Assembly (NCBI RefSeq): GCF_024498355.1
Contig: NZ_CP101833.1
Coordinates: 1,035,001-1,099,000 of the forward strand
Origin: Bacillus pumilus
GTDB taxonomy: Bacteria > Bacillota > Bacilli > Bacillales > Bacillaceae
Length of the DNA stretch: 64,000 nucleotides
Reading direction: 5' to 3'
The notes under the pieces were generated by a model, which worked only from the letters and a program-made list of their open reading frames with translations, was not told the DNA's origin and did no database searches. Made by a program: the position numbers and the translations under genes. Shown here in pieces: positions 1 to 64,000 of the stretch; position 1 is the stretch's first letter; each line of letters opens with the position of its first letter.

Positions 1-1
1 A

Positions 2-340
2 GACAAACTCACAACATTTACTGAGCACTGGTCACCGAAGGTCATCGCAGAGATGAATGATGTGCAATTTAAGCTAGTGAAAATACAAGGGGAATTCGTT
101 TGGCATCAGCATGATGATACGGACGAAGTGTTTCTCGTCATTGATGGCCAGATGGGAATTGAGTTTAGAGATGGCAAGGTCGAACTGCATGCAGGAGAAA
201 TGTTCGTGATCCCAAAAGGAAAAGAACACAAACCATACGCCAAAGAAGAATGTCATGTCATGCTGGTTGAACCGCGGGGAGTTGTCAATACAGGGGATGC
301 CTCTTCTAAGCTGACAGCAGAAAATGATGTGTGGATTTAA
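2..340 (+). CDS. Cupin-domain protein, 5' end missing
   Basis: The reading frame is open from the first bases of the window, so the gene starts upstream; 112 codons are visible. The visible part is a single small cupin barrel: the first cupin motif is seen as [16 protein letters not shown], with the two His and the Glu that usually bind a metal, and the second as [17 protein letters not shown]. Small cupins of about 110-115 residues are common in Bacillus and mostly uncharacterised; they bind a metal or a small ligand. An internal ATG at 53 lies within the fold and has no clear ribosome binding site, so it is not the start. A terminator follows. The family is clear; the function is unknown. 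Confidence 0.85.
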
Positions 341-349
341 TGCAAAGCG

Positions 350-378
350 AAAAGACGCCGAAAGGGGTCTTTTTTTTT
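350..378 (+). terminator. Rho-independent terminator after the cupin gene
   Basis: A short stem (AAAAGAC pairing with GTCTTTT) is followed by a T-run, ten bases after the cupin stop codon. Confidence 0.75.
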
Positions 379-641
379 AGAAAAAATCATGAAAATGACA
401 TACACTGAAACCAAATATATCTCTCTAGTCGTCTATTGACTGTATCGGCAGGATGTCAATGAAATGACAGGGAAATGTGGATCATTCGACGTCTTTTCAT
501 CCATTTGCTCATAAATCACAGAAGTGACACGAGCCGTCTGTTACAATAAAAGAAATCATTTCTTAAAAGTGTTCGTATGAGGTAAAGGATACTCATAGTT
601 GACCGATATGAACGAATGGGAATTAGAAATGGAGGCTCTGT
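379..641. other. Non-coding gap before the lipoprotein gene
   Basis: No credible open frame was seen on either strand. The stretch should hold the promoter of the lipoprotein gene: a TACAAT hexamer at 542-547 could be a -10 element, but no matching -35 box lies at the right spacing, so no promoter is called. The only other visible feature is the ribosome binding site GGAGG at 631-635. Confidence 0.5.
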
Positions 642-1121
642 ATGAAAAAACGATTGCATTTGATGCTGCTATTCACCGTGACAGTGACATTACTAGCAGC
701 CTGCCATGAAGCAGGTCAGTCGCCTTCAAAACAAGACACAAAAGAAGCTGCGTATGAACAATGGGTTCAGCGTTATATGGATGAGTTAAATGAAGCATAT
801 GAAAACATGACAGACCAATTCATTTCAGATGGACATGGAAAGATTCAAGCAAATGGAAAATTGGCAAAAGCGACGAAAGCATTTGATCGTGTGATTCAAA
901 AAGGACTTGCTCATCAAGAAGTTCCAGCTGCGTACAAACAGGCTGACAAACAATTAAAGACAGGCCTTGCTTCATTTGAAAAAGGGATCGATAAGGTGGA
1001 GCAGCTGTTGAAGCATCCTGATCACGAAAAGCTGTTTATTTCCGCTACCCATCATTTACAAGATGGTTTGCAACAGATAGCTGCATTTATTGAAGAAGTA
1101 GGTCACATACAGCAATCATGA
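642..1121 (+). CDS. Putative lipoprotein of unknown function
   Basis: The 159-residue protein has a signal peptide with a lipobox, LAAC, whose Cys21 would be lipidated, so it should be anchored on the outer face of the membrane. The mature part is hydrophilic, rich in Lys, Gln and Glu, and looks all-helical, with no catalytic motif. I do not recognise the family. The start is supported by GGAGG seven bases upstream. It is transcribed alone and ends in a bidirectional terminator shared with the convergent MocR-type regulator. The cell location is well supported; the role is unknown. Confidence 0.85.
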   Translation: MKKRLHLMLLFTVTVTLLAACHEAGQSPSKQDTKEAAYEQWVQRYMDELNEAYENMTDQFISDGHGKIQANGKLAKATKAFDRVIQKGLAHQEVPAAYKQADKQLKTGLASFEKGIDKVEQLLKHPDHEKLFISATHHLQDGLQQIAAFIEEVGHIQQS

Positions 1122-1154
1122 AAAAAGCTTGGAAGTTCACTTCCAGGCTTTTTT
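1121..1154. terminator. Bidirectional terminator
   Basis: A strong hairpin (AAAAAAGC..GGAAG / CTTCC..GCTTTTTT) with an A-run on one side and a T-run on the other lies between two convergent genes and overlaps the last bases of the minus-strand gene. Confidence 0.9.
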
Positions 1155-2592
1155 AGATGTGAAGTGTTTGCTTTAAACGGCGCACGCCCTCTTGAATCAT
1201 TTCTTCATCTGTACAGGCGAAACCAAGCAGCAATCCCTTTCTATTGCTTTGATAACAATAGGGGCTTAATGGATAAATTCCGACACCAGCGTCTTTAGCA
1301 GCCGCAATACTGCCTTTTTCATCAAAGTGTGGCGCTCCTTCTAAAAAGACATGAAGGCCAGTATCGGTTCCATATAAGTGGAAGTGTTTGTCAAATTGAT
1401 GTATCAAAAGGGCTTCCATCATAGCCGCCTGCCTTTTTTTATAAAGCTGTCTCATTCGCCTGACATATCGCGTGAATTCTCCTTCTCTGAAGAATGAAGC
1501 AAGTGTAATTTGTTCCATGATCGGCAGCTGTCTTTGGATGAGTGATTGCAGCGCAGCGATTTCTTTGATGACAGCTTTGGAGCCGATGATTGCAGCAAGG
1601 CGTATGCCGGGTGCCAGCACCTTTGAAAAGCTTAAGATGTATAACACATGATCGGGTGCTTCTGAAAATAAGGAAGGAAGCGGCCCGCCATGATAACGAT
1701 AATCCCCATCAAAATCATCCTCTAATATATAAGACTGGTGGCTGACAGCAAACTGTATCAATTGCTGTCTTCTGTTTACACTCATACATACACCTGTTGG
1801 ACGCTGATGGGAAGGCGTCACTGCGATCAGCTTGGTTCGTCCGGGCAGTGCGTTCACAATCATTCCTTCTTCATCTACTGGTGCGGGGTGAATGTTCATT
1901 TCACGATGTAAAAACGAAAGCCTTGCCCCAGGAAAACCTGGATCTTCAACAGCGACCGTATCGCCTTTTTTGAGCAGGACTTGTGAAATCAAGTCAATGG
2001 CTTGCTGCGTGCCCCCTGTTAACACCATTTGATCTTCTTCTACATCGATTCCGCGTTCAACAGATAAATATTGGCGTATTTCTGAGCGTACTTCCCATAA
2101 TCCGTGCGGGGAAGAATAGCCCCAATCCTTCAAGTCTAAGCGCTGTAATGCTTTCATAAGCGAGCGTTTCCATATGTTTTGAAAATGTTCGTCGATGGCT
2201 GGCTCTTGATGGCGAAAGTCGATATTGAGCTTCTCATGAAATTGATTGGCCGAGAGCCAGTGCTCCATTTGTTTTTCAGCCTCGTCAAAATGAGGCCTAA
2301 CGGGAAGTGCAAAGGGCGGCTCACTTTGATGGGGAGTGGAAGCGGCGTATTGGTCACTTGAGATAACCTTTGTCCCGCCTCTTCTAGATGTGCTGACATA
2401 GCCTCTTGCCAGCAGTTCATCATAGGCAAGCTGTACGGTTGATCTTGATACGTTTAGCTCCTGTGCTAACACGCGTGTCGGCGTTAACTGATCGTTAGGA
2501 TTCAGTCTTTGTGAATGAATTTTTTGAATGATACCAGTCACGATTTGCTGCCATAGCGGGGTAGAGCTTGAGTGGTCTAAATGAATATACAT
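1153..2592 (-). CDS. MocR/PdxR-type regulator (GntR HTH fused to aminotransferase fold)
   Basis: The 479-residue protein has an N-terminal GntR-type winged helix (residues about 10-75; [20 protein letters not shown] is the helix-turn-helix) joined to a fold-type I aminotransferase domain (about 110-475). The PLP site is recognisable from [10 protein letters not shown] and from [13 protein letters not shown], whose lysine should form the Schiff base. MocR regulators use the aminotransferase part as a PLP or amino-compound sensor. The gene is divergent from an MFS transporter, so the likeliest target is that transporter, plus itself. PdxR proper lies beside pdxST, which is not here, so the effector is unknown. 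Confidence 0.9.
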
Positions 2593-2616
2593 GAGGCACC
2601 TTCTCTCTTTGTCACG

Positions 2617-2630
2617 TCATCATATGATGA
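2617..2630. promoter_or_regulatory. Palindrome in the regulator/transporter divergent region
   Basis: A perfect 14-bp palindrome, TCATCATATGATGA, lies 25 bases upstream of the MocR-type start and about 110 bases upstream of the MFS start, flanked by GTCA and TGAC. It is a candidate operator for the regulator. Many MocR proteins bind direct repeats instead, so this is only a suggestion. Confidence 0.35.
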
Positions 2631-2738
2631 TGACACGGAATTATGGACTGGTCAATAGAGTTATTTTTGGATGTGGGAAGAAAGCCAAATGGTGTGTAAA
2701 CTGTTGTCAGATGTTATTTACATAGAGGAGAGAGTCAA

Positions 2739-3908
2739 ATGATTCCTGCATCAAAAGAAGAAACGGCACAACGATCCATGATCCCGTTTATTTTCGTTTT
2801 ATTTGGTCTTTTCATGATTACGACCGCTGTGAATCTGCAAGTGCCTCTTTATACGGCGTATGCAGATCAAGCGGGGTATGGAAAGGCGGCAACAGCACTT
2901 GTGTTTGCTGCGTATGTATTCGGACTTATTCCAGTATTGCTTTTTCTCGGCGGCATTTCTGACCGGGCTGGACGCAAACCCATTTTATTGGTCGCGCTTT
3001 GCTTTTCGTTATGTGCCACCCTTTTGATGGTCGTGCATCCTTCCATACAGATGCTCTTTGCTGCCCGGATGCTGCAAGGAGTGGGTCTTGGTCTAAGTGT
3101 TGGAACATGCACGGCCTATTTGATTGCTTTATATCCAGAGAAATCAGGCTGGATACCAACTTTTATTGCATTATGTAGTTCGGTTGGATTTGGGGGAGGT
3201 GCTCTTTTTACAGCGCTTCTTTCTTTTCAAAGTGTGTCGCTCACACCGCTTAGCTATTGGATTGTTTTGGTCTTTTTGATGCTGACGATTGTTGGTGTAT
3301 TCTTTTTTGTGCCGCCTATACAAGGAAATGCGAGTAAACCGATGATGAATATGCCAAGGTTTCCAAAAGGGACGATGCCGGCGAACTTGGCGATTGCCAT
3401 CGCATGGTCAGTGTGTGGGCTTGTGATTTCTATTTTGCCAGCACAGCTGCAATTAAATGGATATGAATTATGGGTAGGGCCGGCGCTGTTTTTTATTAAT
3501 ATAGCAGGTGTCCTCATGCAGCCCTTTGTTCGTAAGATGAACAGCAGTGCAGCGCTCCGGGTGGGTTTTATCTGTCTTCCGTGCGGATATGGCCTGCTGC
3601 TGTTCGGCGCAAATGGCGGGTCCATCTTCCTTGTACTTGCCGGGACCATGCTTGCGGGCACTGCTTGCTATGGATTTACTTACTTAGGTGGTCTTCAGCT
3701 GATTGTCAAGCGAGGGAAGAAGGAGGCGGCTAGAGCGGTTGCAGGATATTACTTGTTTGCTTACTTAGGTCTTGGCATTCCGAGTGTTTTTGTCGGTCTC
3801 TTTGCTGATATGTACGGTACTCAGACGGTGTTAACCCTCTTTTTCTTGGTCGTTTTGGCCGCCTGTCTCATACTGTTTATCTCAGGTTTCAGACGGAAAC
3901 AAAAGTGA
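2739..3908 (+). CDS. MFS transporter
   Basis: The 389-residue membrane protein has about 12 hydrophobic segments. The MFS motif A region is visible between helices 2 and 3 (GGISDRAGRKPILL), and an Arg-containing helix 4 (ARMLQGVGLGLSVGT) resembles drug:H+ antiporters. It probably exports a small molecule using the proton gradient; the substrate cannot be read from the sequence. The start follows GAGGAGAGAG. It is divergent from the MocR-type regulator, a common regulator/exporter arrangement. The family is clear and the substrate unknown. Confidence 0.9.
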   Translation: MIPASKEETAQRSMIPFIFVLFGLFMITTAVNLQVPLYTAYADQAGYGKAATALVFAAYVFGLIPVLLFLGGISDRAGRKPILLVALCFSLCATLLMVVHPSIQMLFAARMLQGVGLGLSVGTCTAYLIALYPEKSGWIPTFIALCSSVGFGGGALFTALLSFQSVSLTPLSYWIVLVFLMLTIVGVFFFVPPIQGNASKPMMNMPRFPKGTMPANLAIAIAWSVCGLVISILPAQLQLNGYELWVGPALFFINIAGVLMQPFVRKMNSSAALRVGFICLPCGYGLLLFGANGGSIFLVLAGTMLAGTACYGFTYLGGLQLIVKRGKKEAARAVAGYYLFAYLGLGIPSVFVGLFADMYGTQTVLTLFFLVVLAACLILFISGFRRKQK

Positions 3909-3973
3909 AATGTCCATCTTTCTCTTTTTTGATCAATTCGTTTAAAATAAAGGCAAGAGGGGGGAAGATGAAT

Positions 3974-4249
3974 ATGAAAAAAGTGCGGCTGGACGGTGCG
4001 ATATGCAGGTCGCAAGAGGAGCTTCATGACCAACTAAAAACAGTTTTGCACCTTCCTGACTACTACGGGAAAAACCTTGATGCCCTTTGGGACTGTTTAA
4101 CAGGAGAAGTGAATCTTCCTGTAGAGCTTACATGGGTGAATTTTCAAACAAGTAAAGACGCTCTTGGCCATTATGCAGAGAGCTTGCGGCAGTTATTTCA
4201 AGAAGCAGAAGAGGAACTGAAGGGACAATTTCAAGTGAACATTCAATAA
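3974..4249 (+). CDS. yrdF: Barstar-like ribonuclease inhibitor (YrdF-like)
   Basis: This 91-residue protein matches the barstar fold: the core LPDYYGKNLDALWDCLTGE carries the Tyr-Tyr-Gly-x-Asn-x-Asp-Ala-Leu-Trp signature that in barstar plugs the barnase active site. In B. subtilis YrdF (91 residues) is the barstar homologue. I chose the ATG at 3974 because it gives that length and lies about nine bases after GAGGGGGG; the ATG at 3968 is too close to this site, and a longer frame from 3905 has no ribosome binding site. No barnase-type RNase gene lies beside it, so its partner must be elsewhere or absent. Confidence 0.85.
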   Translation: MKKVRLDGAICRSQEELHDQLKTVLHLPDYYGKNLDALWDCLTGEVNLPVELTWVNFQTSKDALGHYAESLRQLFQEAEEELKGQFQVNIQ

Positions 4250-4255
4250 TTGGGG

Positions 4256-4288
4256 AAAAAGCAGCTGATAACGTAGGCTGTTTTTTTT
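4256..4288 (+). terminator. Rho-independent terminator after the barstar-like gene
   Basis: CAGC pairs with GCTG around a short loop, followed by eight T residues, just after the stop codon. Confidence 0.75.
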
Positions 4289-4317
4289 ATGAGCTTCGGT
4301 CCTTTCTCATTACGGTA

Positions 4318-4345
4318 TTGAATATTTCACTAGATGTGATAATAT
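4318..4345 (+). promoter_or_regulatory. SigA-type promoter of yclNOPQ
   Basis: A -35 hexamer TTGAAT (4318-4323) and a -10 hexamer TAATAT (4340-4345) are separated by 16 bases. The Fur box begins 18 bases downstream of the -10, where a bound repressor would block the polymerase. Confidence 0.6.
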
Positions 4346-4362
4346 ATGAACTGCTGCTTAAT

Positions 4363-4383
4363 TGATAATGATAATCATTTATA
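4363..4383. promoter_or_regulatory. Fur box upstream of yclN
   Basis: TGATAATGATAATCA (4363-4377) differs at one position from the Bacillus 7-1-7 Fur consensus TGATAATnATTATCA. A second copy shifted by six bases (4369-4383) matches 12 of 14 positions. Overlapping 7-1-7 motifs are the usual high-affinity Fur site, so iron repression of the operon is expected. Confidence 0.9.
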
Positions 4384-4417
4384 GCGGAGAGAGCTTGATA
4401 GAAAGTGAGAAACCTGT

Positions 4418-5368
4418 ATGAAGTTGTATCAATTAAGTTTGTTATTTGTGTGTTTGGCATGTGCATCACTGTTTGTCGGTGTACAGGATCTGTCTATTTT
4501 ACAGCTGTTTCATTTAACAGATGGACAAATGCATACCTTATTGTCAAGTCGCATCCCACGGCTGATGAGTATTGTGCTTGCTGGCATGAGCCTTAGTTTA
4601 TGCGGCTTTATTATGCAAAGCATGACAAGGAATAAATTTGTTTCACCAACCACAGCAGGAACAATGGATTGGGCCAAGCTTGGTATTTTAGCAGCTATGC
4701 TCGTTTTTACACATGCGAGCCCGCTCACGAAAATGGGCATCGCATTTTTATTTACTCTAGCTGGCAATCTCCTATTCTTAAAAATCCTTCGCCATATTAA
4801 GGTGAACGATACGATCTATGTACCGTTAGTCGGATTAATGTTTGGCGGGATCGTCAGTGCAATATCTACGTTTATCGCCTATAAATATGATCTGATCCAA
4901 AACGTATCTGCATGGCTTCAAGGGGATTTTTCTCTTATTGTTCAGGGGCGTTATGAACTGCTCTATGTGAGTGTTCCACTTTTGATCATTGCGTATTTAT
5001 ATGCTGACCGCTTTACAGTGGCTGGTATGGGCGAGAGCTTTGCTGTCAACTTAGGTTTAACGTATAAACGTGTGATGGCGGTTGGTTTGGTGATCGTTTC
5101 GATGATTACGTCTGTCACCATTTTAACAGTCGGAATGCTGCCATTTCTCGGCTTAATCATTCCTAATATTGTATCGATCTATCGAGGCGATCACTTGAAA
5201 AAAAGCCTCCCGCATACAGCCTTACTAGGTGCCATTTTTGTTCTGATTTGTGATGTGCTCGGAAGGGTGATCATTTATCCATATGAAATTTCAGTTGGGC
5301 TCATGGTAGGCATCATCGGAAGTGCGATCTTCCTGTACATGCTATTAAGGAGGAAACGCTATGCATAA
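4418..5368 (+). CDS. yclN: Petrobactin ABC transporter permease YclN
   Basis: The 316-residue FecCD-type permease closely resembles B. subtilis YclN in length and sequence (for example NKFVSPTTAGTMDWA and SIYRGDHLKKSLPHT). It has about nine membrane segments and a cytoplasmic loop near GLIIPNIVSIYRGDH that contacts the ATPase. With YclO it forms the membrane channel that moves ferric petrobactin and related catecholates inward. It is first in a four-gene operon behind a Fur box; its stop overlaps the yclO start by eight bases, suggesting translational coupling. The start has a weak ribosome binding site but agrees with the family length. Confidence 0.95.
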   Translation: MKLYQLSLLFVCLACASLFVGVQDLSILQLFHLTDGQMHTLLSSRIPRLMSIVLAGMSLSLCGFIMQSMTRNKFVSPTTAGTMDWAKLGILAAMLVFTHASPLTKMGIAFLFTLAGNLLFLKILRHIKVNDTIYVPLVGLMFGGIVSAISTFIAYKYDLIQNVSAWLQGDFSLIVQGRYELLYVSVPLLIIAYLYADRFTVAGMGESFAVNLGLTYKRVMAVGLVIVSMITSVTILTVGMLPFLGLIIPNIVSIYRGDHLKKSLPHTALLGAIFVLICDVLGRVIIYPYEISVGLMVGIIGSAIFLYMLLRRKRYA

Positions 5369-6311
5369 GAAACGTATATTATTTCTCATTGCAGCCATTG
5401 CAGCCGTGCTGGTCGTGATCTTCATCACCTTTCAAATGGGATACTGGCAGTACACAGTCCCGAGCCGTTTAAAGAAAGTGCTTGCGATGACATTGACGGG
5501 AGGCGCTATTGCCTTTTCATCTGTTGTGTTTCAAACGTTGACCAACAATCGAATCTTAACGCCAAGCATTTTAGGCTTAGACGCACTTTACTTGTTTTTA
5601 CAAACAGCGATTATTTATCTTTTTGGATCGACCAATTTGATGATCGTCAATAAAAACCTGAATTTTTTCCTTTGCGTTGGGCTGATGATTCTTTTTTCCG
5701 TGCTGCTCTATACGGTGATGTTCAAACGTAAAAACAAGCACATTTTCTTACTTCTACTTGTTGGTATTGTATTTGGTACATTGTTCAAAAGTCTTTCTTC
5801 CTTTATGGAAATGCTCATTGATCCGAATGAATACCAGGTCGTACAGGATAAATCCTTTGCAAGCTTTAACCACATGAATACGGATATCCTACTCATTGCC
5901 TCTGTTTTATTTGTAGCGTTATGTCTTTATATTTGGACATTCCGCTCCAAATTAGATGTGATGTCCCTAGGAAAGGAACATGCTGTGAATCTAGGGATTG
6001 ACTATGACGGCATCACAAAAAAGATGCTGATCGTGATTGCCGTCCTTGTGTCTATCGCAACGGCTCTTGTCGGACCTATTACGTTTCTTGGCTTACTCGT
6101 CGTGAATGTGGCAAGAGAGCTATTTCGTACATACCGGCATACGTACTTGCTATTAGGCTCTTTTTTCATCAGTGTCACTGCCCTTGTAGGCGGGGAGTTT
6201 CTTGTAGAAAAGGTATTTACTTTTCAAACGCCGCTGAGTGTCTTGATTGATTTAGTCGGCGGATTGTATTTTATTTACTTACTTTTAAAGGAGAGTCGTT
6301 CATGGTCGTGA
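5361..6311 (+). CDS. yclO: Petrobactin ABC transporter permease YclO
   Basis: The second FecCD-family permease, 316 residues, with nine or so hydrophobic segments and the family loop GPITFLGLLVVNVARELF before the last helices. It pairs with YclN as a heterodimeric channel. AAGGAGG overlaps the end of yclN eight bases before the ATG, and the gene itself overlaps yclP by ten bases, so the four products are likely made in fixed proportion. Assignment rests on sequence resemblance and on the operon order N-O-P-Q. Confidence 0.95.
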   Translation: MHKKRILFLIAAIAAVLVVIFITFQMGYWQYTVPSRLKKVLAMTLTGGAIAFSSVVFQTLTNNRILTPSILGLDALYLFLQTAIIYLFGSTNLMIVNKNLNFFLCVGLMILFSVLLYTVMFKRKNKHIFLLLLVGIVFGTLFKSLSSFMEMLIDPNEYQVVQDKSFASFNHMNTDILLIASVLFVALCLYIWTFRSKLDVMSLGKEHAVNLGIDYDGITKKMLIVIAVLVSIATALVGPITFLGLLVVNVARELFRTYRHTYLLLGSFFISVTALVGGEFLVEKVFTFQTPLSVLIDLVGGLYFIYLLLKESRSWS

Positions 6312-7060
6312 TGAAGGGAGTCAGTAAGACATATAACGGAAAAACAGTGCTTCACAAAACAACTGTCAGTGTGAAAAAAGGACAGCTGACCTCTCTCATT
6401 GGTCCAAATGGTGCGGGCAAGAGCACGCTTTTGTCCATCATGAGCCGCCTGATTCAGCCAGACACAGGTGCAGCTTATTTAGAAGACAAACCATATAGTG
6501 CGTATCCTCCGCAGGAGCTTGCGAAAAAGATGAGTATTTTAAAGCAGTCCAATCACATGAGTGTGCGCCTGACCGTACGGGAGCTTGTCAGCTTTGGCCG
6601 TTTTCCTTACTCACAAGGCCATCTGACAAAAGAGGATGAGAAGATGATCGATGTGTCTCTTCAATACATGAGGCTCGTCGATATTCAGCATCAATACTTA
6701 GATGAACTAAGCGGCGGACAAAGGCAAAGAGCCTTTATTGCGATGGTACTGGCTCAGGATACGGATTATATTTTCCTAGATGAGCCTTTAAACAATTTGG
6801 ACATGAATCATTCTGTTGAGATGATGAAGCTGTTTAAGCAGCTCGTCCATGATCTCGGGAAAACGATTGTTGTGGTTCTCCATGATATTAACTTTGCATC
6901 TGTGTATTCTGATCATATCGTCGCCTTAAAAGATGGACAGGTGATCCAAGAAGGCGGAGTAGATGAAGTGATTCAAACAGATGCACTTGAACAAATTTAT
7001 GACATGCGCATACCGATTGAAGTCATTCGTGGTGAGCGTATTTGCTTATATTTTTCTTAA
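6302..7060 (+). CDS. yclP: Petrobactin ABC transporter ATPase YclP
   Basis: The 252-residue ABC ATPase has all family motifs: Walker A GPNGAGKST (about residues 38-46), signature LSGGQRQRA, Walker B YIFLDEPLNNLD, and the H-loop histidine in VVLHDINFAS. It powers the YclNO channel from the cytoplasmic side. The ATG at 6302 follows AAAGGAGAG by six bases. The pattern LDMNHSVEMM after Walker B is typical of iron-siderophore ATPases. No unusual features. Confidence 0.95.
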   Translation: MVVMKGVSKTYNGKTVLHKTTVSVKKGQLTSLIGPNGAGKSTLLSIMSRLIQPDTGAAYLEDKPYSAYPPQELAKKMSILKQSNHMSVRLTVRELVSFGRFPYSQGHLTKEDEKMIDVSLQYMRLVDIQHQYLDELSGGQRQRAFIAMVLAQDTDYIFLDEPLNNLDMNHSVEMMKLFKQLVHDLGKTIVVVLHDINFASVYSDHIVALKDGQVIQEGGVDEVIQTDALEQIYDMRIPIEVIRGERICLYFS

Positions 7061-7082
7061 AAAAATGAAGAGGTGATCAAGC

Positions 7083-8027
7083 ATGAAAAAATGGATATGG
7101 ATGATGACTGTATTAACAGCGATTGTTGTACTCGCTGCCTGCGGTAACCAAGGGAAAACAGAAGGAACAAATGAGGAAACCGTGACGGTAAAAGACATGT
7201 TGAATAAAGATGGCGTGAAAATCAAGAAAAACCCGAAAAAAGTCGTCGTGTTTGATATGGGAAGTCTTGATACGCTGGACAAACTAGGTGTGAATGTGAC
7301 AGCTTTACCAAAACAAGTCGTGCCAACATATTTATCCAAATATGAAGGTGGCAAATATGAGAATGTCGGCGGCTTAAAAGAGCCGAACTTTGAAAAAATT
7401 GCAGAGCTCAACCCGGATTTGATCATTATTCAGCACCGTCAAGCAGATGCATTCGACGAATTTACTAAAATTGCTCCTACGATTTTGATGGATGTAGACA
7501 CTGCCAACTATATGGAATCATTTAAAAAGAATGCCACGACGTTAGGGGAGATTTTTGATAAGGAAGATGAAGTCAAAAAAGAACTTGCAGCCATTGATCA
7601 AAAAGTGGATGCATTAAAGAAACAAGCAAAAGAGTTGAAACAAAATGGGTTGGTGATCATGGCGAACGACAGCAAAATGACTGCCTTTGGATCTAAATCA
7701 AGATATGGTCTCATCCATGATGTGTTTGGTATCACACCGGCAGATCGAAAGCTTGAGCCATCTGATAAACACGGCCAAAGCATTTCGTATGAGTACATGG
7801 TCAAAACGAATCCAGATTTCTTATTTGTCGTTGATCGAGGCGCAGCGATCGGAGAGGAAACGTCTGCGAAACAGCTTGTTGAAAATGATTATGTGAAATC
7901 AGTTAAAGCGATCAAAAACAATCATGTGGTGTATTTGAACTCAGATATGTGGTATTTATCTGGCGGCGGCCTTGAATCATTGACTGCCATGATTGATGAA
8001 GTGAAGCAAGGAATTGAACAAAAATAA
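7083..8027 (+). CDS. yclQ: Petrobactin-binding lipoprotein YclQ
   Basis: The 314-residue protein has a lipoprotein signal (LAAC, lipidated Cys at about residue 20) and a class III periplasmic-binding-protein fold with a long connecting helix. Motifs such as VVFDMGSLDTLDKLG and the C-terminal NNHVVYLNSDMWYLSGGG match B. subtilis YclQ, which binds petrobactin and its catecholate precursors outside the membrane and hands them to YclNO. It is the last gene of the operon, 22 bases after yclP, and a terminator follows. No petrobactin biosynthesis genes are in the window, so the system may serve to take up foreign siderophores. Confidence 0.95.
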   Translation: MKKWIWMMTVLTAIVVLAACGNQGKTEGTNEETVTVKDMLNKDGVKIKKNPKKVVVFDMGSLDTLDKLGVNVTALPKQVVPTYLSKYEGGKYENVGGLKEPNFEKIAELNPDLIIIQHRQADAFDEFTKIAPTILMDVDTANYMESFKKNATTLGEIFDKEDEVKKELAAIDQKVDALKKQAKELKQNGLVIMANDSKMTAFGSKSRYGLIHDVFGITPADRKLEPSDKHGQSISYEYMVKTNPDFLFVVDRGAAIGEETSAKQLVENDYVKSVKAIKNNHVVYLNSDMWYLSGGGLESLTAMIDEVKQGIEQK

Positions 8028-8033
8028 TGGATG

Positions 8034-8062
8034 AAAAGCTGCTCGTCTTGAGCGGCTTTTTT
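8034..8062 (+). terminator. Rho-independent terminator of yclNOPQ
   Basis: The stem AAAAGC-GCTC / GAGC-GCTTTTTT follows the yclQ stop within about ten bases. Confidence 0.85.
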
Positions 8063-8167
8063 AATTGTGGATTCATAAAAATATGTTGCGTGCAGGAAAC
8101 TTTCAGTGAAATATGTTATAGTGGAACCTACATTGATAGACTAAGATAGAGTGAGGGTTCGGAAAGG

Positions 8168-9124
8168 ATGAAGGAGAAAACAAGATCAAAAAGAAGGCTG
8201 AGACCTTGGGTGAAAGTCGTGCTGTTTATCATGGCATTTGTCATGTTGATGGCGGTATCTGTGACAGGATACGCATATTATAAAATTTCAAAAGCGTCGA
8301 ATAAGGCGCAAGTCTCGTTAGAAAGAGGAGACACCTCGCAAAAGCGTGTGAAAGCTTTTGATCCAGGGAAGGATAGCTTTTCGGTGCTGCTGCTTGGAAT
8401 TGACAGTCGTCCAGGTGAAACGGTAGATGAAGCAAGAAGTGATGCGGTCTTACTGGCGGCGGTGAACCGAACAGAGAAAACCATCAAGCTCCTCAGTATT
8501 CCTCGTGATTCTTATGTAGATATTCCGGGAAGAGGATATGATAAAATCGCCCACGCCCATGCGTTTGGGAGTGCAGATTTGTCAGTCAAAACGGTAGAAA
8601 ACGTGTTGAATATTCCGGTAGACTATGTGATTTCAGGAAACTTTAAGGCGTTTCAAGACATTGTAGACGAGCTAAATGGAATTGAAGTAACGATTGAAGA
8701 TGAAGGCATCGCCAAACAAATGGAAAAGGATTCAAAGGGGAAAGTTCATGTGCAAACAGGCACACATACACTGAATGGCGAAGAAGCATTAGCCTTTGTG
8801 AGAACGAGAAAGGCAGATAGTGACCTCATGCGTGGAAAGCGCCAAATGGAAGCACTTCAAGCCATCTTTGAAAAATCTAAATCCATTTCTTCGATCCCGT
8901 CATATGACAACATCATTGATACACTCGGTGATAACGTCTCAACCAATTTGTCCATGAAGCAGTTTATCGGACTTTTCCCGTTACTAAGCTCATTGAAATC
9001 AGTGGAGACCATTCAGTTAAAGGGACATGATTATCAGCCTGGGAATGTGTATTACTTTGAGTTAGATGGAGCAGGGTTGGAAGAAGTCAGAACAGAGCTG
9101 AGAGAACAGCTTGAATTATCATAA
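8168..9124 (+). CDS. tagT: LytR-CpsA-Psr wall teichoic acid ligase TagT
   Basis: The 318-residue protein has a basic cytoplasmic N-terminus, one membrane helix (about residues 15-35) and an extracellular LCP domain. The pyrophosphate-binding residues are seen in LLLGIDSRPGE, the conserved arginine in SIPRDSYVDIPG, and RTRKADSDLMRGKRQ near the C-terminus. LCP enzymes transfer anionic wall polymers from their lipid carrier to peptidoglycan. Of the three B. subtilis paralogues this resembles TagT (YwtF, 322 residues) most, for example in FDPGKDSFSVLLLGID and in the ending. It stands alone between terminators. The choice between TagT, TagU and TagV is made on remembered sequence. Confidence 0.85.
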   Translation: MKEKTRSKRRLRPWVKVVLFIMAFVMLMAVSVTGYAYYKISKASNKAQVSLERGDTSQKRVKAFDPGKDSFSVLLLGIDSRPGETVDEARSDAVLLAAVNRTEKTIKLLSIPRDSYVDIPGRGYDKIAHAHAFGSADLSVKTVENVLNIPVDYVISGNFKAFQDIVDELNGIEVTIEDEGIAKQMEKDSKGKVHVQTGTHTLNGEEALAFVRTRKADSDLMRGKRQMEALQAIFEKSKSISSIPSYDNIIDTLGDNVSTNLSMKQFIGLFPLLSSLKSVETIQLKGHDYQPGNVYYFELDGAGLEEVRTELREQLELS

Positions 9125-9132
9125 ATAAGAAT

Positions 9133-9164
9133 GAGCCTGCCGCCGCGGCAGGCTTTATTCTTTT
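9133..9164. terminator. Terminator after tagT
   Basis: A GC-rich perfect hairpin, AGCCTGCCG / CGGCAGGCT, is followed by TTATTCTTTT. The reverse strand has no long T-run, so it is probably used mainly by tagT. Confidence 0.8.
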
Positions 9165-9258
9165 AATAGTAGAGGGTTGCAGGCATCGTTGGGTACCACA
9201 CGCCATTTAAAGCAAGCGCCCAGCCATCGATCAATTCGGCAAAAATCGAAGGGTCTCT
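9163..9258 (-). pseudogene. Possible C-terminal remnant of a lost gene
   Basis: On the minus strand, 31 codons without a start read as protein-like sequence (…FAELIDGWALALNG… ending in ATLYY) up to a stop at 9163-9165, just before the tagT terminator hairpin. An in-frame stop just upstream, next to the end of yhjD, closes the frame on the other side. It looks like the tail of a decayed gene between tagT and yhjD. I do not recognise the family, and a chance frame cannot be excluded. Confidence 0.3.
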
Positions 9259-9283
9259 TTATTTTTGTAAAATATAACCATTT

Positions 9284-9646
9284 TTAATTTTCTTGATGGA
9301 GAAAATAACGAGTAAGCAGTTCCTCTACACGATGCCGTATACGCGGATTAAAGTATTTATGCTTTTCTTCATAGCCATTCATGATAAATAAATACGTCGT
9401 AAACCCTTCATCGTGTTCAATTTGCTGTACCTTCATTTTTTCTTTACGTAAATGCTGCTTCAGCTGATAAAGTGCTTTTTGAGCTTCCTGTAATGCAGAG
9501 GTGACAAGCCGAATATATGGTTCATTTAGTTTAAATGTTTGATGTTCTTTTAAGTGTGTCAAATCACGATTGAGGATGGAGATGACCATTGGAAGAAAGA
9601 TGGCCTGTTCCATCATCTGAAGCTGTATTGTTGATAGTCTTGTCAT
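9284..9646 (-). CDS. yhjD: YhjD-like protein of unknown function
   Basis: A cytoplasmic, mostly helical 120-residue protein with no signal peptide or catalytic motif. It is assigned as YhjD from its place immediately divergent from yhjE-sipV, as in B. subtilis, and from its length. I chose the ATG at 9646 because AGCAGG ends right at the other ATG (9652), leaving no spacer there. The middle (about residues 45-80) is a Lys/Gln-rich helix. Function unknown. Confidence 0.75.
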   Translation of the reverse strand: MTRLSTIQLQMMEQAIFLPMVISILNRDLTHLKEHQTFKLNEPYIRLVTSALQEAQKALYQLKQHLRKEKMKVQQIEHDEGFTTYLFIMNGYEEKHKYFNPRIRHRVEELLTRYFLHQEN

Positions 9647-9807
9647 GTCCATACCTGCTTTCTTTATGAATAGAACATTTGTTCTTGTTTATTATATCGA
9701 ATGAGTCAAAGAATCTCAAGGGGGGGATGGAGAGGGGATTCATTTGTATATTTTTATGTTTTCCATGTAAAATGAAAAGTAGACAAACCTTGAAGGAGTC
9801 AAACAAG

Positions 9808-10425
9808 TTGCCATCATTTCTTTCTATCTTTACTCATGAAAATATCACATCATTTTTTGAGAGCTACAAGGCCTTTGGACCAATTGTGGCTATATTGCTC
9901 CCTTTAATAGAAGCATTTCTACCGTTTTTACCTCTTGTTGCGTTTGCTGTGGCAAATGCAAATGCGTTCGGCCTTTGGGAAGGCTTTTTATTGACCTGGA
10001 TCGGTGCAAGCGCAGGGTCTATCCTTGTCTTTGTACTGATCAGAAAATTTGGGCAGATGAGAATGCTGAACTTTATCAGCAGACACCCTTCCATTAAGAA
10101 ATTGATGCTTTGGGTGGAAAAGCGGGGATTTGGTCCGTTATTTATTTTACTCTGCTTTCCTTTCACACCTTCGGCTGCCGTTAATGTAGTAGCAGGTCTC
10201 TCAAGAATTAGCATCTGGCAATTTTCATTAGCTGCTTTATCAGGTAAGTGTGTCATGCTCTTTATCATTAGTTTTATTGGCTATGATCTTTCTGCTTTAG
10301 TAAAGAATCCGTTAAGAAGTGTTTTTGCGGTTCTAGTTATCGCTTTATTATGGTATGTTGGAAAGAGAGTAGAAAATAGGTTGAATATTCGAATGAGCAA
10401 GCGTGAGGACAAAGGAGGCTCTTAA
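9808..10425 (+). CDS. yhjE: DedA/SNARE-associated family membrane protein YhjE
   Basis: The 205-residue protein has about five membrane segments and the DedA/VTT features: PLIEAFLPFLPLVAF near the N-terminus, the glycine-rich GASAGSILVFVLIRKFG, and FCFPFTPSAAVNVVAGLS-like sequence in the second half. Members act as lipid flippases or scramblases or support membrane homeostasis. The start is the TTG at 9808, nine bases after AAGGAG; a longer frame from 9679 has no ribosome binding site. Its stop codon overlaps the sipV start (TAATG), so the two are co-translated, as in B. subtilis. Confidence 0.85.
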   Translation: MPSFLSIFTHENITSFFESYKAFGPIVAILLPLIEAFLPFLPLVAFAVANANAFGLWEGFLLTWIGASAGSILVFVLIRKFGQMRMLNFISRHPSIKKLMLWVEKRGFGPLFILLCFPFTPSAAVNVVAGLSRISIWQFSLAALSGKCVMLFIISFIGYDLSALVKNPLRSVFAVLVIALLWYVGKRVENRLNIRMSKREDKGGS

Positions 10426-10937
10426 TGAAAAAGAAGCCATTACTATGGTTGATGATTATTACATCCATCGTCTTATTGTTCCAAGTAAAGAATTTCATGT
10501 TTGTCACGTACAAAGTAGAAGGGGTTAGTATGGACCCGACATTTACAGATGGAACAGAATTATTAATCAATAAGTTCTCGCCAAAACTCACGAAAATTAA
10601 CCGGTTTGATTACGTTTTATTTCACGGGCCTAAAAATCAAATTTTGATCAAACGGGTCATTGGGCTTCCAGGAGAAAAGATCAAGTATGAAGATGATCAG
10701 CTATTTGTCAACGGAGCAAAGTGGAAAGAACCGTACTTAAAAGAACAGAAAAAACATAAAATGGGGAACGTCCTGACAGGAGATTTTCAGCTGAAAGCCA
10801 TCACAGGACACGATAAAATACAAAAAAATCATTACTTCGTGGTCGGAGATAACCGAATACATAGCTTTGACAGCCGGCATTTTGGGACCATCTCAAAGGA
10901 CCAAGTAGTCGGTGTAAAGAGGAATAACGATGAATAA
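10425..10937 (+). CDS. sipV: Type I signal peptidase SipV
   Basis: The 170-residue enzyme has one N-terminal membrane helix and an extracellular catalytic domain that removes signal peptides from secreted proteins. The Ser-Lys dyad is visible: Ser35 in VEGVSMDPTF and Lys76 in ILIKRVIGLPGE; box E is GDNRIHSFDSRHFG. Length and neighbour (yhjE) match B. subtilis SipV, one of the minor signal peptidases. RBS AAAGGAGG lies in the end of yhjE. A bidirectional terminator follows. Confidence 0.93.
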   Translation: MKKKPLLWLMIITSIVLLFQVKNFMFVTYKVEGVSMDPTFTDGTELLINKFSPKLTKINRFDYVLFHGPKNQILIKRVIGLPGEKIKYEDDQLFVNGAKWKEPYLKEQKKHKMGNVLTGDFQLKAITGHDKIQKNHYFVVGDNRIHSFDSRHFGTISKDQVVGVKRNNDE

Positions 10938-10977
10938 AAAAGAGGCGCTCTGCTCATGCAAAGCGTCTCTTTTTTAT
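10936..10977. terminator. Bidirectional terminator between sipV and the AbrB-family gene
   Basis: AAAAAAGAGGCGCT pairs with AAGCGTCTCTTTTTT (one mismatch), with A- and T-runs on both sides, between convergent genes. Confidence 0.85.
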
Positions 10978-12122
10978 TTTGCAGCTTTATAATCAGTCTG
11001 TCTTTTTGCCCAGAAATGATGTAAGAATCGAAAAAACGGTGGCAGCATGGCAATCACAAGAATGATTCTGACGACTTGTACAGCGACAACAAAGGTAGAG
11101 TCCTCGTGAAGGGTGACTGCTGTTGTCGCCATTTCTGCAATACCCCCAGGCGAAAAAGCAAGAATGGCTGTAATGACAGAAATACCTGTGATTTCTGCAA
11201 TGGCAATTGAACTGAGAACAGTCGCAGCAATCAGCCCGGCTGAACTGACGACGGCCACAATGAAGGTGTTTTTTAGCCCAACAAACATCTGCTTATTCAT
11301 TTTTGAACCGATGGTGGCACCTAGAAATACCTGTGAAGCAATATTCGTTTGTGCTGGCCAATAAGGAATCAAATCATGACCTGTGAGCGCACCTGCACCT
11401 ACTTGAAGAGCTGCGACCCCTAACATGCTGCCGATCAGCCAAGGGGCAGGAAAGTGAAGCCGAACCGCTAGGCGTGACATGAGCCACGCCCCTAAAATGA
11501 GCGCGGCGGTCCAAGAGATGTTTGACAGTGTGAAAACGCCTGATGAGAAGGCACTGCCCTGTGCTGCTATAACCGCATCAGATTGATTTTTTGTATTTAA
11601 ATAGAACACCGTAAATGGGATGGTGAGTACAACCATTAATACACGTATCGTTTGTACGAGACTCACAACAGCTGTATTTGCTCCAACCTCTTGGGCAATC
11701 CCCGGCATTGCGGATAGGCCGCCTGGTGCAGTTCCGACAAAGCTGGTCAGCATATCTGTTTTGCTCAGCTTCCATAAGAGAAAGCCGGAGAGCATCGCTA
11801 GTAGAATAGAAAAGACGAGCATGAAACTCACTGGGAGCCAATTGTCAGCGAAAATGTGAATGACTTTCATGTTCATTTTCTGTCCAAGTTCGATTCCGAG
11901 AATGAATTGACCAAGGAGTAGCCATCTGCTGTGAATACGTATGGTGTTGTTTCCTTTACGCTGAAACAGGGTGGGGCGGCGCATGGCAATAAATGCAGCT
12001 GTGATTAACGTACCGACCATCCAGCCAATAGACATTCCTGTTAAAGACAAAAGAAATCCACCTAAACCGCTTATCGCGATCAGAATCAGATCGGCTCGAA
12101 GGCTGTTTCCTTGTTTCATCAC
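10974..12122 (-). CDS. AbrB-family integral membrane protein (former 'ammonia monooxygenase')
   Basis: The 382-residue protein has about ten membrane segments in two repeats, each with the pattern G-W-x-x-G-(T/S) (TGMSIGWMVGTL near the N-terminus and FPAPWLIGSMLG in the middle), and a glycine/proline motif in each half (VGTAPGGLSAMPGIA, LAFSPGGIAEMA). This is the Pfam AbrB (PF05145) architecture, a presumed transporter family unrelated to the AbrB DNA-binding regulator despite the shared name. Database names such as ammonia monooxygenase are not supported. It is a single gene with GGAAGAAGG upstream. The substrate is unknown. Confidence 0.85.
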   Translation of the reverse strand: MMKQGNSLRADLILIAISGLGGFLLSLTGMSIGWMVGTLITAAFIAMRRPTLFQRKGNNTIRIHSRWLLLGQFILGIELGQKMNMKVIHIFADNWLPVSFMLVFSILLAMLSGFLLWKLSKTDMLTSFVGTAPGGLSAMPGIAQEVGANTAVVSLVQTIRVLMVVLTIPFTVFYLNTKNQSDAVIAAQGSAFSSGVFTLSNISWTAALILGAWLMSRLAVRLHFPAPWLIGSMLGVAALQVGAGALTGHDLIPYWPAQTNIASQVFLGATIGSKMNKQMFVGLKNTFIVAVVSSAGLIAATVLSSIAIAEITGISVITAILAFSPGGIAEMATTAVTLHEDSTFVVAVQVVRIILVIAMLPPFFRFLHHFWAKRQTDYKAAK

Positions 12123-12358
12123 ATGTAAACCTTCTTCCTATATGTTTGTTCAGTAAGTGAAATGTTGTTATATTCACTATAATACAAAAGTCTCTATAAA
12201 TAAAATACGAATTTTTTCACCATTTTCATAAGATTATCTTATCGTTAATACGCTCTATTTATCTTCATGTAATAATATCGGATTTATATAAATAAAGATA
12301 TCATTTTTACCAAAAGCAACAACAACACACAACGATTTTCCCCTATTTTTGTTATCAG

Positions 12359-12387
12359 TTGACTATCATTTTCAATTACACTACAAT
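12359..12387 (+). promoter_or_regulatory. Promoter of the BlaI-like operon
   Basis: TTGACT (12359-12364), a 17-base spacer and TACAAT (12382-12387) form a near-consensus SigA promoter 20 bases before the start codon. The operator palindrome covers the -10 element. The spacer region also holds an 11-of-14 match to the Fur 7-1-7 consensus (12360-12374). Confidence 0.8.
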
Positions 12388-12396
12388 GCATAGTGT
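12376..12396. promoter_or_regulatory. Operator-like palindrome overlapping the -10 box
   Basis: ACACTA-7 bases-TAGTGT is a perfect 6-bp inverted repeat, and TTACACTACA (12376-12385) recurs in inverted form upstream of the DoxX gene. BlaI/MecI/CopY repressors bind dyads with TACA/TGTA cores, so autorepression is likely. Confidence 0.75.
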
Positions 12397-12407
12397 GGGG
12401 TGATGAC

Positions 12408-12830
12408 ATGAAAATTCCTTCTTTTAAATATAACGAAAAGGGATTGAATCGTTTTTTTGGTCCTTTAGAGGGAAGGATTATGGAGATTCTTTATCAAGGC
12501 GAGGATATGCCGATTAAAGAGGTACAGCAGAAGCTGTCAGATGAGAAGCCGATTAATTTCAACACGGTGATGACTGTGCTGAATCGCTTAACCGAAAAAG
12601 GAATTGTGGAAAAGAAAACAAAAGGGCGTTCATCTATTTATAATCCCATTTTAACAAAAGAAGAATTTCTAAATGAGCAAACAAAGTGGATTACGCAAGG
12701 GCTGATGGATGATTTCGGTCCACTGGCAGTGAATCATATGGTAGATGCGATTGAAAGTGCTGATCCTGAATTACTCAAAGTACTTGAAGCAAGGCTTGCA
12801 TCAAAAAAAGAGGAGCAGCAAAATGAATAA
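12408..12830 (+). CDS. BlaI/MecI/CopY-family repressor
   Basis: The 140-residue protein has the family winged helix (about residues 10-80): GPLEGRIMEILYQGEDMPIKEVQ, then INFNTVMTVLNRLTEKGIVEKK as recognition helix and wing, followed by a helical dimerisation tail. Family members are cut by a partner M56 metalloprotease to release repression. The gene overlaps such a protease gene by eight bases. The ATG at 12408 follows GGGGTGATGAC; the upstream GTG frame is not needed. Two matching dyads, at its own promoter and before the DoxX gene, suggest what it controls. The inducer is unknown; no beta-lactamase gene is nearby. Confidence 0.9.
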   Translation: MKIPSFKYNEKGLNRFFGPLEGRIMEILYQGEDMPIKEVQQKLSDEKPINFNTVMTVLNRLTEKGIVEKKTKGRSSIYNPILTKEEFLNEQTKWITQGLMDDFGPLAVNHMVDAIESADPELLKVLEARLASKKEEQQNE

Positions 12831-13662
12831 AATGAAGTCGAGTCTGCTTTTTTTAGGCGGTATATTGATTGGTTTAGCGATTTTTTATCAGATGGGGTAT
12901 TATGTGCTCTCAAGCTTTTTCGGGTGGAATCAAGCATATAACCTGATCCATGTATGCCAGTCTGTTCTCGAATTCTACGGATTCACTCCTTTAAAATATT
13001 TTCTGGATGCTTTAGTTCTCTACACATTGGGATTTGCGGTTTTCTATATGACGAAGCAAATCAGAAAGTACATCCAATTCAAAGGAAATATGATGATGGC
13101 AGTCGATCAGGAAACGACCGATTTTCTATCAGAGAAATATGCAAACGACATCATTGTTTTTCATTGTCATGAACCACTTGCTTTTGCAATGGGGATGCTT
13201 CATCCAAAGGTTTACTTATCAACGGCACTTATGGACATGCTTGATGAAGGGGAGATTGATGCTGTTGTTCATCATGAATTGCATCACAAATACAGCTATG
13301 ACCCTTTAAAGGCTTTCGCTTTTTCAATGCTCACAAAAGTGATTTGGTACATTCCAGTGTTAAAGCATATGAGACAAAGTTACTCCGTTTTTCGTGAAGT
13401 GATTGCAGATGACTATGCTATTCGGCAGACAGGCACGGAGCTTGGAGTGGGGCAGGCCCTCTTGAAACTCATTAAAAAGAGAACCCAGTTTCAAAAACAA
13501 ACGAAGTTTGCGGTGTCCTTTGGAGATCGGGCGTTAAATTTAAGAATACAAAAGATCTTAAACCCAACATACAATATTCCTTTCAATGTACCGCTCATTC
13601 CAATCGTGACATCAGCCATCCTCATGGTGGTCTTAATGATTATGCTCAACCTAAATTACTAG
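12823..13662 (+). CDS. M56-family membrane metallopeptidase (BlaR1-like, no sensor domain)
   Basis: The 279-residue protein has membrane helices at about residues 8-30 and 50-75, then an M56 zinc-protease domain with the catalytic motif HHELHHK (HExxH), then ADDYAIRQT with the downstream Glu/Asp region, and a final helix (VPLIPIVTSAILMVVLM). BlaR1 and MecR1 carry an additional penicillin-binding sensor after the last helix; here the protein ends at that helix, so the signal must be sensed in another way. It is co-translated with the BlaI-like repressor, the obvious cleavage substrate. An ORF starting at 12745 is just a longer reading of the same frame. Confidence 0.88.
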   Translation: MNKMKSSLLFLGGILIGLAIFYQMGYYVLSSFFGWNQAYNLIHVCQSVLEFYGFTPLKYFLDALVLYTLGFAVFYMTKQIRKYIQFKGNMMMAVDQETTDFLSEKYANDIIVFHCHEPLAFAMGMLHPKVYLSTALMDMLDEGEIDAVVHHELHHKYSYDPLKAFAFSMLTKVIWYIPVLKHMRQSYSVFREVIADDYAIRQTGTELGVGQALLKLIKKRTQFQKQTKFAVSFGDRALNLRIQKILNPTYNIPFNVPLIPIVTSAILMVVLMIMLNLNY

Positions 13663-13680
13663 TTTTTTTACTTATTCACA

Positions 13681-13698
13681 TTACATTATGTAGTGTAA
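13681..13698. promoter_or_regulatory. Second operator-like palindrome, before the DoxX gene
   Basis: An 18-bp imperfect palindrome with TTACA and TGTAA arms. Its reverse complement begins TTACACTACA, identical over ten bases to the site at the BlaI-like promoter. It lies 20 bases before the DoxX start, next to AGGAGG. The shared sequence argues for common control by the BlaI-like protein. Confidence 0.7.
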
Positions 13699-13718
13699 AA
13701 ACAGGAGGAAATCACTAT

Positions 13719-14129
13719 ATGAAAACGAATCAAGAAATAGGAACACTTTTCGTACGCGTTATCCTAGGTATTATTTTCTTTTTACACGGGCTTCAGGCTT
13801 ATCAAGGAGGGCTAGGGGGCACAGCTGCATTCTTTGGTCAAATCGGTGTGCCGGAATTTATGGCCTATATTGTGAAGACAATTGAGCTGGTCGGTGGAAT
13901 TGCCCTGATTTTAGGTCTAGGAACACGTATTTTCGCAGCTTTATTTGTGCCAATTATGGCTGTGGCGATTATAACAGTTAGTTTTTCTAAAGGATTTGTT
14001 GGCGGTTATGAATTTGAACTTTCTTTATTGGTCATGGCGCTTTATTTGACACTTAGCGGAAGTAATTTACTGTCAATTGATGGGTTGTTAAAACATCAGC
14101 AGCAAAACAATGAAGCAAAATTTCATTAA
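13719..14129 (+). CDS. DoxX-family membrane protein
   Basis: The 136-residue protein has four membrane helices and the DoxX signature: RVILGIIFFLHGLQAY at the start, VGGIALILGLGTRIFAALFVPIMA in the middle, and LYLTLSGSNLLSIDGLL at the end. Family members such as B. subtilis CatD are linked to oxidative or quinone stress and thiol redox control; the reaction is not established. It is transcribed in the same direction as the repressor/protease pair but separated by 56 bases that contain the second operator-like dyad. A terminator follows. Confidence 0.88.
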   Translation: MKTNQEIGTLFVRVILGIIFFLHGLQAYQGGLGGTAAFFGQIGVPEFMAYIVKTIELVGGIALILGLGTRIFAALFVPIMAVAIITVSFSKGFVGGYEFELSLLVMALYLTLSGSNLLSIDGLLKHQQQNNEAKFH

Positions 14130-14137
14130 AATATCAT

Positions 14138-14178
14138 GAAAAACTCCTCCTGCTTTTTGTAGCAGAGGAGTTTTTTTT
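14138..14178 (+). terminator. Rho-independent terminator after the DoxX gene
   Basis: The stem AACTCCTC-TGCT / AGCA-GAGGAGTT is followed by eight T residues. Confidence 0.88.
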
Positions 14179-14323
14179 GATCAAATCGCCTTTTTCTCGT
14201 TTGAAAAAGTGAAAGAGATGAGAGGTTTTGTTGATGATAGCAGTTTATTTCACATGTTGAACGAAGAAAAAGGGATTTTCATTTTTTGACGGAACGTATG
14301 ATCTCCTATTAAAATGAGACTAC

Positions 14324-14770
14324 CTAGGAAACATGGTGCGTTAAAAGATATAAAAACCACACCGCATGCTGCTGTTCATCTGAAGCGATACGTTTCATTA
14401 ATTCTTTTGTTCCTTGATCCCGGACATAGTCTGATATCGATAAGTAAAAATCGACTGTTTTTTGTTCGTCTTTAAAGGCGAAAACAAGGCCTTCTCTGAA
14501 TTGATCTGGACAAGTTTCTGTCATGCTTGGTTTGTGGTTTTTACCAGTTAAAGAATAGTATAGCTTTGAAAACAGTTGATAGTGTCTGACTTCATCCTGG
14601 CGTATTTCTTGAATGATTTTTTTCGCCTCAGGATTATTTGCTTTTTGGGCAAGTTTTTCGTAGCATTGGATCGCAGAATATTCACCATTAAGAGCCTTCT
14701 CAAGGTCTGAAATGATTCTTGTGTTTTGGCGCATGTCATAGGGCGAGTAGTCATAGTAACCGTAATACAT
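14324..14770 (-). CDS. yhjR: Ferritin-like protein YhjR
   Basis: The 148-residue protein is a four-helix ferritin/rubrerythrin-like domain with paired metal ligands: LNGEYSAIQCYEKL, then QDEVRHYQLF, and in the second half FKDEQKTVDFYL and SDEQQHAVWFLYLL. It lacks the C-terminal rubredoxin module of a rubrerythrin. The position divergent from addB matches B. subtilis yhjR. It could bind iron or act against peroxide; no experiment is implied. The start follows AAAGGAG by 11 bases. Confidence 0.85.
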   Translation of the reverse strand: MYYGYYDYSPYDMRQNTRIISDLEKALNGEYSAIQCYEKLAQKANNPEAKKIIQEIRQDEVRHYQLFSKLYYSLTGKNHKPSMTETCPDQFREGLVFAFKDEQKTVDFYLSISDYVRDQGTKELMKRIASDEQQHAVWFLYLLTHHVS

Positions 14771-14936
14771 GATATTGCCAGCTCCTTTTAGATCATGATG
14801 GTTTATGATATGAAAAGAGCTAGGAAAGGTGCCTATTTCTTTTCAATGAAGAAGGAGAAAGGGAATATGATAGGAAAATAGCTATTTACCCTTATTTTCG
14901 CTAGAATATGAGTACATAAGAAAGGTGTTGTGGAAC

Positions 14937-17900
14937 GTGGAAATTCAGTTTTTAGCAGGCAGATCGGGGAGTGGAAAAACGACTGCAATCTTAGAGGAGA
15001 TAAAAGAACAGCTTCGGCTTGATCCGTTGGGTCCGCCAATCATTTTTTTAGTCCCGGATCAAATGACATTTTTAATGGAATACGAGCTTGCAAAAACGTC
15101 TGAAGCTGGCGGAATGATTAGGGCCAAAGTATTTAGTTTTACTCGTCTTGCTTGGTCTATTTTACAGCAGACTGGCGGAGCGAACCGGCAATTTGTCACA
15201 AGCACAGGGATTCAAATGCTTTTAAGAAAAGTGATTGAAGAGCAGAAAGAAAAGTTTAAAGTATTCAAAAAAGCGAGTGATAAGCCGGGGTTTGTTGAGC
15301 AAATTGAAAAAACGATGGCTGAATTCAAAAGGTACTGCATGCTGCCGGAGGATATTGAAAAAATTTCAGCGTCCAGCATGCATTCAGAGTATACAGAAGA
15401 AAGACGGGCAGCAGAAAAACTGCATGATCTGCATGTTCTTTATCAGCAGATGGAGCAGCATTTACAAGATGAATATGTGCACTCAGAAGATTATTTGACA
15501 CTTCTTACGCAGCAAATTCCTTTATCTGATGAACTAAAAGGAGCGCATATTTATATAGATGGTTTTTATCAGTTTACCCCGCAGCAGCTTCTCGTCATTG
15601 AGCAGCTCCTGCTGCATGCCACAAAAGTAACCGCTGCTTTCACAGTGGATCGTTCATATCATGACACGCAGCCAAATGAACTTGATCTATTTCGCATGAC
15701 AGGCAAAACGTATTTTCAACTCTATCAGCTTGCCAAAGAGTGCGGAGCGGACATTTCTGAGAACATTTTGGAGAGAAATAAACGGCATCTTCATACACCA
15801 GACCTAGCTTATTTAGAAAATCAATATGAGCAGAGACCGCCGCAGCCGTATCAAGAAGAAACGCCTCATCTCACAGTATCTAAAAGTGCAAACAAACGAG
15901 CTGAGATTGAGGGAGTAGCGAGAGACATTCTTGATTTAGTGAGAGAGGACGGCTTCAGGTTACGAGATATTTCGATTGTTGCAAGGCATGTAGACGACTA
16001 TAAAGATACGTTAAAAGAGGTTTTTCGAGATTACGATATTCCTTTTTTTATTGATGGAAATGAATCGATGCAGTATCATCCGCTCATTGAATTGATTCGT
16101 TCGAGCTTGGACGTCATAAAAGGGAACTGGCGGTATGAAGCAGTGTTTCGCTGTGTGAAAACAGAGTTCCTATTTCCGCTAGAACTCGCTAAGAACAAAG
16201 CGAGAGAACAGGCAGATCAGCTCGAAAACTATTGTATTGCTTATGGTGTAAAAGGGGAACGCTGGACAAACAGCTCCCGTTTTCATTACAGGCGATTCCA
16301 ATCATTAGATGAAGATTTTGGACAAACAGATCAAGAAATTGAAATGGAACAAATGCTGAATGACGTGAAAGAATGGATTGTTCCCCCTCTTTTTCAATTG
16401 CAAAAAAGATTGAAAAAAGCACAAAAGGTGAGGGACATGGTAGAGGCCATCTATGTCTTTCTAGAGGAAATACAAGTGCCGGATAAGCTTGAAAAGGCAA
16501 GGCTTGAGGCTGAAGAAACAGGTAGATTAGCTGAAGCGATGCAGCATGGACAAGTATGGGATGCTGTTATTCAATTAATGGATGAATTTGTTGAAATGCT
16601 CGGAGAAGAGGAGCTCTCATTTCCTTTATTCCAACAGATGATGGATACAGGTCTAGCATCTCTAAAGTTTGCTTTGATTCCGCCTTCACTTGACCAAGTA
16701 TTTATCGGAAGTATGGATCTATCTAGAATGTATCAAGTGAAGTGCACGTTTATCATTGGTGTAAATGATGGCGTTATTCCAGCGCGTCCTTCTGATGAAA
16801 GTGTATTGTCTGAGGATGACCGGGAATGGTTAAAGCGAGCAGGAGCAGAGCTGGCAGAGACAGGGAAGGAACGGCTGCTAGATGAGCAATTTTTAATTTA
16901 CCAAGCGTTATCAAGTCCATCCCGTCATTTGTATCTATCCTATTCGGCTTCAGATGAAGAAGGACGTTCTCTATTGCCTTCGACTTTCATCAAGTATTGC
17001 CAAGAGCTTATGCCAAATCACCAGCATGCTCTTTATGTGTTAGATCCAGAACAGCTGGATGACGAGGATCAATTAAAATTTATAGCGAATGAGCATGTCT
17101 CGTTATCCTATACCGTCTCGCAGCTGCAGCAATGGCTCAATCAATATCCCATCAGCGATGTATGGTGGAGTGTATATAATGATTTAATGACGTCACCCAA
17201 TCGGGATGTATCAAAAAAGATCATGTCAAGTTTGTTTTTTACAAATAGAGCGAAGCGCTTAAAGCCAAATGTCACAAAAGAGCTTTACGGTGATCATATT
17301 CAAGGCAGTGTTTCAAGGATGGAGAAATTCAATGCGTGTGCATTTTCTCACTTTGCTTCTCACGGGTTAAAACTAAAGGATCGACAATTTTACAAATTGG
17401 AAGCACCCGATATCGGTCAGCTGTTTCACTCAGCTTTAAAACATATTTCAGATACGCTCATTGAACAAAAAAAGGATTGGAAGAACTTAACGAAGGAAGA
17501 TTGTGTCACCTACTCAAGACATGCGATTGAACAGCTTGCTCCGCGTCTGCAAAAGGAAATTTTATTAAGCTCTAATCGGCATGCTTATATTAAAGAAAAA
17601 CTTCAGAAGATCCTGATTCGCGTCTCTTCTATATTAAGTGAACATGCCAAAGTGAGTGGATTTTCTCCAGTTGGACTTGAATTAGGTTTTGGAGGTCAAG
17701 GGCCTCTGCCGCCGTTTACTTTTCAATTGAAAAATGGCTGTACGATGGAGCTTGTCGGAAGAATAGACCGAGTGGATAAAGCAGAAGGTTCAAAAGGGCT
17801 GCTTTTGAGAATTGTCGACTATAAGTCCAGCGAGAAAGGGCTTGATTTAGCAGAGGTATACTATGGCTTGGCCTTGCAAATGCTCACTTACTTAGACCTG

Positions 17901-18446
17901 ACAATTACTTATTCTAAAGAATGGCTAGGCATGGAGGCGACTCCTGCTGGAATTTTATATTTCCATATTCATGATCCTCTCATTCAAGCGCCTATTCCGC
18001 TCGCAGAGGATGAAATTGAGCAGGAAATATTCAAGAAATTTAAAATGAAGGGTCTGCTGCTTGAAGATGTAGAAGCAGTAAAACTAATGGATCAAACGCT
18101 TGAGTCAGGATTATCCCAAGTCATTCAAGCGGGCTTGAAAAAGGATGGATCTTTCCGTTCGGATTCTGCAGTTTTAAGTGAAGATCATTTCCACATACTC
18201 ACCAAACACGTTCGGCGCACTTTTAAAGAGGCAGGAGAAAGAATTACGAACGGTGAGGTAGAAATTAATCCATATAAATTGAAGGATCAAACACCTTGCC
18301 GCTTTTGTTCATTCAAGTCTATTTGCCAGTTTGATGAATCAATAGAGGACAATGAATTTAGAGTGCTCACATCAGAGAAAGATGATGTCATGATAGACCG
18401 GATCAAAAAAGAAGGAGATCAGTATGCAAATACCAAAACCGAATAA
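14937..18446 (+). CDS. addB: ATP-dependent helicase/nuclease subunit AddB
   Basis: The 1169-residue AddB subunit processes double-strand breaks with AddA, degrading DNA until it meets Chi. Walker A is GRSGSGKTT near the N-terminus. The C-terminal nuclease domain (VDYKSSEKG) is held by an iron-sulfur cluster: one Cys in NACAFSHF (about residue 800) and three in [11 protein letters not shown] (about 1120-1130). The start is the GTG at 14937, about nine bases after AGAAAGG and giving the family N-terminus; an upstream GTG at 14925 overlaps the ribosome binding site. It overlaps addA by 23 bases, starting the addBA-sbcDC operon. Confidence 0.97.
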
Positions 18447-21400
18447 CAGTACTTGGACGGATGACCAATGGGAAGCCATCGTTTCAGAAGGACAGGATAT
18501 CCTTGTTGCTGCTGCGGCGGGGTCAGGTAAAACGGCTGTCTTGGTTGAACGGCTGATTCGAAAAATGACCCGGCCTGAGGATCCAGTTGACGTAGACCGT
18601 CTGCTCGTTGTGACTTTTACAAATGCATCTGCGGCAGAAATGAAGCACCGGATCACTGAAGCACTTGAAAAAGAGTTATCCAAAAACCCAGGGTCACTTC
18701 ATATGAGAAGACAGCTGTCCCTCATGAATCGAGCCAATATTTCTACCTTGCACTCCTTTTGCTTGCAAGTTCTACGCACCTTTTATTATGAGATTGATCT
18801 TGATCCAGGCTTCCGTTTGGCTGATCAAACAGAAGGAGAATTATTAGGAGATGAAGTGTTAGATGAGCTGTTTGAAGATGAATATAAGGCTGGAAAGCCA
18901 GCATTCTTTGAACTGGTTGATCGTTACACATCGGATCGGCATGACTTAGATTTGCAATGGCTCGTGAAAAGAATTTATGAATTTTCTAGGTCTCATCCTT
19001 CTCCGGAGCAATGGATGCGGGCATTCCTTTCTCTTTATGATGTGGATGCACAAACAAAAGTAGAAAAATTACCATTTTATCCATATATAAGAGAGGATCT
19101 TTCTCTCGTTTTCCGGAGCTGTCAGGAGCTGCTCGAACGAGCTCTTACCCTATCAAAAGAGCCGGGTGGTCCAGCACCGAGAGCAGAGAATTTTATAGAT
19201 GATTTAGAGCAAGTACATGAATTAATCAGGCATCAAGATGATTTTGAGAAGCTTTATGAGCTCTTACCGAACATCAATTTTAAAAGGCTAAAGACGTGCA
19301 AAGGGGACGAATACGACCCTGTTCTGTTAGAAAAAGCCACAGAGGCACGCAATCAAGCGAAAAAACAATTAGAAAAGCTAAAAGATGAATACTTTATGCG
19401 CAGTCCTGCACAGCATTTAAATAGCTTGGCTGAAATGAAGCCAGTTGTTGAGACCCTTGTGGAGCTTGTCATCCAATTTGGAGAACGTTTCGAAAGAGCA
19501 AAACAAGAAAAATCAATCGTAGACTTTTCAGATTTAGAGCATTATTGCTTACGCATTTTAGCGAAGCAGGACGCGGAAGGAAATTTGATCGAAACAGAAG
19601 CAGCTAAATACTATCAACAGCAATTTGAAGAAGTGCTCGTTGATGAATACCAGGATACAAACCTTGTACAAGAAACGATTTTAAAGCTTGTGTCTAAAGG
19701 GGAACATCCTGCAGAAGGCAACCTTTTTATGGTTGGTGATGTAAAGCAGTCCATTTATCGGTTTAGACTGGCTGAGCCAATGCTCTTTTTAAACAAATAT
19801 AAACACTTTAAAACAGACGGCAATGAAACAGGTAAGAGAATTGATTTAAATAAAAACTTCCGTAGCCGTTCTGATGTTTTAGACTGTACGAACTTTTTGT
19901 TCAAACAGCTGATGGGGGAAACAGTTGGAGAAATTGAATATGATGAACAAGCTGAATTAAAGCTTGGGGCGAGTTATCCGCAAAGCAAAGATACAACGAC
20001 AGAAATGCTCCTTGTCCATCTAGATCAACATGAAGCGGAAAGCGACGAAGAACGAGAAGAACTAGAGACCGTGCAATTTGAGGCGAGGGTCATTGCAAAG
20101 AAAATAAAAGAATTGGTTGAACAGCCTTTTCAAGTGTACGATGCAAAACAGCAAATGACCCGCAACTTGCAATATCGAGATATCGTGATTTTGCTTCGTT
20201 CTATGCCGTGGGCCCCGCAAATGATGGAGGAATTGAAGAAGCAGGGAATCCCTGTGTATGCGAATCTTTCGTCAGGCTATTTCGAAGCAACAGAGGTGTC
20301 TGTGATTCTTTCTCTGTTAAAAGTAATCGATAATCCATATCAGGATATCCCGCTTGCAGCTGTTTTAAGATCACCTATTGTTCATTTAGACGAAAATGAA
20401 ATGGCACTTATGAGAACGAGTGATAAAAAAGGCACTTATTATGATGCTGTGAAGGCATTCATGAGTGTAACCCATTCTGATCACCCTACATGCAAAAAAC
20501 TAGAGAGATTCTTCCGATTTCTGCGTAAGTGGCGTGATTTCTCCATGAATCATTCGGTAGCAGAATTGATTTGGGAAGTGTACCGCGATACCCAGTATGT
20601 AGATTATGTTGGCGGGATGCCTGGCGGGAAGCAGAGGCAGGCAAATCTTCGTGCTCTTTATGATCGAGCAAAGCAGTATGAAAAGGCTGCCTTTAGAGGA
20701 CTGTTTCGATTCCTTCGTTTTATTGAAAGAATGCAAGAGCGTGGAGATGATCTTGGAGCAGCGAAAACGTTCAGTGAAACAGAGGACGTTGTTCGCATGA
20801 TGACGATTCACAGCAGTAAAGGTTTAGAATTTCCAGTTGTCTTTACCGCAGGACTCGGCAGGAACTTTAATATGATGGACTTAAACCAGTCCTACTTGCT
20901 CGATAAAGAACTAGGCTTTGGAAGCAAATATATTCATCCAGAGCTGAGAATTAGTTATGCGACATTACCGCTTGTGGCGATGAAAAAAAAGATGAGAAAA
21001 GAGTTATTATCTGAAGAGCTGAGGGTTCTATACGTGGCGCTTACAAGGGCCAAGGAAAAATTATTCCTTGTCGGCTCCGTCAAAAATCAGGTGAAAGCAT
21101 TAAGTAAATGGCAAAATGCCGCAAATGGAGAAGAGTGGCTCCTCCCTGATTTTGAACGATACCAAGCCAAAACTTACTTAGATTTTATAGGACCTGCTCT
21201 CATCCGTCATCAAGCGATGTCATCCATTTTAGAAGAAGCAGGCGATGTTGTTCTCTCACATCCATCATCATTCACCATCTCATTTACTCAAGCCTCAGAT
21301 CTTCTAAAAGAAGATGTGTCACTTGAAAAGAAGCAGCATGACGAAGTGGTACAAGCATTAATGGAAGGTCTTCCTGTTGAAGGACGTGGTGATTATGAAG

Positions 21401-22128
21401 AGGAGGTTGCCGAGAGACTCTCATGGAAATACCCATATGTAGCGGCCTCGCAAGTCGGTACAAAGCAGTCTGTCTCAGAGATAAAAAGGATGAAAGAAGT
21501 ACAGGATGAGTACAGTGTTCCTGCTTCTATTCGAAAAGCTCGTGCAACCTTGTATGACCGGCCGGCTTTTATGAAGAAAAAAACACTCACTGCCGCAGAA
21601 CAAGGTACTGCGATGCATACAGTCATGCAGCACATTCCGCTTCCTTCAGAAGAGCCTTATGATGAATCTCGTATAGAGCAGCTGCTCGATTCCTTGCAGC
21701 AGCGAGACTTACTAACAGATGAGCAAATCCTGTCTATTGATCGAGAAGGGATCATGGCCTTCTTTTCTACTTCTATTGGTCAAAAACTGCGGAAAGCGGA
21801 CTGGGTGAAACGAGAAGTGTCATTTAGTATGATTTTACCTGTCAAAGAGGTGTACAGCCATATTGATGCAGAGGATGAACCTGTGCTTATTCAAGGAATG
21901 ATTGATTGTTTGTTTGAAGTAGATGGAAAGCTTTATTTACTTGATTATAAAACAGATAGAGTGCAAGGCAGATATTCTGGCGGACTAGAGGCTGCCGAAT
22001 CGATTTTGAAAAAGCGCTATGAAACCCAATTAGCGTTATACGCAGCAGCAGTAGAACGTTTAACAAACAGATCATTAGAGGGGAAAATTCTCTATTTCTT
22101 CGATGGGAATTTAGAAATTTCTTTATAA
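18424..22128 (+). CDS. addA: ATP-dependent helicase/nuclease subunit AddA
   Basis: The 1234-residue UvrD-like superfamily 1 helicase has a C-terminal RecB-type nuclease. Walker A is [11 protein letters not shown] (about residues 28-38), motif II is LVDEYQDTN, motif [15 protein letters not shown], motif [15 protein letters not shown], and motif [14 protein letters not shown]. The nuclease motif LLDYKTDR is near residue 1173. With AddB it makes the recombination-ready 3' end for RecA. The start follows GAAGGAGAT and lies inside addB, so the two subunits are translationally coupled. Length and motifs are normal. Confidence 0.97.
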
Positions 22129-22154
22129 AAATAACGGAATGAGAGGTGAATCAC

Positions 22155-23330
22155 ATGAGGATTCTGCATACAGCGGATTGGCATCTCGGTAAAACCCTTG
22201 AAGGCCGAAGCCGGCTTGACGAGCAAGCTCAGTTTTTAGATGAACTGTATCAAATCGTCAAAGACGAACAAATTGATGTCATTGTGATGGCTGGTGATGC
22301 CTTTGATACAGTGAACCCACCTGCTAGAGCAGAGCAGCTTTTTTATGAAAGTCTGTCTGCATTATCTGATAAAGGAAAGCGTCAGGTTGTGGTCATCTCA
22401 GGCAACCATGATAATCCGGATCGCTTATCAGCCGCATCTCCTTTAACAAATGATCAGGGGATTCATTTAATTGGCTATCCGACAAATGACATGATCCGCG
22501 TCAATGTTCCTTCTTCAAGTGAACGTCTATCCATTGCAGCACTCGCTTATCCGTCCGAGGCGAGGCTAAACGAGGTGCTGGCTGAAACATTTGAAGAGAA
22601 ACTGCTTCGTGATCATTACAATTTAAAAATACAACAAGCGTTTCAACATTTAAGTGCTCAATTCCAAGCTGATACCGTCAATATCGCAACGAGCCATATT
22701 TATGTGGCAGGAGGAAGTCAAACAGATTCAGAAAGACCGATTGAAGTAGGAGGTGCATATACCGTTGCGGCTGAAAGTCTTCCCGAAGCCGCATGTTATG
22801 TCGCACTTGGTCATTTGCATCGTCCGCAAACTATCAAACGTGCCAAAACGATTGCCCGCTATTCTGGATCACCGCTTGCTTATAGCTTTTCAGAGTCAGG
22901 CTATGCCAAATCAGTCACCATTGTAGATGCAAAGCCTAATGAAAAAGCAAGCTGGAAAGAAGTGTTTTTATCAAGCGGTAAACCACTTGTGAAGTGGAAG
23001 GCGACTGAGGGGCTGAGTCAAGTACACGAGTGGCTAGATGAGAAACGGGATCTTCATGCCTGGATTGATTTAGAGATTCATTTAACAGATCAACTGTCAA
23101 TTGAAGAGATCCATCAGCTCCGAAAGCAGCATAGTGGTTTTGTCCACATTAGACCAAAGTTCAAAGAATTAGAGAAAATAGAAGAAGAAAAACAAGTGGA
23201 AAAGCTCTCAATCGAAGAGCGATTCGTGAAATTTTATGAACGCCAGACAGGTGGCGGTCTGCCTGATGAAAAAACAGTCAAGCTGTTTTTAGAGCTTGCC
23301 AATGACATGCAAGAGGAGGAAGCGACTTGA
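22155..23330 (+). CDS. sbcD: Exonuclease subunit SbcD
   Basis: The 391-residue Mre11-type phosphodiesterase has the metal-binding motifs in order: LHTADWHLGK, VMAGDAFDTVNP, ISGNHDNPDR, ATSHIYV and ALGHLHRPQ. With SbcC it forms the complex that opens hairpins and removes proteins from DNA ends. The ATG at 22155 is chosen because AGAGGTG lies six bases upstream and the length equals that of B. subtilis SbcD; the GTG at 22146 abuts the ribosome binding site. It overlaps sbcC by four bases. Confidence 0.96.
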   Translation: MRILHTADWHLGKTLEGRSRLDEQAQFLDELYQIVKDEQIDVIVMAGDAFDTVNPPARAEQLFYESLSALSDKGKRQVVVISGNHDNPDRLSAASPLTNDQGIHLIGYPTNDMIRVNVPSSSERLSIAALAYPSEARLNEVLAETFEEKLLRDHYNLKIQQAFQHLSAQFQADTVNIATSHIYVAGGSQTDSERPIEVGGAYTVAAESLPEAACYVALGHLHRPQTIKRAKTIARYSGSPLAYSFSESGYAKSVTIVDAKPNEKASWKEVFLSSGKPLVKWKATEGLSQVHEWLDEKRDLHAWIDLEIHLTDQLSIEEIHQLRKQHSGFVHIRPKFKELEKIEEEKQVEKLSIEERFVKFYERQTGGGLPDEKTVKLFLELANDMQEEEAT

Positions 23331-26300
23331 AGCCGATCACGCTAACCATTAAAGGACTTCATAGCTTCAGAGAAGAACAAATCATTGACTTTAGCTCTTT
23401 ATGTGATGCAGGTGTGTTCGGCATCTTTGGACCGACAGGAAGCGGAAAGTCATCCATATTAGATGCCATGACACTAGCACTCTATGGCAAAGTTGAACGT
23501 GCGTTAAATAATACACATGGTATTTTGAACCAAGCTGAAGAAAAACTGTCGGTTTCCTTTACATTCGCTTTGCAAAAGGAGCATCACATTTCTTATAAAG
23601 TCGAACGTGCTTTCAAGCGAGCAGATGAAATGAAGGTCAGAACGACATTATGCCGGCTGATTGAAATCAGTGATACGCAGACAGTTCTTGCAGATAAAGC
23701 GAGTGAGGTCAATCGTAAAATAGAAGAATTACTTGGATTAACAATTGATGATTTTACGAGAGCGGTTGTCTTACCACAAGGAAAGTTTGCAGAATTCCTT
23801 TCATTGAAAGGAGCCGACAGACGCCAAATGCTTCAGCGTTTGTTTAATCTAGAAAAGTATGGTGATCAGCTCGTCAAGCGTTTGCGGGCAAAGGCTCAGA
23901 ACCAGTATGGGCAGAAAAATGAACTGCTGGCTGAACTGAATGGCTTAGGAGAAGCTGGCCCAGAGGCATTAGCGCAAGCGAAGGAAGCCGCTAAGCAGGC
24001 AAAGGCCATTTTTCATGAGAAAAAACAAATGCGGGACGAAGCGTTAACTGCTTTTACAAAGGCGCAAGCGATTTGGCAGTATCAAAAAGAACTAGAGGCA
24101 TATGAGACTGAACAAAACAAGCTCAACCTGTTGGCACCAACGATGGAAGAGAAAAAAACTCAACTCAACATCGCGGAGCAAGCAGAGACATTAAAGCCCT
24201 ATGCGGATGCATTAACAAAGGCTGAAAAGCAGCTTTCTCAAGCGTCAAAAGAGAAGCAAGAAGCAGAAAAACAGTTACTTCATCAACGAACGATCTATGA
24301 ACAAATGACGCAGGAGTATGAGCGAGCCCGGCAGACAAAAATAGAGACTGAGCCAGCGCTTCTTCAAAAGAAAGAACAGCTGATTCAGTTAAAGGAAATT
24401 GAACGTAAAAAAGAGGCGGCTCTTCAGGAAAAGACGGGGCTAGAGCAGCAAAAAAATGAAAAAGCGCAGCAATTGATACAAAAAAAAGCAGAAGCAGAGA
24501 ATCTCCAATCTCTATTAGAGCGTGCACTGACGAAACAAACACAGCTGAAGCGTGAGCTGGAGCCATTACAAGTCTCTGTAAAAGAGCGGAAAAGTGTACA
24601 GGAGGCTTTGCGTTTAAGTGAAAATGTTCAAAGAATCAATCAGAACATTCAAAAGGAAGAACAAAAGATTGGGGAGCTAAAAAAGCGATCCTCACAGGCT
24701 GCAGAAGCTTATGAAAAGCTTCAAAAACAGCAAAAAGACCATCACGAAAAAATAGACCAGTCGTTTCAAGCGATTGAACAACTCTATTTTTATGTATGTG
24801 AATTTGAGCGAGCTCTTACAGAATGGAGTAAGAGAGAACAAAATCAGAAGCTCGAAAAATTAAAACAGCGTGATGCTGTAAGGGCAGCAGAATTAAGAAA
24901 AGAATTAGCGGCAGAGCTTGTAGATGGTGAGCCATGTCCCGTTTGTGGGTCGATTCATCATGATCCAAAAGCTGCGATAGCCAATGACCATGAAGAAACT
25001 GTTACCCAAATCGATGAAGTCATTCAAAGAATAGACAAAGAGCTCAAGCAAGCAGAGGAATATGCTAGAGACATGTATGCCGCAAAGCAGCTGCTAGAAA
25101 CGTATGCCAATCAATTAGTAAAGCAGTTCGCCTTTTTATCTCAAAAAGCCCCCGGTGCGGAGGTAGCTGCAGCAGTAGAAGCAGTGCAAAATCCGCAGTC
25201 CTTGCAGCATCTGATTCAAGAATGGAAAGCCATGAAACAAGATATTCAAGAAGTTGAACGTAAACGTGCTCGTTTAATGGATGAAACCCGTGATCAGGCA
25301 GCAGAGATGAACAAAATGGAAGATCAATTGACATTTGAACAGCAGCGTATTCAAGAATTAGAGGTACTGATCAAGGAGCTTCAATCTGAGCTTTCAGAGC
25401 AAACAACACAATTTGAGCAGGCCTTCCCGCACTTTATATTGAGCCAAGTGCAAGAGATGCAAAAGCAAATCGATGAAAAGGACCAACAAGCAGAAGGCTA
25501 TAAAGAACGTATTGAGAAAAGTATTTCGTTTTTAGAAGAAAAACAGCAGATAAAAGAGCAGCTGCAAACAACCACATACGATTTAGAGAAGGAGCTAGAT
25601 AAACTAGCGCATCAGCTAGAAAGTCAGCAGCAGCTCATCCATCAATATGAAACAGATATAGGGCGATATCCATTAAAAGCTGCCTCTATTTCTGATGAAC
25701 TGATCGAGGTTGAACAGTCTCTTAGTCATCTAAATGAAAAAGAACAGCAATCGTACCAGCAATTAAAGCATACGCAGCAACTGTTTAGTGAGGCGCAAAG
25801 CCATTTTTCAAGCAGTGAGCGTCAACTCCAAGAGGCTAACCAGCGAAAACAAGAAGCTGAAGCAGCATGGCAAAAAGAAACAGAGACTTCTCCTTTTCAT
25901 AAGCCGCAGGAGATTGAGTCTGCTTTCATGGATCGAGCAGTACGTCATACGGTCAAACAGGAAATTGAAGAATTTGAGGATAAAAGAAAGCAGTGTGCTG
26001 CAAACTTAAAGCGAATTTCTGAACTGCTGAAAGAGGAGTCTCTAGATGAAGAGCAGTGGACAGAGGTTCAATTAAGAAAAGAAGCGGCAGAAAAGGCACT
26101 TGAAGAAGCAACAGTGATGAGCGGGTCTGCACATGAACACCTGCGTGTGATTGAAGAAAATCATCAGCGATTTGCAAGTATTCATGAACGCTTGGAAGGA
26201 CTACAGCAAGAAATTGATCGGCTCGATAAGCTGCAAACTGTTTTTAAAGGGAATACATTTGTTGAGTTCCTAGCAGAAGAACAGTTAGAAAGTGTCAGCC

Positions 26301-26722
26301 GTGATGCATCAGCCCGTCTAGGCATTTTGACGAGACAAAGGTATGCAATTGAAGTCGACTCAGAAGGCGGTTTTGTGATGCGTGATGATGCCAATGGCGG
26401 CGTTAGACGCCCAGTGTCCAGCTTGTCTGGCGGAGAAACCTTCCTGACGTCATTGGCGCTTGCGCTTGCTCTTTCAGCGCAAATCCAGCTGAGAGGTGAG
26501 TTCCCGCTGCAATTCTTCTTCCTTGATGAAGGGTTCGGTACACTCGATCAAGACTTGTTGGATACGGTGATTACTGCACTAGAGAAACTACAGTCTCAAA
26601 ATTTAGCAGTTGGTGTGATCAGCCATGTGGAAGAATTGAAGATGAGACTGCCGAAGAAACTGATTGTCCACCCAGCAGATCCAAGCGGGAAAGGGACAAC
26701 AGTATCAATGGAATTAATGTAA
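23327..26722 (+). CDS. sbcC: Exonuclease subunit SbcC
   Basis: The 1131-residue Rad50/SMC-like ATPase has Walker A GPTGSGKSS at about residue 35, two long coiled coils (about 190-530 and 560-960), a zinc-hook CPVCG at about 539, the ABC signature SSLSGGETFL, and Walker B FFLDEGFGTLD at about 1064. It pairs with SbcD and bridges DNA ends through the hook. The start is a TTG after AGGAGGAAGCGAC, inside the sbcD stop region. It is the last large gene of the repair operon. Confidence 0.96.
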   Translation: MKPITLTIKGLHSFREEQIIDFSSLCDAGVFGIFGPTGSGKSSILDAMTLALYGKVERALNNTHGILNQAEEKLSVSFTFALQKEHHISYKVERAFKRADEMKVRTTLCRLIEISDTQTVLADKASEVNRKIEELLGLTIDDFTRAVVLPQGKFAEFLSLKGADRRQMLQRLFNLEKYGDQLVKRLRAKAQNQYGQKNELLAELNGLGEAGPEALAQAKEAAKQAKAIFHEKKQMRDEALTAFTKAQAIWQYQKELEAYETEQNKLNLLAPTMEEKKTQLNIAEQAETLKPYADALTKAEKQLSQASKEKQEAEKQLLHQRTIYEQMTQEYERARQTKIETEPALLQKKEQLIQLKEIERKKEAALQEKTGLEQQKNEKAQQLIQKKAEAENLQSLLERALTKQTQLKRELEPLQVSVKERKSVQEALRLSENVQRINQNIQKEEQKIGELKKRSSQAAEAYEKLQKQQKDHHEKIDQSFQAIEQLYFYVCEFERALTEWSKREQNQKLEKLKQRDAVRAAELRKELAAELVDGEPCPVCGSIHHDPKAAIANDHEETVTQIDEVIQRIDKELKQAEEYARDMYAAKQLLETYANQLVKQFAFLSQKAPGAEVAAAVEAVQNPQSLQHLIQEWKAMKQDIQEVERKRARLMDETRDQAAEMNKMEDQLTFEQQRIQELEVLIKELQSELSEQTTQFEQAFPHFILSQVQEMQKQIDEKDQQAEGYKERIEKSISFLEEKQQIKEQLQTTTYDLEKELDKLAHQLESQQQLIHQYETDIGRYPLKAASISDELIEVEQSLSHLNEKEQQSYQQLKHTQQLFSEAQSHFSSSERQLQEANQRKQEAEAAWQKETETSPFHKPQEIESAFMDRAVRHTVKQEIEEFEDKRKQCAANLKRISELLKEESLDEEQWTEVQLRKEAAEKALEEATVMSGSAHEHLRVIEENHQRFASIHERLEGLQQEIDRLDKLQTVFKGNTFVEFLAEEQLESVSRDASARLGILTRQRYAIEVDSEGGFVMRDDANGGVRRPVSSLSGGETFLTSLALALALSAQIQLRGEFPLQFFFLDEGFGTLDQDLLDTVITALEKLQSQNLAVGVISHVEELKMRLPKKLIVHPADPSGKGTTVSMELM

Positions 26723-26741
26723 ATGTTGAGGTGATGACAGG

Positions 26742-27041
26742 GTGGCAAAGCAAACGATTGGATTATGTGAGCTGTGCGGAAGACAAGATGTCCTGCTCAC
26801 GGAACACCACTTAACGCCAAGAGAAGAAGGTGGGGCATTTTTACCGACTGCCTTCCTGTGCATCTCTTGCCATAAACAAGTGCATGCCCTTTTTACAAAC
26901 CAGGAGCTTGCCGCACGTTTGAACACGCTTGATGCGCTAAGACAAGATGAAAACCTTGTTCCGTACATCAAATGGATTCGAAAACAGCCGGCAAGCAAGC
27001 TGGTCAAAACAAAAAAATCGAGACAACGCAGAAAGAAATAA
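26742..27041 (+). CDS. yisB: HNH-type zinc protein YisB
   Basis: The 99-residue basic protein has CxxC pairs (Cys9/Cys12, CELCG, and CISCHK near residue 46) around LLTEHHLTPREEGG, the layout of an HNH endonuclease-like domain. Conserved downstream of sbcC in Bacillus, it may act on DNA, but its role is not established. The start is a GTG 20 bases after sbcC. It ends with a very basic KTKKSRQRRKK tail. Confidence 0.85.
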   Translation: MAKQTIGLCELCGRQDVLLTEHHLTPREEGGAFLPTAFLCISCHKQVHALFTNQELAARLNTLDALRQDENLVPYIKWIRKQPASKLVKTKKSRQRRKK

Positions 27042-27046
27042 GCATA

Positions 27047-27090
27047 AAAAAGCACTCCTCTAAATGAAATGAGCGTAGAGGAGTCGCTTT
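27047..27090. terminator. Terminator between yisB and gerPF
   Basis: The stem ACTCCTCT / AGAGGAGT is extended by AGC/GCT on either side, between convergent genes. T-runs are short on both strands, but the position fits a bidirectional terminator. Confidence 0.7.
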
Positions 27091-27307
27091 ATGCATTGCC
27101 TACCATATTCTGATCATTTAAGTCAGGATCCACATAGTTGGTGGCGCTAATGCCATTATTTAATATCAAGAAATCTCCGGTATTCCCCGCTCCAGAGCCT
27201 AAAGCAGATTTTGACGAACTTTTAGGCGAAAGGTAAAATGAGTCACCGACGTTTACGACGCCTCCAGAAATAGAGTTAATGTAAATGGGTCCGACAATTG
27301 CTGGCAT
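27089..27307 (-). CDS. gerPF: Spore germination protein GerPF
   Basis: This 72-residue protein is a paralogue of GerPA, sharing the start MPAIVG and the pattern GGVVNVGDSFYLSPKS…GAGNTGDFLILNN. GerP proteins form a layer at the inner spore coat needed for germinants to reach their receptors. The ATG at 27307 follows AAAGGA by eight bases; the longer reading from 27316 places the start inside the ribosome binding site. It is separated from gerPE by 83 bases, the widest gap in the operon. Confidence 0.93.
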   Translation of the reverse strand: MPAIVGPIYINSISGGVVNVGDSFYLSPKSSSKSALGSGAGNTGDFLILNNGISATNYVDPDLNDQNMVGNA

Positions 27308-27390
27308 AATCGACATCCTTTATTCGAAGTCATATCATCATCATATGCGCAGGTAGGTCCACTTGTGAGTTTGGCGGACTTTCGTCGTTG

Positions 27391-27768
27391 CTAAATACTA
27401 AATAACTGTCGAATATGCTTCACTCGCGCAACGCCATTCATTCTACACGTAGAGCCAATTTGAAATACAGAGGATGACGACACCCCTTCTACATGTATCG
27501 AAGAAACTTTAATAACCGGCTTTTCATGGTGAAATGCCGTTCTAACTGATCGTTCTGGCAGCATCAATGGAATGGGCTCATAATACACTTCAAATTCTTT
27601 TGCATCTAAGTTTTCTGCTTCATTCCCATAAAACAAACTAATCGTTCGTTGAACAGCCAGCACCTTGATCTTCGGGCATAGCTCCTGTGTATCACCAATT
27701 TGAACTACACTCGAAATCCCGACAGAATTCACCTTCGTGAACTTCACTTGAGATGTGCGCTTCATCAT
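27391..27768 (-). CDS. gerPE: Spore germination protein GerPE
   Basis: The 125-residue protein has two copies of the GerP-type motif: VNSVGISSVVQIGDTQEL near the start and VEGVSSSSVFQIGSTCRM near the end. It belongs to the GerP permeability layer of the spore coat. Its ATG shares one base with the gerPD stop (TAATG), so translation is probably coupled. Confidence 0.93.
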   Translation of the reverse strand: MMKRTSQVKFTKVNSVGISSVVQIGDTQELCPKIKVLAVQRTISLFYGNEAENLDAKEFEVYYEPIPLMLPERSVRTAFHHEKPVIKVSSIHVEGVSSSSVFQIGSTCRMNGVARVKHIRQLFSI

Positions 27769-27944
27769 TATTGAGGTGACAGAGGAACAAACGGGCCGAT
27801 AATAAGAGATTCTGGCGGTGTATCGAAAATCGAGGATAATTGTACATGGTCTGTGTCCCCGATGATAAATAGAGAAGAGGACGATACCCCAACTACTTTA
27901 ATGCTTCCGGTCTCGATGTTGCGGTTGACAACTGTGAAATTCAT
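27768..27944 (-). CDS. gerPD: Spore germination protein GerPD
   Basis: The 58-codon gene was read from the reverse strand: it begins MNFTVVNRNIETGSIKVVG, has the GerP motif VSSSSLFIIGDT, and continues DTPPESLIIGPFVPLSPQ to the stop. Start and stop overlap the genes on both sides: ATGA with the gerPC end and TAATG with the gerPE start. GGAGAGG lies upstream within gerPC. It is required with the other GerP proteins for germinant access. Confidence 0.92.
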   Translation of the reverse strand: MNFTVVNRNIETGSIKVVGVSSSSLFIIGDTDHVQLSSIFDTPPESLIIGPFVPLSPQ

Positions 27945-28555
27945 CCGTTTTCCTCTCCTTTCGTTTCACTTGGAATATGGGCTAAAAAATGCTCAATCGC
28001 CCGCTTCACATCATGTTTCACATATTCAGCAATTTGCTCTGAACGCTGCAGCGGGGTCATATCTTCCCGTTGTGGCAGCTGTCCCGCATAGTATTTGATT
28101 CTGCTGTCAATTTGTTTTCGAATGTCCTCAATGATATGGTGTTTATTGCTTTCATCAAGAGAGCCTTCATATCGCTCCTCTAGTTCTTCAAGAAGTTCTG
28201 GTGCTTCTTCATTTAAAAATGCATCGACAAGCTGGCGTGTTTGATTGAAAAATTGATCAGCCATTTCTTGCTGCATCATTCCAATTCCCGGGGTTGTTGT
28301 TTGGCCTACTTCAAAATTTTGAACACTGTTTGGATCAGATGGATTGAGGCCAATATTCAATGTACCTTCCAGCCGCTCGATTTTCAGTTGATCAAATTGA
28401 TAATCAATCCGTTCAATATTCGTTGTCGGTTTATCTTTGATCATTTGTATTTCCTGCTGAAGCTCGTTAAGCTTTTTTTCAAGCATCATGATTTGTTGTG
28501 TTTGCTTTTGAATGATGCCATACACTTGTGAAGCGTTGCTTTGATAGTCATACAT
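27941..28555 (-). CDS. gerPC: Spore germination protein GerPC
   Basis: The 204-residue protein is the only large, non-motif member of the GerP set. A predicted coiled coil covers about residues 10-45 (QKQTQQIMMLEKKLNELQQE), followed by a helical, acidic second half (NEEAPELLEELEERYEG). It lacks the IGDT-type motif of the other GerP proteins. The start follows GGAGGTGTATGTAA. It is coupled to gerPD by a four-base overlap. Confidence 0.93.
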   Translation of the reverse strand: MYDYQSNASQVYGIIQKQTQQIMMLEKKLNELQQEIQMIKDKPTTNIERIDYQFDQLKIERLEGTLNIGLNPSDPNSVQNFEVGQTTTPGIGMMQQEMADQFFNQTRQLVDAFLNEEAPELLEELEERYEGSLDESNKHHIIEDIRKQIDSRIKYYAGQLPQREDMTPLQRSEQIAEYVKHDVKRAIEHFLAHIPSETKGEENG

Positions 28556-28586
28556 TTACATACACCTCCGGGGATTGCAGATGAAC

Positions 28587-28820
28587 TTAAGTTGTTGGTG
28601 ACTGAAGCGGTACAAAAGGTACTGTGCTTGCGCCTTGAGATTCTTCAATTCCTTGTGAGCCTGCTGCGGCAGGTGCTGATTCTACGTAGCTGCCTGTGTT
28701 ATACAGGTTGGAAAGCGCCTTGATTGATCCAGCACTCCCAATTTGCAGAACAGATGAGTTACTCACAGACTCCACACGTAAATAATTAATTTGTATCGCT
28801 TGATTAATATAGAAGTTCAA
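28587..28820 (-). CDS. gerPB: Spore germination protein GerPB
   Basis: A 77-residue protein with the GerP motif INYLRVESVSNSSVLQIGSAG in the first half and a low-complexity Ser/Ala/Gly/Pro tail. It starts with TTG after AAGGAGTGAGAAACCG, 14 bases downstream of the gerPA stop. It is part of the GerP layer at the inner coat. Confidence 0.92.
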   Translation of the reverse strand: MNFYINQAIQINYLRVESVSNSSVLQIGSAGSIKALSNLYNTGSYVESAPAAAGSQGIEESQGASTVPFVPLQSPTT

Positions 28821-28834
28821 CGGTTTCTCACTCC

Positions 28835-29056
28835 TTACAAGTTACCAACAAGCGGTTGATCAATGACATCACTGTCGTACGTATTTGTCACACTTTTATA
28901 GTTGCTAATGCGCAATTGATCACCAGTGTTAAAACTGCCTGCGCCAGCAAACGTTTTAACCTGACTATTTGGAGAAATGGTGATGCAGTCTCCAACATGA
29001 ACGACTCCGCTCGTTCCGACGGCATTTACTTTAAAGGCTCCAACAATAGCCGGCAT
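28835..29056 (-). CDS. gerPA: Spore germination protein GerPA
   Basis: The first gene of the gerPABCDEF operon. It encodes 73 residues beginning MPAIVGAF with the motif [16 protein letters not shown] and [16 protein letters not shown] place the start at 29056, which matches the length of B. subtilis GerPA; the ATG at 29068 overlaps AAAGGA. The protein helps germinants cross the coat. A SigK-type promoter is seen about 55 bases upstream. Confidence 0.92.
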
Positions 29057-29110
29057 AGCGGTGCACATCCTTTATAAAATTAGTGCGCTTTGATTTTGGG
29101 CGTTTCACCA

Positions 29111-29137
29111 TAGCTTATGATGGGTCTTTTAATGTGT
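29111..29137 (-). promoter_or_regulatory. SigK-type promoter of the gerP operon
   Basis: On the minus strand CATAAGCTA (29119-29111) fits the SigK -10 consensus CATAnnnTA exactly, with an AC dinucleotide 16 bases upstream as -35. B. subtilis gerP is SigK-dependent and expressed in the late mother cell. Confidence 0.75.
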
Positions 29138-29183
29138 GATTGTCTTTTTAAAAGCTTTTGATGAGAGGAATTAGGTGTATGGT

Positions 29184-29345
29184 TTACCCTTTATTCGAGC
29201 ATTCTTTAGAGGTGTATTTGCTGCCTTTATTTAAGAGTGTGTCAAGCTCTTGACTGCACCTGATGGTTTCTTCAGCATTCATACCGAATTTTTTTGCAGT
29301 CTCAATTAAATGTAATCTTTTTTGTTCAATTTCATAATTGATCAT
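29184..29345 (-). CDS. yisI: Spo0E-family Spo0A-phosphatase YisI
   Basis: The 53-codon gene was read on the minus strand. It contains the Spo0E signature SQELD (residues 31-35) preceded by a helix, EIEQKRLHLIETAKKFG, the two-helix hairpin of aspartyl-phosphate phosphatases that dephosphorylate Spo0A and delay sporulation. Position between gerPA and the cotH-like gene matches B. subtilis yisI. The start is the ATG at 29345 with GAGAG 12 bases upstream; a TTG at 29357 immediately follows that GAGAG and is less likely. Confidence 0.85.
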   Translation of the reverse strand: MINYEIEQKRLHLIETAKKFGMNAEETIRCSQELDTLLNKGSKYTSKECSNKG

Positions 29346-29467
29346 AACGGACGCCAACTCTCACATTTTTTATCAAATAGAAGGATATGGTTAGTATACT
29401 CTATTTTTCTATAAAAAAAGCTGTTTCGTCAATATGAGTAATAAAGTGACAAAATTCGAAAAAGTTC

Positions 29468-30562
29468 TTACGTGCCAGAGGTCTCTTTTCTAATCTCAGC
29501 TTGTAAATAACGTCGTCTTTTGTTGATATACTGCCGAATTAACTCTCGCTCTGACTGTAGTACTTCTTTTCGATCTTTCGTATATGGGTCGTCTGCGATT
29601 CGGTGCTCAATAGAGTCATGCCATTTCTCGATTATTGGACAGAGGCGGTCCTGTGAAAAATGTGTATCTAGTACATGCTGGAAAAGAGCATAATAGGCTC
29701 TCTTGAACGAAGGAATATCTAGTAATCTAGCGGTTAATGTATTAAATCCGCTTACTGGAATATAATCGAACGCCATTTCTTCTCCATGAATGTCACGGCC
29801 CCATGTCGCATCATAATCCCAAGGAAGCACTTGAAACCTCCCTTGTTCATTCACATAAAGAGCGTAGTTATGAACAAAGCCATCAAAATTTTGGGTGCAC
29901 ACTACACCAATGAGCCAGCGGAAATATTGATTGACATCAAGGTATTGCTCAATCTTTTCTGCAAAAATGTCGTCTGTTGCTGTATTCAGAAAGTAAATAA
30001 ATTCGCTCAGTTGCTCGTCATGTCTTGATGTACCCGTTTTTTTCTCGTACCCGAGAAGAAGGTGTTTTTTGGGCTTTTTATCAAATGAACTTAAAAGGGA
30101 GAAATTGGCGTCGTCATCTACTGCATAATAAATACCGCCTCCTGATAGTTGCCGTTTTTGAAGAAATAGCTCATCCACGGATTCTATTTTTAAATAAATG
30201 CCTTCTTTTCTTCCATTGATGGTCAAGAATACATGAGAAGCGGCAGGGCTTAGCACCCCCATCTGTTCGAAGAAATAAAAGGACAGCCTGTTTCGAATAA
30301 AAGAAGGGTCATTGTACTCTGCATTTAAATGAAAGATGGCTTCGCCTTGTCTTTTTTTGGGTTTTCTATATTCAATTTGATAGGACTTTTTCTTGAGCTT
30401 TCTAATGTGTGATCCGCGGTAGGAAGCATAAATATGTGATTTGGTCTTGCCGGTTTTAAGAATGGCCTCAACAGGTTCATCGTTCCAGACGTCTTTTCTT
30501 AATTCAATAAGATCCTTTGGGTGAATCCAAATATCAAGTTGCTTTAAAGGTTCTGTGGTCAT
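29468..30562 (-). CDS. cotH: Spore coat protein kinase CotH
   Basis: The 364-residue CotH-family protein has an atypical protein-kinase fold. Sequence recalls B. subtilis CotH (362 residues) throughout: AYRGSHIRKLKKKSYQIEY, IHLNAEY-type HLNAEYNDPSFIRN, ESVDELFLQKRQL, YAVDDDANFSLL, the catalytic-region NFDGFVHNYALY and LPWDYDATWGRDIHG. CotH phosphorylates serines of CotB and CotG and drives outer-coat assembly. Here it is divergent from a CotG-like gene, the arrangement known for cotH/cotG. The start follows GGAGGCTGATGAACAC. Confidence 0.92.
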   Translation of the reverse strand: MTTEPLKQLDIWIHPKDLIELRKDVWNDEPVEAILKTGKTKSHIYASYRGSHIRKLKKKSYQIEYRKPKKRQGEAIFHLNAEYNDPSFIRNRLSFYFFEQMGVLSPAASHVFLTINGRKEGIYLKIESVDELFLQKRQLSGGGIYYAVDDDANFSLLSSFDKKPKKHLLLGYEKKTGTSRHDEQLSEFIYFLNTATDDIFAEKIEQYLDVNQYFRWLIGVVCTQNFDGFVHNYALYVNEQGRFQVLPWDYDATWGRDIHGEEMAFDYIPVSGFNTLTARLLDIPSFKRAYYALFQHVLDTHFSQDRLCPIIEKWHDSIEHRIADDPYTKDRKEVLQSERELIRQYINKRRRYLQAEIRKETSGT

Positions 30563-30590
30563 GTGTTCATCAGCCTCCTATGATCTTCTT

Positions 30591-30599
30591 TACTATATG
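30591..30599 (-). promoter_or_regulatory. Possible SigK -10 element of cotH
   Basis: CATATAGTA on the minus strand fits the SigK -10 consensus CATAnnnTA and lies 28 bases before the cotH start. The nearest upstream AC is 18 bases away rather than 16-17, so the assignment is tentative. Confidence 0.45.
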
Positions 30600-30769
30600 A
30601 AAATGAAGGAATGTCCTGTACCCCTGCTGATAGGTAATCATGGAGTTTTGAAAGAAAGAGGCATTCGCCAAGAACACTTGTCTACCCAGTCTCGTAACAT
30701 AAAGCAGAGAAGATAAACAGTTTTGTCTGTTTGTTTTGTCAAAACATAGACTGGGGAGGGGAATTGTTC

Positions 30770-31294
30770 GTGAGCACATTTGATCATTCACATATTGAAC
30801 ATGCAGTTGATTCACTTCGAAGTGAGGGACGTGATCATCACTTAGATCGTGAACCAGAATCGAGACATTCGCACAAATCAGATCGTTCTCGTCATTCAAA
30901 ACGCCGTCATTGGTTCTTTGGTGGAGGCGGCTGCCGTAAGTCACACCGCAGTAAAAAAAGCCACAAAAGCTATCGCTCTAAAAAAAGCCGCTGTTCAAAG
31001 AAAAGCGTGAAGAGTGAGAAGCCATGCAAAAGCAAAAAGTCGTGTAAAAGTAAAAAATCATGCCGAAGCAAAAAGAGTGAACCGAAAAAATCATGCCGTA
31101 GCAAACACAGATCCCATCATAAGAAAAGCTGCCGCAAGTCACACCGCAGCCATCGATCTAAACGTTCTCATCATCACAGACGAAGTCATTCTTGCCGAAG
31201 ATGCGGAAAGAAAAAGCATCATTCCCGAAGCAGAGGAAATGTTGATCGTAAATGGGATCAAGGGAATATGTGGGAATATCGACGCTACCGCTAA
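30770..31294 (+). CDS. cotG: CotG-like Ser/Lys/Arg-repeat spore coat protein
   Basis: The 174-residue protein is extremely basic and low in complexity. After an N-terminal segment FDHSHIEHAVDSLRSEGRD, which resembles the CotG start, comes WFFGGGG and then about 110 residues of tandem Ser-Lys-Lys-Ser, Cys-Lys-Ser and His-Arg-Ser units, ending in a less basic WDQGNMWEYRRYR tail. In B. subtilis CotG the serine-rich repeats are phosphorylated by CotH and the protein organises the outer coat. The GTG at 30770 follows GGGGAGGGG by seven bases. Cysteines between the repeats are more numerous than I recall for B. subtilis CotG. Confidence 0.85.
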   Translation: MSTFDHSHIEHAVDSLRSEGRDHHLDREPESRHSHKSDRSRHSKRRHWFFGGGGCRKSHRSKKSHKSYRSKKSRCSKKSVKSEKPCKSKKSCKSKKSCRSKKSEPKKSCRSKHRSHHKKSCRKSHRSHRSKRSHHHRRSHSCRRCGKKKHHSRSRGNVDRKWDQGNMWEYRRYR

Positions 31295-31314
31295 ACATGA
31301 GGTCATCATTTTTG

Positions 31315-31358
31315 AAACCCTTTTTAAAAGAGAGTATGATAAAAAAGGGTTTTTTTTA
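31315..31358 (+). terminator. Rho-independent terminator of the cotG-like gene
   Basis: AAACCCTTTTT pairs with AAAAAAGGGTTT, followed by a T-run, about 20 bases after the stop codon. Confidence 0.85.
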
Positions 31359-31420
31359 TTTCGTAGAGAAATAAAATGAGACATCATAACTTAGCGAAAT
31401 GAAGATTGTGAGGGGAAGAC

Positions 31421-32326
31421 ATGAAGTTTTTTACAGGTGAGATACATCACAGGATGTTTATTGGGGTAGTCATTGATGATGAATGGGTGATGGACGTTAA
31501 AAAGGCCGAGGCTAAATTATTTGAGCTGGAGACACTGCCAAACTCTTTAGCTGAATGCATCAACATGGGGGACAAGTTTGTCGAACACGTCAAACAGCTT
31601 CTTGATTGGGCTGAGAAAAAAGAGGAAGACCGCGGCTCTTATGTATATCCGCTTTCTGACGTCAAACTCCATGCACCGATTCCAAAACCAGCTAAAAACA
31701 TCATGTGTGTTGGAAAGAATTATCAAGATCATGTCATGGAGATGGGAAGTGCGGCAGATATTCCTAAAGACGTGATGATTTTTACAAAGGCGCCTACTTC
31801 AGTGGTTGGACACGAAGCGGATATTCTTCTTCATGAAGGTGTGACAAGTGAATTGGATTACGAAGGTGAGCTTGCCATCGTCATAGGCAAATCAGGGAAG
31901 AATATTGCACCTGAACAGGCACGCGATTATATCTTCGGTTACACCATTTTAAATGATGTAACGGCAAGAGATTTGCAGAAAAAACATAAACAATTTTTCA
32001 TAGGCAAAAGCTTAGATACATCCTGTCCGGTGGGGCCTTATATCGTTCATAAGTCAGTGATCGAGGATCATGGAGCGCTCCATGTGGAAACAAAGGTAAA
32101 CGGAGAAGTTCGTCAGTCTGCCAGTACGGAACTAATGATCTTTCCGATTGAGGACATTGTTTCAACTCTTTCAAAAGGGATGACGCTAGAAGCAGGTGAT
32201 ATCATTGCAACGGGTACACCTTCTGGGGTTGGCAAAGGCTTTGAACCGCCAAAGTTTTTAGCTTCAGGAGATCATATTGACATCACGATTGAACCGATTG
32301 GGACGTTATCGAATCGCGTCAAATAA
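31421..32326 (+). CDS. yisK: FAH-family oxaloacetate decarboxylase YisK
   Basis: The 301-residue protein has the fumarylacetoacetate hydrolase fold. The metal-binding acidic residues lie in SELDYEGELAIVIGKSG, and the substrate loop in GYTILNDVTARDLQKKHKQFF; the end of the domain is GDIIATGTPSGVG. Its length equals B. subtilis YisK, which decarboxylates oxaloacetate and interacts with the cytoskeletal protein Mbl. The start follows GAGGGGAAGAC. It is a single gene upstream of yisL. Confidence 0.92.
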   Translation: MKFFTGEIHHRMFIGVVIDDEWVMDVKKAEAKLFELETLPNSLAECINMGDKFVEHVKQLLDWAEKKEEDRGSYVYPLSDVKLHAPIPKPAKNIMCVGKNYQDHVMEMGSAADIPKDVMIFTKAPTSVVGHEADILLHEGVTSELDYEGELAIVIGKSGKNIAPEQARDYIFGYTILNDVTARDLQKKHKQFFIGKSLDTSCPVGPYIVHKSVIEDHGALHVETKVNGEVRQSASTELMIFPIEDIVSTLSKGMTLEAGDIIATGTPSGVGKGFEPPKFLASGDHIDITIEPIGTLSNRVK

Positions 32327-32418
32327 AGGGCATGTTGACACAGGATTGTCGCTTTGTGTTCGACTTATTTCGTGGTACGATGAGATGGTACTTGTTCTGA
32401 TAAAGGGGGAAATAACAA

Positions 32419-32787
32419 ATGGGAACACATTTACATATTACAGCGTGGGTACTAGGGATTATTTTATTCTTCGTGGCCTTTGCTCTAGCAGGTAAAAACG
32501 ACAAAGGTGCTAAAATTGTGCACATGATCGTCAGACTATTCTACTTGCTCATTATCGCAACAGGCGTAGAGCTGTATGTCCGCACAGGAATGAAAATTCC
32601 AAGTTTCGGGGGCGAGTATATCGGCAAAATGGTACTCGGTATCCTTGTGATCGGTTTCATGGAAATGGTTCTTGTACGCAAGAAAAAAGGAAAATCAGTG
32701 ACGGGTGTGTTGATTGGTTTTATCGTGTTTGCGATTGTGACCATTCTTCTTGGTTTACGTCTGCCGATCGGTTTCCATATCTTTTAA
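32419..32787 (+). CDS. yisL: UPF0344 membrane protein YisL
   Basis: The 122-residue protein has four membrane helices, with the family pattern HITAWVLGIILFFVA at the start, HMIVRLFYLLIIATG in the middle, and LGLRLPIGFHIF at the end. The family UPF0344 is conserved in Bacillus; its function is unknown. The ATG follows AAAGGGGGAAATAACAA. A strong bidirectional terminator separates it from yisN. Confidence 0.92.
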   Translation: MGTHLHITAWVLGIILFFVAFALAGKNDKGAKIVHMIVRLFYLLIIATGVELYVRTGMKIPSFGGEYIGKMVLGILVIGFMEMVLVRKKKGKSVTGVLIGFIVFAIVTILLGLRLPIGFHIF

Positions 32788-32790
32788 TAT

Positions 32791-32828
32791 AAAAAGGGCA
32801 TTGCTTATATGAAGCAGTGCCCTTTTTA
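32791..32828. terminator. Bidirectional terminator between yisL and yisN
   Basis: AAAAAGGGCATTGCTT pairs with AAGCAGTGCCCTTTTT with one mismatch, symmetric A- and T-runs, between convergent genes. Confidence 0.92.
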
Positions 32829-33353
32829 TGTGACATCAAACTTGGAAACCGACCGGTGACCGTCAGAAGTGGTCCATTCAAAACGAATTTGACCGGCGGC
32901 AGGCTCATGGTGACATTGTAGTGCTAGCGATTGTGTATCTGCTGAAAACTGAAAGAAAGAGACGCATTGAAAAGGATGAAAGGAAGAGAAGACACAATCG
33001 TAGACGGAAAAGCCAAACTGTTCTACTTGTTCAATGATTTGATAAAAAACGTTTTCAGGTACGAACATGAGTAAGTCAAGCCACCCTTTGGCAAGAGATG
33101 CTGTATATTGAATCATTTCACCGCCTTGTACTTCCAGCAACTGCCCGTTTTCATGAAGAATCATAGACCCGAGCAATTCTCCTTTTGTCCATCGGTCATT
33201 CTCTTCCAAACAGATCATAGAGCTTTGAAGACTTTCTGGCAGCATGATCTCTCCTTCTTCATCTTCGATTAAACAATGCCCGTTTTCAATCAGTAAATAC
33301 CCGTTACACCACCTTCGGCTGCAGCGCTCGAGATGCTTCATTCGTTTCTCCAT
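32826..33353 (-). CDS. yisN: YisN-like DUF2777 protein
   Basis: The 175-residue cytoplasmic protein has no membrane segment or known catalytic motif. It is identified as YisN by its place convergent with yisL and divergent from asnO, as in B. subtilis; I associate that family with DUF2777. The N-terminus (MEKRMKHLERCSRRWCNGYLLIENGHC) is rich in Cys and Arg. I chose the ATG at 33353, nine bases after AAAGGAG; the longer frame from 33389 begins upstream of that ribosome binding site. Confidence 0.75.
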   Translation of the reverse strand: MEKRMKHLERCSRRWCNGYLLIENGHCLIEDEEGEIMLPESLQSSMICLEENDRWTKGELLGSMILHENGQLLEVQGGEMIQYTASLAKGWLDLLMFVPENVFYQIIEQVEQFGFSVYDCVFSSFHPFQCVSFFQFSADTQSLALQCHHEPAAGQIRFEWTTSDGHRSVSKFDVT

Positions 33354-33507
33354 TTGCAAAAGCTCCTTTCCTCTTTCTTTTCTTACCAAATGATGCTTGT
33401 CCTATACGCCGGAAAAAAAGGACAAATCAACTATCAAGGAGACGATGCATAAACTAAGAAAGGCTGAAAGAGAACACTTGATGAAAAACGGATGGGAGCT
33501 GATGATG

Positions 33508-35349
33508 ATGTGTGGAATAACAGGCTGGGCAGACTTTAAAAAGCAGCTCATCCAACAGGATCATGTAATCAATCAAATGACAGAGACATTATCTAAAAGA
33601 GGGCCAGATGATACAAATACGTGGAAAAGTGAGCATGTGCTTTTCGGGCATAAAAGGTTAGCGGTTGTAGATGTAGAAGGCGGAAAGCAGCCGATGACAT
33701 ATACACATCAAAACCATGATTATACGGTTGTATACAATGGAGAGCTCTATAACACGGAGGATATAAGAAAAGAATTATTAAAAAAGGGGCACCGCTTTCT
33801 TGGGCATTCTGATACAGAGGTTCTTCTTCACGCTTACACAGAATGGAAGGAAGAGTGTGTCACCCATTTTAATGGTATTTTTGCATTTGTGATCTGGGAT
33901 AGTGAGCGTGAATTATTATTTGCAGGGAGAGACCGGCTTGGTGTCAAGCCATTTTTCTATACAGAACGTCATCATTCCTTTTTATTTGGTTCAGAGATCA
34001 AAGCACTTCTTGCTCACCCTGATATGAAAGCAAAAGTCGATCATGAGGGGTTATCAGAGATCTTTGGCTTAGGACCGTCTAGAACACCAGGGCAAGGGGT
34101 ATTTAAAGGTGTAAAAGAGCTGAGACCTGCACATGCTTTGACCTTTTCAAAAGATGGCCTGCGTGTGTGGAGGTACTGGAATGTCAAAAGCGAGCAGCAT
34201 ACAGACTCACTTGATGACACCGCTCAGCACGTCAAACATCTCTTTACAGATGCTGTCACAAGACAGCTCGTCTCTGATGTGCCTGTTTGTACATTTCTAT
34301 CTGGTGGCGTTGATTCTAGTGCCATAACCGCCATTGCCGCCAAGCACTTTGAGAAAATAGGGAAAGCGCCGCTTCATACGTATTCCATTGACTACGAAGG
34401 AAACGATCAATTCTTTGAGGCAAGTCAATTCCAGCCGAATGCTGACGGCCCTTGGATTGATCAAATGACCAAAGCATTTCAAACGAATCACCACAGCTGT
34501 GTCATCGGCCAAAAGGAACTGGCTTCTTATTTGAAGGAAGCAGTTGAAGTTCGAGATTTACCGGGCATGGCAGATATTGATTCATCCTTACTTTGGTTCT
34601 GCCGAGAAATGAAAAAGGATTTCGTTGTCGGCCTTTCAGGTGAATGTGCTGATGAAATATTTGGAGGCTATCCGTGGTTTCATATGGCAAATGAAACGAA
34701 TGGTTTTCCTTGGATGAGATCGACTGAAGCCCGCACACAGCTTCTTCAAGACTCGTGGCAAAAGAAACTATCACTGAAGGAATATGCGCACAGCAAATAT
34801 GAAGAAACCGTGGCAGAAACACCTCTTTTAGATGGAGAAACTGGAGTAGATAAAGCCCGGAGAGAACTTTTTTACTTAAATATGATCTGGTTCATGACAA
34901 CGCTGCTAGATCGAAAAGATCGAATGAGTATGGGCGCGAGCCTTGAGGTGCGTGTGCCATTTGCAGATCATCGCCTTGTCGAATATGTTTGGAATATTCC
35001 TTGGGAAATGAAAATGCATGGAAATCGTGAAAAAGGGGTTTTGCGAAAAGCATTAGAGGGAATTTTACCGAATGAAGTGCTTTATCGCAAGAAGAGTCCT
35101 TACCCGAAAACGCATCATCCAGCCTATACCCAGGCTGTGAAAGAGATGTTAACAGATTGCCTTGCGCAAAAAGATTCTGTGCTTCATGAATTTTTAGATC
35201 CACACCAATTGAAACAGCTGATTGAAACCGAAGGGGCTTCCTTTCAAGTGCCTTGGTATGGCCAGCTCATGAAAGGTCCGCAGCTAATCGCCCATCTGGC
35301 GCAGATTCATCATTGGTTTGAAACATATCGAATTGATATAGACGCGTAA
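33508..35349 (+). CDS. asnO: Asparagine synthetase (glutamine-hydrolysing) AsnO
   Basis: The 613-residue enzyme makes asparagine from aspartate, ATP and glutamine. The class II glutaminase needs Cys at position 2, so the start must be the ATG directly before TGT (MCGITGWADF). YNGELYN and the PPi-loop SGGVDSSAITA follow, then GLSGECADEIFGGYPWF and FMTTLLDRKDRMSMGASLEVR-type sequence of the synthetase domain. GGGAG lies nine bases upstream. An in-frame ATG at 33445 after AAGGAG would add 21 residues ahead of the catalytic Cys. B. subtilis AsnO (614 residues) is the sporulation-associated paralogue of AsnB and AsnH. Confidence 0.95.
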   Translation: MCGITGWADFKKQLIQQDHVINQMTETLSKRGPDDTNTWKSEHVLFGHKRLAVVDVEGGKQPMTYTHQNHDYTVVYNGELYNTEDIRKELLKKGHRFLGHSDTEVLLHAYTEWKEECVTHFNGIFAFVIWDSERELLFAGRDRLGVKPFFYTERHHSFLFGSEIKALLAHPDMKAKVDHEGLSEIFGLGPSRTPGQGVFKGVKELRPAHALTFSKDGLRVWRYWNVKSEQHTDSLDDTAQHVKHLFTDAVTRQLVSDVPVCTFLSGGVDSSAITAIAAKHFEKIGKAPLHTYSIDYEGNDQFFEASQFQPNADGPWIDQMTKAFQTNHHSCVIGQKELASYLKEAVEVRDLPGMADIDSSLLWFCREMKKDFVVGLSGECADEIFGGYPWFHMANETNGFPWMRSTEARTQLLQDSWQKKLSLKEYAHSKYEETVAETPLLDGETGVDKARRELFYLNMIWFMTTLLDRKDRMSMGASLEVRVPFADHRLVEYVWNIPWEMKMHGNREKGVLRKALEGILPNEVLYRKKSPYPKTHHPAYTQAVKEMLTDCLAQKDSVLHEFLDPHQLKQLIETEGASFQVPWYGQLMKGPQLIAHLAQIHHWFETYRIDIDA

Positions 35350-35354
35350 TAAAG

Positions 35355-35397
35355 GGTCGGCTTTCTTGCACTTGTTGAAAGGAAGCCGGCTTTTTTG
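35355..35397 (+). terminator. Rho-independent terminator of asnO
   Basis: GTCGGCTT pairs with AAGCCGGC (one G-T wobble), followed by six T residues. Confidence 0.85.
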
Positions 35398-35432
35398 ATA
35401 CATAGCAAGAGACTTTTAGAGCACATCGAAAG

Positions 35433-35460
35433 TTGATCTAACCTTTCTAATTTGTATAAT
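35433..35460 (+). promoter_or_regulatory. SigA-type promoter of the carotenoid operon
   Basis: TTGATC (35433-35438), 16 bases, and a perfect TATAAT (35455-35460) lie 36 bases upstream of the first desaturase gene. No operator is obvious. Confidence 0.65.
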
Positions 35461-35496
35461 TAACTTAAAGTGAATTAATTTGGAGGAAAAAGGATA

Positions 35497-37014
35497 ATGA
35501 AAATCATTGTGATCGGAGCAGGACCAGGGGGACTTGCGGCAGCTATGATGCTGCAAAGCAAAGGACATGACGTTCATGTATACGAAAAACAGCCCTTTGT
35601 TGGCGGACGTAACTCTAAGTTTCAACTTGGTGATTTCACGTTTGATACAGGTCCTACCTTTCTCAGCATGATTCATATTGCAGAGGAGCTGTTCACCTTT
35701 GCTGGCAAAAATCTTTATGACTATATCGATGTCATTGAATTAAAAGAAATGTATAGACTAATCTTTCAAGACGAGCAGCTTGATATGATTCGAGATCGAG
35801 ACGAGATGTACAAACGGTTAGAAGCCTTTGCACGTGGTGAGGGCGAAGGGTATGTACGCTTTATGAACGATACAAAGCGCAAAATGGACCGCCTTACGCC
35901 AATTTTACAAAGTAAAATGGACCGTTTTCATCACTATTTGCGTCCGAAGGTGATAAGAGCACTTCCACAGCTTTCGTTAAATAAGAGTTTATATGATGTG
36001 CTCTCAGACTATTTCTCGAATGAATCGGTGAAATACGCATTTACGTTTCAATCAAAGTATTTAGGAATGTCACCTTGGGAATGCCCTGGAGCGTTCTCGA
36101 TCCTTTCGTTTATGGAGCATGATACAGGCGTTTTCCATCCGAAAGGCGGCGTGAATCAGCTGTCAGAAGCGATGGCAAAGGCGGCAATTGAATCTGGAGC
36201 AGCTATTCATCTGTCATCTGGCGTCGAAAAGCTGCTCACTAAAGGCAGGAAAGTAAAGGGCATTCGCTTAGAATCTGGGGAAGAAGTACAGGCAGATGAG
36301 GTTGTCGTAAATGGAGACTTTGCACATGTGATGACAAAGCTGGTAGAGCCAGGTCTCTTAAAGAAATATAGTGAGAAAAAATTGAAAAAGAAAAAATTCT
36401 CATGCTCCACCTTTATGCTTTATTTAGGATTAGATACAATTTATGATGAGCCGCATCATACCATTGTTTTTTCCGATGATTACGCTAAATTCGTCAAAGG
36501 AATTACGAAAACGTATGAGCTGCCAGATGACCCGTCCATTTATATTCAAAATGCAAGTATAACAGATGACTCGCTTGCGCCAAAAGGAAAGTCAGCTCTT
36601 TATGTGCTGGCACCCGTTGCCAATAATCAAAGCGGTATTGACTGGGAAGCGCATCAAGATGAATTCAGAGAACTTGTGCTGGACACACTGGAGCGGAAAA
36701 CCGGCTTTAACAATATTAGACAGCATATAGAAGTCGAGCGGATGATCACCCCGAAGCATTGGGAGGAAGACCTTTACGTATATGAAGGAGCTACATTTAA
36801 CCTTGGCCATCAACTTACGCAAATGATGGTGCTAAGGCCGCACAATGAATTTGACGAATTGAAGCACTGCTGGCTCGTTGGAGGAGGAACGCACCCAGGA
36901 AGCGGATTGCCGACCATTTTAGAATCAGCACGCATCACGACAAATGCGATTCTTTCAAAAGAGAAACATACGCACAAAACGATACCTCATCACGAAAAGG
37001 GGAGCGCCTCATGA
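35497..37014 (+). CDS. crtN: Diapophytoene desaturase, CrtN-type
   Basis: The 505-residue FAD enzyme has the N-terminal dinucleotide-binding motif VIGAGPGGLAAAMMLQSKGH with YEKQPFVGGRNS, and the C-terminal CrtI/CrtN signature GGGTHPGSGLPTILESAR. Such enzymes desaturate the C30 product of CrtM, 4,4'-diapophytoene, to coloured carotenoids, acting at the membrane. It is first in a three-gene operon with a second desaturase-like gene and crtM, each overlapping the next. Which of the two paralogues performs desaturation and which oxidation cannot be decided by eye. RBS TTGGAGGAAAAAGG. Confidence 0.88.
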   Translation: MKIIVIGAGPGGLAAAMMLQSKGHDVHVYEKQPFVGGRNSKFQLGDFTFDTGPTFLSMIHIAEELFTFAGKNLYDYIDVIELKEMYRLIFQDEQLDMIRDRDEMYKRLEAFARGEGEGYVRFMNDTKRKMDRLTPILQSKMDRFHHYLRPKVIRALPQLSLNKSLYDVLSDYFSNESVKYAFTFQSKYLGMSPWECPGAFSILSFMEHDTGVFHPKGGVNQLSEAMAKAAIESGAAIHLSSGVEKLLTKGRKVKGIRLESGEEVQADEVVVNGDFAHVMTKLVEPGLLKKYSEKKLKKKKFSCSTFMLYLGLDTIYDEPHHTIVFSDDYAKFVKGITKTYELPDDPSIYIQNASITDDSLAPKGKSALYVLAPVANNQSGIDWEAHQDEFRELVLDTLERKTGFNNIRQHIEVERMITPKHWEEDLYVYEGATFNLGHQLTQMMVLRPHNEFDELKHCWLVGGGTHPGSGLPTILESARITTNAILSKEKHTHKTIPHHEKGSAS

Positions 37015-38486
37015 AGAAACATATATTGATTGCAGGTGGCGGTATTGGCGGAATGATCTCAGCGCTCTATTTAAAAAAAGCTGGACATGATGTCACCCTT
37101 GTCGAAAAAAATGAACGGCTTGGCGGGAGACTTGCTTTTGTACGTGAGAAAGGATATAAAGTAGATGAAGGTCCGACCATTGTCCTACTTCCTGATATGT
37201 TAAAAGGCATTTTACATGAGGTAGGAATTGACGAAACATCTCTTGATCTCTTGCAGCTTGATCCGCTGTACACGATCCAATATCAGGATGGAACCTCCTA
37301 CACGAAGTACTCTGATTCACTGCGCCAGTTAGATGAAATCAGACGTGTATTTCCAAAGGAAGATCAAGGGTTTCTGAAATTTATGGAAGACATGACGAAT
37401 CGGTTTCAAGAAGGGCAGCAAGCTTTTCTAGAAAAATCGTTTCATGAAAAACGTACATTTTTTACAAAAGCAAATATAAAGATTTTAATGAAATTAAAAG
37501 CGTACCGTACGGTTCAAAGCGCTCTAAAAAAATATTTCTCAGATGAACGCCTGCGAGATGCATACGCACTTCAAACCCTCTATGTCGGAGGAAATCCGTA
37601 TGAAGCATCTGCTATTTATTCGCTTGTTTCATATAGTGAGCACGCCCACGGAATCTACTATTTAAAAGGCGGATATGCCAGTTTAGTAGATATATTGGAG
37701 AGACAACTCATAGTGAAGGGTGTGCATGTAAGACGAAATGAAGAAGTAGCGCAATTGGAGTTTGAGGGGAAACAGGCGGTCAAGGCAAAAGTAAATGATG
37801 AAAACATAGCAGCTGATGCCTTTGTAATCAACGGGGATTATCCAGCGGCGTTAAAACAGCTTGGGTTAGATGAGCAAGACCGGCGTAAATACGTTCCATC
37901 CTCTGGCTGCGTGATGGTGTATCTCGGTTTAAATAAGGTGTACCATGAAGCACCTGTTCATCAATTTTTTATGGGAGAACACTTTGATCAGCATATGAAA
38001 GAGGTCTTTCAAACGAAAACAGTCCCTCAAGACCCGTCATTTTATACATTTAATCCATCCATCATTGATCCATCTCTTGCCCCAGCAGGCTGCAGCGTTT
38101 TGTATATGCTCATTCCTGTTCCTTCAGGAGATCACATCAACTGGGAAGAGGAGACAGACTTTGTGGAAAACATGCTGAAACGTCTTGAGAAAAGAGGCTT
38201 TCCGCAATTGCGAGAGTCGATTGTATGGAAAAAGGTAAGAACACCAAATGATTCAATGCGAGAAGGATTGTTTGAGGGAGGCAGCTTTGGACTTGCGCCT
38301 AATTTGTTTCAATCAGGCGTCTTTCGCCCGCAAGTGAAGGTGGCAGAGACAGACAATCTTTATGCGGTAGGTGCCTCCATCCATCCTGGCGGCGGGGTAC
38401 CGATCGTCATGCAAAGTGCGAAGCTCATGGCTTCTGTGCTACTAAAAGATTTGAACGACAGAAAGGAAGTGAAGCTAAGTGGTTGA
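37011..38486 (+). CDS. Second CrtN/CrtP-type carotenoid desaturase or oxidase
   Basis: The 491-residue paralogue of the preceding enzyme has IAGGGIGGMISALYLKKAGH with EKNERLGGRLAF at the FAD site and GASIHPGGGVPIVMQSAK at the C-terminus. In other C30 pathways the second CrtN-like protein is often a terminal oxidase that puts an aldehyde or acid on the diaponeurosporene end (CrtP, CrtNb), which I consider likely here. It overlaps crtN by four bases (ATGA) and crtM by eight. Confidence 0.85.
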   Translation: MKKHILIAGGGIGGMISALYLKKAGHDVTLVEKNERLGGRLAFVREKGYKVDEGPTIVLLPDMLKGILHEVGIDETSLDLLQLDPLYTIQYQDGTSYTKYSDSLRQLDEIRRVFPKEDQGFLKFMEDMTNRFQEGQQAFLEKSFHEKRTFFTKANIKILMKLKAYRTVQSALKKYFSDERLRDAYALQTLYVGGNPYEASAIYSLVSYSEHAHGIYYLKGGYASLVDILERQLIVKGVHVRRNEEVAQLEFEGKQAVKAKVNDENIAADAFVINGDYPAALKQLGLDEQDRRKYVPSSGCVMVYLGLNKVYHEAPVHQFFMGEHFDQHMKEVFQTKTVPQDPSFYTFNPSIIDPSLAPAGCSVLYMLIPVPSGDHINWEEETDFVENMLKRLEKRGFPQLRESIVWKKVRTPNDSMREGLFEGGSFGLAPNLFQSGVFRPQVKVAETDNLYAVGASIHPGGGVPIVMQSAKLMASVLLKDLNDRKEVKLSG

Positions 38487-39318
38487 TGTGCAAACAGCAT
38501 TGAAAGTATGTGAGGAGACCATTCAAACCCATTCAAAAACGTTTTATCGCGCCTTTTCTATGCTGCCTAAAAAGAAAAGACAGGCAGTTTGGGCTGTTTA
38601 TTCCTTTTGCCGGAAAGCGGATGACATTGTAGATGAGTCTCCTTCACCAAAAGAGGAGTTAACATCCTTTCGGGAGGCGTTTGATCGATTCTTACATGGT
38701 GAGGTAGACCGGAATGATCCGATGTGGGTGGCGCTAGAGCATACATTTCAAGAATTTCGTATGGATGAAGCCCCGTTCCGTGACCTGCTCCAAGGACAGG
38801 AGATGGATTTAGAGCAGCATAGATATGAAACGTTAGATGAACTGCTCATCTATTCCTATCATGTAGCGAGTACAGTTGGACTCATGCTGCTTCCGATTAT
38901 TGCGCCGCGTAAAAAGGAACAACTAAAAGAAGCAGCCATTTCGTTAGGGATTGGCATGCAGCTCACCAACATCCTTCGTGATATTGGTGAGGATGCAGCT
39001 GAAAGAAATCGCATTTATTTGCCTAAGCAAGTGATGGATCAATTTGGGTATACAGAGCAAGAATTGCAAGAAGGTGTGATCAATCAAGCATTCAAGCACG
39101 TATGGGAGTACATTGCTTTTGAGGCAGAGGCGTATTACGAGGAATTTTTTGACCATCTTCATGAATTTCCGCTTTATTCACGTATGCCGGTGAAAGCAGC
39201 TGCTCACTTTTATAAGGCCATTTTAGATAAAACTAGAGAAAATGAATACCGCGTCTTTACGCAGCGATCATTTCTTTCAAATCAGGAAAAAGCACTTATT
39301 TTAGAAGATATTACGTAA
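38479..39318 (+). CDS. crtM: Dehydrosqualene (4,4'-diapophytoene) synthase CrtM, YisP orthologue
   Basis: The 279-residue squalene/phytoene synthase family enzyme has both Asp-rich motifs: FCRKADDIVDESP (first) and TNILRDIGEDAAERNRIYLP (second). It should join two farnesyl diphosphates into a C30 backbone. Its location before yisQ and yisR shows it is the orthologue of B. subtilis yisP, whose product is reported to act as a farnesyl-diphosphate phosphatase. With two desaturases upstream, a full synthase role is more likely here. The GTG start follows AAAGGAAGTGAAGCTAA. Confidence 0.88.
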   Translation: MVDVQTALKVCEETIQTHSKTFYRAFSMLPKKKRQAVWAVYSFCRKADDIVDESPSPKEELTSFREAFDRFLHGEVDRNDPMWVALEHTFQEFRMDEAPFRDLLQGQEMDLEQHRYETLDELLIYSYHVASTVGLMLLPIIAPRKKEQLKEAAISLGIGMQLTNILRDIGEDAAERNRIYLPKQVMDQFGYTEQELQEGVINQAFKHVWEYIAFEAEAYYEEFFDHLHEFPLYSRMPVKAAAHFYKAILDKTRENEYRVFTQRSFLSNQEKALILEDIT

Positions 39319-39321
39319 TGG

Positions 39322-39348
39322 AAAAAGGACTGCACCCGCAGTCCTTTT
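39322..39348 (+). terminator. Terminator after crtM (left copy)
   Basis: GGACTGC-ACCC-GCAGTCC followed by TTTT. An almost identical hairpin (one base different) sits on the far side of the repeat element at 39519-39541. Confidence 0.85.
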
Positions 39349-39353
39349 AGCGT

Positions 39354-39509
39354 GTAGACAAAGACAAACCCCCGCATTCTGTGTCAGGTGTGCGCTCCGG
39401 TGCTCACGCATGTCAAAATTGCTCCGCTCCGTTACTTGTTAAAGGTTTTCTATCACGCTGAAAAGAAGACAAAGAGCTAAAATAAAGATCATTTTAGCTC
39501 TTTGTCAAC
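39354..39509. repeat. Terminator-associated repeat element, copy A
   Basis: 156 bases bounded by GTAGACAAA and TTTGTCAAC, near-perfect inverted ends. The 3' end is a perfect 16-bp hairpin, arms GACAAAGAGCTAAAAT and ATTTTAGCTCTTTGTC. An outer inverted repeat AGCGTG / CACGCT spans its left part. It is the most diverged of the three copies and lacks the CCTTCCTAGACT segment. The terminator is duplicated on both sides. No coding capacity. Confidence 0.9.
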
Positions 39510-39518
39510 AATCTGAAT

Positions 39519-39541
39519 GGACTGCACCCACAGTCCTTTTT
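39519..39541. terminator. Terminator copy facing yisQ (right copy)
   Basis: GGACTGC-ACCC-ACAGTCC followed by five T residues; a near-duplicate of the hairpin at 39322-39348. It ends at the yisQ stop. Confidence 0.8.
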
Positions 39542-40916
39542 ATGTGGAAGAAAAACGATACTCCGTCCATACCTTTGAACGCCACCGCCTATACATGAAG
39601 ATGCCTCTTACCCATTCATCCACGATAAAAGAAATCCAAACCCCAATCAGGCCCATCTCAAGCTGAATGCCTAATATATAAGCGATCGGAAGCCCGATCC
39701 CCCACATTGAAATCATCGCCATATACACAGGAAACTTCGCGTCACCAGCAGCCCGCAAGGAGTTAATGATGACCATATTAAAAGAACGTCCAGGTTCTAA
39801 AATGATCGTCAATAGGAGGAGTAGGCCGGCGATTTGAATGATCTCGCTGTTGCTAGTGAAAAAAGCAAGCAAATGCGTCGATGATAAAGATAAAGCAATG
39901 GAAGAAAGAAGGGAGACGGCAATGGCCCAGTATAAACTTTTCATGCACCTGCGATAGGCAGCATCGAATTCTTTCGCCCCAATATGGCGTCCGATTAAAA
40001 TTTGAGTCCCTTGGCTAATGGCTGCACCAAACAACATAATGAACATCATCAAGTTCTGAGTATATACTTTTGCTGCTAGTGCCTGCGTTCCCATAAATGT
40101 AATAAACAGCGTAATGACCATCTGAGAACCGTTATAAGAGAGCTGCTCGCCAGCAGAAGGAATCCCGATTTTTAGCAGCTTTTTTAAATGCGTCCGCTGG
40201 ATATGAAACATGTTCTTCAGTGAAAACCGTAACCCAATTCGGCGGCGAACAATCAGGATCATCGCTATTAATCCGATGAACCGAGCAAGTGAGGTTGAAA
40301 GGGCAACACCCATTACACCTAACACTGGGAAGCCAAACGGACCGAAAATGACGAAATAATTACCGGCAACGTTTAACAAGTTCATTCCGATGGTGACATA
40401 CATCGTGTCTCTTGTATATCCATAGCTTTTTAAAATAGCACTATAGGTCATAATGAGCGCTTGAATAAAAGAAAGCAGGCCGACAATTTGTAAAAAGACC
40501 GTTGCATCTGGCATCAGCTCACTTGATAACCCCACCATGTGTAAGATTGGAACAGCTAACACAAACATGAGGAGACTAATGACAAAGCTAATCAGGAAGT
40601 TGGTTCCTAGTGAAACATAGGCGACTTGAGCCGCTTCCTGCTCGCGGCTCGCTCCTAAAAGCTGAGCAATTACAATCGTCGTACCTGTTGTAATGAAGCT
40701 GAACATGACAATCAATAAATTTAGCAGCTGGTTGCTTACACCTACTGCGGCAACGCTGTTATCGGAGTATTGGCTCAGCATGAGTGTATCCGCACTTCCC
40801 ATGAGCATATATAAAGAGATTTCGATAAAAATAGGCCAAGTTAACGCAAATAATGAAGGGTGGGATCTTTCACTTTTGGCTTGAATCTTTTGAAATGACA
40901 GTGCTTGAGGTTTCAT
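39540..40916 (-). CDS. yisQ: MATE-family exporter YisQ
   Basis: The 458-residue membrane protein has about 12 helices in two MATE repeats. Features include LTWPIFIEISLYMLMGSADTLMLSQYSDNSVAAVG at the start, the repeat-type KIGIPSAGEQLSYNG at the middle, and GAAISQGTQILIGRHIGAKEFD. MATE exporters remove cationic compounds by Na+ or H+ antiport; the substrate is unknown. It occupies the yisQ position between yisP/crtM and yisR. The ATG at 40916 follows AAAGGGGG by seven bases. Confidence 0.92.
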   Translation of the reverse strand: MKPQALSFQKIQAKSERSHPSLFALTWPIFIEISLYMLMGSADTLMLSQYSDNSVAAVGVSNQLLNLLIVMFSFITTGTTIVIAQLLGASREQEAAQVAYVSLGTNFLISFVISLLMFVLAVPILHMVGLSSELMPDATVFLQIVGLLSFIQALIMTYSAILKSYGYTRDTMYVTIGMNLLNVAGNYFVIFGPFGFPVLGVMGVALSTSLARFIGLIAMILIVRRRIGLRFSLKNMFHIQRTHLKKLLKIGIPSAGEQLSYNGSQMVITLFITFMGTQALAAKVYTQNLMMFIMLFGAAISQGTQILIGRHIGAKEFDAAYRRCMKSLYWAIAVSLLSSIALSLSSTHLLAFFTSNSEIIQIAGLLLLLTIILEPGRSFNMVIINSLRAAGDAKFPVYMAMISMWGIGLPIAYILGIQLEMGLIGVWISFIVDEWVRGIFMYRRWRSKVWTEYRFSST

Positions 40917-41029
40917 CACATAGCCCCCTTTCGTATAAATCCGATTTATAGTGTACCTTGCTTCGACTATAATAAGAAGAGATGAAACCGAAACTTATTG
41001 GAGAAATCCGACTTCATAAGGGGATGAAT

Positions 41030-41896
41030 ATGGATCTATTTATTACATTTACTGTACCGCCGTTTCCGGTTTATATTGCTTCAGGCAAAGGCATATTTCA
41101 TCAAGGAGAAAGACATATCTCTAGAATCTTCACTGTATTTGATCTTCTCTATGTCACAAAAGGTAAACTATGGATAACAGAGGATGAGGCGGCTCATCAC
41201 GTAAAAGAAGGAGAATATATCATTCTATCACCCGGCCTGTCTCACGGTGGACATCTGCCATGCGAAGAAGAAACCCATTATGAGTGGCTGCATTTCTCAA
41301 TTGATCCATTTGAGTTTACGAACCGGCCGAGAGAACACTGGTTTGATATGAAACAAAATCAAGCCACCTTTGAAAAACCCGCAAAATATGAATTTAGCCT
41401 GCCACGTCAAGGAAAAGTGAAAGGAAGAAGCGTGTTAGAGAAGCACCTTTCAGCTATGAGGGCGTTGAATGATGACGCGTCTGAACTTCCGTTAAAAAAA
41501 CAGCTTCAATTTGAGGAGCTGCTCATTCATTTACAAAAAGAAGCATTTCATATTCCAAGTGCAAAGGAGACCGTCGCATCAGAAGTGGTTCACTATCTCG
41601 AGCGCCATTTTATGAAAAAATTACAAATGAAGCAGCTGGCAGAGAAGCTTCATTATCATCCTGATTACATCACACGATGCATGCAGACGGTGTATGGACT
41701 GACTCCTAACCAGTACATCAATCGTCTCAAAATCGAAAAAGCCAAAAGCCTGCTTGCCTCAACGAATGAAAAAATAGCGGCCATTGCAGAACGTGTAGGT
41801 ATTGACGACCCTACTTATTTTTCTAAGCTGTTTCGGCAAAATGAAGGCATGCCGCCTATCCAATACCGTCATCTAGCAAGAAGAACGACAAAGTAA
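41030..41896 (+). CDS. yisR: AraC-family transcriptional regulator YisR
   Basis: The 288-residue protein has an N-terminal cupin-like sensor domain (about 1-140; FDLLYVTKGKLWI, EGEYIILSPGLSHGG) and two C-terminal helix-turn-helix units (LQMKQLAEKLHYHPDYITRCMQ and IAAIAERVGIDDPTYFSKLFR). The ATG at 41030 is chosen because AAGGGG lies six bases upstream and the length fits YisR; a longer frame from 40982 overlaps the divergent promoter region. It is divergent from yisQ, which it may control. Confidence 0.88.
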   Translation: MDLFITFTVPPFPVYIASGKGIFHQGERHISRIFTVFDLLYVTKGKLWITEDEAAHHVKEGEYIILSPGLSHGGHLPCEEETHYEWLHFSIDPFEFTNRPREHWFDMKQNQATFEKPAKYEFSLPRQGKVKGRSVLEKHLSAMRALNDDASELPLKKQLQFEELLIHLQKEAFHIPSAKETVASEVVHYLERHFMKKLQMKQLAEKLHYHPDYITRCMQTVYGLTPNQYINRLKIEKAKSLLASTNEKIAAIAERVGIDDPTYFSKLFRQNEGMPPIQYRHLARRTTK

Positions 41897-41907
41897 AGGA
41901 ACGTGAA

Positions 41908-42471
41908 ATGATGAAAGGGAGAAAAGAGGAGTTTGTGAGCATACGCCCATTAGACGAAACTGATTTAGAGGTGGTGTGGCATTTGAAATTTAAAGCACCA
42001 GACCAGTCCTATCGAAAGTGGAATGCACCTTATTTTCATGAACACGAGATCCCGCTTGCTGCATTTAAGAAACGATACGTACAGGATGACGCCATTCCGC
42101 CAAAGCTATATGGCATTGTCATAGGTGGCGAAATGAAGGGCACCGTTTCTTATTATTGGGAGAATGAACGAACACGCTGGCTTGAATGCGGGATTCTTAT
42201 TTATGACTCACGCTTTTGGAATGGAGGAGTTGGAACAAAGGCGTTAAGTCTATGGATAGATGAGCTATTTTCATACATTAATATCCCGCGAATCGGTCTC
42301 ACCACCTGGTCTGGTAATGAACGCATGATGCGGTGCGCGGAGAAATGCGGGTTTACCCTTGAGGGAAGACTGCGAAAGGTCCGTTACTACCAAGGAGAGT
42401 ATTATGATTCTATGCGTTACGGGATGCTGAGAGAGGAATGGCAAAGCCTCCCGCGCCATACCACTGAATAA
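41908..42471 (+). CDS. GNAT N-acetyltransferase
   Basis: The 187-residue protein has the GNAT_RimJ/SpeG-like fold: VSIRPLDETDLEVVWHLKF at the start, LIYDSRFWNGGVGTKALSLW as the acetyl-CoA loop, and LTTWSGNERMMRCAEKCGFTLEGRLRK near the end. It transfers acetyl from acetyl-CoA to an amine that cannot be named. It starts 11 bases after yisR, so they may be co-transcribed. Confidence 0.85.
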   Translation: MMKGRKEEFVSIRPLDETDLEVVWHLKFKAPDQSYRKWNAPYFHEHEIPLAAFKKRYVQDDAIPPKLYGIVIGGEMKGTVSYYWENERTRWLECGILIYDSRFWNGGVGTKALSLWIDELFSYINIPRIGLTTWSGNERMMRCAEKCGFTLEGRLRKVRYYQGEYYDSMRYGMLREEWQSLPRHTTE

Positions 42472-42539
42472 TTATTTTTATTTTTAGGACAAAAGTAGCG
42501 TATAATTGAATAAACTAAAAAAGAAGGGTGGCGAATGAG

Positions 42540-42806
42540 TTGCGCTGGATGACCGGATGGTTTGTGTCGATTATAGTGGCCATTTATCTATTTGTAGATG
42601 CGCCTAAACATGGGAAGAATAAATGGCTTTGGGCCATTTTAGGCCTTTTATTCGGGCTCTTTACACTTGGAGTATACCTCATCAAAACAGAAAGAAAAGG
42701 ATTGGGCTGGACGGTTCTGATCGTGTCCATTATCATCTATTCTATTTTCATTCTAGTCTATGTCTTTTACTTCTTATTGCTGATCATTGGATACTCAAAT
42801 GCATAA
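42540..42806 (+). CDS. Small membrane protein, first of a tandem pair
   Basis: An 88-residue protein with three or so hydrophobic segments and a conserved core DAPKHGKNKWLWAILGLL, then KTERKGLGW. It is a clear paralogue of the next gene. The TTG at 42540, after AAGAAGGGTGG, aligns with the TTG start of the paralogue; a GTG at 42528 lies too close to this site. I do not recognise a function. Confidence 0.7.
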   Translation: MRWMTGWFVSIIVAIYLFVDAPKHGKNKWLWAILGLLFGLFTLGVYLIKTERKGLGWTVLIVSIIIYSIFILVYVFYFLLLIIGYSNA

Positions 42807-42843
42807 TAGAGAGCACGCGTGTACATAAGGGGGTGTTTGAATC

Positions 42844-43101
42844 TTGAGAATTACGGGTTTATTCGTATCACTTGCTGTTGCCATTTATTTATGGTTTGAT
42901 GCGCCAAAGCATGGCAAAGACAAATGGCTGTGGGCCATTTTAGGCGTGCTATTTAGTACAATCGTTCTTGGTATTTACTTGATCAAGACAGAAAGGAAGG
43001 GACTCGGCTGGACGATTCTCATTTTAACCATCTTGTTTTACCTCATGCTGCTGATCTCTGTTTTGATCGGTATGATTCTTTTTTATCAGAGTCCTTCATG
43101 A
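42844..43101 (+). CDS. Small membrane protein, second of a tandem pair
   Basis: An 85-residue protein closely similar to the preceding gene product over its first 60 residues (DAPKHGKDKWLWAILGVLF, GIYLIKTERKGLGWT); the C-terminal helix is diverged. It starts with TTG eight bases after AAGGGGGTG. It overlaps the convergent acyltransferase gene by six bases. Function unknown; tandem duplication followed by divergence is the simplest origin. Confidence 0.7.
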   Translation: MRITGLFVSLAVAIYLWFDAPKHGKDKWLWAILGVLFSTIVLGIYLIKTERKGLGWTILILTILFYLMLLISVLIGMILFYQSPS

Positions 43102-43122
43102 AGAAGGGCTTTTTTCTTTTAC
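43090..43122. terminator. Bidirectional terminator inside overlapping gene ends
   Basis: AGTCCTTC pairs with GAAGGGCT (one wobble), with a T-rich tract after it on the plus strand. It overlaps the last codons of both convergent genes. Confidence 0.65.
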
Positions 43123-43632
43123 CTTTTGAGCAGGCACACCTGCAATGATCATCTGCTCTTCATGAAAGGAACGATTCACCACTGCATTTGCTCCAATTGA
43201 AATATGATTCGCAATATAGATGTTTCCAAACAGCTTAGCACCAGGGCCAATCCATACATGATCTCCGATGGTTGGGACATCATTTTCATGATGGTTTTGA
43301 CCGATATTCACCCCTTGATGAATATCACAAAATGCCCCGATTTTTGCATGCTTGTTCACAATCAAAAGACCAGTATGATTGATTCTGAGCCCAGGGCCAA
43401 AGACGCCAATCGGAATATCAAAGCCAAGCTGCATGCCTTTCTTTTTATGTAAATAGCGGTAAAACCATTTGCGTAATGTGGCTCCGCTATTTGTATAGTA
43501 TTCATATTTTCGTAAATACCTCTGATATTTCCATATATCATCCCCAAACCACTTTGGTCTTCTGTGCGTGATGGCTAATGCTTTCTTATCCTGTGACAAG
43601 TAGTGGTGAAGATCATGCTTCGTTACAATCAT
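43096..43632 (-). CDS. Hexapeptide-repeat acyltransferase (CysE/WbbJ-like)
   Basis: The 178-residue protein has an N-terminal helical part, then a left-handed beta-helix of hexapeptide repeats (IPIGVFGPGLRINHTGLLIV, AKIGAFCDIHQGVNIGQ, PTIGDHVWIGPGAKLFG, HISIGANAVVNRSF), as in serine and sugar O-acetyltransferases. The conserved His of the active site is in the RINHTG or NHHEND loop. The substrate is unknown; a cell-surface sugar is likely because of the WbbJ-like layout. Confidence 0.85.
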   Translation of the reverse strand: MIVTKHDLHHYLSQDKKALAITHRRPKWFGDDIWKYQRYLRKYEYYTNSGATLRKWFYRYLHKKKGMQLGFDIPIGVFGPGLRINHTGLLIVNKHAKIGAFCDIHQGVNIGQNHHENDVPTIGDHVWIGPGAKLFGNIYIANHISIGANAVVNRSFHEEQMIIAGVPAQKVKEKSPSS

Positions 43633-43973
43633 CAGATCTCCCTCGATTCCCTTTCGTTTCAGAGAAATTATACCATTAAAACCATTTATATCAATAAAAA
43701 ATTGTGTTATTGCTTTTTTTCTACATTCATTTCATCCAGCTTTCTGTATAAAATAAGCACTCAGTGACGAGTAGAACAAAAGAACCAGGAAGAATGATTT
43801 GTCATTTTTTTCAACATTTTCACGATCAAGCGTTCATCTCCTTACGGCAGTAGATGTTTGTAAAAGATACACGAAAATACCCGTAAAAAAGAAAATATTG
43901 CATTCATATGATTTTCGAATCATCTTTTTGAATACAATTGACTTTCATATCGCATATCCTCTAGTCTAGTAAA
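43633..43973. other. AT-rich intergenic region upstream of the siderophore operon
   Basis: No supported open frame on either strand. The TTGACT at 43938-43943 is a candidate -35 box, but no good -10 element stands at the usual distance, so the promoter is not placed exactly. The Fur sites begin at 43974. Confidence 0.5.
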
Positions 43974-43994
43974 TGAAAATGATAATCTTTATCA
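43974..43994. promoter_or_regulatory. Fur box of the siderophore operon
   Basis: TGATAATCTTTATCA (43980-43994) matches 13 of 14 positions of the 7-1-7 Fur consensus; a second copy shifted by six bases (43974-43988) matches 11 of 14. It ends 19 bases before the first start codon, overlapping the region just upstream of the ribosome binding site. Confidence 0.88.
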
Positions 43995-44013
43995 ATTGGA
44001 GGAGTGTTTTATT

Positions 44014-45360
44014 ATGTCCATCAAAACCGTTTCTAAAAATCAGCAGTTTTTAGAGCAGCAAAATCAAAGAGAATCTAATGCAAGGTCTTATCCGAGACGG
44101 TTCCCATTAGCCATGCAAAAAGCCGAAGGTATGATCGTGACAGATGCGGATGGCAGAGAGTTTTATGACTGCCTGGCAGGCGCAGGAACACTTGCACTTG
44201 GTCACAATCATCCTGTTGTTATAGAAGCTATTGAACGTATGCTTCATGAAAAAAGACCATTGCATACGTTGGACATAACCTCAGAAATTAAAGAAGAATT
44301 TGTGAATGAGATTTTTTCTCACTTGCCAGAGGAGTTTGCAAAAAGAGCGAAAATCCAATTTTGTGGACCTACTGGTGGTGATGCGATAGAAGCAGCCATT
44401 AAATTAGTCAAGACAGCGACAGGAAATCGTTCGATTCTCTCCTTCCACGGGGCTTATCATGGTGCGACACATGGCACGATGTCATTAAGCGGCAACTTAT
44501 CTCCAAAGGAAAGAGTGCAAGGTTTAATGCCAGATGTTCATTTCCTGCCTTATCCATATGAATACCGCTGCCCATTTGGGATTGGTGGTAAAGATTCGCA
44601 CCGCATTTCCAGCTCTTATATTGAGCGTGTATTAAATGACCCTGAAAGCGGCATTCTTCCGCCTGCAGGTATGATCTTTGAAGCCGTGCAAGGCGAGGGC
44701 GGCTCAATACCAGCATCCATTGAATGGATGAAAGAAATGAGACGAATCACAAAAGAAAAAAGAATTCCGCTCATTATCGATGAGGTTCAATCAGGCATTG
44801 GCAGAACAGGGAAGATGTTTGCCTTTGAACATGCAGGAATAGTGCCAGATGTCATTGTATTATCAAAAGCAATTGGTGGAAGTCTGCCGCTTTCAGTTGT
44901 GATTTATGATAAAGACTTGGATCAATGGAATCCAGGAGCACATATTGGCACATTTAGAGGAAATCAAATGGCGATGGCTGCTGGAACCGCTACGCTTAAA
45001 TTTATAAAAGAATCCAATCTGCTTGATCATGTAGACCAATTAGGTGATCGTATGCAGGCTCATCTAAAAGACATCCAAAAACAAGTGCCTGCACTCGGTG
45101 ATGTACGTGGAAGAGGTTTAATGATTGGCGTTGAAGTCGTCAATCCAAATGAGAAACAGGATGTGGACGGAAGCTATCCAGCGAATCCAGAGCTAGCCAG
45201 TATCATTCAAAAGAATTGCTTCGATAAAGGCTTAATTGTGGAGACAGGAGGCCGTTTCGGAAGTGTAATTCGATTCTTACCACCATTGATCATGACAGAA
45301 GAACAGCTTGAAAAAGTCATCGCTATTTTTAAAGAGGCAGTTTACGATGCAATCAACTAA
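44014..45360 (+). CDS. dat: Diaminobutyrate-2-oxoglutarate transaminase (RhbA-like)
   Basis: The 448-residue class III PLP aminotransferase has the PLP lysine in VLSKAIGGSLPLS, the pyridine-binding Asp in LIIDEVQSGIGRTG, and QFCGPTGGDAIEAAIKLVK-like residues in the phosphate site. It forms L-2,4-diaminobutyrate from aspartate semialdehyde, the precursor of 1,3-diaminopropane. The ATG at 44014 follows GGAGGAG; the ORF reading from 43996 would start upstream of the ribosome binding site. It is the first gene of a six-gene siderophore operon behind a Fur box. Confidence 0.9.
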   Translation: MSIKTVSKNQQFLEQQNQRESNARSYPRRFPLAMQKAEGMIVTDADGREFYDCLAGAGTLALGHNHPVVIEAIERMLHEKRPLHTLDITSEIKEEFVNEIFSHLPEEFAKRAKIQFCGPTGGDAIEAAIKLVKTATGNRSILSFHGAYHGATHGTMSLSGNLSPKERVQGLMPDVHFLPYPYEYRCPFGIGGKDSHRISSSYIERVLNDPESGILPPAGMIFEAVQGEGGSIPASIEWMKEMRRITKEKRIPLIIDEVQSGIGRTGKMFAFEHAGIVPDVIVLSKAIGGSLPLSVVIYDKDLDQWNPGAHIGTFRGNQMAMAAGTATLKFIKESNLLDHVDQLGDRMQAHLKDIQKQVPALGDVRGRGLMIGVEVVNPNEKQDVDGSYPANPELASIIQKNCFDKGLIVETGGRFGSVIRFLPPLIMTEEQLEKVIAIFKEAVYDAIN

Positions 45361-46843
45361 GCCTTCTGTTGATTCATTATTTATTAATCAAAGCCAGCTT
45401 GGGAGAGAGTCCTTCCAAGCGGCTCTCCATACATCCATCGACAGCTTACTGGCCCAGTGGCAAAAAGACACAGGACCGTACAGCGGAATATTGCCTGGGA
45501 AATTAGCGGCTAGTGTCGAATCGTTATTTCAATTTCAACCGTCTGGTGAATCAATTGATTCTGTCTTTCGAGATATAAAAGAACACCTTTTGCCTCATTT
45601 GGTTGATGTGTCACATCCTAAATGCTTGGCACATCTTCATTGCCCGCCCCTCATTCCTGCACTTGCAGCAGAGGTGATGGTAAGTTCCTTTAACCAATCG
45701 ATGGATTCCTTTGACCAAAGCGGCATTGCTTCTTTGGTGGAGGAGGAAATCCTAAAGTGGCTGTGTGCGAAGTTTTCTTATGGAGATCTAGCAGATGGGA
45801 CATTTACGAGCGGCGGAACCCAATCTAACTATATGGGACTGCTGCTTGCGAGAGATGCATTTTGCGAAAACACATGGCAATGGAATGTTCAGCAGAAAGG
45901 TTTACCGAGCGAAGCTCACCGTATGCGGATTCTCTGCTCTAAGAATGCTCATTTCACTGTGAAAAAATCAGCATCCCAGCTAGGTTTAGGGGAACAGGCA
46001 GTCGTACTGGTAGAGACCGATGAGCATCACCGAATGGACCTCAATGATTTGAAGCAGAAGCTGGTTGAGTTAAAGGAGCGTGATCTGCTGCCATTTGCGG
46101 TAGTGGCGACTTGCGGGACAACTGATTTTGGCAGTATTGATCCGGTTCGAGATGTGTATGACATCGTCAAGCCATACGGCCTGTGGATTCATGCAGATGC
46201 TGCATATGGCGGAGCACTTGTGTTAAGCGAAACCTACCGAAGTAAATTAGACGGTATTGAGCTTGCTGATTCGATCACGATCGACTTTCATAAACAATTT
46301 TATCAGCCGATCTCCTGCGGGGCATTTTTGCTAAAGGATAAAAGACATTTTGGTTTGATTGATTATCATGCAGATTATCTCAATCCAAAGGAAGATGAGC
46401 TGGAAGGAATTCTACATCTCGTGAATAAATCTGTCCAAACAACGCGCCGATTTGACGCACTGAAATTACTTCTCTCACTTCGTCTTATTGGAGAAGAAGG
46501 GTTTGGCGACATCATAGACCATACGATCCTTTTTGCGAAGGATGTGGCTGCGCTCATTGAAACAAATGCTCACCTTGAGGTGATCAATCCTGAGCCAGAG
46601 ATCAATGCGGTTGTGTTTCGATTTATAGATGATCATCGAGAGGATGACATCAATAAGATCATTCACCGGACATTATTCCAAACAGGTACTGCTGTCGTTG
46701 CAAAAACAGTGGTTGATGGTCAAACATGCTTGAAATTCACTTTGTTAAATCCGAGAACGACAATCACACATATTGAGGAAATCCTTTCTGACATCATTGA
46801 TATCGGGATCGCTCATATTCAATCCGGGAGGGTACTACGTTGA
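45347..46843 (+). CDS. ddc: L-2,4-diaminobutyrate decarboxylase (RhbB-like)
   Basis: The 498-residue group II PLP decarboxylase has the PLP lysine in TIDFHKQFYQPISCG and the ring-stacking and Asp region in WIHADAAYGGALVLS. It turns diaminobutyrate into 1,3-diaminopropane, the backbone amine of schizokinen and rhizobactin 1021. The ATG at 45347 lies inside the dat end (14-base overlap), after AGAGG. It ends in TTGA, shared with the next gene's TTG. Confidence 0.9.
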   Translation: MQSTKPSVDSLFINQSQLGRESFQAALHTSIDSLLAQWQKDTGPYSGILPGKLAASVESLFQFQPSGESIDSVFRDIKEHLLPHLVDVSHPKCLAHLHCPPLIPALAAEVMVSSFNQSMDSFDQSGIASLVEEEILKWLCAKFSYGDLADGTFTSGGTQSNYMGLLLARDAFCENTWQWNVQQKGLPSEAHRMRILCSKNAHFTVKKSASQLGLGEQAVVLVETDEHHRMDLNDLKQKLVELKERDLLPFAVVATCGTTDFGSIDPVRDVYDIVKPYGLWIHADAAYGGALVLSETYRSKLDGIELADSITIDFHKQFYQPISCGAFLLKDKRHFGLIDYHADYLNPKEDELEGILHLVNKSVQTTRRFDALKLLLSLRLIGEEGFGDIIDHTILFAKDVAALIETNAHLEVINPEPEINAVVFRFIDDHREDDINKIIHRTLFQTGTAVVAKTVVDGQTCLKFTLLNPRTTITHIEEILSDIIDIGIAHIQSGRVLR

Positions 46844-48621
46844 GTCAATATAAACAAATGGCTGAAAATGCAACCATGCAAAGCTTTTTAAACTGTTTTT
46901 TACGTGAAACAGGAATCGATCGATCTGCAAAAAAAGAGACCAAAGTAGATGGCTCACTTGTATTCGTGGCAAAACTAGCAAAGCAAGATCTTGAGCTTGT
47001 GATTCCGATCCGATATTTTTCACCTGTAGGCCGTCATCTATTTGATTTTCCGATTCGCTTTCGCCCGCAAGGTAGTGAACAAGAAGGCACGATTGTCGAT
47101 TACACAACACTTGTTGCTTTATGTTCTAAGGAGCTTCTCATTGAATATGGCCGGACAGATGCAGAGGATGAATTCATGCTTCGCATCATTTTAAGCTGCC
47201 GGAATATTGAACGATTCTTAAAAGAGAGAGAAAGTGATCGAACGGCTCTTTCTCAAGCTGATTTTGAGTATATTGAGGCGGAGCAGTCACTTCTCCTTGG
47301 ACATTTAACGCATCCTACACCAAAGAGCAGACAGGGAATGACAGAAGAGGAGGAAGCGGTTTATTCTCCTGAGCTGAAAGGGTCTTTCCAGCTTCATTAC
47401 TTTAAAGCGCACCATTCTATCGTGCTTCAGGATTCTTCTATTTCACAGTCTGCCGCAAACCTCATGCTAGAGGAGCTCTCACGCCAGGTGCCAGAAGAAA
47501 AAGAGAGACTGCATACATTAACAGAAGACGGAGAATATGTCCTCATTCCGATCCACCCGCTACAAGTCAAAGTGGTCATGGAGAAAGCGTTCGTAAAGCG
47601 TTATGTGGATGGAGGGAAACTGACTTATTTAGGGCCGCTAGGGTCTGAATACACAGCGACCTCTTCGTTTAGAACCGTTTATCAAAAGGACTCTGCTTAC
47701 ATGCTCAAATTCTCTGTTCCTGTGAAAATTACGAACTCCTTACGTGTGAACAAACAAAAGGAACTTGATCGCGGAGTTGAGATGTCTCGCATTTTAAAAA
47801 CTGAATTGGGCGTTTCTTTATATGACAAATTCTCTGGATTCCGGGTGATTGAAGATCCAGCGTATCTATCCATTCAAGGAGATGAGGCTGAATCTGGCTT
47901 TGAAGTGGTCATTCGTCAAAATCCATTTTTGCATCATGAAAAAGGCGCAAGCTTAATTGCTGGGCTATGCCAGGATCATGCGTATGGAGGAAAATCGCGA
48001 TTAGCAGGGATCATTCATGAACTTGCAGACGCAGAAGGCCGGTCAACGGAGGCTGTCAGCCAAGATTGGTTTAGACAATATTTAACCATTTCGTTAGAGC
48101 CGATGCTCTGGCTGTTTGAAACGTATGGTCTTGCGCTGGAAGCACATCAGCAAAATGCTGTCGTACAGCTGAAGGCTGGTTATCCAGACACATTCTATTA
48201 TCGTGATAACCAAGGCTACTATTATAGTGAATCGAAAAAGGATAAACTCGCAAATCTTGTCCAAAACTTGAGCGTCAGAAGTGAAACCATTTGTGCTGAT
48301 GATGTTGCCGTTGAGAGACTGCGTTATTATTTCTTCTTTAATCATTTATTTGGTCTCATTAACGGCTTTGGCACAGAGGGGCTGGCAAAGGAAGAGGTTT
48401 TGCTGGCACTTGTTAGAGACACATTGCTCGCTCATGAAGAGAAATATGGTGCATCTGACCTGACAAACAGCCTTCTCCGCTCAAAGGAACTGCCTTCAAA
48501 AGCGAATTTGCTGACAAGGTTTGAAGATATGGATGAGCTGACGGGGTCTCTGGAAACACAGTCTCGATACACATCTGTATTGAATCCGCTCTTTTTACAT
48601 AAGGAGGCGCTGATTGGATGA
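46840..48621 (+). CDS. NIS siderophore synthetase, IucA/RhbC-like
   Basis: The 593-residue IucA/IucC-family enzyme has the motifs VLIPIHPLQVKVV, TATSSFRTVY and KITNSLRVNKQKELDRG in the nucleotide site, and EAHQQNAVVQL at the position of the usual (S/G)xHxQN. It should join citrate to the first N-acetyl-N-hydroxy-diaminopropane arm using ATP. The TTG start lies seven bases after GGGAGGG and overlaps the ddc stop. The first of two synthetases in the operon, probably the type A enzyme. Confidence 0.9.
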   Translation: MSQYKQMAENATMQSFLNCFLRETGIDRSAKKETKVDGSLVFVAKLAKQDLELVIPIRYFSPVGRHLFDFPIRFRPQGSEQEGTIVDYTTLVALCSKELLIEYGRTDAEDEFMLRIILSCRNIERFLKERESDRTALSQADFEYIEAEQSLLLGHLTHPTPKSRQGMTEEEEAVYSPELKGSFQLHYFKAHHSIVLQDSSISQSAANLMLEELSRQVPEEKERLHTLTEDGEYVLIPIHPLQVKVVMEKAFVKRYVDGGKLTYLGPLGSEYTATSSFRTVYQKDSAYMLKFSVPVKITNSLRVNKQKELDRGVEMSRILKTELGVSLYDKFSGFRVIEDPAYLSIQGDEAESGFEVVIRQNPFLHHEKGASLIAGLCQDHAYGGKSRLAGIIHELADAEGRSTEAVSQDWFRQYLTISLEPMLWLFETYGLALEAHQQNAVVQLKAGYPDTFYYRDNQGYYYSESKKDKLANLVQNLSVRSETICADDVAVERLRYYFFFNHLFGLINGFGTEGLAKEEVLLALVRDTLLAHEEKYGASDLTNSLLRSKELPSKANLLTRFEDMDELTGSLETQSRYTSVLNPLFLHKEALIG

Positions 48622-49172
48622 GGCATCGTATTAAGTTCATTCGCGCTGAATATGAAAGGGACGTCCGGCTTGTCCATAAGTGGATGCAAGAAGAGTACGT
48701 TCACCCATTTTGGCATTTGAATATTCCGTTTCCTGCTTTTGAAAAGCATTTTTATCAGGCGATTCATGATCCGCATCAGACCCTTTATTTAGGAACCATT
48801 GACGGGACGCCGATGAGTTATTTTGAGGCATACAACGTCAAAGGTGATGTGATTGAATCCTACTATCAGCCTTCTCCGCATGATCAAGGAATTCATCTGT
48901 TAATAGGGGAGCCAGATTATGTCGGAAAAGGATTTGCTGCGCCGCTGCTTCAGGCGATGACAGCATTTCAATTTGAGCAGAACAAAAGAACAGAAAAAAT
49001 TGTTGCTGAACCGGATATTCGCAATGAAAAAATGATTCATGTATTTGAAAAATGCGGCTTTGAACGTGTAAAACCAGTTACTTTACCTGATAAAACAGGG
49101 CTTTTGATGTTTTGTGATCGAGATCGATTTGAAAGGAAGTATAACCATGACGTGGTTCAACAAGCAAAATAA
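48618..49172 (+). CDS. Siderophore N-acetyltransferase (RhbD-like)
   Basis: The 184-residue GNAT/IucB-type protein has EYVHPFWHLNIPFPAFEKHF at the start, HLLIGEPDYVGKGFAAPLLQ as the acetyl-CoA loop, and MIHVFEKCGFERVK near the end. It acetylates the hydroxylated diaminopropane to make the hydroxamate. The start overlaps the preceding stop (ATGA), and the end overlaps the monooxygenase gene by 26 bases. Confidence 0.88.
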   Translation: MRHRIKFIRAEYERDVRLVHKWMQEEYVHPFWHLNIPFPAFEKHFYQAIHDPHQTLYLGTIDGTPMSYFEAYNVKGDVIESYYQPSPHDQGIHLLIGEPDYVGKGFAAPLLQAMTAFQFEQNKRTEKIVAEPDIRNEKMIHVFEKCGFERVKPVTLPDKTGLLMFCDRDRFERKYNHDVVQQAK

Positions 49173-50496
49173 TGTAGTGGATGTAATTGGGATTGGCATT
49201 GGCCCATTTAACCTAGGGCTTGCCGCACTATCTGAAGAAGTAAATGAAATTGACGCTTTGTTTTTTGAAAGAAGTGAAGCCTTTCATTGGCATCCAGGTA
49301 TGCTCATTGAAGGGACGACACTTCAAGTCCCATTTTTAGCGGACCTTGTCAGCATGGCAGATGTGAAAAGTAAATATAGCTTTCTCAACTATTTGCAGGA
49401 GCAAAACCGTTTGTATTCATTTTACTTCCTAGAGGACTTCCATATCCCGCGCAAGGAATACAGTCATTATTGCCGCTGGGTCGCTGACCAATTAGACTCT
49501 TGCCGGTTTGGTATGAATGTTGAATCTGTCTCATTGATCGAGAAGGCAGGAGAAAAGCGATATGAAGTGCATGTCCGTCATGTGAAAGATCAAACCGTAG
49601 AGGTGTTTGAAAGTAAGCACCTCGTCTTAGGAATTGGCACGCAGCCGGCGATACCAGCATCGCTCCAGCCAGCTTTAGGAGATAAGGTGTTTCATTCTGC
49701 TGACTATTTAAAACGCAAGAAAGAAGGCTGTTTCAAAGGAAAGTCTGTGACGGTCATCGGCTCTGGTCAAAGTGCGGCAGAAGTGTTTTATGACATTTTA
49801 TCAGATGATGAGGCGAAGGATATTCACTGGTTCACACGGTCTAAAGGGTTTTTCCCAATGGAATATTCAAACCTTGGACTTGAGTATTTTTCTCCAGACT
49901 ATATTGATTTCTTTTATGAGCTTCCGCAAACAAAAAAAGACGCGTTATTAAAGCAGCAAGACTTGCTGTATAAAGGCATCAGCTCTGCGATGATCCGTGA
50001 TATTTATCACTTGCTTTATGAACGTTCTGCCTGCGGAGAACAGTTGAACACGGTGCTGCAAGCGATGACCGAGGTCAACTTGATTGAGGAAACAGCGGAT
50101 GGCTTGTCGATTTCCTGCTCTCAATGGATAAAAGAGGAATCCTTTACTCATGAGACGGATATTGTCGTCTTGGCGACTGGCTACCAATCGGTATTGCCGC
50201 CGTTCATTGATCCGATTGCCCACCACATTGAGTGGGATGATCAAGGACGATTCCAAGTTGAACGTGAATATCGCCTGAAAACAAACACAATGGGTGAAAA
50301 TGATATTTTTGTGCAAAATGCAGAGCTTCATACACATGGGGTCGGCGCACCAGATTTAGGGCTTGGGGCTTACCGAAACAGTGTGATTATCAATGAACTT
50401 GCCCGAAAAACCGTGTATCCACTATATCAAAAGCACGTCTTCCAGACATTTGGTACACACAAGAACGCAAACACATTTGAAGAAATCAAAGGTTAA
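49147..50496 (+). CDS. Amine N-hydroxylase (RhbE/IucD-like)
   Basis: The 449-residue FAD/NADPH monooxygenase has the FAD motif GIGIGPFNLGLAAL, the substrate-side HWHPGMLIEGTTLQVPFL, the NADPH motif VIGSGQSAAEVFYD, and ATGYQ at 350. It hydroxylates the amine of 1,3-diaminopropane before acetylation. The ATG at 49147 follows AGGAAG within the acetyltransferase gene; a longer reading from 49114 is not supported by a ribosome binding site. Confidence 0.9.
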   Translation: MTWFNKQNNVVDVIGIGIGPFNLGLAALSEEVNEIDALFFERSEAFHWHPGMLIEGTTLQVPFLADLVSMADVKSKYSFLNYLQEQNRLYSFYFLEDFHIPRKEYSHYCRWVADQLDSCRFGMNVESVSLIEKAGEKRYEVHVRHVKDQTVEVFESKHLVLGIGTQPAIPASLQPALGDKVFHSADYLKRKKEGCFKGKSVTVIGSGQSAAEVFYDILSDDEAKDIHWFTRSKGFFPMEYSNLGLEYFSPDYIDFFYELPQTKKDALLKQQDLLYKGISSAMIRDIYHLLYERSACGEQLNTVLQAMTEVNLIEETADGLSISCSQWIKEESFTHETDIVVLATGYQSVLPPFIDPIAHHIEWDDQGRFQVEREYRLKTNTMGENDIFVQNAELHTHGVGAPDLGLGAYRNSVIINELARKTVYPLYQKHVFQTFGTHKNANTFEEIKG

Positions 50497-50509
50497 GGAG
50501 GATGAAGCG

Positions 50510-52324
50510 ATGAGTGTACAAGATGAATTGAAAAAAGCGGTGAATCCTGCTGCTTGGAAAAAGGCAAACCAGCGAATGGTGGCAAAAATGCTGTCTGAAT
50601 ACATGTATGAGGACATGCTTCATCCCGTTCAGCTAGATCGTAAGGATGGCATCGCTCAATATGAATTAATCATTCATGAACATAAGAAATATCGCTATCT
50701 CGCAAAACCTCGTTTGTTTGATAGTTATGATACGATCGCTGAATCGATCGAGTGCTGTCAAGACGGGAAATGGACAAAGGATGTCAGTGCCATTGTGTTT
50801 TTACTGGACATCCAGCCGATCATTCCAATGTCTTCTGACACAACAGGCCATCTGATCAAAGAGCTTCATCATACCCTGTTAGCAGATGTTCATTTGCTGT
50901 CGAAAAAAGCACTTCGTGCGGATGAACTGACAGATACAGATTACGCCTGGATCGAAGGAGAAATGACAGGGCATCCTTGGATTGTGTATAACAAAGGGCG
51001 CATTGGATTCAGTTACGATGATTACTTAGCCTATGCACCTGAAAGGCAAGAAAGTGTGCAGCTGTCTTGGATTGCTGTTCACAAAGAACTTGCGACATTC
51101 CATGCGGTTGAACATGAAAACTATGAACAAGTGATCGCAAAAGAATTAGATGAACTGACCATTCGTCAGTTTCACCGCGTCTTAAAGGATGAAGGGCTGA
51201 ATGCGGCTGATTATTATATGATGCCTGTTCATAAGTGGCAGTGGACTCATATGATTATTCAGCATTTCCCAGAAGATTTGGCCATGCGCCGCATTGTGTA
51301 TGTAGGAGAGGGGCTTGATCAATATATTCCGCAGCAGTCGATCAGAACCTTTACGAACATTTCAAATAAAGGTAAGCATCATATTAAACTGCCAATGAGT
51401 ATTTTAAATACACTTGTGTACCGAGGGCTTCCGTCAGAACGTACAGTCATCGCCCCTCGTATTACAGCGCATATTAAAGGGATTGCTGATCAAGACTCAT
51501 TTTTATCTGACGTATGCCGCGTGATTTTACCAGGTGAGAATGCAAGTATCAATGTCGATCATCCATACTACAGCAAATTGTCTGGTGCGCCGTATCAATA
51601 TCTTGAAATGCTCGGTGTGATTTTTAGAGAAAGCATTTATACGTACTTAGATGAAGGGGAGTGCCCTGTTACACTTGCGGCACTCACTTATGAGGATCAT
51701 GAAGGAGAGCCGTATATTAAACAGCTCATTGAAAAATCAGGTCTCTCAGCAAAAGAATGGATGGCGAAATTTTTCCATGTCGTGATGCCGCCGCTGCTGC
51801 ATTTTATGTATCAATACGGTACAGTCTTTTCACCGCACGGGCAAAATACGATTCTTGTGTTAAAAGATCATCGGCCGCATCGTTTGGCGATCAAAGATTT
51901 CGTTGACGATGTGAACATTAGTGATCAGCCGCTGCCTGAATTAGCTTCACTAGAAGAAGAGTTAAAAGAAGTGCTGCGCAGTGAGCCGCCGGAAGGTCTA
52001 GTACAATTTATCTTTACAGGATTGTTTATTTGTAACCTGCGTTACGTATCAAACGTGTTAGACAATCATCAGCTGTTAGATGAAACCACTCTTTGGCGCT
52101 TGCTTGCAGAAGAAATTCAGCATTATCAAGAGCAATTCCCGCAGCTAAAGGACCGTTTTGAATTATTTGATCTATTCCAGCCTCAGTTGACAAAGCTTTG
52201 CTTAAACCGTAATCGAATGATTGATTATGGCTATGGAGATGGAGACGACCGGCCGCATGCGTCAGAGCATGGGAAGGTCACAAATGCACTCGCTCATGTT
52301 CTTTCATCCGTTGGCGAGAAGTAA
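50510..52324 (+). CDS. NIS siderophore synthetase, IucC/RhbF-like
   Basis: The 604-residue second synthetase carries MMPVHKWQWTHMI, RTFTNISNKGKHHIKL and the signature SPHGQNTILVLKDH. It should attach the second hydroxamate arm to the citrate intermediate, completing a schizokinen-like product. The ATG at 50510 follows AAGGAGG by eight bases, 13 bases after the previous stop. It is the last gene of the operon; the operon terminator is split by a repeat element. Confidence 0.9.
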   Translation: MSVQDELKKAVNPAAWKKANQRMVAKMLSEYMYEDMLHPVQLDRKDGIAQYELIIHEHKKYRYLAKPRLFDSYDTIAESIECCQDGKWTKDVSAIVFLLDIQPIIPMSSDTTGHLIKELHHTLLADVHLLSKKALRADELTDTDYAWIEGEMTGHPWIVYNKGRIGFSYDDYLAYAPERQESVQLSWIAVHKELATFHAVEHENYEQVIAKELDELTIRQFHRVLKDEGLNAADYYMMPVHKWQWTHMIIQHFPEDLAMRRIVYVGEGLDQYIPQQSIRTFTNISNKGKHHIKLPMSILNTLVYRGLPSERTVIAPRITAHIKGIADQDSFLSDVCRVILPGENASINVDHPYYSKLSGAPYQYLEMLGVIFRESIYTYLDEGECPVTLAALTYEDHEGEPYIKQLIEKSGLSAKEWMAKFFHVVMPPLLHFMYQYGTVFSPHGQNTILVLKDHRPHRLAIKDFVDDVNISDQPLPELASLEEELKEVLRSEPPEGLVQFIFTGLFICNLRYVSNVLDNHQLLDETTLWRLLAEEIQHYQEQFPQLKDRFELFDLFQPQLTKLCLNRNRMIDYGYGDGDDRPHASEHGKVTNALAHVLSSVGEK

Positions 52325-52514
52325 AAAAGAAAAGCTGTAGACAAACCCTCGCGCATTCGGTGTCAGTCCTGCGTGCCGGTGCTCACGAATGTCAAATTCG
52401 CTCTGCTCCGGTACTCGTCCTTCCTAGACTGCAAAGGTTTTCTATCACGCTGAAAAGAAGACAAAGGGCTAAAATGAGTTTATTTTAGCCCTTTGTCAAC
52501 AGCTTTTTGGTTTT
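52325..52514. terminator. Operon terminator interrupted by a repeat element
   Basis: AAAAGCTGT (52331-52338) and ACAGCTTTTT (52499-52507) would form an ordinary terminator stem with a T-run, but the repeat element lies between them. Whether the remaining 16-bp hairpin of the element terminates transcription cannot be told from sequence. Confidence 0.6.
52337..52500. repeat. Terminator-associated repeat element, copy B
   Basis: 164 bases bounded by GTAGACAAA and TTTGTCAAC. The 3' hairpin arms are GACAAAGGGCTAAAAT and ATTTTAGCCCTTTGTC (16 perfect pairs). It is nearly identical to copy C and in the same orientation. An internal hairpin CGAAT-GTCAA-ATTCG sits between two CCGG boxes. It interrupts the siderophore operon's terminator stem. 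Confidence 0.92.
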
Positions 52515-53372
52515 TTAAGAAAATGCTTGAGAAGCAAGGAAATAAAGAAGCGCCGGATCGTTCTGCTTTTCTTTTCCGCGAATCATCATAAAATGCGCTT
52601 TGTTTGTTTTCGTAAACCCTGCTTCTATAAGTGATGTATGCAGGCGCTCAGCTGTTTCCTCCTGCATATCTAAACGAATGGCACCAGAATAAGACGAGAT
52701 GAGCGATTGGATGAGTGAAAGCGCCGTTTGTTCATCGTTTGCTGCAAGCGGGCCAATCATCAGATTGGCTGGCGTTTCGACGCCAAAGGCAAAGCCGGTT
52801 ATTTCGTGATGTTCATCCTTTGCGATCAGCCGGAACGCTGCTCGTTCCATTCGTTTTTTTAAAAAGCTTGCTCGATTGGTGCCTGCACCTTTCTCGTCAA
52901 GTGCTTCAATGGACGGAAGGTGCGTTTCACCAGCAGGAGAAAGGTCGATCTTACCTGACACGCGAAGTGCCGAAGGGTTTGTTTTCTGTGCTTTGTATGT
53001 ATGAATGTAACCGGCCGTGTGAAACCCGATCTTTTCGTAAACCGGCTGCCCCTGTGCAGTAGCCGTTAAAACGACAGGAACGCTCTGATCACTTTGACGA
53101 AGCAAGGTGTCAATCATTTTACGTGCAAGGCCTAAGCCGCGATGTGTCTCCGATACAATGACAGCCCCAATTGACGCGACTCTGTCATATTGGAAAAGTC
53201 CTGCACATGAGATCACTTGTCCGTCAGTTGTTGTAAAACCTGTAAAATGTCCATTTGTTAAAAGAGATGTGAGTTCTTCTGCATTGTAATCAGGCCAGTC
53301 TACCTCTTTTGACAGTGCGATGAGATCTGGTATGTCACCAAGTGTTAATGATCGTTGAATAACGTTTGCCAA
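52515..53372 (-). CDS. GNAT acetyltransferase with two domains
   Basis: The 285-residue protein has an N-terminal GNAT domain (about 1-130; AVIVSETHRGLGLARKMIDTLL is the acetyl-CoA loop and PVYEKIGFHTAGYIHTYKA the last strand) and a second GNAT-like half from about residue 150 (GFAFGVETPANLMIGPLAAND). I chose the TTG at 53372, nine bases after AAGGAG; the TTG at 53381 touches that site. It is flanked by repeat copies B and C in the same orientation. Substrate unknown. Confidence 0.8.
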   Translation of the reverse strand: MANVIQRSLTLGDIPDLIALSKEVDWPDYNAEELTSLLTNGHFTGFTTTDGQVISCAGLFQYDRVASIGAVIVSETHRGLGLARKMIDTLLRQSDQSVPVVLTATAQGQPVYEKIGFHTAGYIHTYKAQKTNPSALRVSGKIDLSPAGETHLPSIEALDEKGAGTNRASFLKKRMERAAFRLIAKDEHHEITGFAFGVETPANLMIGPLAANDEQTALSLIQSLISSYSGAIRLDMQEETAERLHTSLIEAGFTKTNKAHFMMIRGKEKQNDPALLYFLASQAFS

Positions 53373-53433
53373 TACACGCAACTCCTTCTTAGCTGAATTG
53401 ATCTATCTGTATCGTACCATAAGAAGTCATAAG

Positions 53434-53462
53434 AAAAAGGAAAAGGGGGCTCCTTTTCCTTT
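53434..53462. terminator. Terminator-like hairpin, left of repeat copy C
   Basis: AAAGGAAAAGG and CCTTTTCCTTT form an 11-bp stem. A near-duplicate lies at 53638-53666 across the repeat. It stands upstream of the GNAT gene rather than downstream of a gene on its own strand. Confidence 0.75.
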
Positions 53463-53468
53463 CAGCGT

Positions 53469-53631
53469 GTAGACAAACCCTCGCATTCGGTGTCAGTCCT
53501 GCGTGCCGGTGCTCACGAATCTCAAATTCGCTCCGCTCCGGTACTCGTCCTTCCTAGACTACAAAGGTTTTCTATCACGCTGAAAAGAAGACAAAGGGCT
53601 AAAATCAAGATCATTTTAGCCCTTTGTCAAC
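53469..53631. repeat. Terminator-associated repeat element, copy C
   Basis: 163 bases bounded by GTAGACAAA and TTTGTCAAC, nearly identical to copy B. CAGCGTG just before its left end pairs with CACGCTG inside the element, followed by AAACC / GGTTT. The 3' hairpin has the same 16-bp arms as copy B, with a different loop. The flanking terminators are direct repeats differing at two positions. Confidence 0.92.
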
Positions 53632-53637
53632 AATCTG

Positions 53638-53666
53638 AAAGGAAAAGGGAGATCCTTTTCCTTTTT
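53638..53666. terminator. Terminator of the PPC-like gene (right of repeat copy C)
   Basis: AAAGGAAAAGG-n-CCTTTTCCTTTTT hairpin seven bases after the stop of the minus-strand secreted-protein gene; on that strand it ends in a T-run from the A-rich side. Confidence 0.75.
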
Positions 53667-53672
53667 GTCGGA

Positions 53673-54608
53673 TTAATAATTCAGGTCACGGTTGTATTCA
53701 TATTCAAAGGTGAGCTGCAAGTTTTTAATCGACACAACGCCCACTTTGATTAATCGTCCACCAATCAACTGAGGAACCTCTGTCGCATTGAAAGACACAA
53801 AAAAGCGATCTTTTGCCGGAACCTGACTTGTTTTATAAGAAGAGATGTCCACTTTTTGTCCATTCCAAGGTACGTTCACTGTCCCGTCTTTTAAGGAAGA
53901 AACGGTGAATACATAATTGTGTGCGTTTGTACTGCCTTTTTCAGCTTCTAAGGAAAGACCAGTCACGACGGCATCCTGAGGCAAGCTGCTTAAATCAAAA
54001 GAAGAATTTGGAGAACCGGATTCATTGAAGCTGTTAAGTGTGGCAGGTGATCCATATCGTTTGGTTGTGCCTTTTTCAATGCTTTTATCAAACACAATAC
54101 GATACATGTTATCTTCTTCATTTAATAATCGTTTTGGTTTAACGGATAGGTAGTAATCAGTGCTGGCGGCAATTTTCGGCATATGAATGATCTCGTTTTG
54201 GTTGTTTGTCCGCACAGAGGAAGACACAAGTGACCCGTTCTTATTGTAAAGGTAGAGGTCGAAATCATTTCCAGACTTCACATTCACGAGTTTAATAGAA
54301 AAGCGGCCATCTGCTCCATCAAATTTGGAGCTGGTGAAACGGTAAAAATCGATGTCATCCATAGAAGAGATACTGCCCTCATGATATAAATACGTTTTAC
54401 TCAGATGAAGGGAATGCTGTAAGAATTGAGCTTTTTCCATCGTATCATTGTTTGCATAATCACTGTCAGGGTACAGGTGCTCTAATTCTTCTGTATAATA
54501 TTTTGTTTGTTTCGTAGAGGCTTCACTTGCTTGTGCAGGTGATTGAAAGAGAGGTGTAGCGATGAAGAGGCCGGTAAGCAGTAAAATCCCCATTTTCTTT
54601 TTGAACAT
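53673..54608 (-). CDS. Secreted protein with a PPC-like domain
   Basis: The 311-residue protein has a Sec signal peptide (KKKMGILLLTGLFIATPLF, cleavage likely after AQA). Residues about 35-170 read like a bacterial pre-peptidase C-terminal (PPC) domain: ANNDTMEKAQFL, DIDFYRFTS, FDLYLYNKNGSLV and DYYLSVK. The C-terminal half (about 190-311) is beta-rich and could be a P-domain-like or carbohydrate-binding fold. No protease catalytic domain is attached. The ATG at 54608 follows AAAGGAG by nine bases. Confidence 0.78.
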   Translation of the reverse strand: MFKKKMGILLLTGLFIATPLFQSPAQASEASTKQTKYYTEELEHLYPDSDYANNDTMEKAQFLQHSLHLSKTYLYHEGSISSMDDIDFYRFTSSKFDGADGRFSIKLVNVKSGNDFDLYLYNKNGSLVSSSVRTNNQNEIIHMPKIAASTDYYLSVKPKRLLNEEDNMYRIVFDKSIEKGTTKRYGSPATLNSFNESGSPNSSFDLSSLPQDAVVTGLSLEAEKGSTNAHNYVFTVSSLKDGTVNVPWNGQKVDISSYKTSQVPAKDRFFVSFNATEVPQLIGGRLIKVGVVSIKNLQLTFEYEYNRDLNY

Positions 54609-54694
54609 GACAAACATCTCCTTTTGAGTGAATGACTTTTATTTGTAATATCGGTAAATAATATTAAATATTGATATTTATCCCAATATTTATC

Positions 54695-54720
54695 AAAAAA
54701 GAACCTCCAATCACGGAGGT
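54695..54720 (-). terminator. Rho-independent terminator of metH
   Basis: Read on the minus strand, ACCTCC-GTGATT-GGAGGT is followed by TTCTTTTTT, seven bases after the metH stop. Confidence 0.88.
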
Positions 54721-54726
54721 CCTGCA

Positions 54727-57700
54727 TTAATGAACATTAAAATATCGAGCTTCAGGATGAGAAACGACGATCGCTGAAACAGATGCTTCAGGTTCCATCA
54801 TGAAGCCTTCTGTCAGATAGATGCCGATTTTTTCAGGCTGAAGCAGGTGGAACAGCTTTTCTTGGTCTTCAAGATTTGGACACGCTGGATAGCCAAAGGA
54901 ATAGCGCTGCCCTTGATATTTGGCCTGGAACCGCTTGTCCATTGTGAAATCGACTGGGTCAGGGAAGCCCCATTTGTCACGAATCACTTGGTGGGTTCTT
55001 TCAGCTAAGCCTTCTGCAAGCTCAAGCGCCAGTGCTTGGACAGCATGCATTTTTAAATAATCACCTTCTTGCTTAAATTGCTGCGCCACTTCACGTATGC
55101 GCGCACCAGCTGTGACGGCAAATAAGGCGATATAATCTTTCTCATTTTCTTCGCTTTTCCGCACATAGTCTGAAATGGAGCGGTATGGAAGTTTCTCCTG
55201 TCTTGGAAATTGAAATGTTTCAATGATGCGATCAGGCGCTTCCGGATCATAAATATGCAGATCATTCTCGTTTGAACTGGCAGGGAAGAATTGATAAACA
55301 AATGCCGGTGCAAACCAGCCTTTCTCTCTGCCTTCCTGAAGAAGGTCTGTGACAAGCTGTTTTAGCTCCAATGCTTTTGGGTGCTGTTCAGCTAATAATG
55401 TTTTGACCTTTCCTTTTAAGCCGAGGTGATGACCAATAAGCATTTGCTCATTCACATAGGGCATAATATGATGCAAATCGATGTCACGCACATAATGGCG
55501 TTTTGTATTTTCTGGCGTGAAAACCGGCGCCTGCGGGAGTGCCGCGCGTTTTTCCAGTAATTCAATGACGGCTTTCGGCTGTTTCACTTCTTTCTCTTTG
55601 ATAAGTGCCTCTTGTTCCGCTGAGGGCTTTGTTTGAAATTGAAGAGGGTTTGCTTTTAACTCATTGGCTAATGACAGGCCGTCCATTGCATCTTTTGCAT
55701 AAAGGACGGGTCCGTCATAATGAGGCGAAATTTTCATCTTCGTAAATTTCCGTGAAAGAGCAGCACCGCCGACCAAAATGGGAACGGAGATGTTCGCTTT
55801 TTGTAAATCTTGAGCGGTCAGTACCATTTGCTGTGCTGACTTGACAAGTAATCCGGATAATCCGATCATATCTGGTTTTTCCTTTTGCACAGCTTCGATC
55901 AATGTTTGAGGTGTGACTTTGATCCCGAGATCGACCACTTGAAAGCCATTATTGCTCAAAATGATGTCGACAAGGTTTTTCCCGATATCATGGACATCTC
56001 CTTTAACCGTCGCAAGGAGAATCTTCCCTTTGCCGCTTGCATGCTGCTTTTCCATATATTGCTCAAGATACGAAACAGATGCTTTCATGACCTCTGCCGA
56101 TTGAAGCACTTCAGCCACAATCAATTCGTTTTGATTAAAAAGACGTCCAACTTCAGCCATTCCCTGCATCAAGGGTCCATTGATGATATGAAGAGGTGAT
56201 TCGAATTGGTCTAAGGCAAGGGACAGATCATCAATCAGCCCTTCTTTTGTTCCTTCGACGACGTATAACGCCAGCCTCTCATCAAGCGATAAGGAGACCT
56301 TTGGTTTTTTCTCCGTTTTCTTTTTCCCGCGGTAAAATTGGGTGAATTCGGCAAGGGTTTGATCATTTGTTTCATAAAGTAATGTTTCAGCTAGCTTGAT
56401 TTCTTCCTTTGGAATCGAAGCGAAACGTTCAAGTTTTTCAGTATTAACGATTGCATAATCAAGTCCTGCTTGGACGCAGTGATACAAATAGACGGAGTTC
56501 AAGATCTCTCTGCCAACAGGCGGGAGTCCGAAAGACACGTTACTAATGCCTAAAATCGTGAGACACTCAGGCAGTGTTTCCTTGATCATTTTGATGCCTT
56601 TGATCGTTTCTTCGGCAGCGCCAATATACTGCGCGTCTCCAGTGCCTACCGGAAAGACGAGTGGATCAAAAATGATGTCACTTGAGGGAATTCCATATTT
56701 CTTCGTTAAGAGATCATGAGAACGTACGGCAATCTCGAGCTTTCGTTCTGCTGTTACAGCCATCCCTGTTTCATCGATCGTGCCGACAACAAGTGCGCCG
56801 CCATATAGTTTCACAAGCGGAAGAATTTCTTCAAACCGTTCTTCGCCATCCTCGAGATTAATGGAATTGATGATGGCTTTCCCTTGGGAGTACGTGAGTG
56901 CCTTTTCAATCACGTGTTTATCCGTTGAATCAATGACAAAAGGAGCTTTGACTTTTTTCATGGCCTCTTGTAAAAAGCCTTCCATGTCTGCTGCCTCGTC
57001 ACGGTCTGGATCAGCGAGACACACATCAATGACGTGAGCGCCATTTTTCACCTGTGCACGAGCAATTTCTGACGCTTCTTCAAACTTTTGTTCCGCAATC
57101 AGCCGTTTGAATTTCCGGGAGCCAATGACATTTGTCCGTTCACCTACAAAAAGCGGACGCATTGCTTCTTCATAAATTAGGGGGTCAATTCCTGATACGG
57201 TATGCTGTGACGATTCATGAACCATGCGGCGCGGCTGGAGCGAGCGCACTTCGTCTGATAATGCCTGAATATGTGCAGGTGTTGTTCCGCAGCAGCCCCC
57301 GACGATATTTAACCAGCCTTCCTGTGCGAAGGCGGCGATTTTTTTAGCAAGGGAAGCAGGGGATTCGTGATATTGTCCTTCTTCATCTGGGAGACCAGCA
57401 TTTGGATAGCAGCTAACAGCTGACTTTGCGATGGAGGAGAGTGTGCGGATATGGTCTGTCATAAATTCTGGACCAGTTGCACAGTTTAGGCCAACGCTGA
57501 TTGGTTTCATATGCTCAAGAGAGATATAAAAGGCTTCAATATCTTGACCGGCAAGGGTGGTGCCCATTGGTTCAATCGTACCTGATACCATGAGTGGTAA
57601 TTGAATGCCGGTCGCGTTAAAGGCTTTCTGAATGCCCATGAATCCAGCTTTTACATTCAGCATGTCTTGGCTTGTTTCTAAAAGAAGGGCATCACATTTG

Positions 57701-58155
57701 CCATCAATGAGTGCGCGAGCCTGCTCTTCATAGTTTCTGACGAGCTCTTCAAAGGTTGTGCCGCCTGTCACAGATAATGTTTTAGTTGTAGGCCCCATTG
57801 CGCCTACAACAAAACGAGGCCACTCCGGTGTGGAGAAACGATCTGCTTCATTCTTTGCCAGCTGAGCAGCTCGTACGTTGAGTTCATAGGCGAGATGGCC
57901 AAGCCCATATTCATCAAGGACGAGCTTTGTAGCGCCGAACGTATTCGTTTCAATGAAATCCGCACTTGCTTCAAGATATTCCCGGTGGATTGTGGAGATG
58001 ATGTGAGGGGCTGTCATGTTCAAATATTCGTTACAGCCCTCATACTCTTCTCCGCCAAAGTCCTCTGCTGTGAGATTGGCGTTTTGAATCATTGTGCCCA
58101 TTGCACCATCAAGGACAAGGATGCGTCTCTTGAGCTGTTCAGTGATAGTTGACAT
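54727..58155 (-). CDS. metH: Cobalamin-dependent methionine synthase MetH
   Basis: The 1142-residue enzyme has all four modules: homocysteine domain with zinc cysteines (GLNCAT at about 222 and GGCCGT at about 286), pterin domain (about 330-600), cobalamin domain with [10 protein letters not shown] (the DxHxxG His at about 722), and the SAM-binding reactivation domain near the end ([15 protein letters not shown]). It moves methyl from methyl-tetrahydrofolate to homocysteine through B12. It overlaps yitJ by 17 bases, so both follow the S-box riboswitch. B. subtilis lacks MetH and uses MetE. Confidence 0.96.
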
Positions 58156-59980
58156 GTACGTTTGGCTCCTTTTCTTTCTGATGGATGTAGGTTGTCAGTT
58201 CTGCTGTTAAATCTGATCGAAGGAAAGGGGTAATTAAATAAATGCCATTAAACAATTCGCAGGCTGTATCTAATAAAGAGCGGGCAATCGCTAAGCCTTC
58301 TGCTCGCTGCTTTTCCTTATCCTCGCCAGCCTTGACCATAATGTCACGAATGGAATCAGATAATTTGATGCCTGGAATTTCATGATGAATAAACTCTGCA
58401 TTTCGGCTGCTTGTTAACGGCATAATGCCGATGTAAATCGGTTTATCCAAATGACGGCTTTCCTCATGAATTTTCACTAGCTGTTCCTCTGAATAAACAG
58501 GCTGTGAGATGAAATAATCAGCGCCGTATTCTATTTTTTTCTCAAGACGTTTTACTGCTTTATCAATATGACGTACATTTGGATTAAACGCGCCAGCCAC
58601 TGAAAAATTGGTCTTTTTGCCAAGCGGCTTCCCAGAGAAAGAAAGTCCTTCGTTAAACTGTTTGATGAGACGAATCAAATCAAAGGAGGTTAAATCATAA
58701 ACAGATGTTGCACCTGGGAAGTCACCAATTTTAGACGGGTCGCCTGTAATGGCTAAAATATCGGTTAATCCGAGAGTGTCGAGTCCCATCAAATGGGATT
58801 GTAGCCCAATCAAATTACGATCACGACACGTGATATGGACAAGTGAACGCATATCAAGCTGCTGTTTCAATAATGCACCGCAAGCCACATTGCTAATGCG
58901 CGGAGTCGCAAGAGAATTATCAGCTAACGTCAGGGCATCAATGCCTGCACTCTTTAATTCATTTGCTGCGACAAGGAATTTTTCAAAGTTCAGCTTCTTT
59001 GGCGGGTCCAGCTCTACGATAATCGATCGTTTTTTAACAGCCAGCTCGTCAAGTCCAGGTTCAGTGCGCTGGTCTTGGATCGAAATGATTTCTTCTTTTA
59101 ATACTTTCACTTCTTTTTCAGTGATCGGTGCTAAATCTTTAACTGCTTCAGCCATTGCGTTAATATGCTGAGGCGTCGTTCCGCAGCAGCCTCCGATAAT
59201 GCGTGCGCCTTGATTTCTAAACTCTAGTGCACTTTTTCGGAAATAGTCATTATCTGTATCATAGACGAGTCTGCCTTCTTCAAGAGACGGGAGACTGCTG
59301 TTAGGATAGACAGATAAATGAGAATTTTCCAAAATCGGAACGCCTTCGAGTGCCTGAATCATATGATAAGGGCCCAGCCTGCAGTTGATCCCAACGACAT
59401 CAGCGCCAAGAGAGGATAATTCAGATAAACCGTCCTTCAGCGGTGTACCGTCCTGCAAAACACCTTGCTCGTGCATGGATACGTTCATGACAATCGGGAG
59501 AGTCGTTTCTTTGCGCGCAATTTCGAGAACGGCCTTCGCCTCTTCCATATCATAATACGTTTCAAGCAATAATCCGTCAGGCTGTTCATTTAATAGGATG
59601 TACAGCTGCTCTCTAAAGCTTCGTTTGATCTCGTCTATCGAGTAGGCATTTTTGTTAAACGTTCGAATGCCGCCAATCGTTCCGAGTACATAAGCTGAGC
59701 CAGCGGCAGCTTTTGCAATTTGTACCGCTTTTGTATTGATACGTTTTGTTTCTTCCTCTAAGCCGTAGCGGGATAGTTTAATATAATTCGCACCGTACGT
59801 GTTCGTTTGGATGATGTCAGCTCCAGCCTGCACATACGCCTCATGCACTCTTTTCACTTCATCTTCTTTTGATAAATTTAGTTCTTCAAAGCACCGGTCA
59901 ATGCCGTAAGAGTATAAAAGTGTTCCCATTGCTCCGTCAGCAATCAATACGCGATTTTGTAAGTCTTGTAATAGGCCCAT
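58139..59980 (-). CDS. yitJ: Bifunctional homocysteine S-methyltransferase / methylene-THF reductase YitJ
   Basis: The 613-residue fusion protein has an N-terminal homocysteine methyltransferase domain (about 1-290; [10 protein letters not shown] is the zinc motif near residue 262) and a C-terminal MTHFR domain (about 320-600; [29 protein letters not shown] and [10 protein letters not shown]). It reduces methylene-THF to methyl-THF, the substrate of MetH encoded next. The ATG follows AAGGAGG by six bases. An S-box riboswitch precedes it, as for B. subtilis yitJ. Confidence 0.95.
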
Positions 59981-60005
59981 TGTATTCCTCCTTATTTCTA
60001 TGTAA

Positions 60006-60175
60006 CAAAAAAAGCCTTCTGATAAGAAGAAGACTTTTTGGCTGTATCGTAATTCTTCTCCTTATCTTCCAAGCAGTTGCTTGCTGGATTTAGCACCTTG
60101 GTCATAGAAAATACATTTCTACTACACCGGTTGCTGAGGCTTCACAGGGCCAGTCCCTCTGCCTCTCTTGATAAG
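60006..60175 (-). promoter_or_regulatory. SAM-I (S-box) riboswitch with terminator
   Basis: Read on the minus strand: CTTATCAAGAGAGGCAGAGG, then GACTGGCCC, GAAGCCTCAGCAACCGG and AAGGTGCTAAATCCAGC, closing with GATAAG (aptamer 60061-60175). These are the conserved S-box elements. Downstream, AGTCTTCT-n-AGAAGGCT with a T-run (60006-60034) is the terminator that forms when SAM is bound. It should switch off yitJ-metH when methionine/SAM is plentiful. Confidence 0.95.
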
Positions 60176-60258
60176 AAAGCGATATGAACATGTCAATGAA
60201 TTGAACTTCCATCAACTGTAACGAAAAAATCGAAAATAATCAATGGAAAATTTAAAAT

Positions 60259-60750
60259 TTATCGAAAATTTATAAATTGGACGTCAATCGGCAAATCTGC
60301 TTTGCGCATGAGTGAAATGACCTCTTGTAAATCATCTTTATTTTTCCCTGTTACACGCACTTGGTCATCCTGAAACTGCGACTTCACTTTGATCCCAGAT
60401 TGCTTAATGAGTGCGTTGATCTTTTTGGCATTGTCTTTATCGATACCGCTAATCAGCTTGGCACGCTGGCGTACTGTTCCGCCTAGGGCATGTTCGGTTT
60501 TTCCGTAGTCGATGTTTTTAGTTGGTACATTTCGTTTAATCAGCTTTGTCACAAGCACATCTTTTAGCTGTTCAAGCTTGAAGTCATCATCTGAGGTGAG
60601 AACGAGCTCTTCTTTTTCAAGTGAAATATCACTTTTACTTCCTTTAAAATCATAACGATTTTTAATTTCTTTTAGCGCTGCTTGAATGGCGTTTTGCACC
60701 TCTGGCAGTTCCACCTTCGATACAATATCAAATGAACTTTCTTTTGCCAT
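60259..60750 (-). CDS. yitK: UPF0234/YajQ-family nucleotide-binding protein YitK
   Basis: The 163-residue protein matches the YajQ family: [19 protein letters not shown] at the start, [36 protein letters not shown] centre, and [20 protein letters not shown] near the end. YajQ proteins bind nucleic acid or nucleotides (cyclic di-GMP in some bacteria); the role in Bacillus is unsettled. The position between yitJ and yitL matches B. subtilis. Confidence 0.94.
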
Positions 60751-60987
60751 AACACATGACCTCCAAGTATAGATATTGCGTCTATTTTATCATGCAAACA
60801 GGGCAAGAAGAAGCTTTATCATATAGACAAATCAAAGAGTTCAGCCGCTTGCGGTATAAATCAAGGGAAGTTTGTCCACTTTAGCTAACAGAACTAGAGA
60901 TGTTCATGTTGAAAGAAGTATAGTAGAATAAAGTGAATCAAAAGATGAACGAACGCTCTTTTATGGGCAGATAGGAAGGAAGAGAAC

Positions 60988-61836
60988 ATGAGACCAGGTG
61001 AGCAATTGACCTTGCAAATAGAGAACGAGATGGAGTACGGCTACTTTTTGACAGATGGTGAAGATTCTGTCCTCTTGCATCGCAGTGAGATGACAGAGGA
61101 TATTGATGACAGGGATGAAGTAGAGGTCTACTTATATGTAGATCATGAAGAAAGACTAGCAGCTACGATGAAAATGCCTACAATCAATGCACATACATAT
61201 GGCTGGGTAGAAGTCGTAGACGTTGTAGAAGACATGGGCGCATTTGTCGATGTCGGGCTATCAAAGGATGCACTTGTTGCAACAGAACACCTCCCGCCTT
61301 TTGAGGAAGCATGGCCGAAAAAAGGAGACAAACTCTATTGTATGCTGAAAGTCACAAGCTACGGTAGAATGTTCGCAAAGACAGCCACTGAGGATGTGAT
61401 CAGTGAATTGTTCACTGAGGCGCCAGAAACCTTAATGAACAAAGAAATCACTGGGACAATTTATCGCTTAATTGCGACAGGCTCTTTTATGCTGACAGAT
61501 ACAGGGGTGAGGGGATTTATCCACCGCACAGAACGAAAGGAAGAACCAAGATTAGGATCGGAAGTGACAGGCCGCGTCATTGCGGTGAAAGAGGATGGAA
61601 CCGTGAACGTTTCTTTGCTTCCTAGAAAGCAGGACGCGTTATCTGTTGATGCAGAAGAAATTTTAACCTATATGAGAACGAGAAATGGCGCCATGCCTTA
61701 CTGGGATAAAAGTGATCCAGAAGATATTCGTGAACGATTTCAAATGAGCAAGGCGGCCTTTAAACGCGCATTAGGTCATCTGATGAAAAATGATCTAGTC
61801 TATCAAGAAGAAGGCTGGACCTACGAGAAAAAGTGA
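60988..61836 (+). CDS. yitL: S1-domain RNA-binding protein YitL (CvfB-like)
   Basis: The 282-residue protein has S1-type beta barrels (about 1-60, 70-135 and 145-210; for example GWVEVVDVVEDMGAFVDVGLSKDALV) followed by a winged-helix end (ERFQMSKAAFKRALGHLMKNDLV). This is the layout of CvfB, which binds RNA and affects virulence genes in staphylococci. It is divergent from yitK. The start follows GGAAGGAAGAGAAC. Confidence 0.92.
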   Translation: MRPGEQLTLQIENEMEYGYFLTDGEDSVLLHRSEMTEDIDDRDEVEVYLYVDHEERLAATMKMPTINAHTYGWVEVVDVVEDMGAFVDVGLSKDALVATEHLPPFEEAWPKKGDKLYCMLKVTSYGRMFAKTATEDVISELFTEAPETLMNKEITGTIYRLIATGSFMLTDTGVRGFIHRTERKEEPRLGSEVTGRVIAVKEDGTVNVSLLPRKQDALSVDAEEILTYMRTRNGAMPYWDKSDPEDIRERFQMSKAAFKRALGHLMKNDLVYQEEGWTYEKK

Positions 61837-61855
61837 GCATTTGCTCACTTTTTTT
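61828..61855 (+). terminator. Rho-independent terminator of yitL
   Basis: GTGAGCA-TT-TGCTCAC followed by seven T residues, overlapping the stop codon. Confidence 0.88.
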
Positions 61856-61993
61856 ATTTTTGTCATAAATAATGGGTTTTTTCAGTGAAAAAAGTCATGA
61901 AAAAAGCTGAAAAACCTTCCCTTTATCATTGAAACAACGCCACTCAAATCCGATAAGAAAGGAGTAAGGATGATAAAAGGAGTGTGTTTTTGG

Positions 61994-62971
61994 ATGAAAG
62001 TGAAGGTGTCAATACTTCTGATGGCAGCCATGCTCATGGTACTCGCCTCATGCAGCAATCAACAGGGAGGACCACCGAAGTCAAATGTGAAGCATATTGG
62101 CGTCATGCTGACAGACGATGGTCTTGGTGATCAATCATTTAACGATTCATCATTTAAAGGTTTAGAAAAAGCACGTGACGGGCTTGGCATTGAATTTGAT
62201 TATAGAGAAATTGCAGAAACGGATACATACGAAAAAGGACTGGCAGAGCTCGTAAAAGATGGCAATGACCTGATCATCGGTGTAGGCTTCAGTATGCAAG
62301 AAGACTTAGAAAAAGTCGCAAAAAAATATCCAAAGAAGCAATTCTTGCTGATTGATGCCGTATCTGAGCTGAAAAATGTGACCTCCGTGACGTTTAAAGA
62401 AGAGCAAGGCAGCTATTTAGCAGGGGCACTTGCTGCCATGACAACGAAAAGTGATGTCATTGGATTTGTTGGCGGCGTCGATGCGGATGTCATTCATCGT
62501 TTTGAAAAAGGATTTCAAAAAGGTGCCAAATCTGTGAATCCGAAAATCAATATCTTATCCACCTATGCAGGTACATTTAGCGACGCAGGCAAAGGTAGTA
62601 AAATTGCCAAAGAAATGATCAAAAAGAAAGCAGATGTTTTATATGCCGCAGCCGGCTATACGGGTGTTGGTGTATTAAAAGAAGCACAATCACAAGGCAA
62701 ATATGCAATTGGCGTAGACAGCGATCAGTACTATACGGCTGAGAAAGCTGTGATTTCATCCATGGTCAAAAAAGTCGATGAAGTGGTCTATCAATTCAGC
62801 GAACAGCTCGTAAAGAACAATCAAATCAAAAGTGGGCATATCGTCTATGACTTAAGCAATGACGGAATCGATATGGCCAGAATCCGGGTGCTCAAGGATG
62901 CTGAGAAATTGACCAAAAAATTAAATGGACTGAAGCAGACGCTTCTGAAAGAAGAGGGGGCAGCATCATGA
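61994..62971 (+). CDS. BMP-family substrate-binding lipoprotein
   Basis: The 325-residue protein has a lipobox (LASC, lipidated Cys20) and a BmpA/Med-type binding fold: IGVMLTDDGLGDQSFNDSSF at the start, LIIGVGFSMQEDLEKVAKKYP in the middle and AIGVDSDQYY near the end. BMP proteins usually bind nucleosides and serve ABC importers. I prefer the ATG at 61994 because it gives a normal lipoprotein signal; the ATG at 61970 lies five bases after GGAG and is the alternative. Its stop overlaps the start of a chemoreceptor gene (ATGA), and no ABC permease or ATPase genes are beside it within the window. Confidence 0.88.
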   Translation: MKVKVSILLMAAMLMVLASCSNQQGGPPKSNVKHIGVMLTDDGLGDQSFNDSSFKGLEKARDGLGIEFDYREIAETDTYEKGLAELVKDGNDLIIGVGFSMQEDLEKVAKKYPKKQFLLIDAVSELKNVTSVTFKEEQGSYLAGALAAMTTKSDVIGFVGGVDADVIHRFEKGFQKGAKSVNPKINILSTYAGTFSDAGKGSKIAKEMIKKKADVLYAAAGYTGVGVLKEAQSQGKYAIGVDSDQYYTAEKAVISSMVKKVDEVVYQFSEQLVKNNQIKSGHIVYDLSNDGIDMARIRVLKDAEKLTKKLNGLKQTLLKEEGAAS

Positions 62972-64000
62972 GCTTACGTGTCAAAATCTTGCTCAACTCA
63001 CTCATCTCACTTCTTTTAGCGGTTGGTGTCATCGCCTTTATCATTGTCAGCATGACAAAGATCCAATCATCAAATGAAACAGAAGTTCAAACCTTACTAA
63101 ACGTACAAAAAACGAAGGCGAGCTTTGAAAGTGTCGAACAAGCCATGACCAATTATTCCATGACACTTTCAGATGAACAGCTAGAGGTCGTTCAAACCGA
63201 TATCTCTACAGCAAAAAAACAACTCCAAACGTTAAACAAAAACGCAGGGAATATGAACAAAGAAGCATTAACGAGGTTAAATTCAAAGTTTGACACGTGG
63301 ACCAAGGAAGCGAACAATGCCATTGGTGAAAAAAATGCTTCTGATGCAAGACGTGTGGCAGCAAGAATTGATGGTGTCTTAAACGACGTGCATACGATGA
63401 ATAAAAGAGCACAAGAAGCGTATGAACAAAATCAAGAGAATGCAGCAGAAAATGTGCAGTGGATCATCACAAGTGCGTTAGTCGCAGCCCTCACACTGAT
63501 TGTCATCGCCGTCTTTTTAAATATTGGTTTAACGAGATCCATCGTGACACCAATCAAATCACTCTCCTACCGGGCAAAACAGATTGCAGCAGGAAACCTT
63601 GCTGTGGAGCGGATGGACATCCGGCGTAAGGATGAAATCGGCGGCTTAAATGAATCATTCAATCAAATGACAGATCAGCTGATTAGTCTGATTAAAGAAA
63701 TCAGCAATGTCTCAAGTCAAGTGGAGACATTCTCGATCCAGTTAGATGATGAAAACAAAAAGCTGATGGAATCTGCAAATCAAGTATCTGTCTCGACAGA
63801 CGAAATGGCAAATGGGTCACAAGCCATTTCAGAGGATCTCCAGCATGGCGTTAGCTTGATTGAAAAGATGGATCAGCATGGACGTAAAAATTCCGAACGT
63901 TCACAAACAGTCATCCAAAGTACAGAGGATGCGATAGAAGCAGTGGAAAGTGGAAAGCACACGTTAACAGAAACAAAAACGGCGATTGAAAAAAATACAC
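62968..64000 (+). CDS. Methyl-accepting chemotaxis protein, 3' end outside the window
   Basis: The visible 344 codons encode a first membrane helix (about residues 7-29), a helical extracellular sensor of about 135 residues, a second membrane helix (about 165-187), a HAMP domain (about 188-240; SIVTPIKSLSYRAKQIAAGN), and the beginning of the methylation/signalling coiled coil. The gene continues beyond the right edge. Its four-base overlap with the BMP lipoprotein gene implies joint translation. The sensor looks like a four-helix bundle that could be engaged by a loaded binding protein. Confidence 0.92.
   Translation, partial: MSLRVKILLNSLISLLLAVGVIAFIIVSMTKIQSSNETEVQTLLNVQKTKASFESVEQAMTNYSMTLSDEQLEVVQTDISTAKKQLQTLNKNAGNMNKEALTRLNSKFDTWTKEANNAIGEKNASDARRVAARIDGVLNDVHTMNKRAQEAYEQNQENAAENVQWIITSALVAALTLIVIAVFLNIGLTRSIVTPIKSLSYRAKQIAAGNLAVERMDIRRKDEIGGLNESFNQMTDQLISLIKEISNVSSQVETFSIQLDDENKKLMESANQVSVSTDEMANGSQAISEDLQHGVSLIEKMDQHGRKNSERSQTVIQSTEDAIEAVESGKHTLTETKTAIEKNT

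Follow-up and report, generated by a model that had tools for sequence, protein, structure and literature searches.

Evidence that an abundant repeat of Bacillus pumilus is a non-autonomous IS1182-type element inserted into terminator-like hairpins

Results

The window analyzed here, a 64,000-nucleotide stretch of the Bacillus pumilus genome (3.74 Mb), contains three copies (A, B and C) of an apparently gene-less repeat (Table 1). Copy A lies between convergent open-reading frames (ORF) at 38479-39318 (plus strand) and 39540-40919 (minus strand), and copy C between two ORFs on the minus strand (52515-53381 and 53673-54617). A first-pass annotation of the window had located these three copies and their ends, and the copies are indeed present there, though each end of the repeat extends about 6 bases beyond the limits it gave. 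The main feature of the repeat, absent from that annotation, is that the element usually lies exactly between two copies of one hairpin.

A length of 175 bp is typical of the repeat (38 of 66 copies), whose ends, CAGCGTGTAGACAAAC...TTTGTCAACAATCTG, include imperfect terminal inverted repeats of 15 bp (CAGCGTGTAGACAAA / CAGATTGTTGACAAA), and at this size the element falls below what a transposase gene needs. The ORF list for the window covered frames from 90 aa upward, a length exceeding the capacity of the element. Copy A departs from this form in starting with T instead of C, in carrying six additional bases near its left end and in an internal deletion. Copy B no longer has either of the outermost end sequences and shows no target duplication; its lack of the left outer stem, already noticed in the first-pass annotation, is explained by its insertion site.

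Table 1 Coordinates of the repeat copies and associated features in the window
Feature	Position	Strand	Description
Copy A of the repeat	39348..39515	+	168 bp
Copy A, left duplicated terminator-like hairpin	39324..39347	+	24 bp; 22/24 identical to right copy; abuts element
Copy A, right duplicated hairpin	39516..39539	+	24 bp; followed by T residues
Copy B of the repeat	about 52332..52505	+	Outermost ends fused with remains of target hairpin, AAAAGCTGTAGACA..TGTCTACAGCTTTT
Copy C of the repeat	53463..53637	+	175 bp
Copy C, left terminal inverted repeat	53463..53477	+	CAGCGTGTAGACAAA; 14/15 identical to IS-B left end
Copy C, right terminal inverted repeat	53623..53637	+	TTTGTCAACAATCTG
Copy C, right-end hairpin	53590..53628	-	16-bp hairpin, followed on the minus strand by TTCTTTTCAG; scores terminator-like
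Copy C, left duplicated hairpin	53436..53462	+	27 bp; 25/27 identical to right copy
Copy C, right duplicated hairpin	53638..53664	+	27 bp; undivided single hairpin here in 5/7 alignable relatives

Searching the genome with a 24-base internal pattern, allowing up to 3 mismatches, yielded 78 matches against 0 for the reversed control, and at least one further copy (2073023-2073187) was recovered solely through DNA similarity, giving about 80 copies, at least 79 of them counted. Both ends were recognized in 66 of the 78 pattern copies, and a recognizable end was absent in the remaining 12. The matches are spread along the whole chromosome with unrelated flanks, excluding the outcomes against which the first-pass annotation had weighed a repeat family, namely that no further copies exist or that all derive from one recent tandem duplication. 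The 190-bp repeats of B. subtilis, a species related to B. pumilus, are likewise short and intergenic.

In 48 of the 66 copies with both ends recognized, the element is bordered directly on each side by a copy of the same terminator-like stem-loop, with duplications of 19-30 bp (19 of the 48 perfect), whereas mismatched flank pairs used as a control produced a duplication in 0 of 4290 cases. All 48 right-hand hairpin copies form a stem-loop when folded, with energies between -3.5 and -20.4 kcal/mol. Under a strict test demanding hairpins of at least 8 net pairs, 32 of the 66 copies have a hairpin on both sides and 7 on neither side (control 20/390); a clear duplication is absent in 18 of the 66. 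The pattern recurs in a second clade, whose copies are 80-86% identical, with hairpin duplications at 27 of 38 loci, a set that includes a few first-clade loci.

The repeat is located in terminator-like hairpins after genes, and the 78 pattern copies include 45 in a convergent gene context and none in a divergent one. T residues are found mainly outside the far hairpin. In 24 copies the T residues that follow outnumber the A residues that precede, 13 copies show the reverse and 11 are tied. The first copies and these counts had raised the suspicion of a fixed orientation relative to genes, which was dropped on a comparison of 19 versus 13 co-directional copies (p = 0.38). The designation of the hairpins as terminator-like derives from their shape, position and T residues; a consensus terminator scan did not flag the two hairpins of copy C.

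Comparison with relatives reveals empty counterparts of the occupied sites, which differ among close relatives. At the site of copy C, the element is absent and a single undivided hairpin is present in 5 of 7 alignable relatives. Of nine named relatives, eight have an empty site with a single hairpin where copy B lies. B. pumilus 36R carries a related filled site in which the right hairpin is intact and the left hairpin is fused at TGTAGACA, a word found both in the target hairpin and at the end of the element. This configuration disfavors the view that copy B arose by replacing a hairpin in the manner of IS1272. Across the genus, the repeat was found in 38 of 44 genomes (some of the matches being weak), versus 0 of 36 genomes from five sister genera.

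The B. pumilus genome contains four full-length matches to the IS1182-type transposase model NF033551, which scores above cut-off in 13 of the 44 genus genomes. Two element types were considered as partners of the repeat, with transposases matching NF033551, PF13751 and PF05598: IS-A, with four intact copies in the B. pumilus genome, and the 1504-bp IS-B, intact in a related genome and seen in the B. pumilus genome as a decayed relative, with no intact copy detected there. Three of the four full-length IS1182-family copies in B. pumilus are themselves flanked by whole-hairpin duplications (23, 29 and 31 bp), and one IS-A copy has a partial duplication of 14 bp; among IS1182-family loci in relatives, 10 of the 14 examined have clear duplications of 15-26 bp.

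Similarity between the repeat and these insertion sequences is confined to the ends and is too short for significance by itself (best E 0.19), leaving unsupported an origin of the repeat from IS-A or IS-B by simple internal deletion. The left end of the repeat is identical to that of IS-B at 14 of 15 positions, versus 12 and 11 of 15 for IS-A, and its inner part reads GACAAA, as in IS-B, whereas IS-A has GAGAAA. The IS-B type is the probable partner. Mobilization by IS-A instead would draw on four resident full-length copies, and the right end of the repeat matches the left end of IS-A at 13 of 15 positions, as it does that of IS-B; given the better fit of its left end and inner motif to IS-B, we regard this alternative as rather unlikely.

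Folded as RNA, positions 53458-53632, offset from copy C by 5 bases, are far more stable than expected (z = -8.8; 0 of 200 shuffles as stable). The first-pass annotation had described an ordered set of stems, and its perfect 3′ hairpin is confirmed at 16 bp. Compensatory changes across relatives were detected in two of six helices, the 3′ hairpin (helix 6) and the inner hairpin, upholding this part of the proposed structured family; the outer CAGCGTG/CACGCTG and AAACC/GGTTT stems, though conserved, showed no compensatory changes in the same covariation test. Neither doubly changed pairs (9 versus 7.6) nor pair types (23 versus 25.2) exceeded the values for shuffles. No copy matched Rfam at the gathering score, the sole match in the window being a SAM riboswitch elsewhere, and no promoter-like site was found in or near copy C.

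Discussion

The hairpin duplications, the empty sites in relatives and the IS1182-like ends together argue strongly that the repeat is a non-autonomous IS1182-type element (MITE) transposing into hairpins chosen by their shape, substantiating the first-pass suggestion of a non-autonomous mobile element. The element would enter a terminator-like hairpin, usually leaving a whole copy of the hairpin at either side, by a route that may correspond to pathway b of the model of Wan et al. for IS1272. Landing in terminators could be tolerable, since transcription arriving from either side would still meet a hairpin that has a T tail on its outer side.

The main competing explanation sees in the repeat first of all a functional RNA module, such as a small RNA or a structured 3′ untranslated region, maintained by selection and only incidentally mobile. 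The very stable fold and the compensatory changes of the 3′ and inner hairpins between clades are compatible with such a role, and the prevalence of T residues outside the far hairpin implies that transcripts may traverse the element. The variation of insertion sites between close relatives, the lack of an Rfam match to the copies and of a promoter-like site within or around copy C, and counts of doubly changed pairs and pair types no higher than in shuffles nevertheless make a primary RNA function improbable; moreover, the hairpin ends may serve at the DNA level, because the IS elements have hairpin ends too. REP-like palindromes moved by a Y1 (RAYT) transposase, which are also intergenic, palindromic and present in high copy number, are a still poorer fit and extremely unlikely here, given its terminal inverted repeats and its long duplications of hairpin size, both shared with DDE-transposase elements in the same genomes.

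Reading the repeat as an IS1182-type MITE relates it to several known systems. That the IS1182 family targets hairpins is already in print: the available portions of PMC5678879 and PMC4923244 describe IS1272 and TnSha1, of staphylococci, as targeting hairpins, their targets being inverted repeats that share no sequence consensus and include several terminators. The repeat resembles them in these targets and in its terminal inverted repeats, and differs in lacking a transposase and in duplicating the whole hairpin, which in IS1272/TnSha1 is partly or wholly removed; for IS1272, the best studied relative, those portions report deletion of the target hairpin and no duplication. This subgroup trait does not extend to the repeat, with its whole-hairpin duplication in 48 of 66 copies. 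IS1182 elements are also over-represented between convergent genes, according to the part of PMC9208149 available. Bacterial MITEs as covered in the accessible text of PMC10969869 are similarly short, non-coding and folded, with terminal inverted repeats and target duplications; that text describes no family duplicating whole terminator hairpins and contains no match for Bacillus or IS1182. The accessible part of a re-annotation of B. pumilus SAFR-032 (PMC4924849) mentions transposases and long repeats, and not this repeat. A literature search by title and abstract start, covering few subscription journals, returned no paper on this MITE, and none on the 190-bp B. subtilis repeats.

Long duplications have a further precedent in IS1630 of Mycoplasma fermentans, reportedly the subject of a 1999 study whose title refers to duplicated inverted repeats. 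According to the accessible part of PMC3317919, this IS30-family element has duplications of 16, 23, 25 and 26 bp in four of seven copies, and is thus comparable in its long, variable duplications and its duplicated target inverted repeats; it differs in belonging to another transposase family and in being a full IS with few copies.

A more far-reaching interpretation, which we consider distinctly doubtful, is that host terminators constitute the niche of a shape-targeted transposon. The feet of the hairpin would set the staggered cut, so that duplication and hairpin coincide irrespective of the hairpin sequence. The doubled hairpins, together with the covarying hairpins of the element, would be retained because dozens of genes thereby acquire a new, structured 3′ end altering mRNA stability or read-through.

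Conclusions

The repeat supplies dozens of naturally occurring insertion events where cutting by an IS1182-type system appears to take place at the hairpin feet and to leave the whole hairpin duplicated, an outcome that the model of Wan et al. for IS1272 shows only as an alternative pathway. The claim that a DDE transposase selects its target by DNA secondary structure thereby becomes directly testable. Our results also put forward an explanation for a repeat that is abundant in the Bacillus pumilus group and might otherwise pass for an RNA family, and predict that many genes in this group end in two near-identical hairpins around a structured insert.

Copy number and anatomy of the element

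Re-examination of the window bore out the positions of the three repeat copies described in the first-pass annotation (table), which belong to a gene-less element of about 175 bp, here termed the MITE. A search of the 3.74 Mb, two-contig genome with a 24-base internal pattern (at most three mismatches) yielded 78 matches (37 and 41 on the two strands), with none for the reversed control; at least one extra copy (L112) was found through DNA similarity only. For the analysis of anatomy we took 79 stretches of 901 bp around the copies and dropped L112, which had no anchor match. Both ends were recognised in 66 of the 78 copies, 38 of these measuring exactly 175 bp. Read inward, the ends are CAGCGTGTAGACAAA and CAGATTGTTGACAAA, and the interior holds an imperfect inverted copy of the left end (reverse complement CAGCGTGATAGAAAACC). 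The outer stem noticed at first pass is the left end pairing with this internal copy, and the 16-bp hairpin is formed by the right end.

Coordinates of features in the window
Feature	Position	Strand	Remark
MITE copy A	39348-39515		exact limits
MITE copy B	about 52332-52505		
MITE copy C	53463-53637		exact limits
Site-B terminator	about 52330-52508		loci L195-L203
SAM riboswitch aptamer	60059-60177	minus	RF00162, 95.1 bits

Duplication of the flanking hairpins

The first-pass annotation overlooked a duplication of the flanks: 48 of 66 copies adjoin on their left a sequence of 19-30 bp that recurs directly on their right, perfectly so in 19 of the 48. All 48 right-hand duplicates fold as a stem-loop (-3.5 to -20.4 kcal/mol), at or close to whose feet the duplication stops. 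When left flanks were compared with the right flanks of other copies, 0 of 4290 comparisons reached the same score. By a separate, stricter test of the flanks (8 or more net pairs), 32 of 66 copies have a hairpin on each side, 14 just on the right, 13 just on the left and 7 on neither side, the control rate being 20/390. Paired hairpins differ at 35 of 886 positions in stems and at 23 of 291 in loops. Of the 29 imperfect pairs, 12 have the weaker hairpin on the left and 6 on the right. Among the copies of this genome that lack a duplication, such as L044, L046, L048, L078 and L102, several have a hairpin on the left alone; others, L064 and L094, have one on the right alone.

Judged by the gene between copies B and C, the nearest named relatives are B. 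zhangzhouensis, B. pumilus, B. altitudinis, B. xiamenensis, B. safensis and B. australimaris. The insertion places of these two copies, sites B and C, were compared in nine named relatives. An alignment of site C was obtained for seven, five of which have a single undivided hairpin; B. zhangzhouensis carries a MITE flanked by two hairpins and B. altitudinis a short remnant. Eight of the nine have no insertion at site B, where the uninterrupted sequence forms a hairpin whose arms are AAAAGCTGTAGACA and TGTCTACAGCTTTT, TGTAGACA being common to the arms and the MITE's own end. In B. pumilus 36R the MITE is present at site B, with the left hairpin fused and the right one intact. We infer that copy B lacks the outer stem on its left because of a deletion between look-alike words.

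Candidate partner elements

Four elements of the IS1182 family, here called IS-A, are present at full length (1549 bp each) in the genome, together with a decayed piece that belongs to another type. Three IS-A copies are flanked by whole-hairpin duplications (31, 29 and 23 bp) and the fourth by a partial one (14 bp). Among 14 loci in relatives, all ten full-length elements have duplications of 15-26 bp; of the four decayed or partial ones, L156 scores 20 of 23 and L158 16 of 23, and L157 and L159 show no clear duplication. Long duplications of variable size are on record in ISfinder for the IS1182 family. At L149 (genome G018), one of the ten full-length loci, the pair of ends encloses a MITE and an IS-A-type element in tandem, accompanied by copies of one hairpin and with one terminator in common, as though a single duplicated terminator had received both.

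A second type, IS-B (L151, genome G022; 1504 bp), has the ends CAGCTTGTAGACAAA and CAGACCGTAGACAAACCC. Its left end is identical to that of the MITE at 14 of 15 positions, and 13 MITE bases (positions 7-19) are identical to its right end, neither match being significant alone (best E 0.19). The likeness of the MITE to IS-A and IS-B is confined to the ends. The transposases of IS-A and IS-B share 46.5% identity over 443 residues, and both contain PF13751, PF05598 and PF01609.

Among the IS elements at L031-L034 and L146-L155, those of type IS-A end in hairpins in which the terminal repeat pairs with an inverted copy of itself, with T-rich sequence inward, as though terminators faced into the element. 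The arms of the site-B terminator, AGCTGTAGACA and TGTCTACAGCT, closely resemble the IS-B left end CAGCTTGTAGACAAAGTCTACAAGC; this terminator is perhaps a former IS end turned to host use, or the likeness is due to chance.

Structure and covariation

The RNAalifold consensus of alignment A3, comprising 38 copies selected to be diverse, 10 of them from this genome and 28 from relatives, has 41 pairs. Paired cells amount to 97.1%, against 92.2% in shuffles and 31-44% with partners slid, and cells changed on both sides number 89 against 29.9 in shuffles, in a test biased in favour of structure since the consensus derives from the same alignment. Double changes occur in two helices: 6 of the 16 pairs of the 3' hairpin and 3 of the 8 pairs of the inner hairpin have them, and the other four helices, outer stem included, have none in the 38 copies. 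Neither doubly changed pairs (9, against 7.6 in shuffles, 61 of 500 of which reach 9) nor pair types (23 against 25.2) exceed the shuffles, so few events may lie behind the covariation. The SAM riboswitch (table) is the only Rfam match in the window.

Distribution in the genus

The exact element matched 38 of 44 genomes of the genus, counting weak matches (E 1e-19 to 1e-6) in G002, G003, G015, G025 and G040, and a query displaced by 5 bases matched 37; 36 genomes of five other genera gave no match. With a looser test that allows a shift of the ends, duplications were scored at 12 of the 12 loci listed for a first set of relatives, one being copy C itself, and at 27 of 38 loci in a second set that includes a clade of 80-86% identity (10 lacked a duplication and 1 stood at the edge of a contig). 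IS1182 matches above the cut-off occur in 13 of 44 genomes and are missing from several genomes rich in the MITE, G001 and G004 among them, which argues that the MITE outlasts its partner. G041 has the most first-look MITE candidates in the genus (158), and its IS1182 matches are partial and below the cut-off.

Proposed mechanism and transcriptional context

IS1182-family elements have been reported to target hairpins (PMC5678879; PMC4923244), with RNA-seq mapping verifying hairpins as terminators in one study (PMC4923244), and inverted-repeat duplication has been described for an element of the IS30 family, IS1630 (PMC3317919). Wan et al. modelled IS1272 insertion on palindromes extruded as cruciforms, with the 3' ends of the element joined to the feet of the stem-loops; joining at the 5' feet (pathway b) duplicates the stem-loop, and IS1272 itself probably uses the 3' feet, with loss of the stem-loop (PMC5678879). 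The insertions in Bacillus have the form expected from pathway b. The target palindrome would extrude as a cruciform and be recognised by its shape. A literature search by title and start of abstract found no paper on a MITE of this kind.

Neighbouring genes were approximated, crudely, by the longest open stretch in each flank. On this measure, convergent genes flank 45 of 78 copies; co-directional genes flank 19 in one orientation and 13 in the other (no significant bias, p = 0.38), divergent genes flank none, and 1 copy was left unassigned. Against a small, ORF-based background of 27 gaps above 40 bp in the window (8 divergent, 6 convergent), Fisher tests gave p = 8e-6 for divergent and 0.002 for convergent pairs. 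At copy C, a simple terminator scan flagged the MITE's own 3' hairpin on the minus strand and neither flanking hairpin. On the plus strand, T counts in the 8 bases after the hairpin are 1.98 on the left and 5.23 on the right; on the minus strand they are 3.23 on the right and 4.44 on the left. The higher count after the far hairpin suggests that transcripts from either side may end there, with the MITE lying within the 3' untranslated region.
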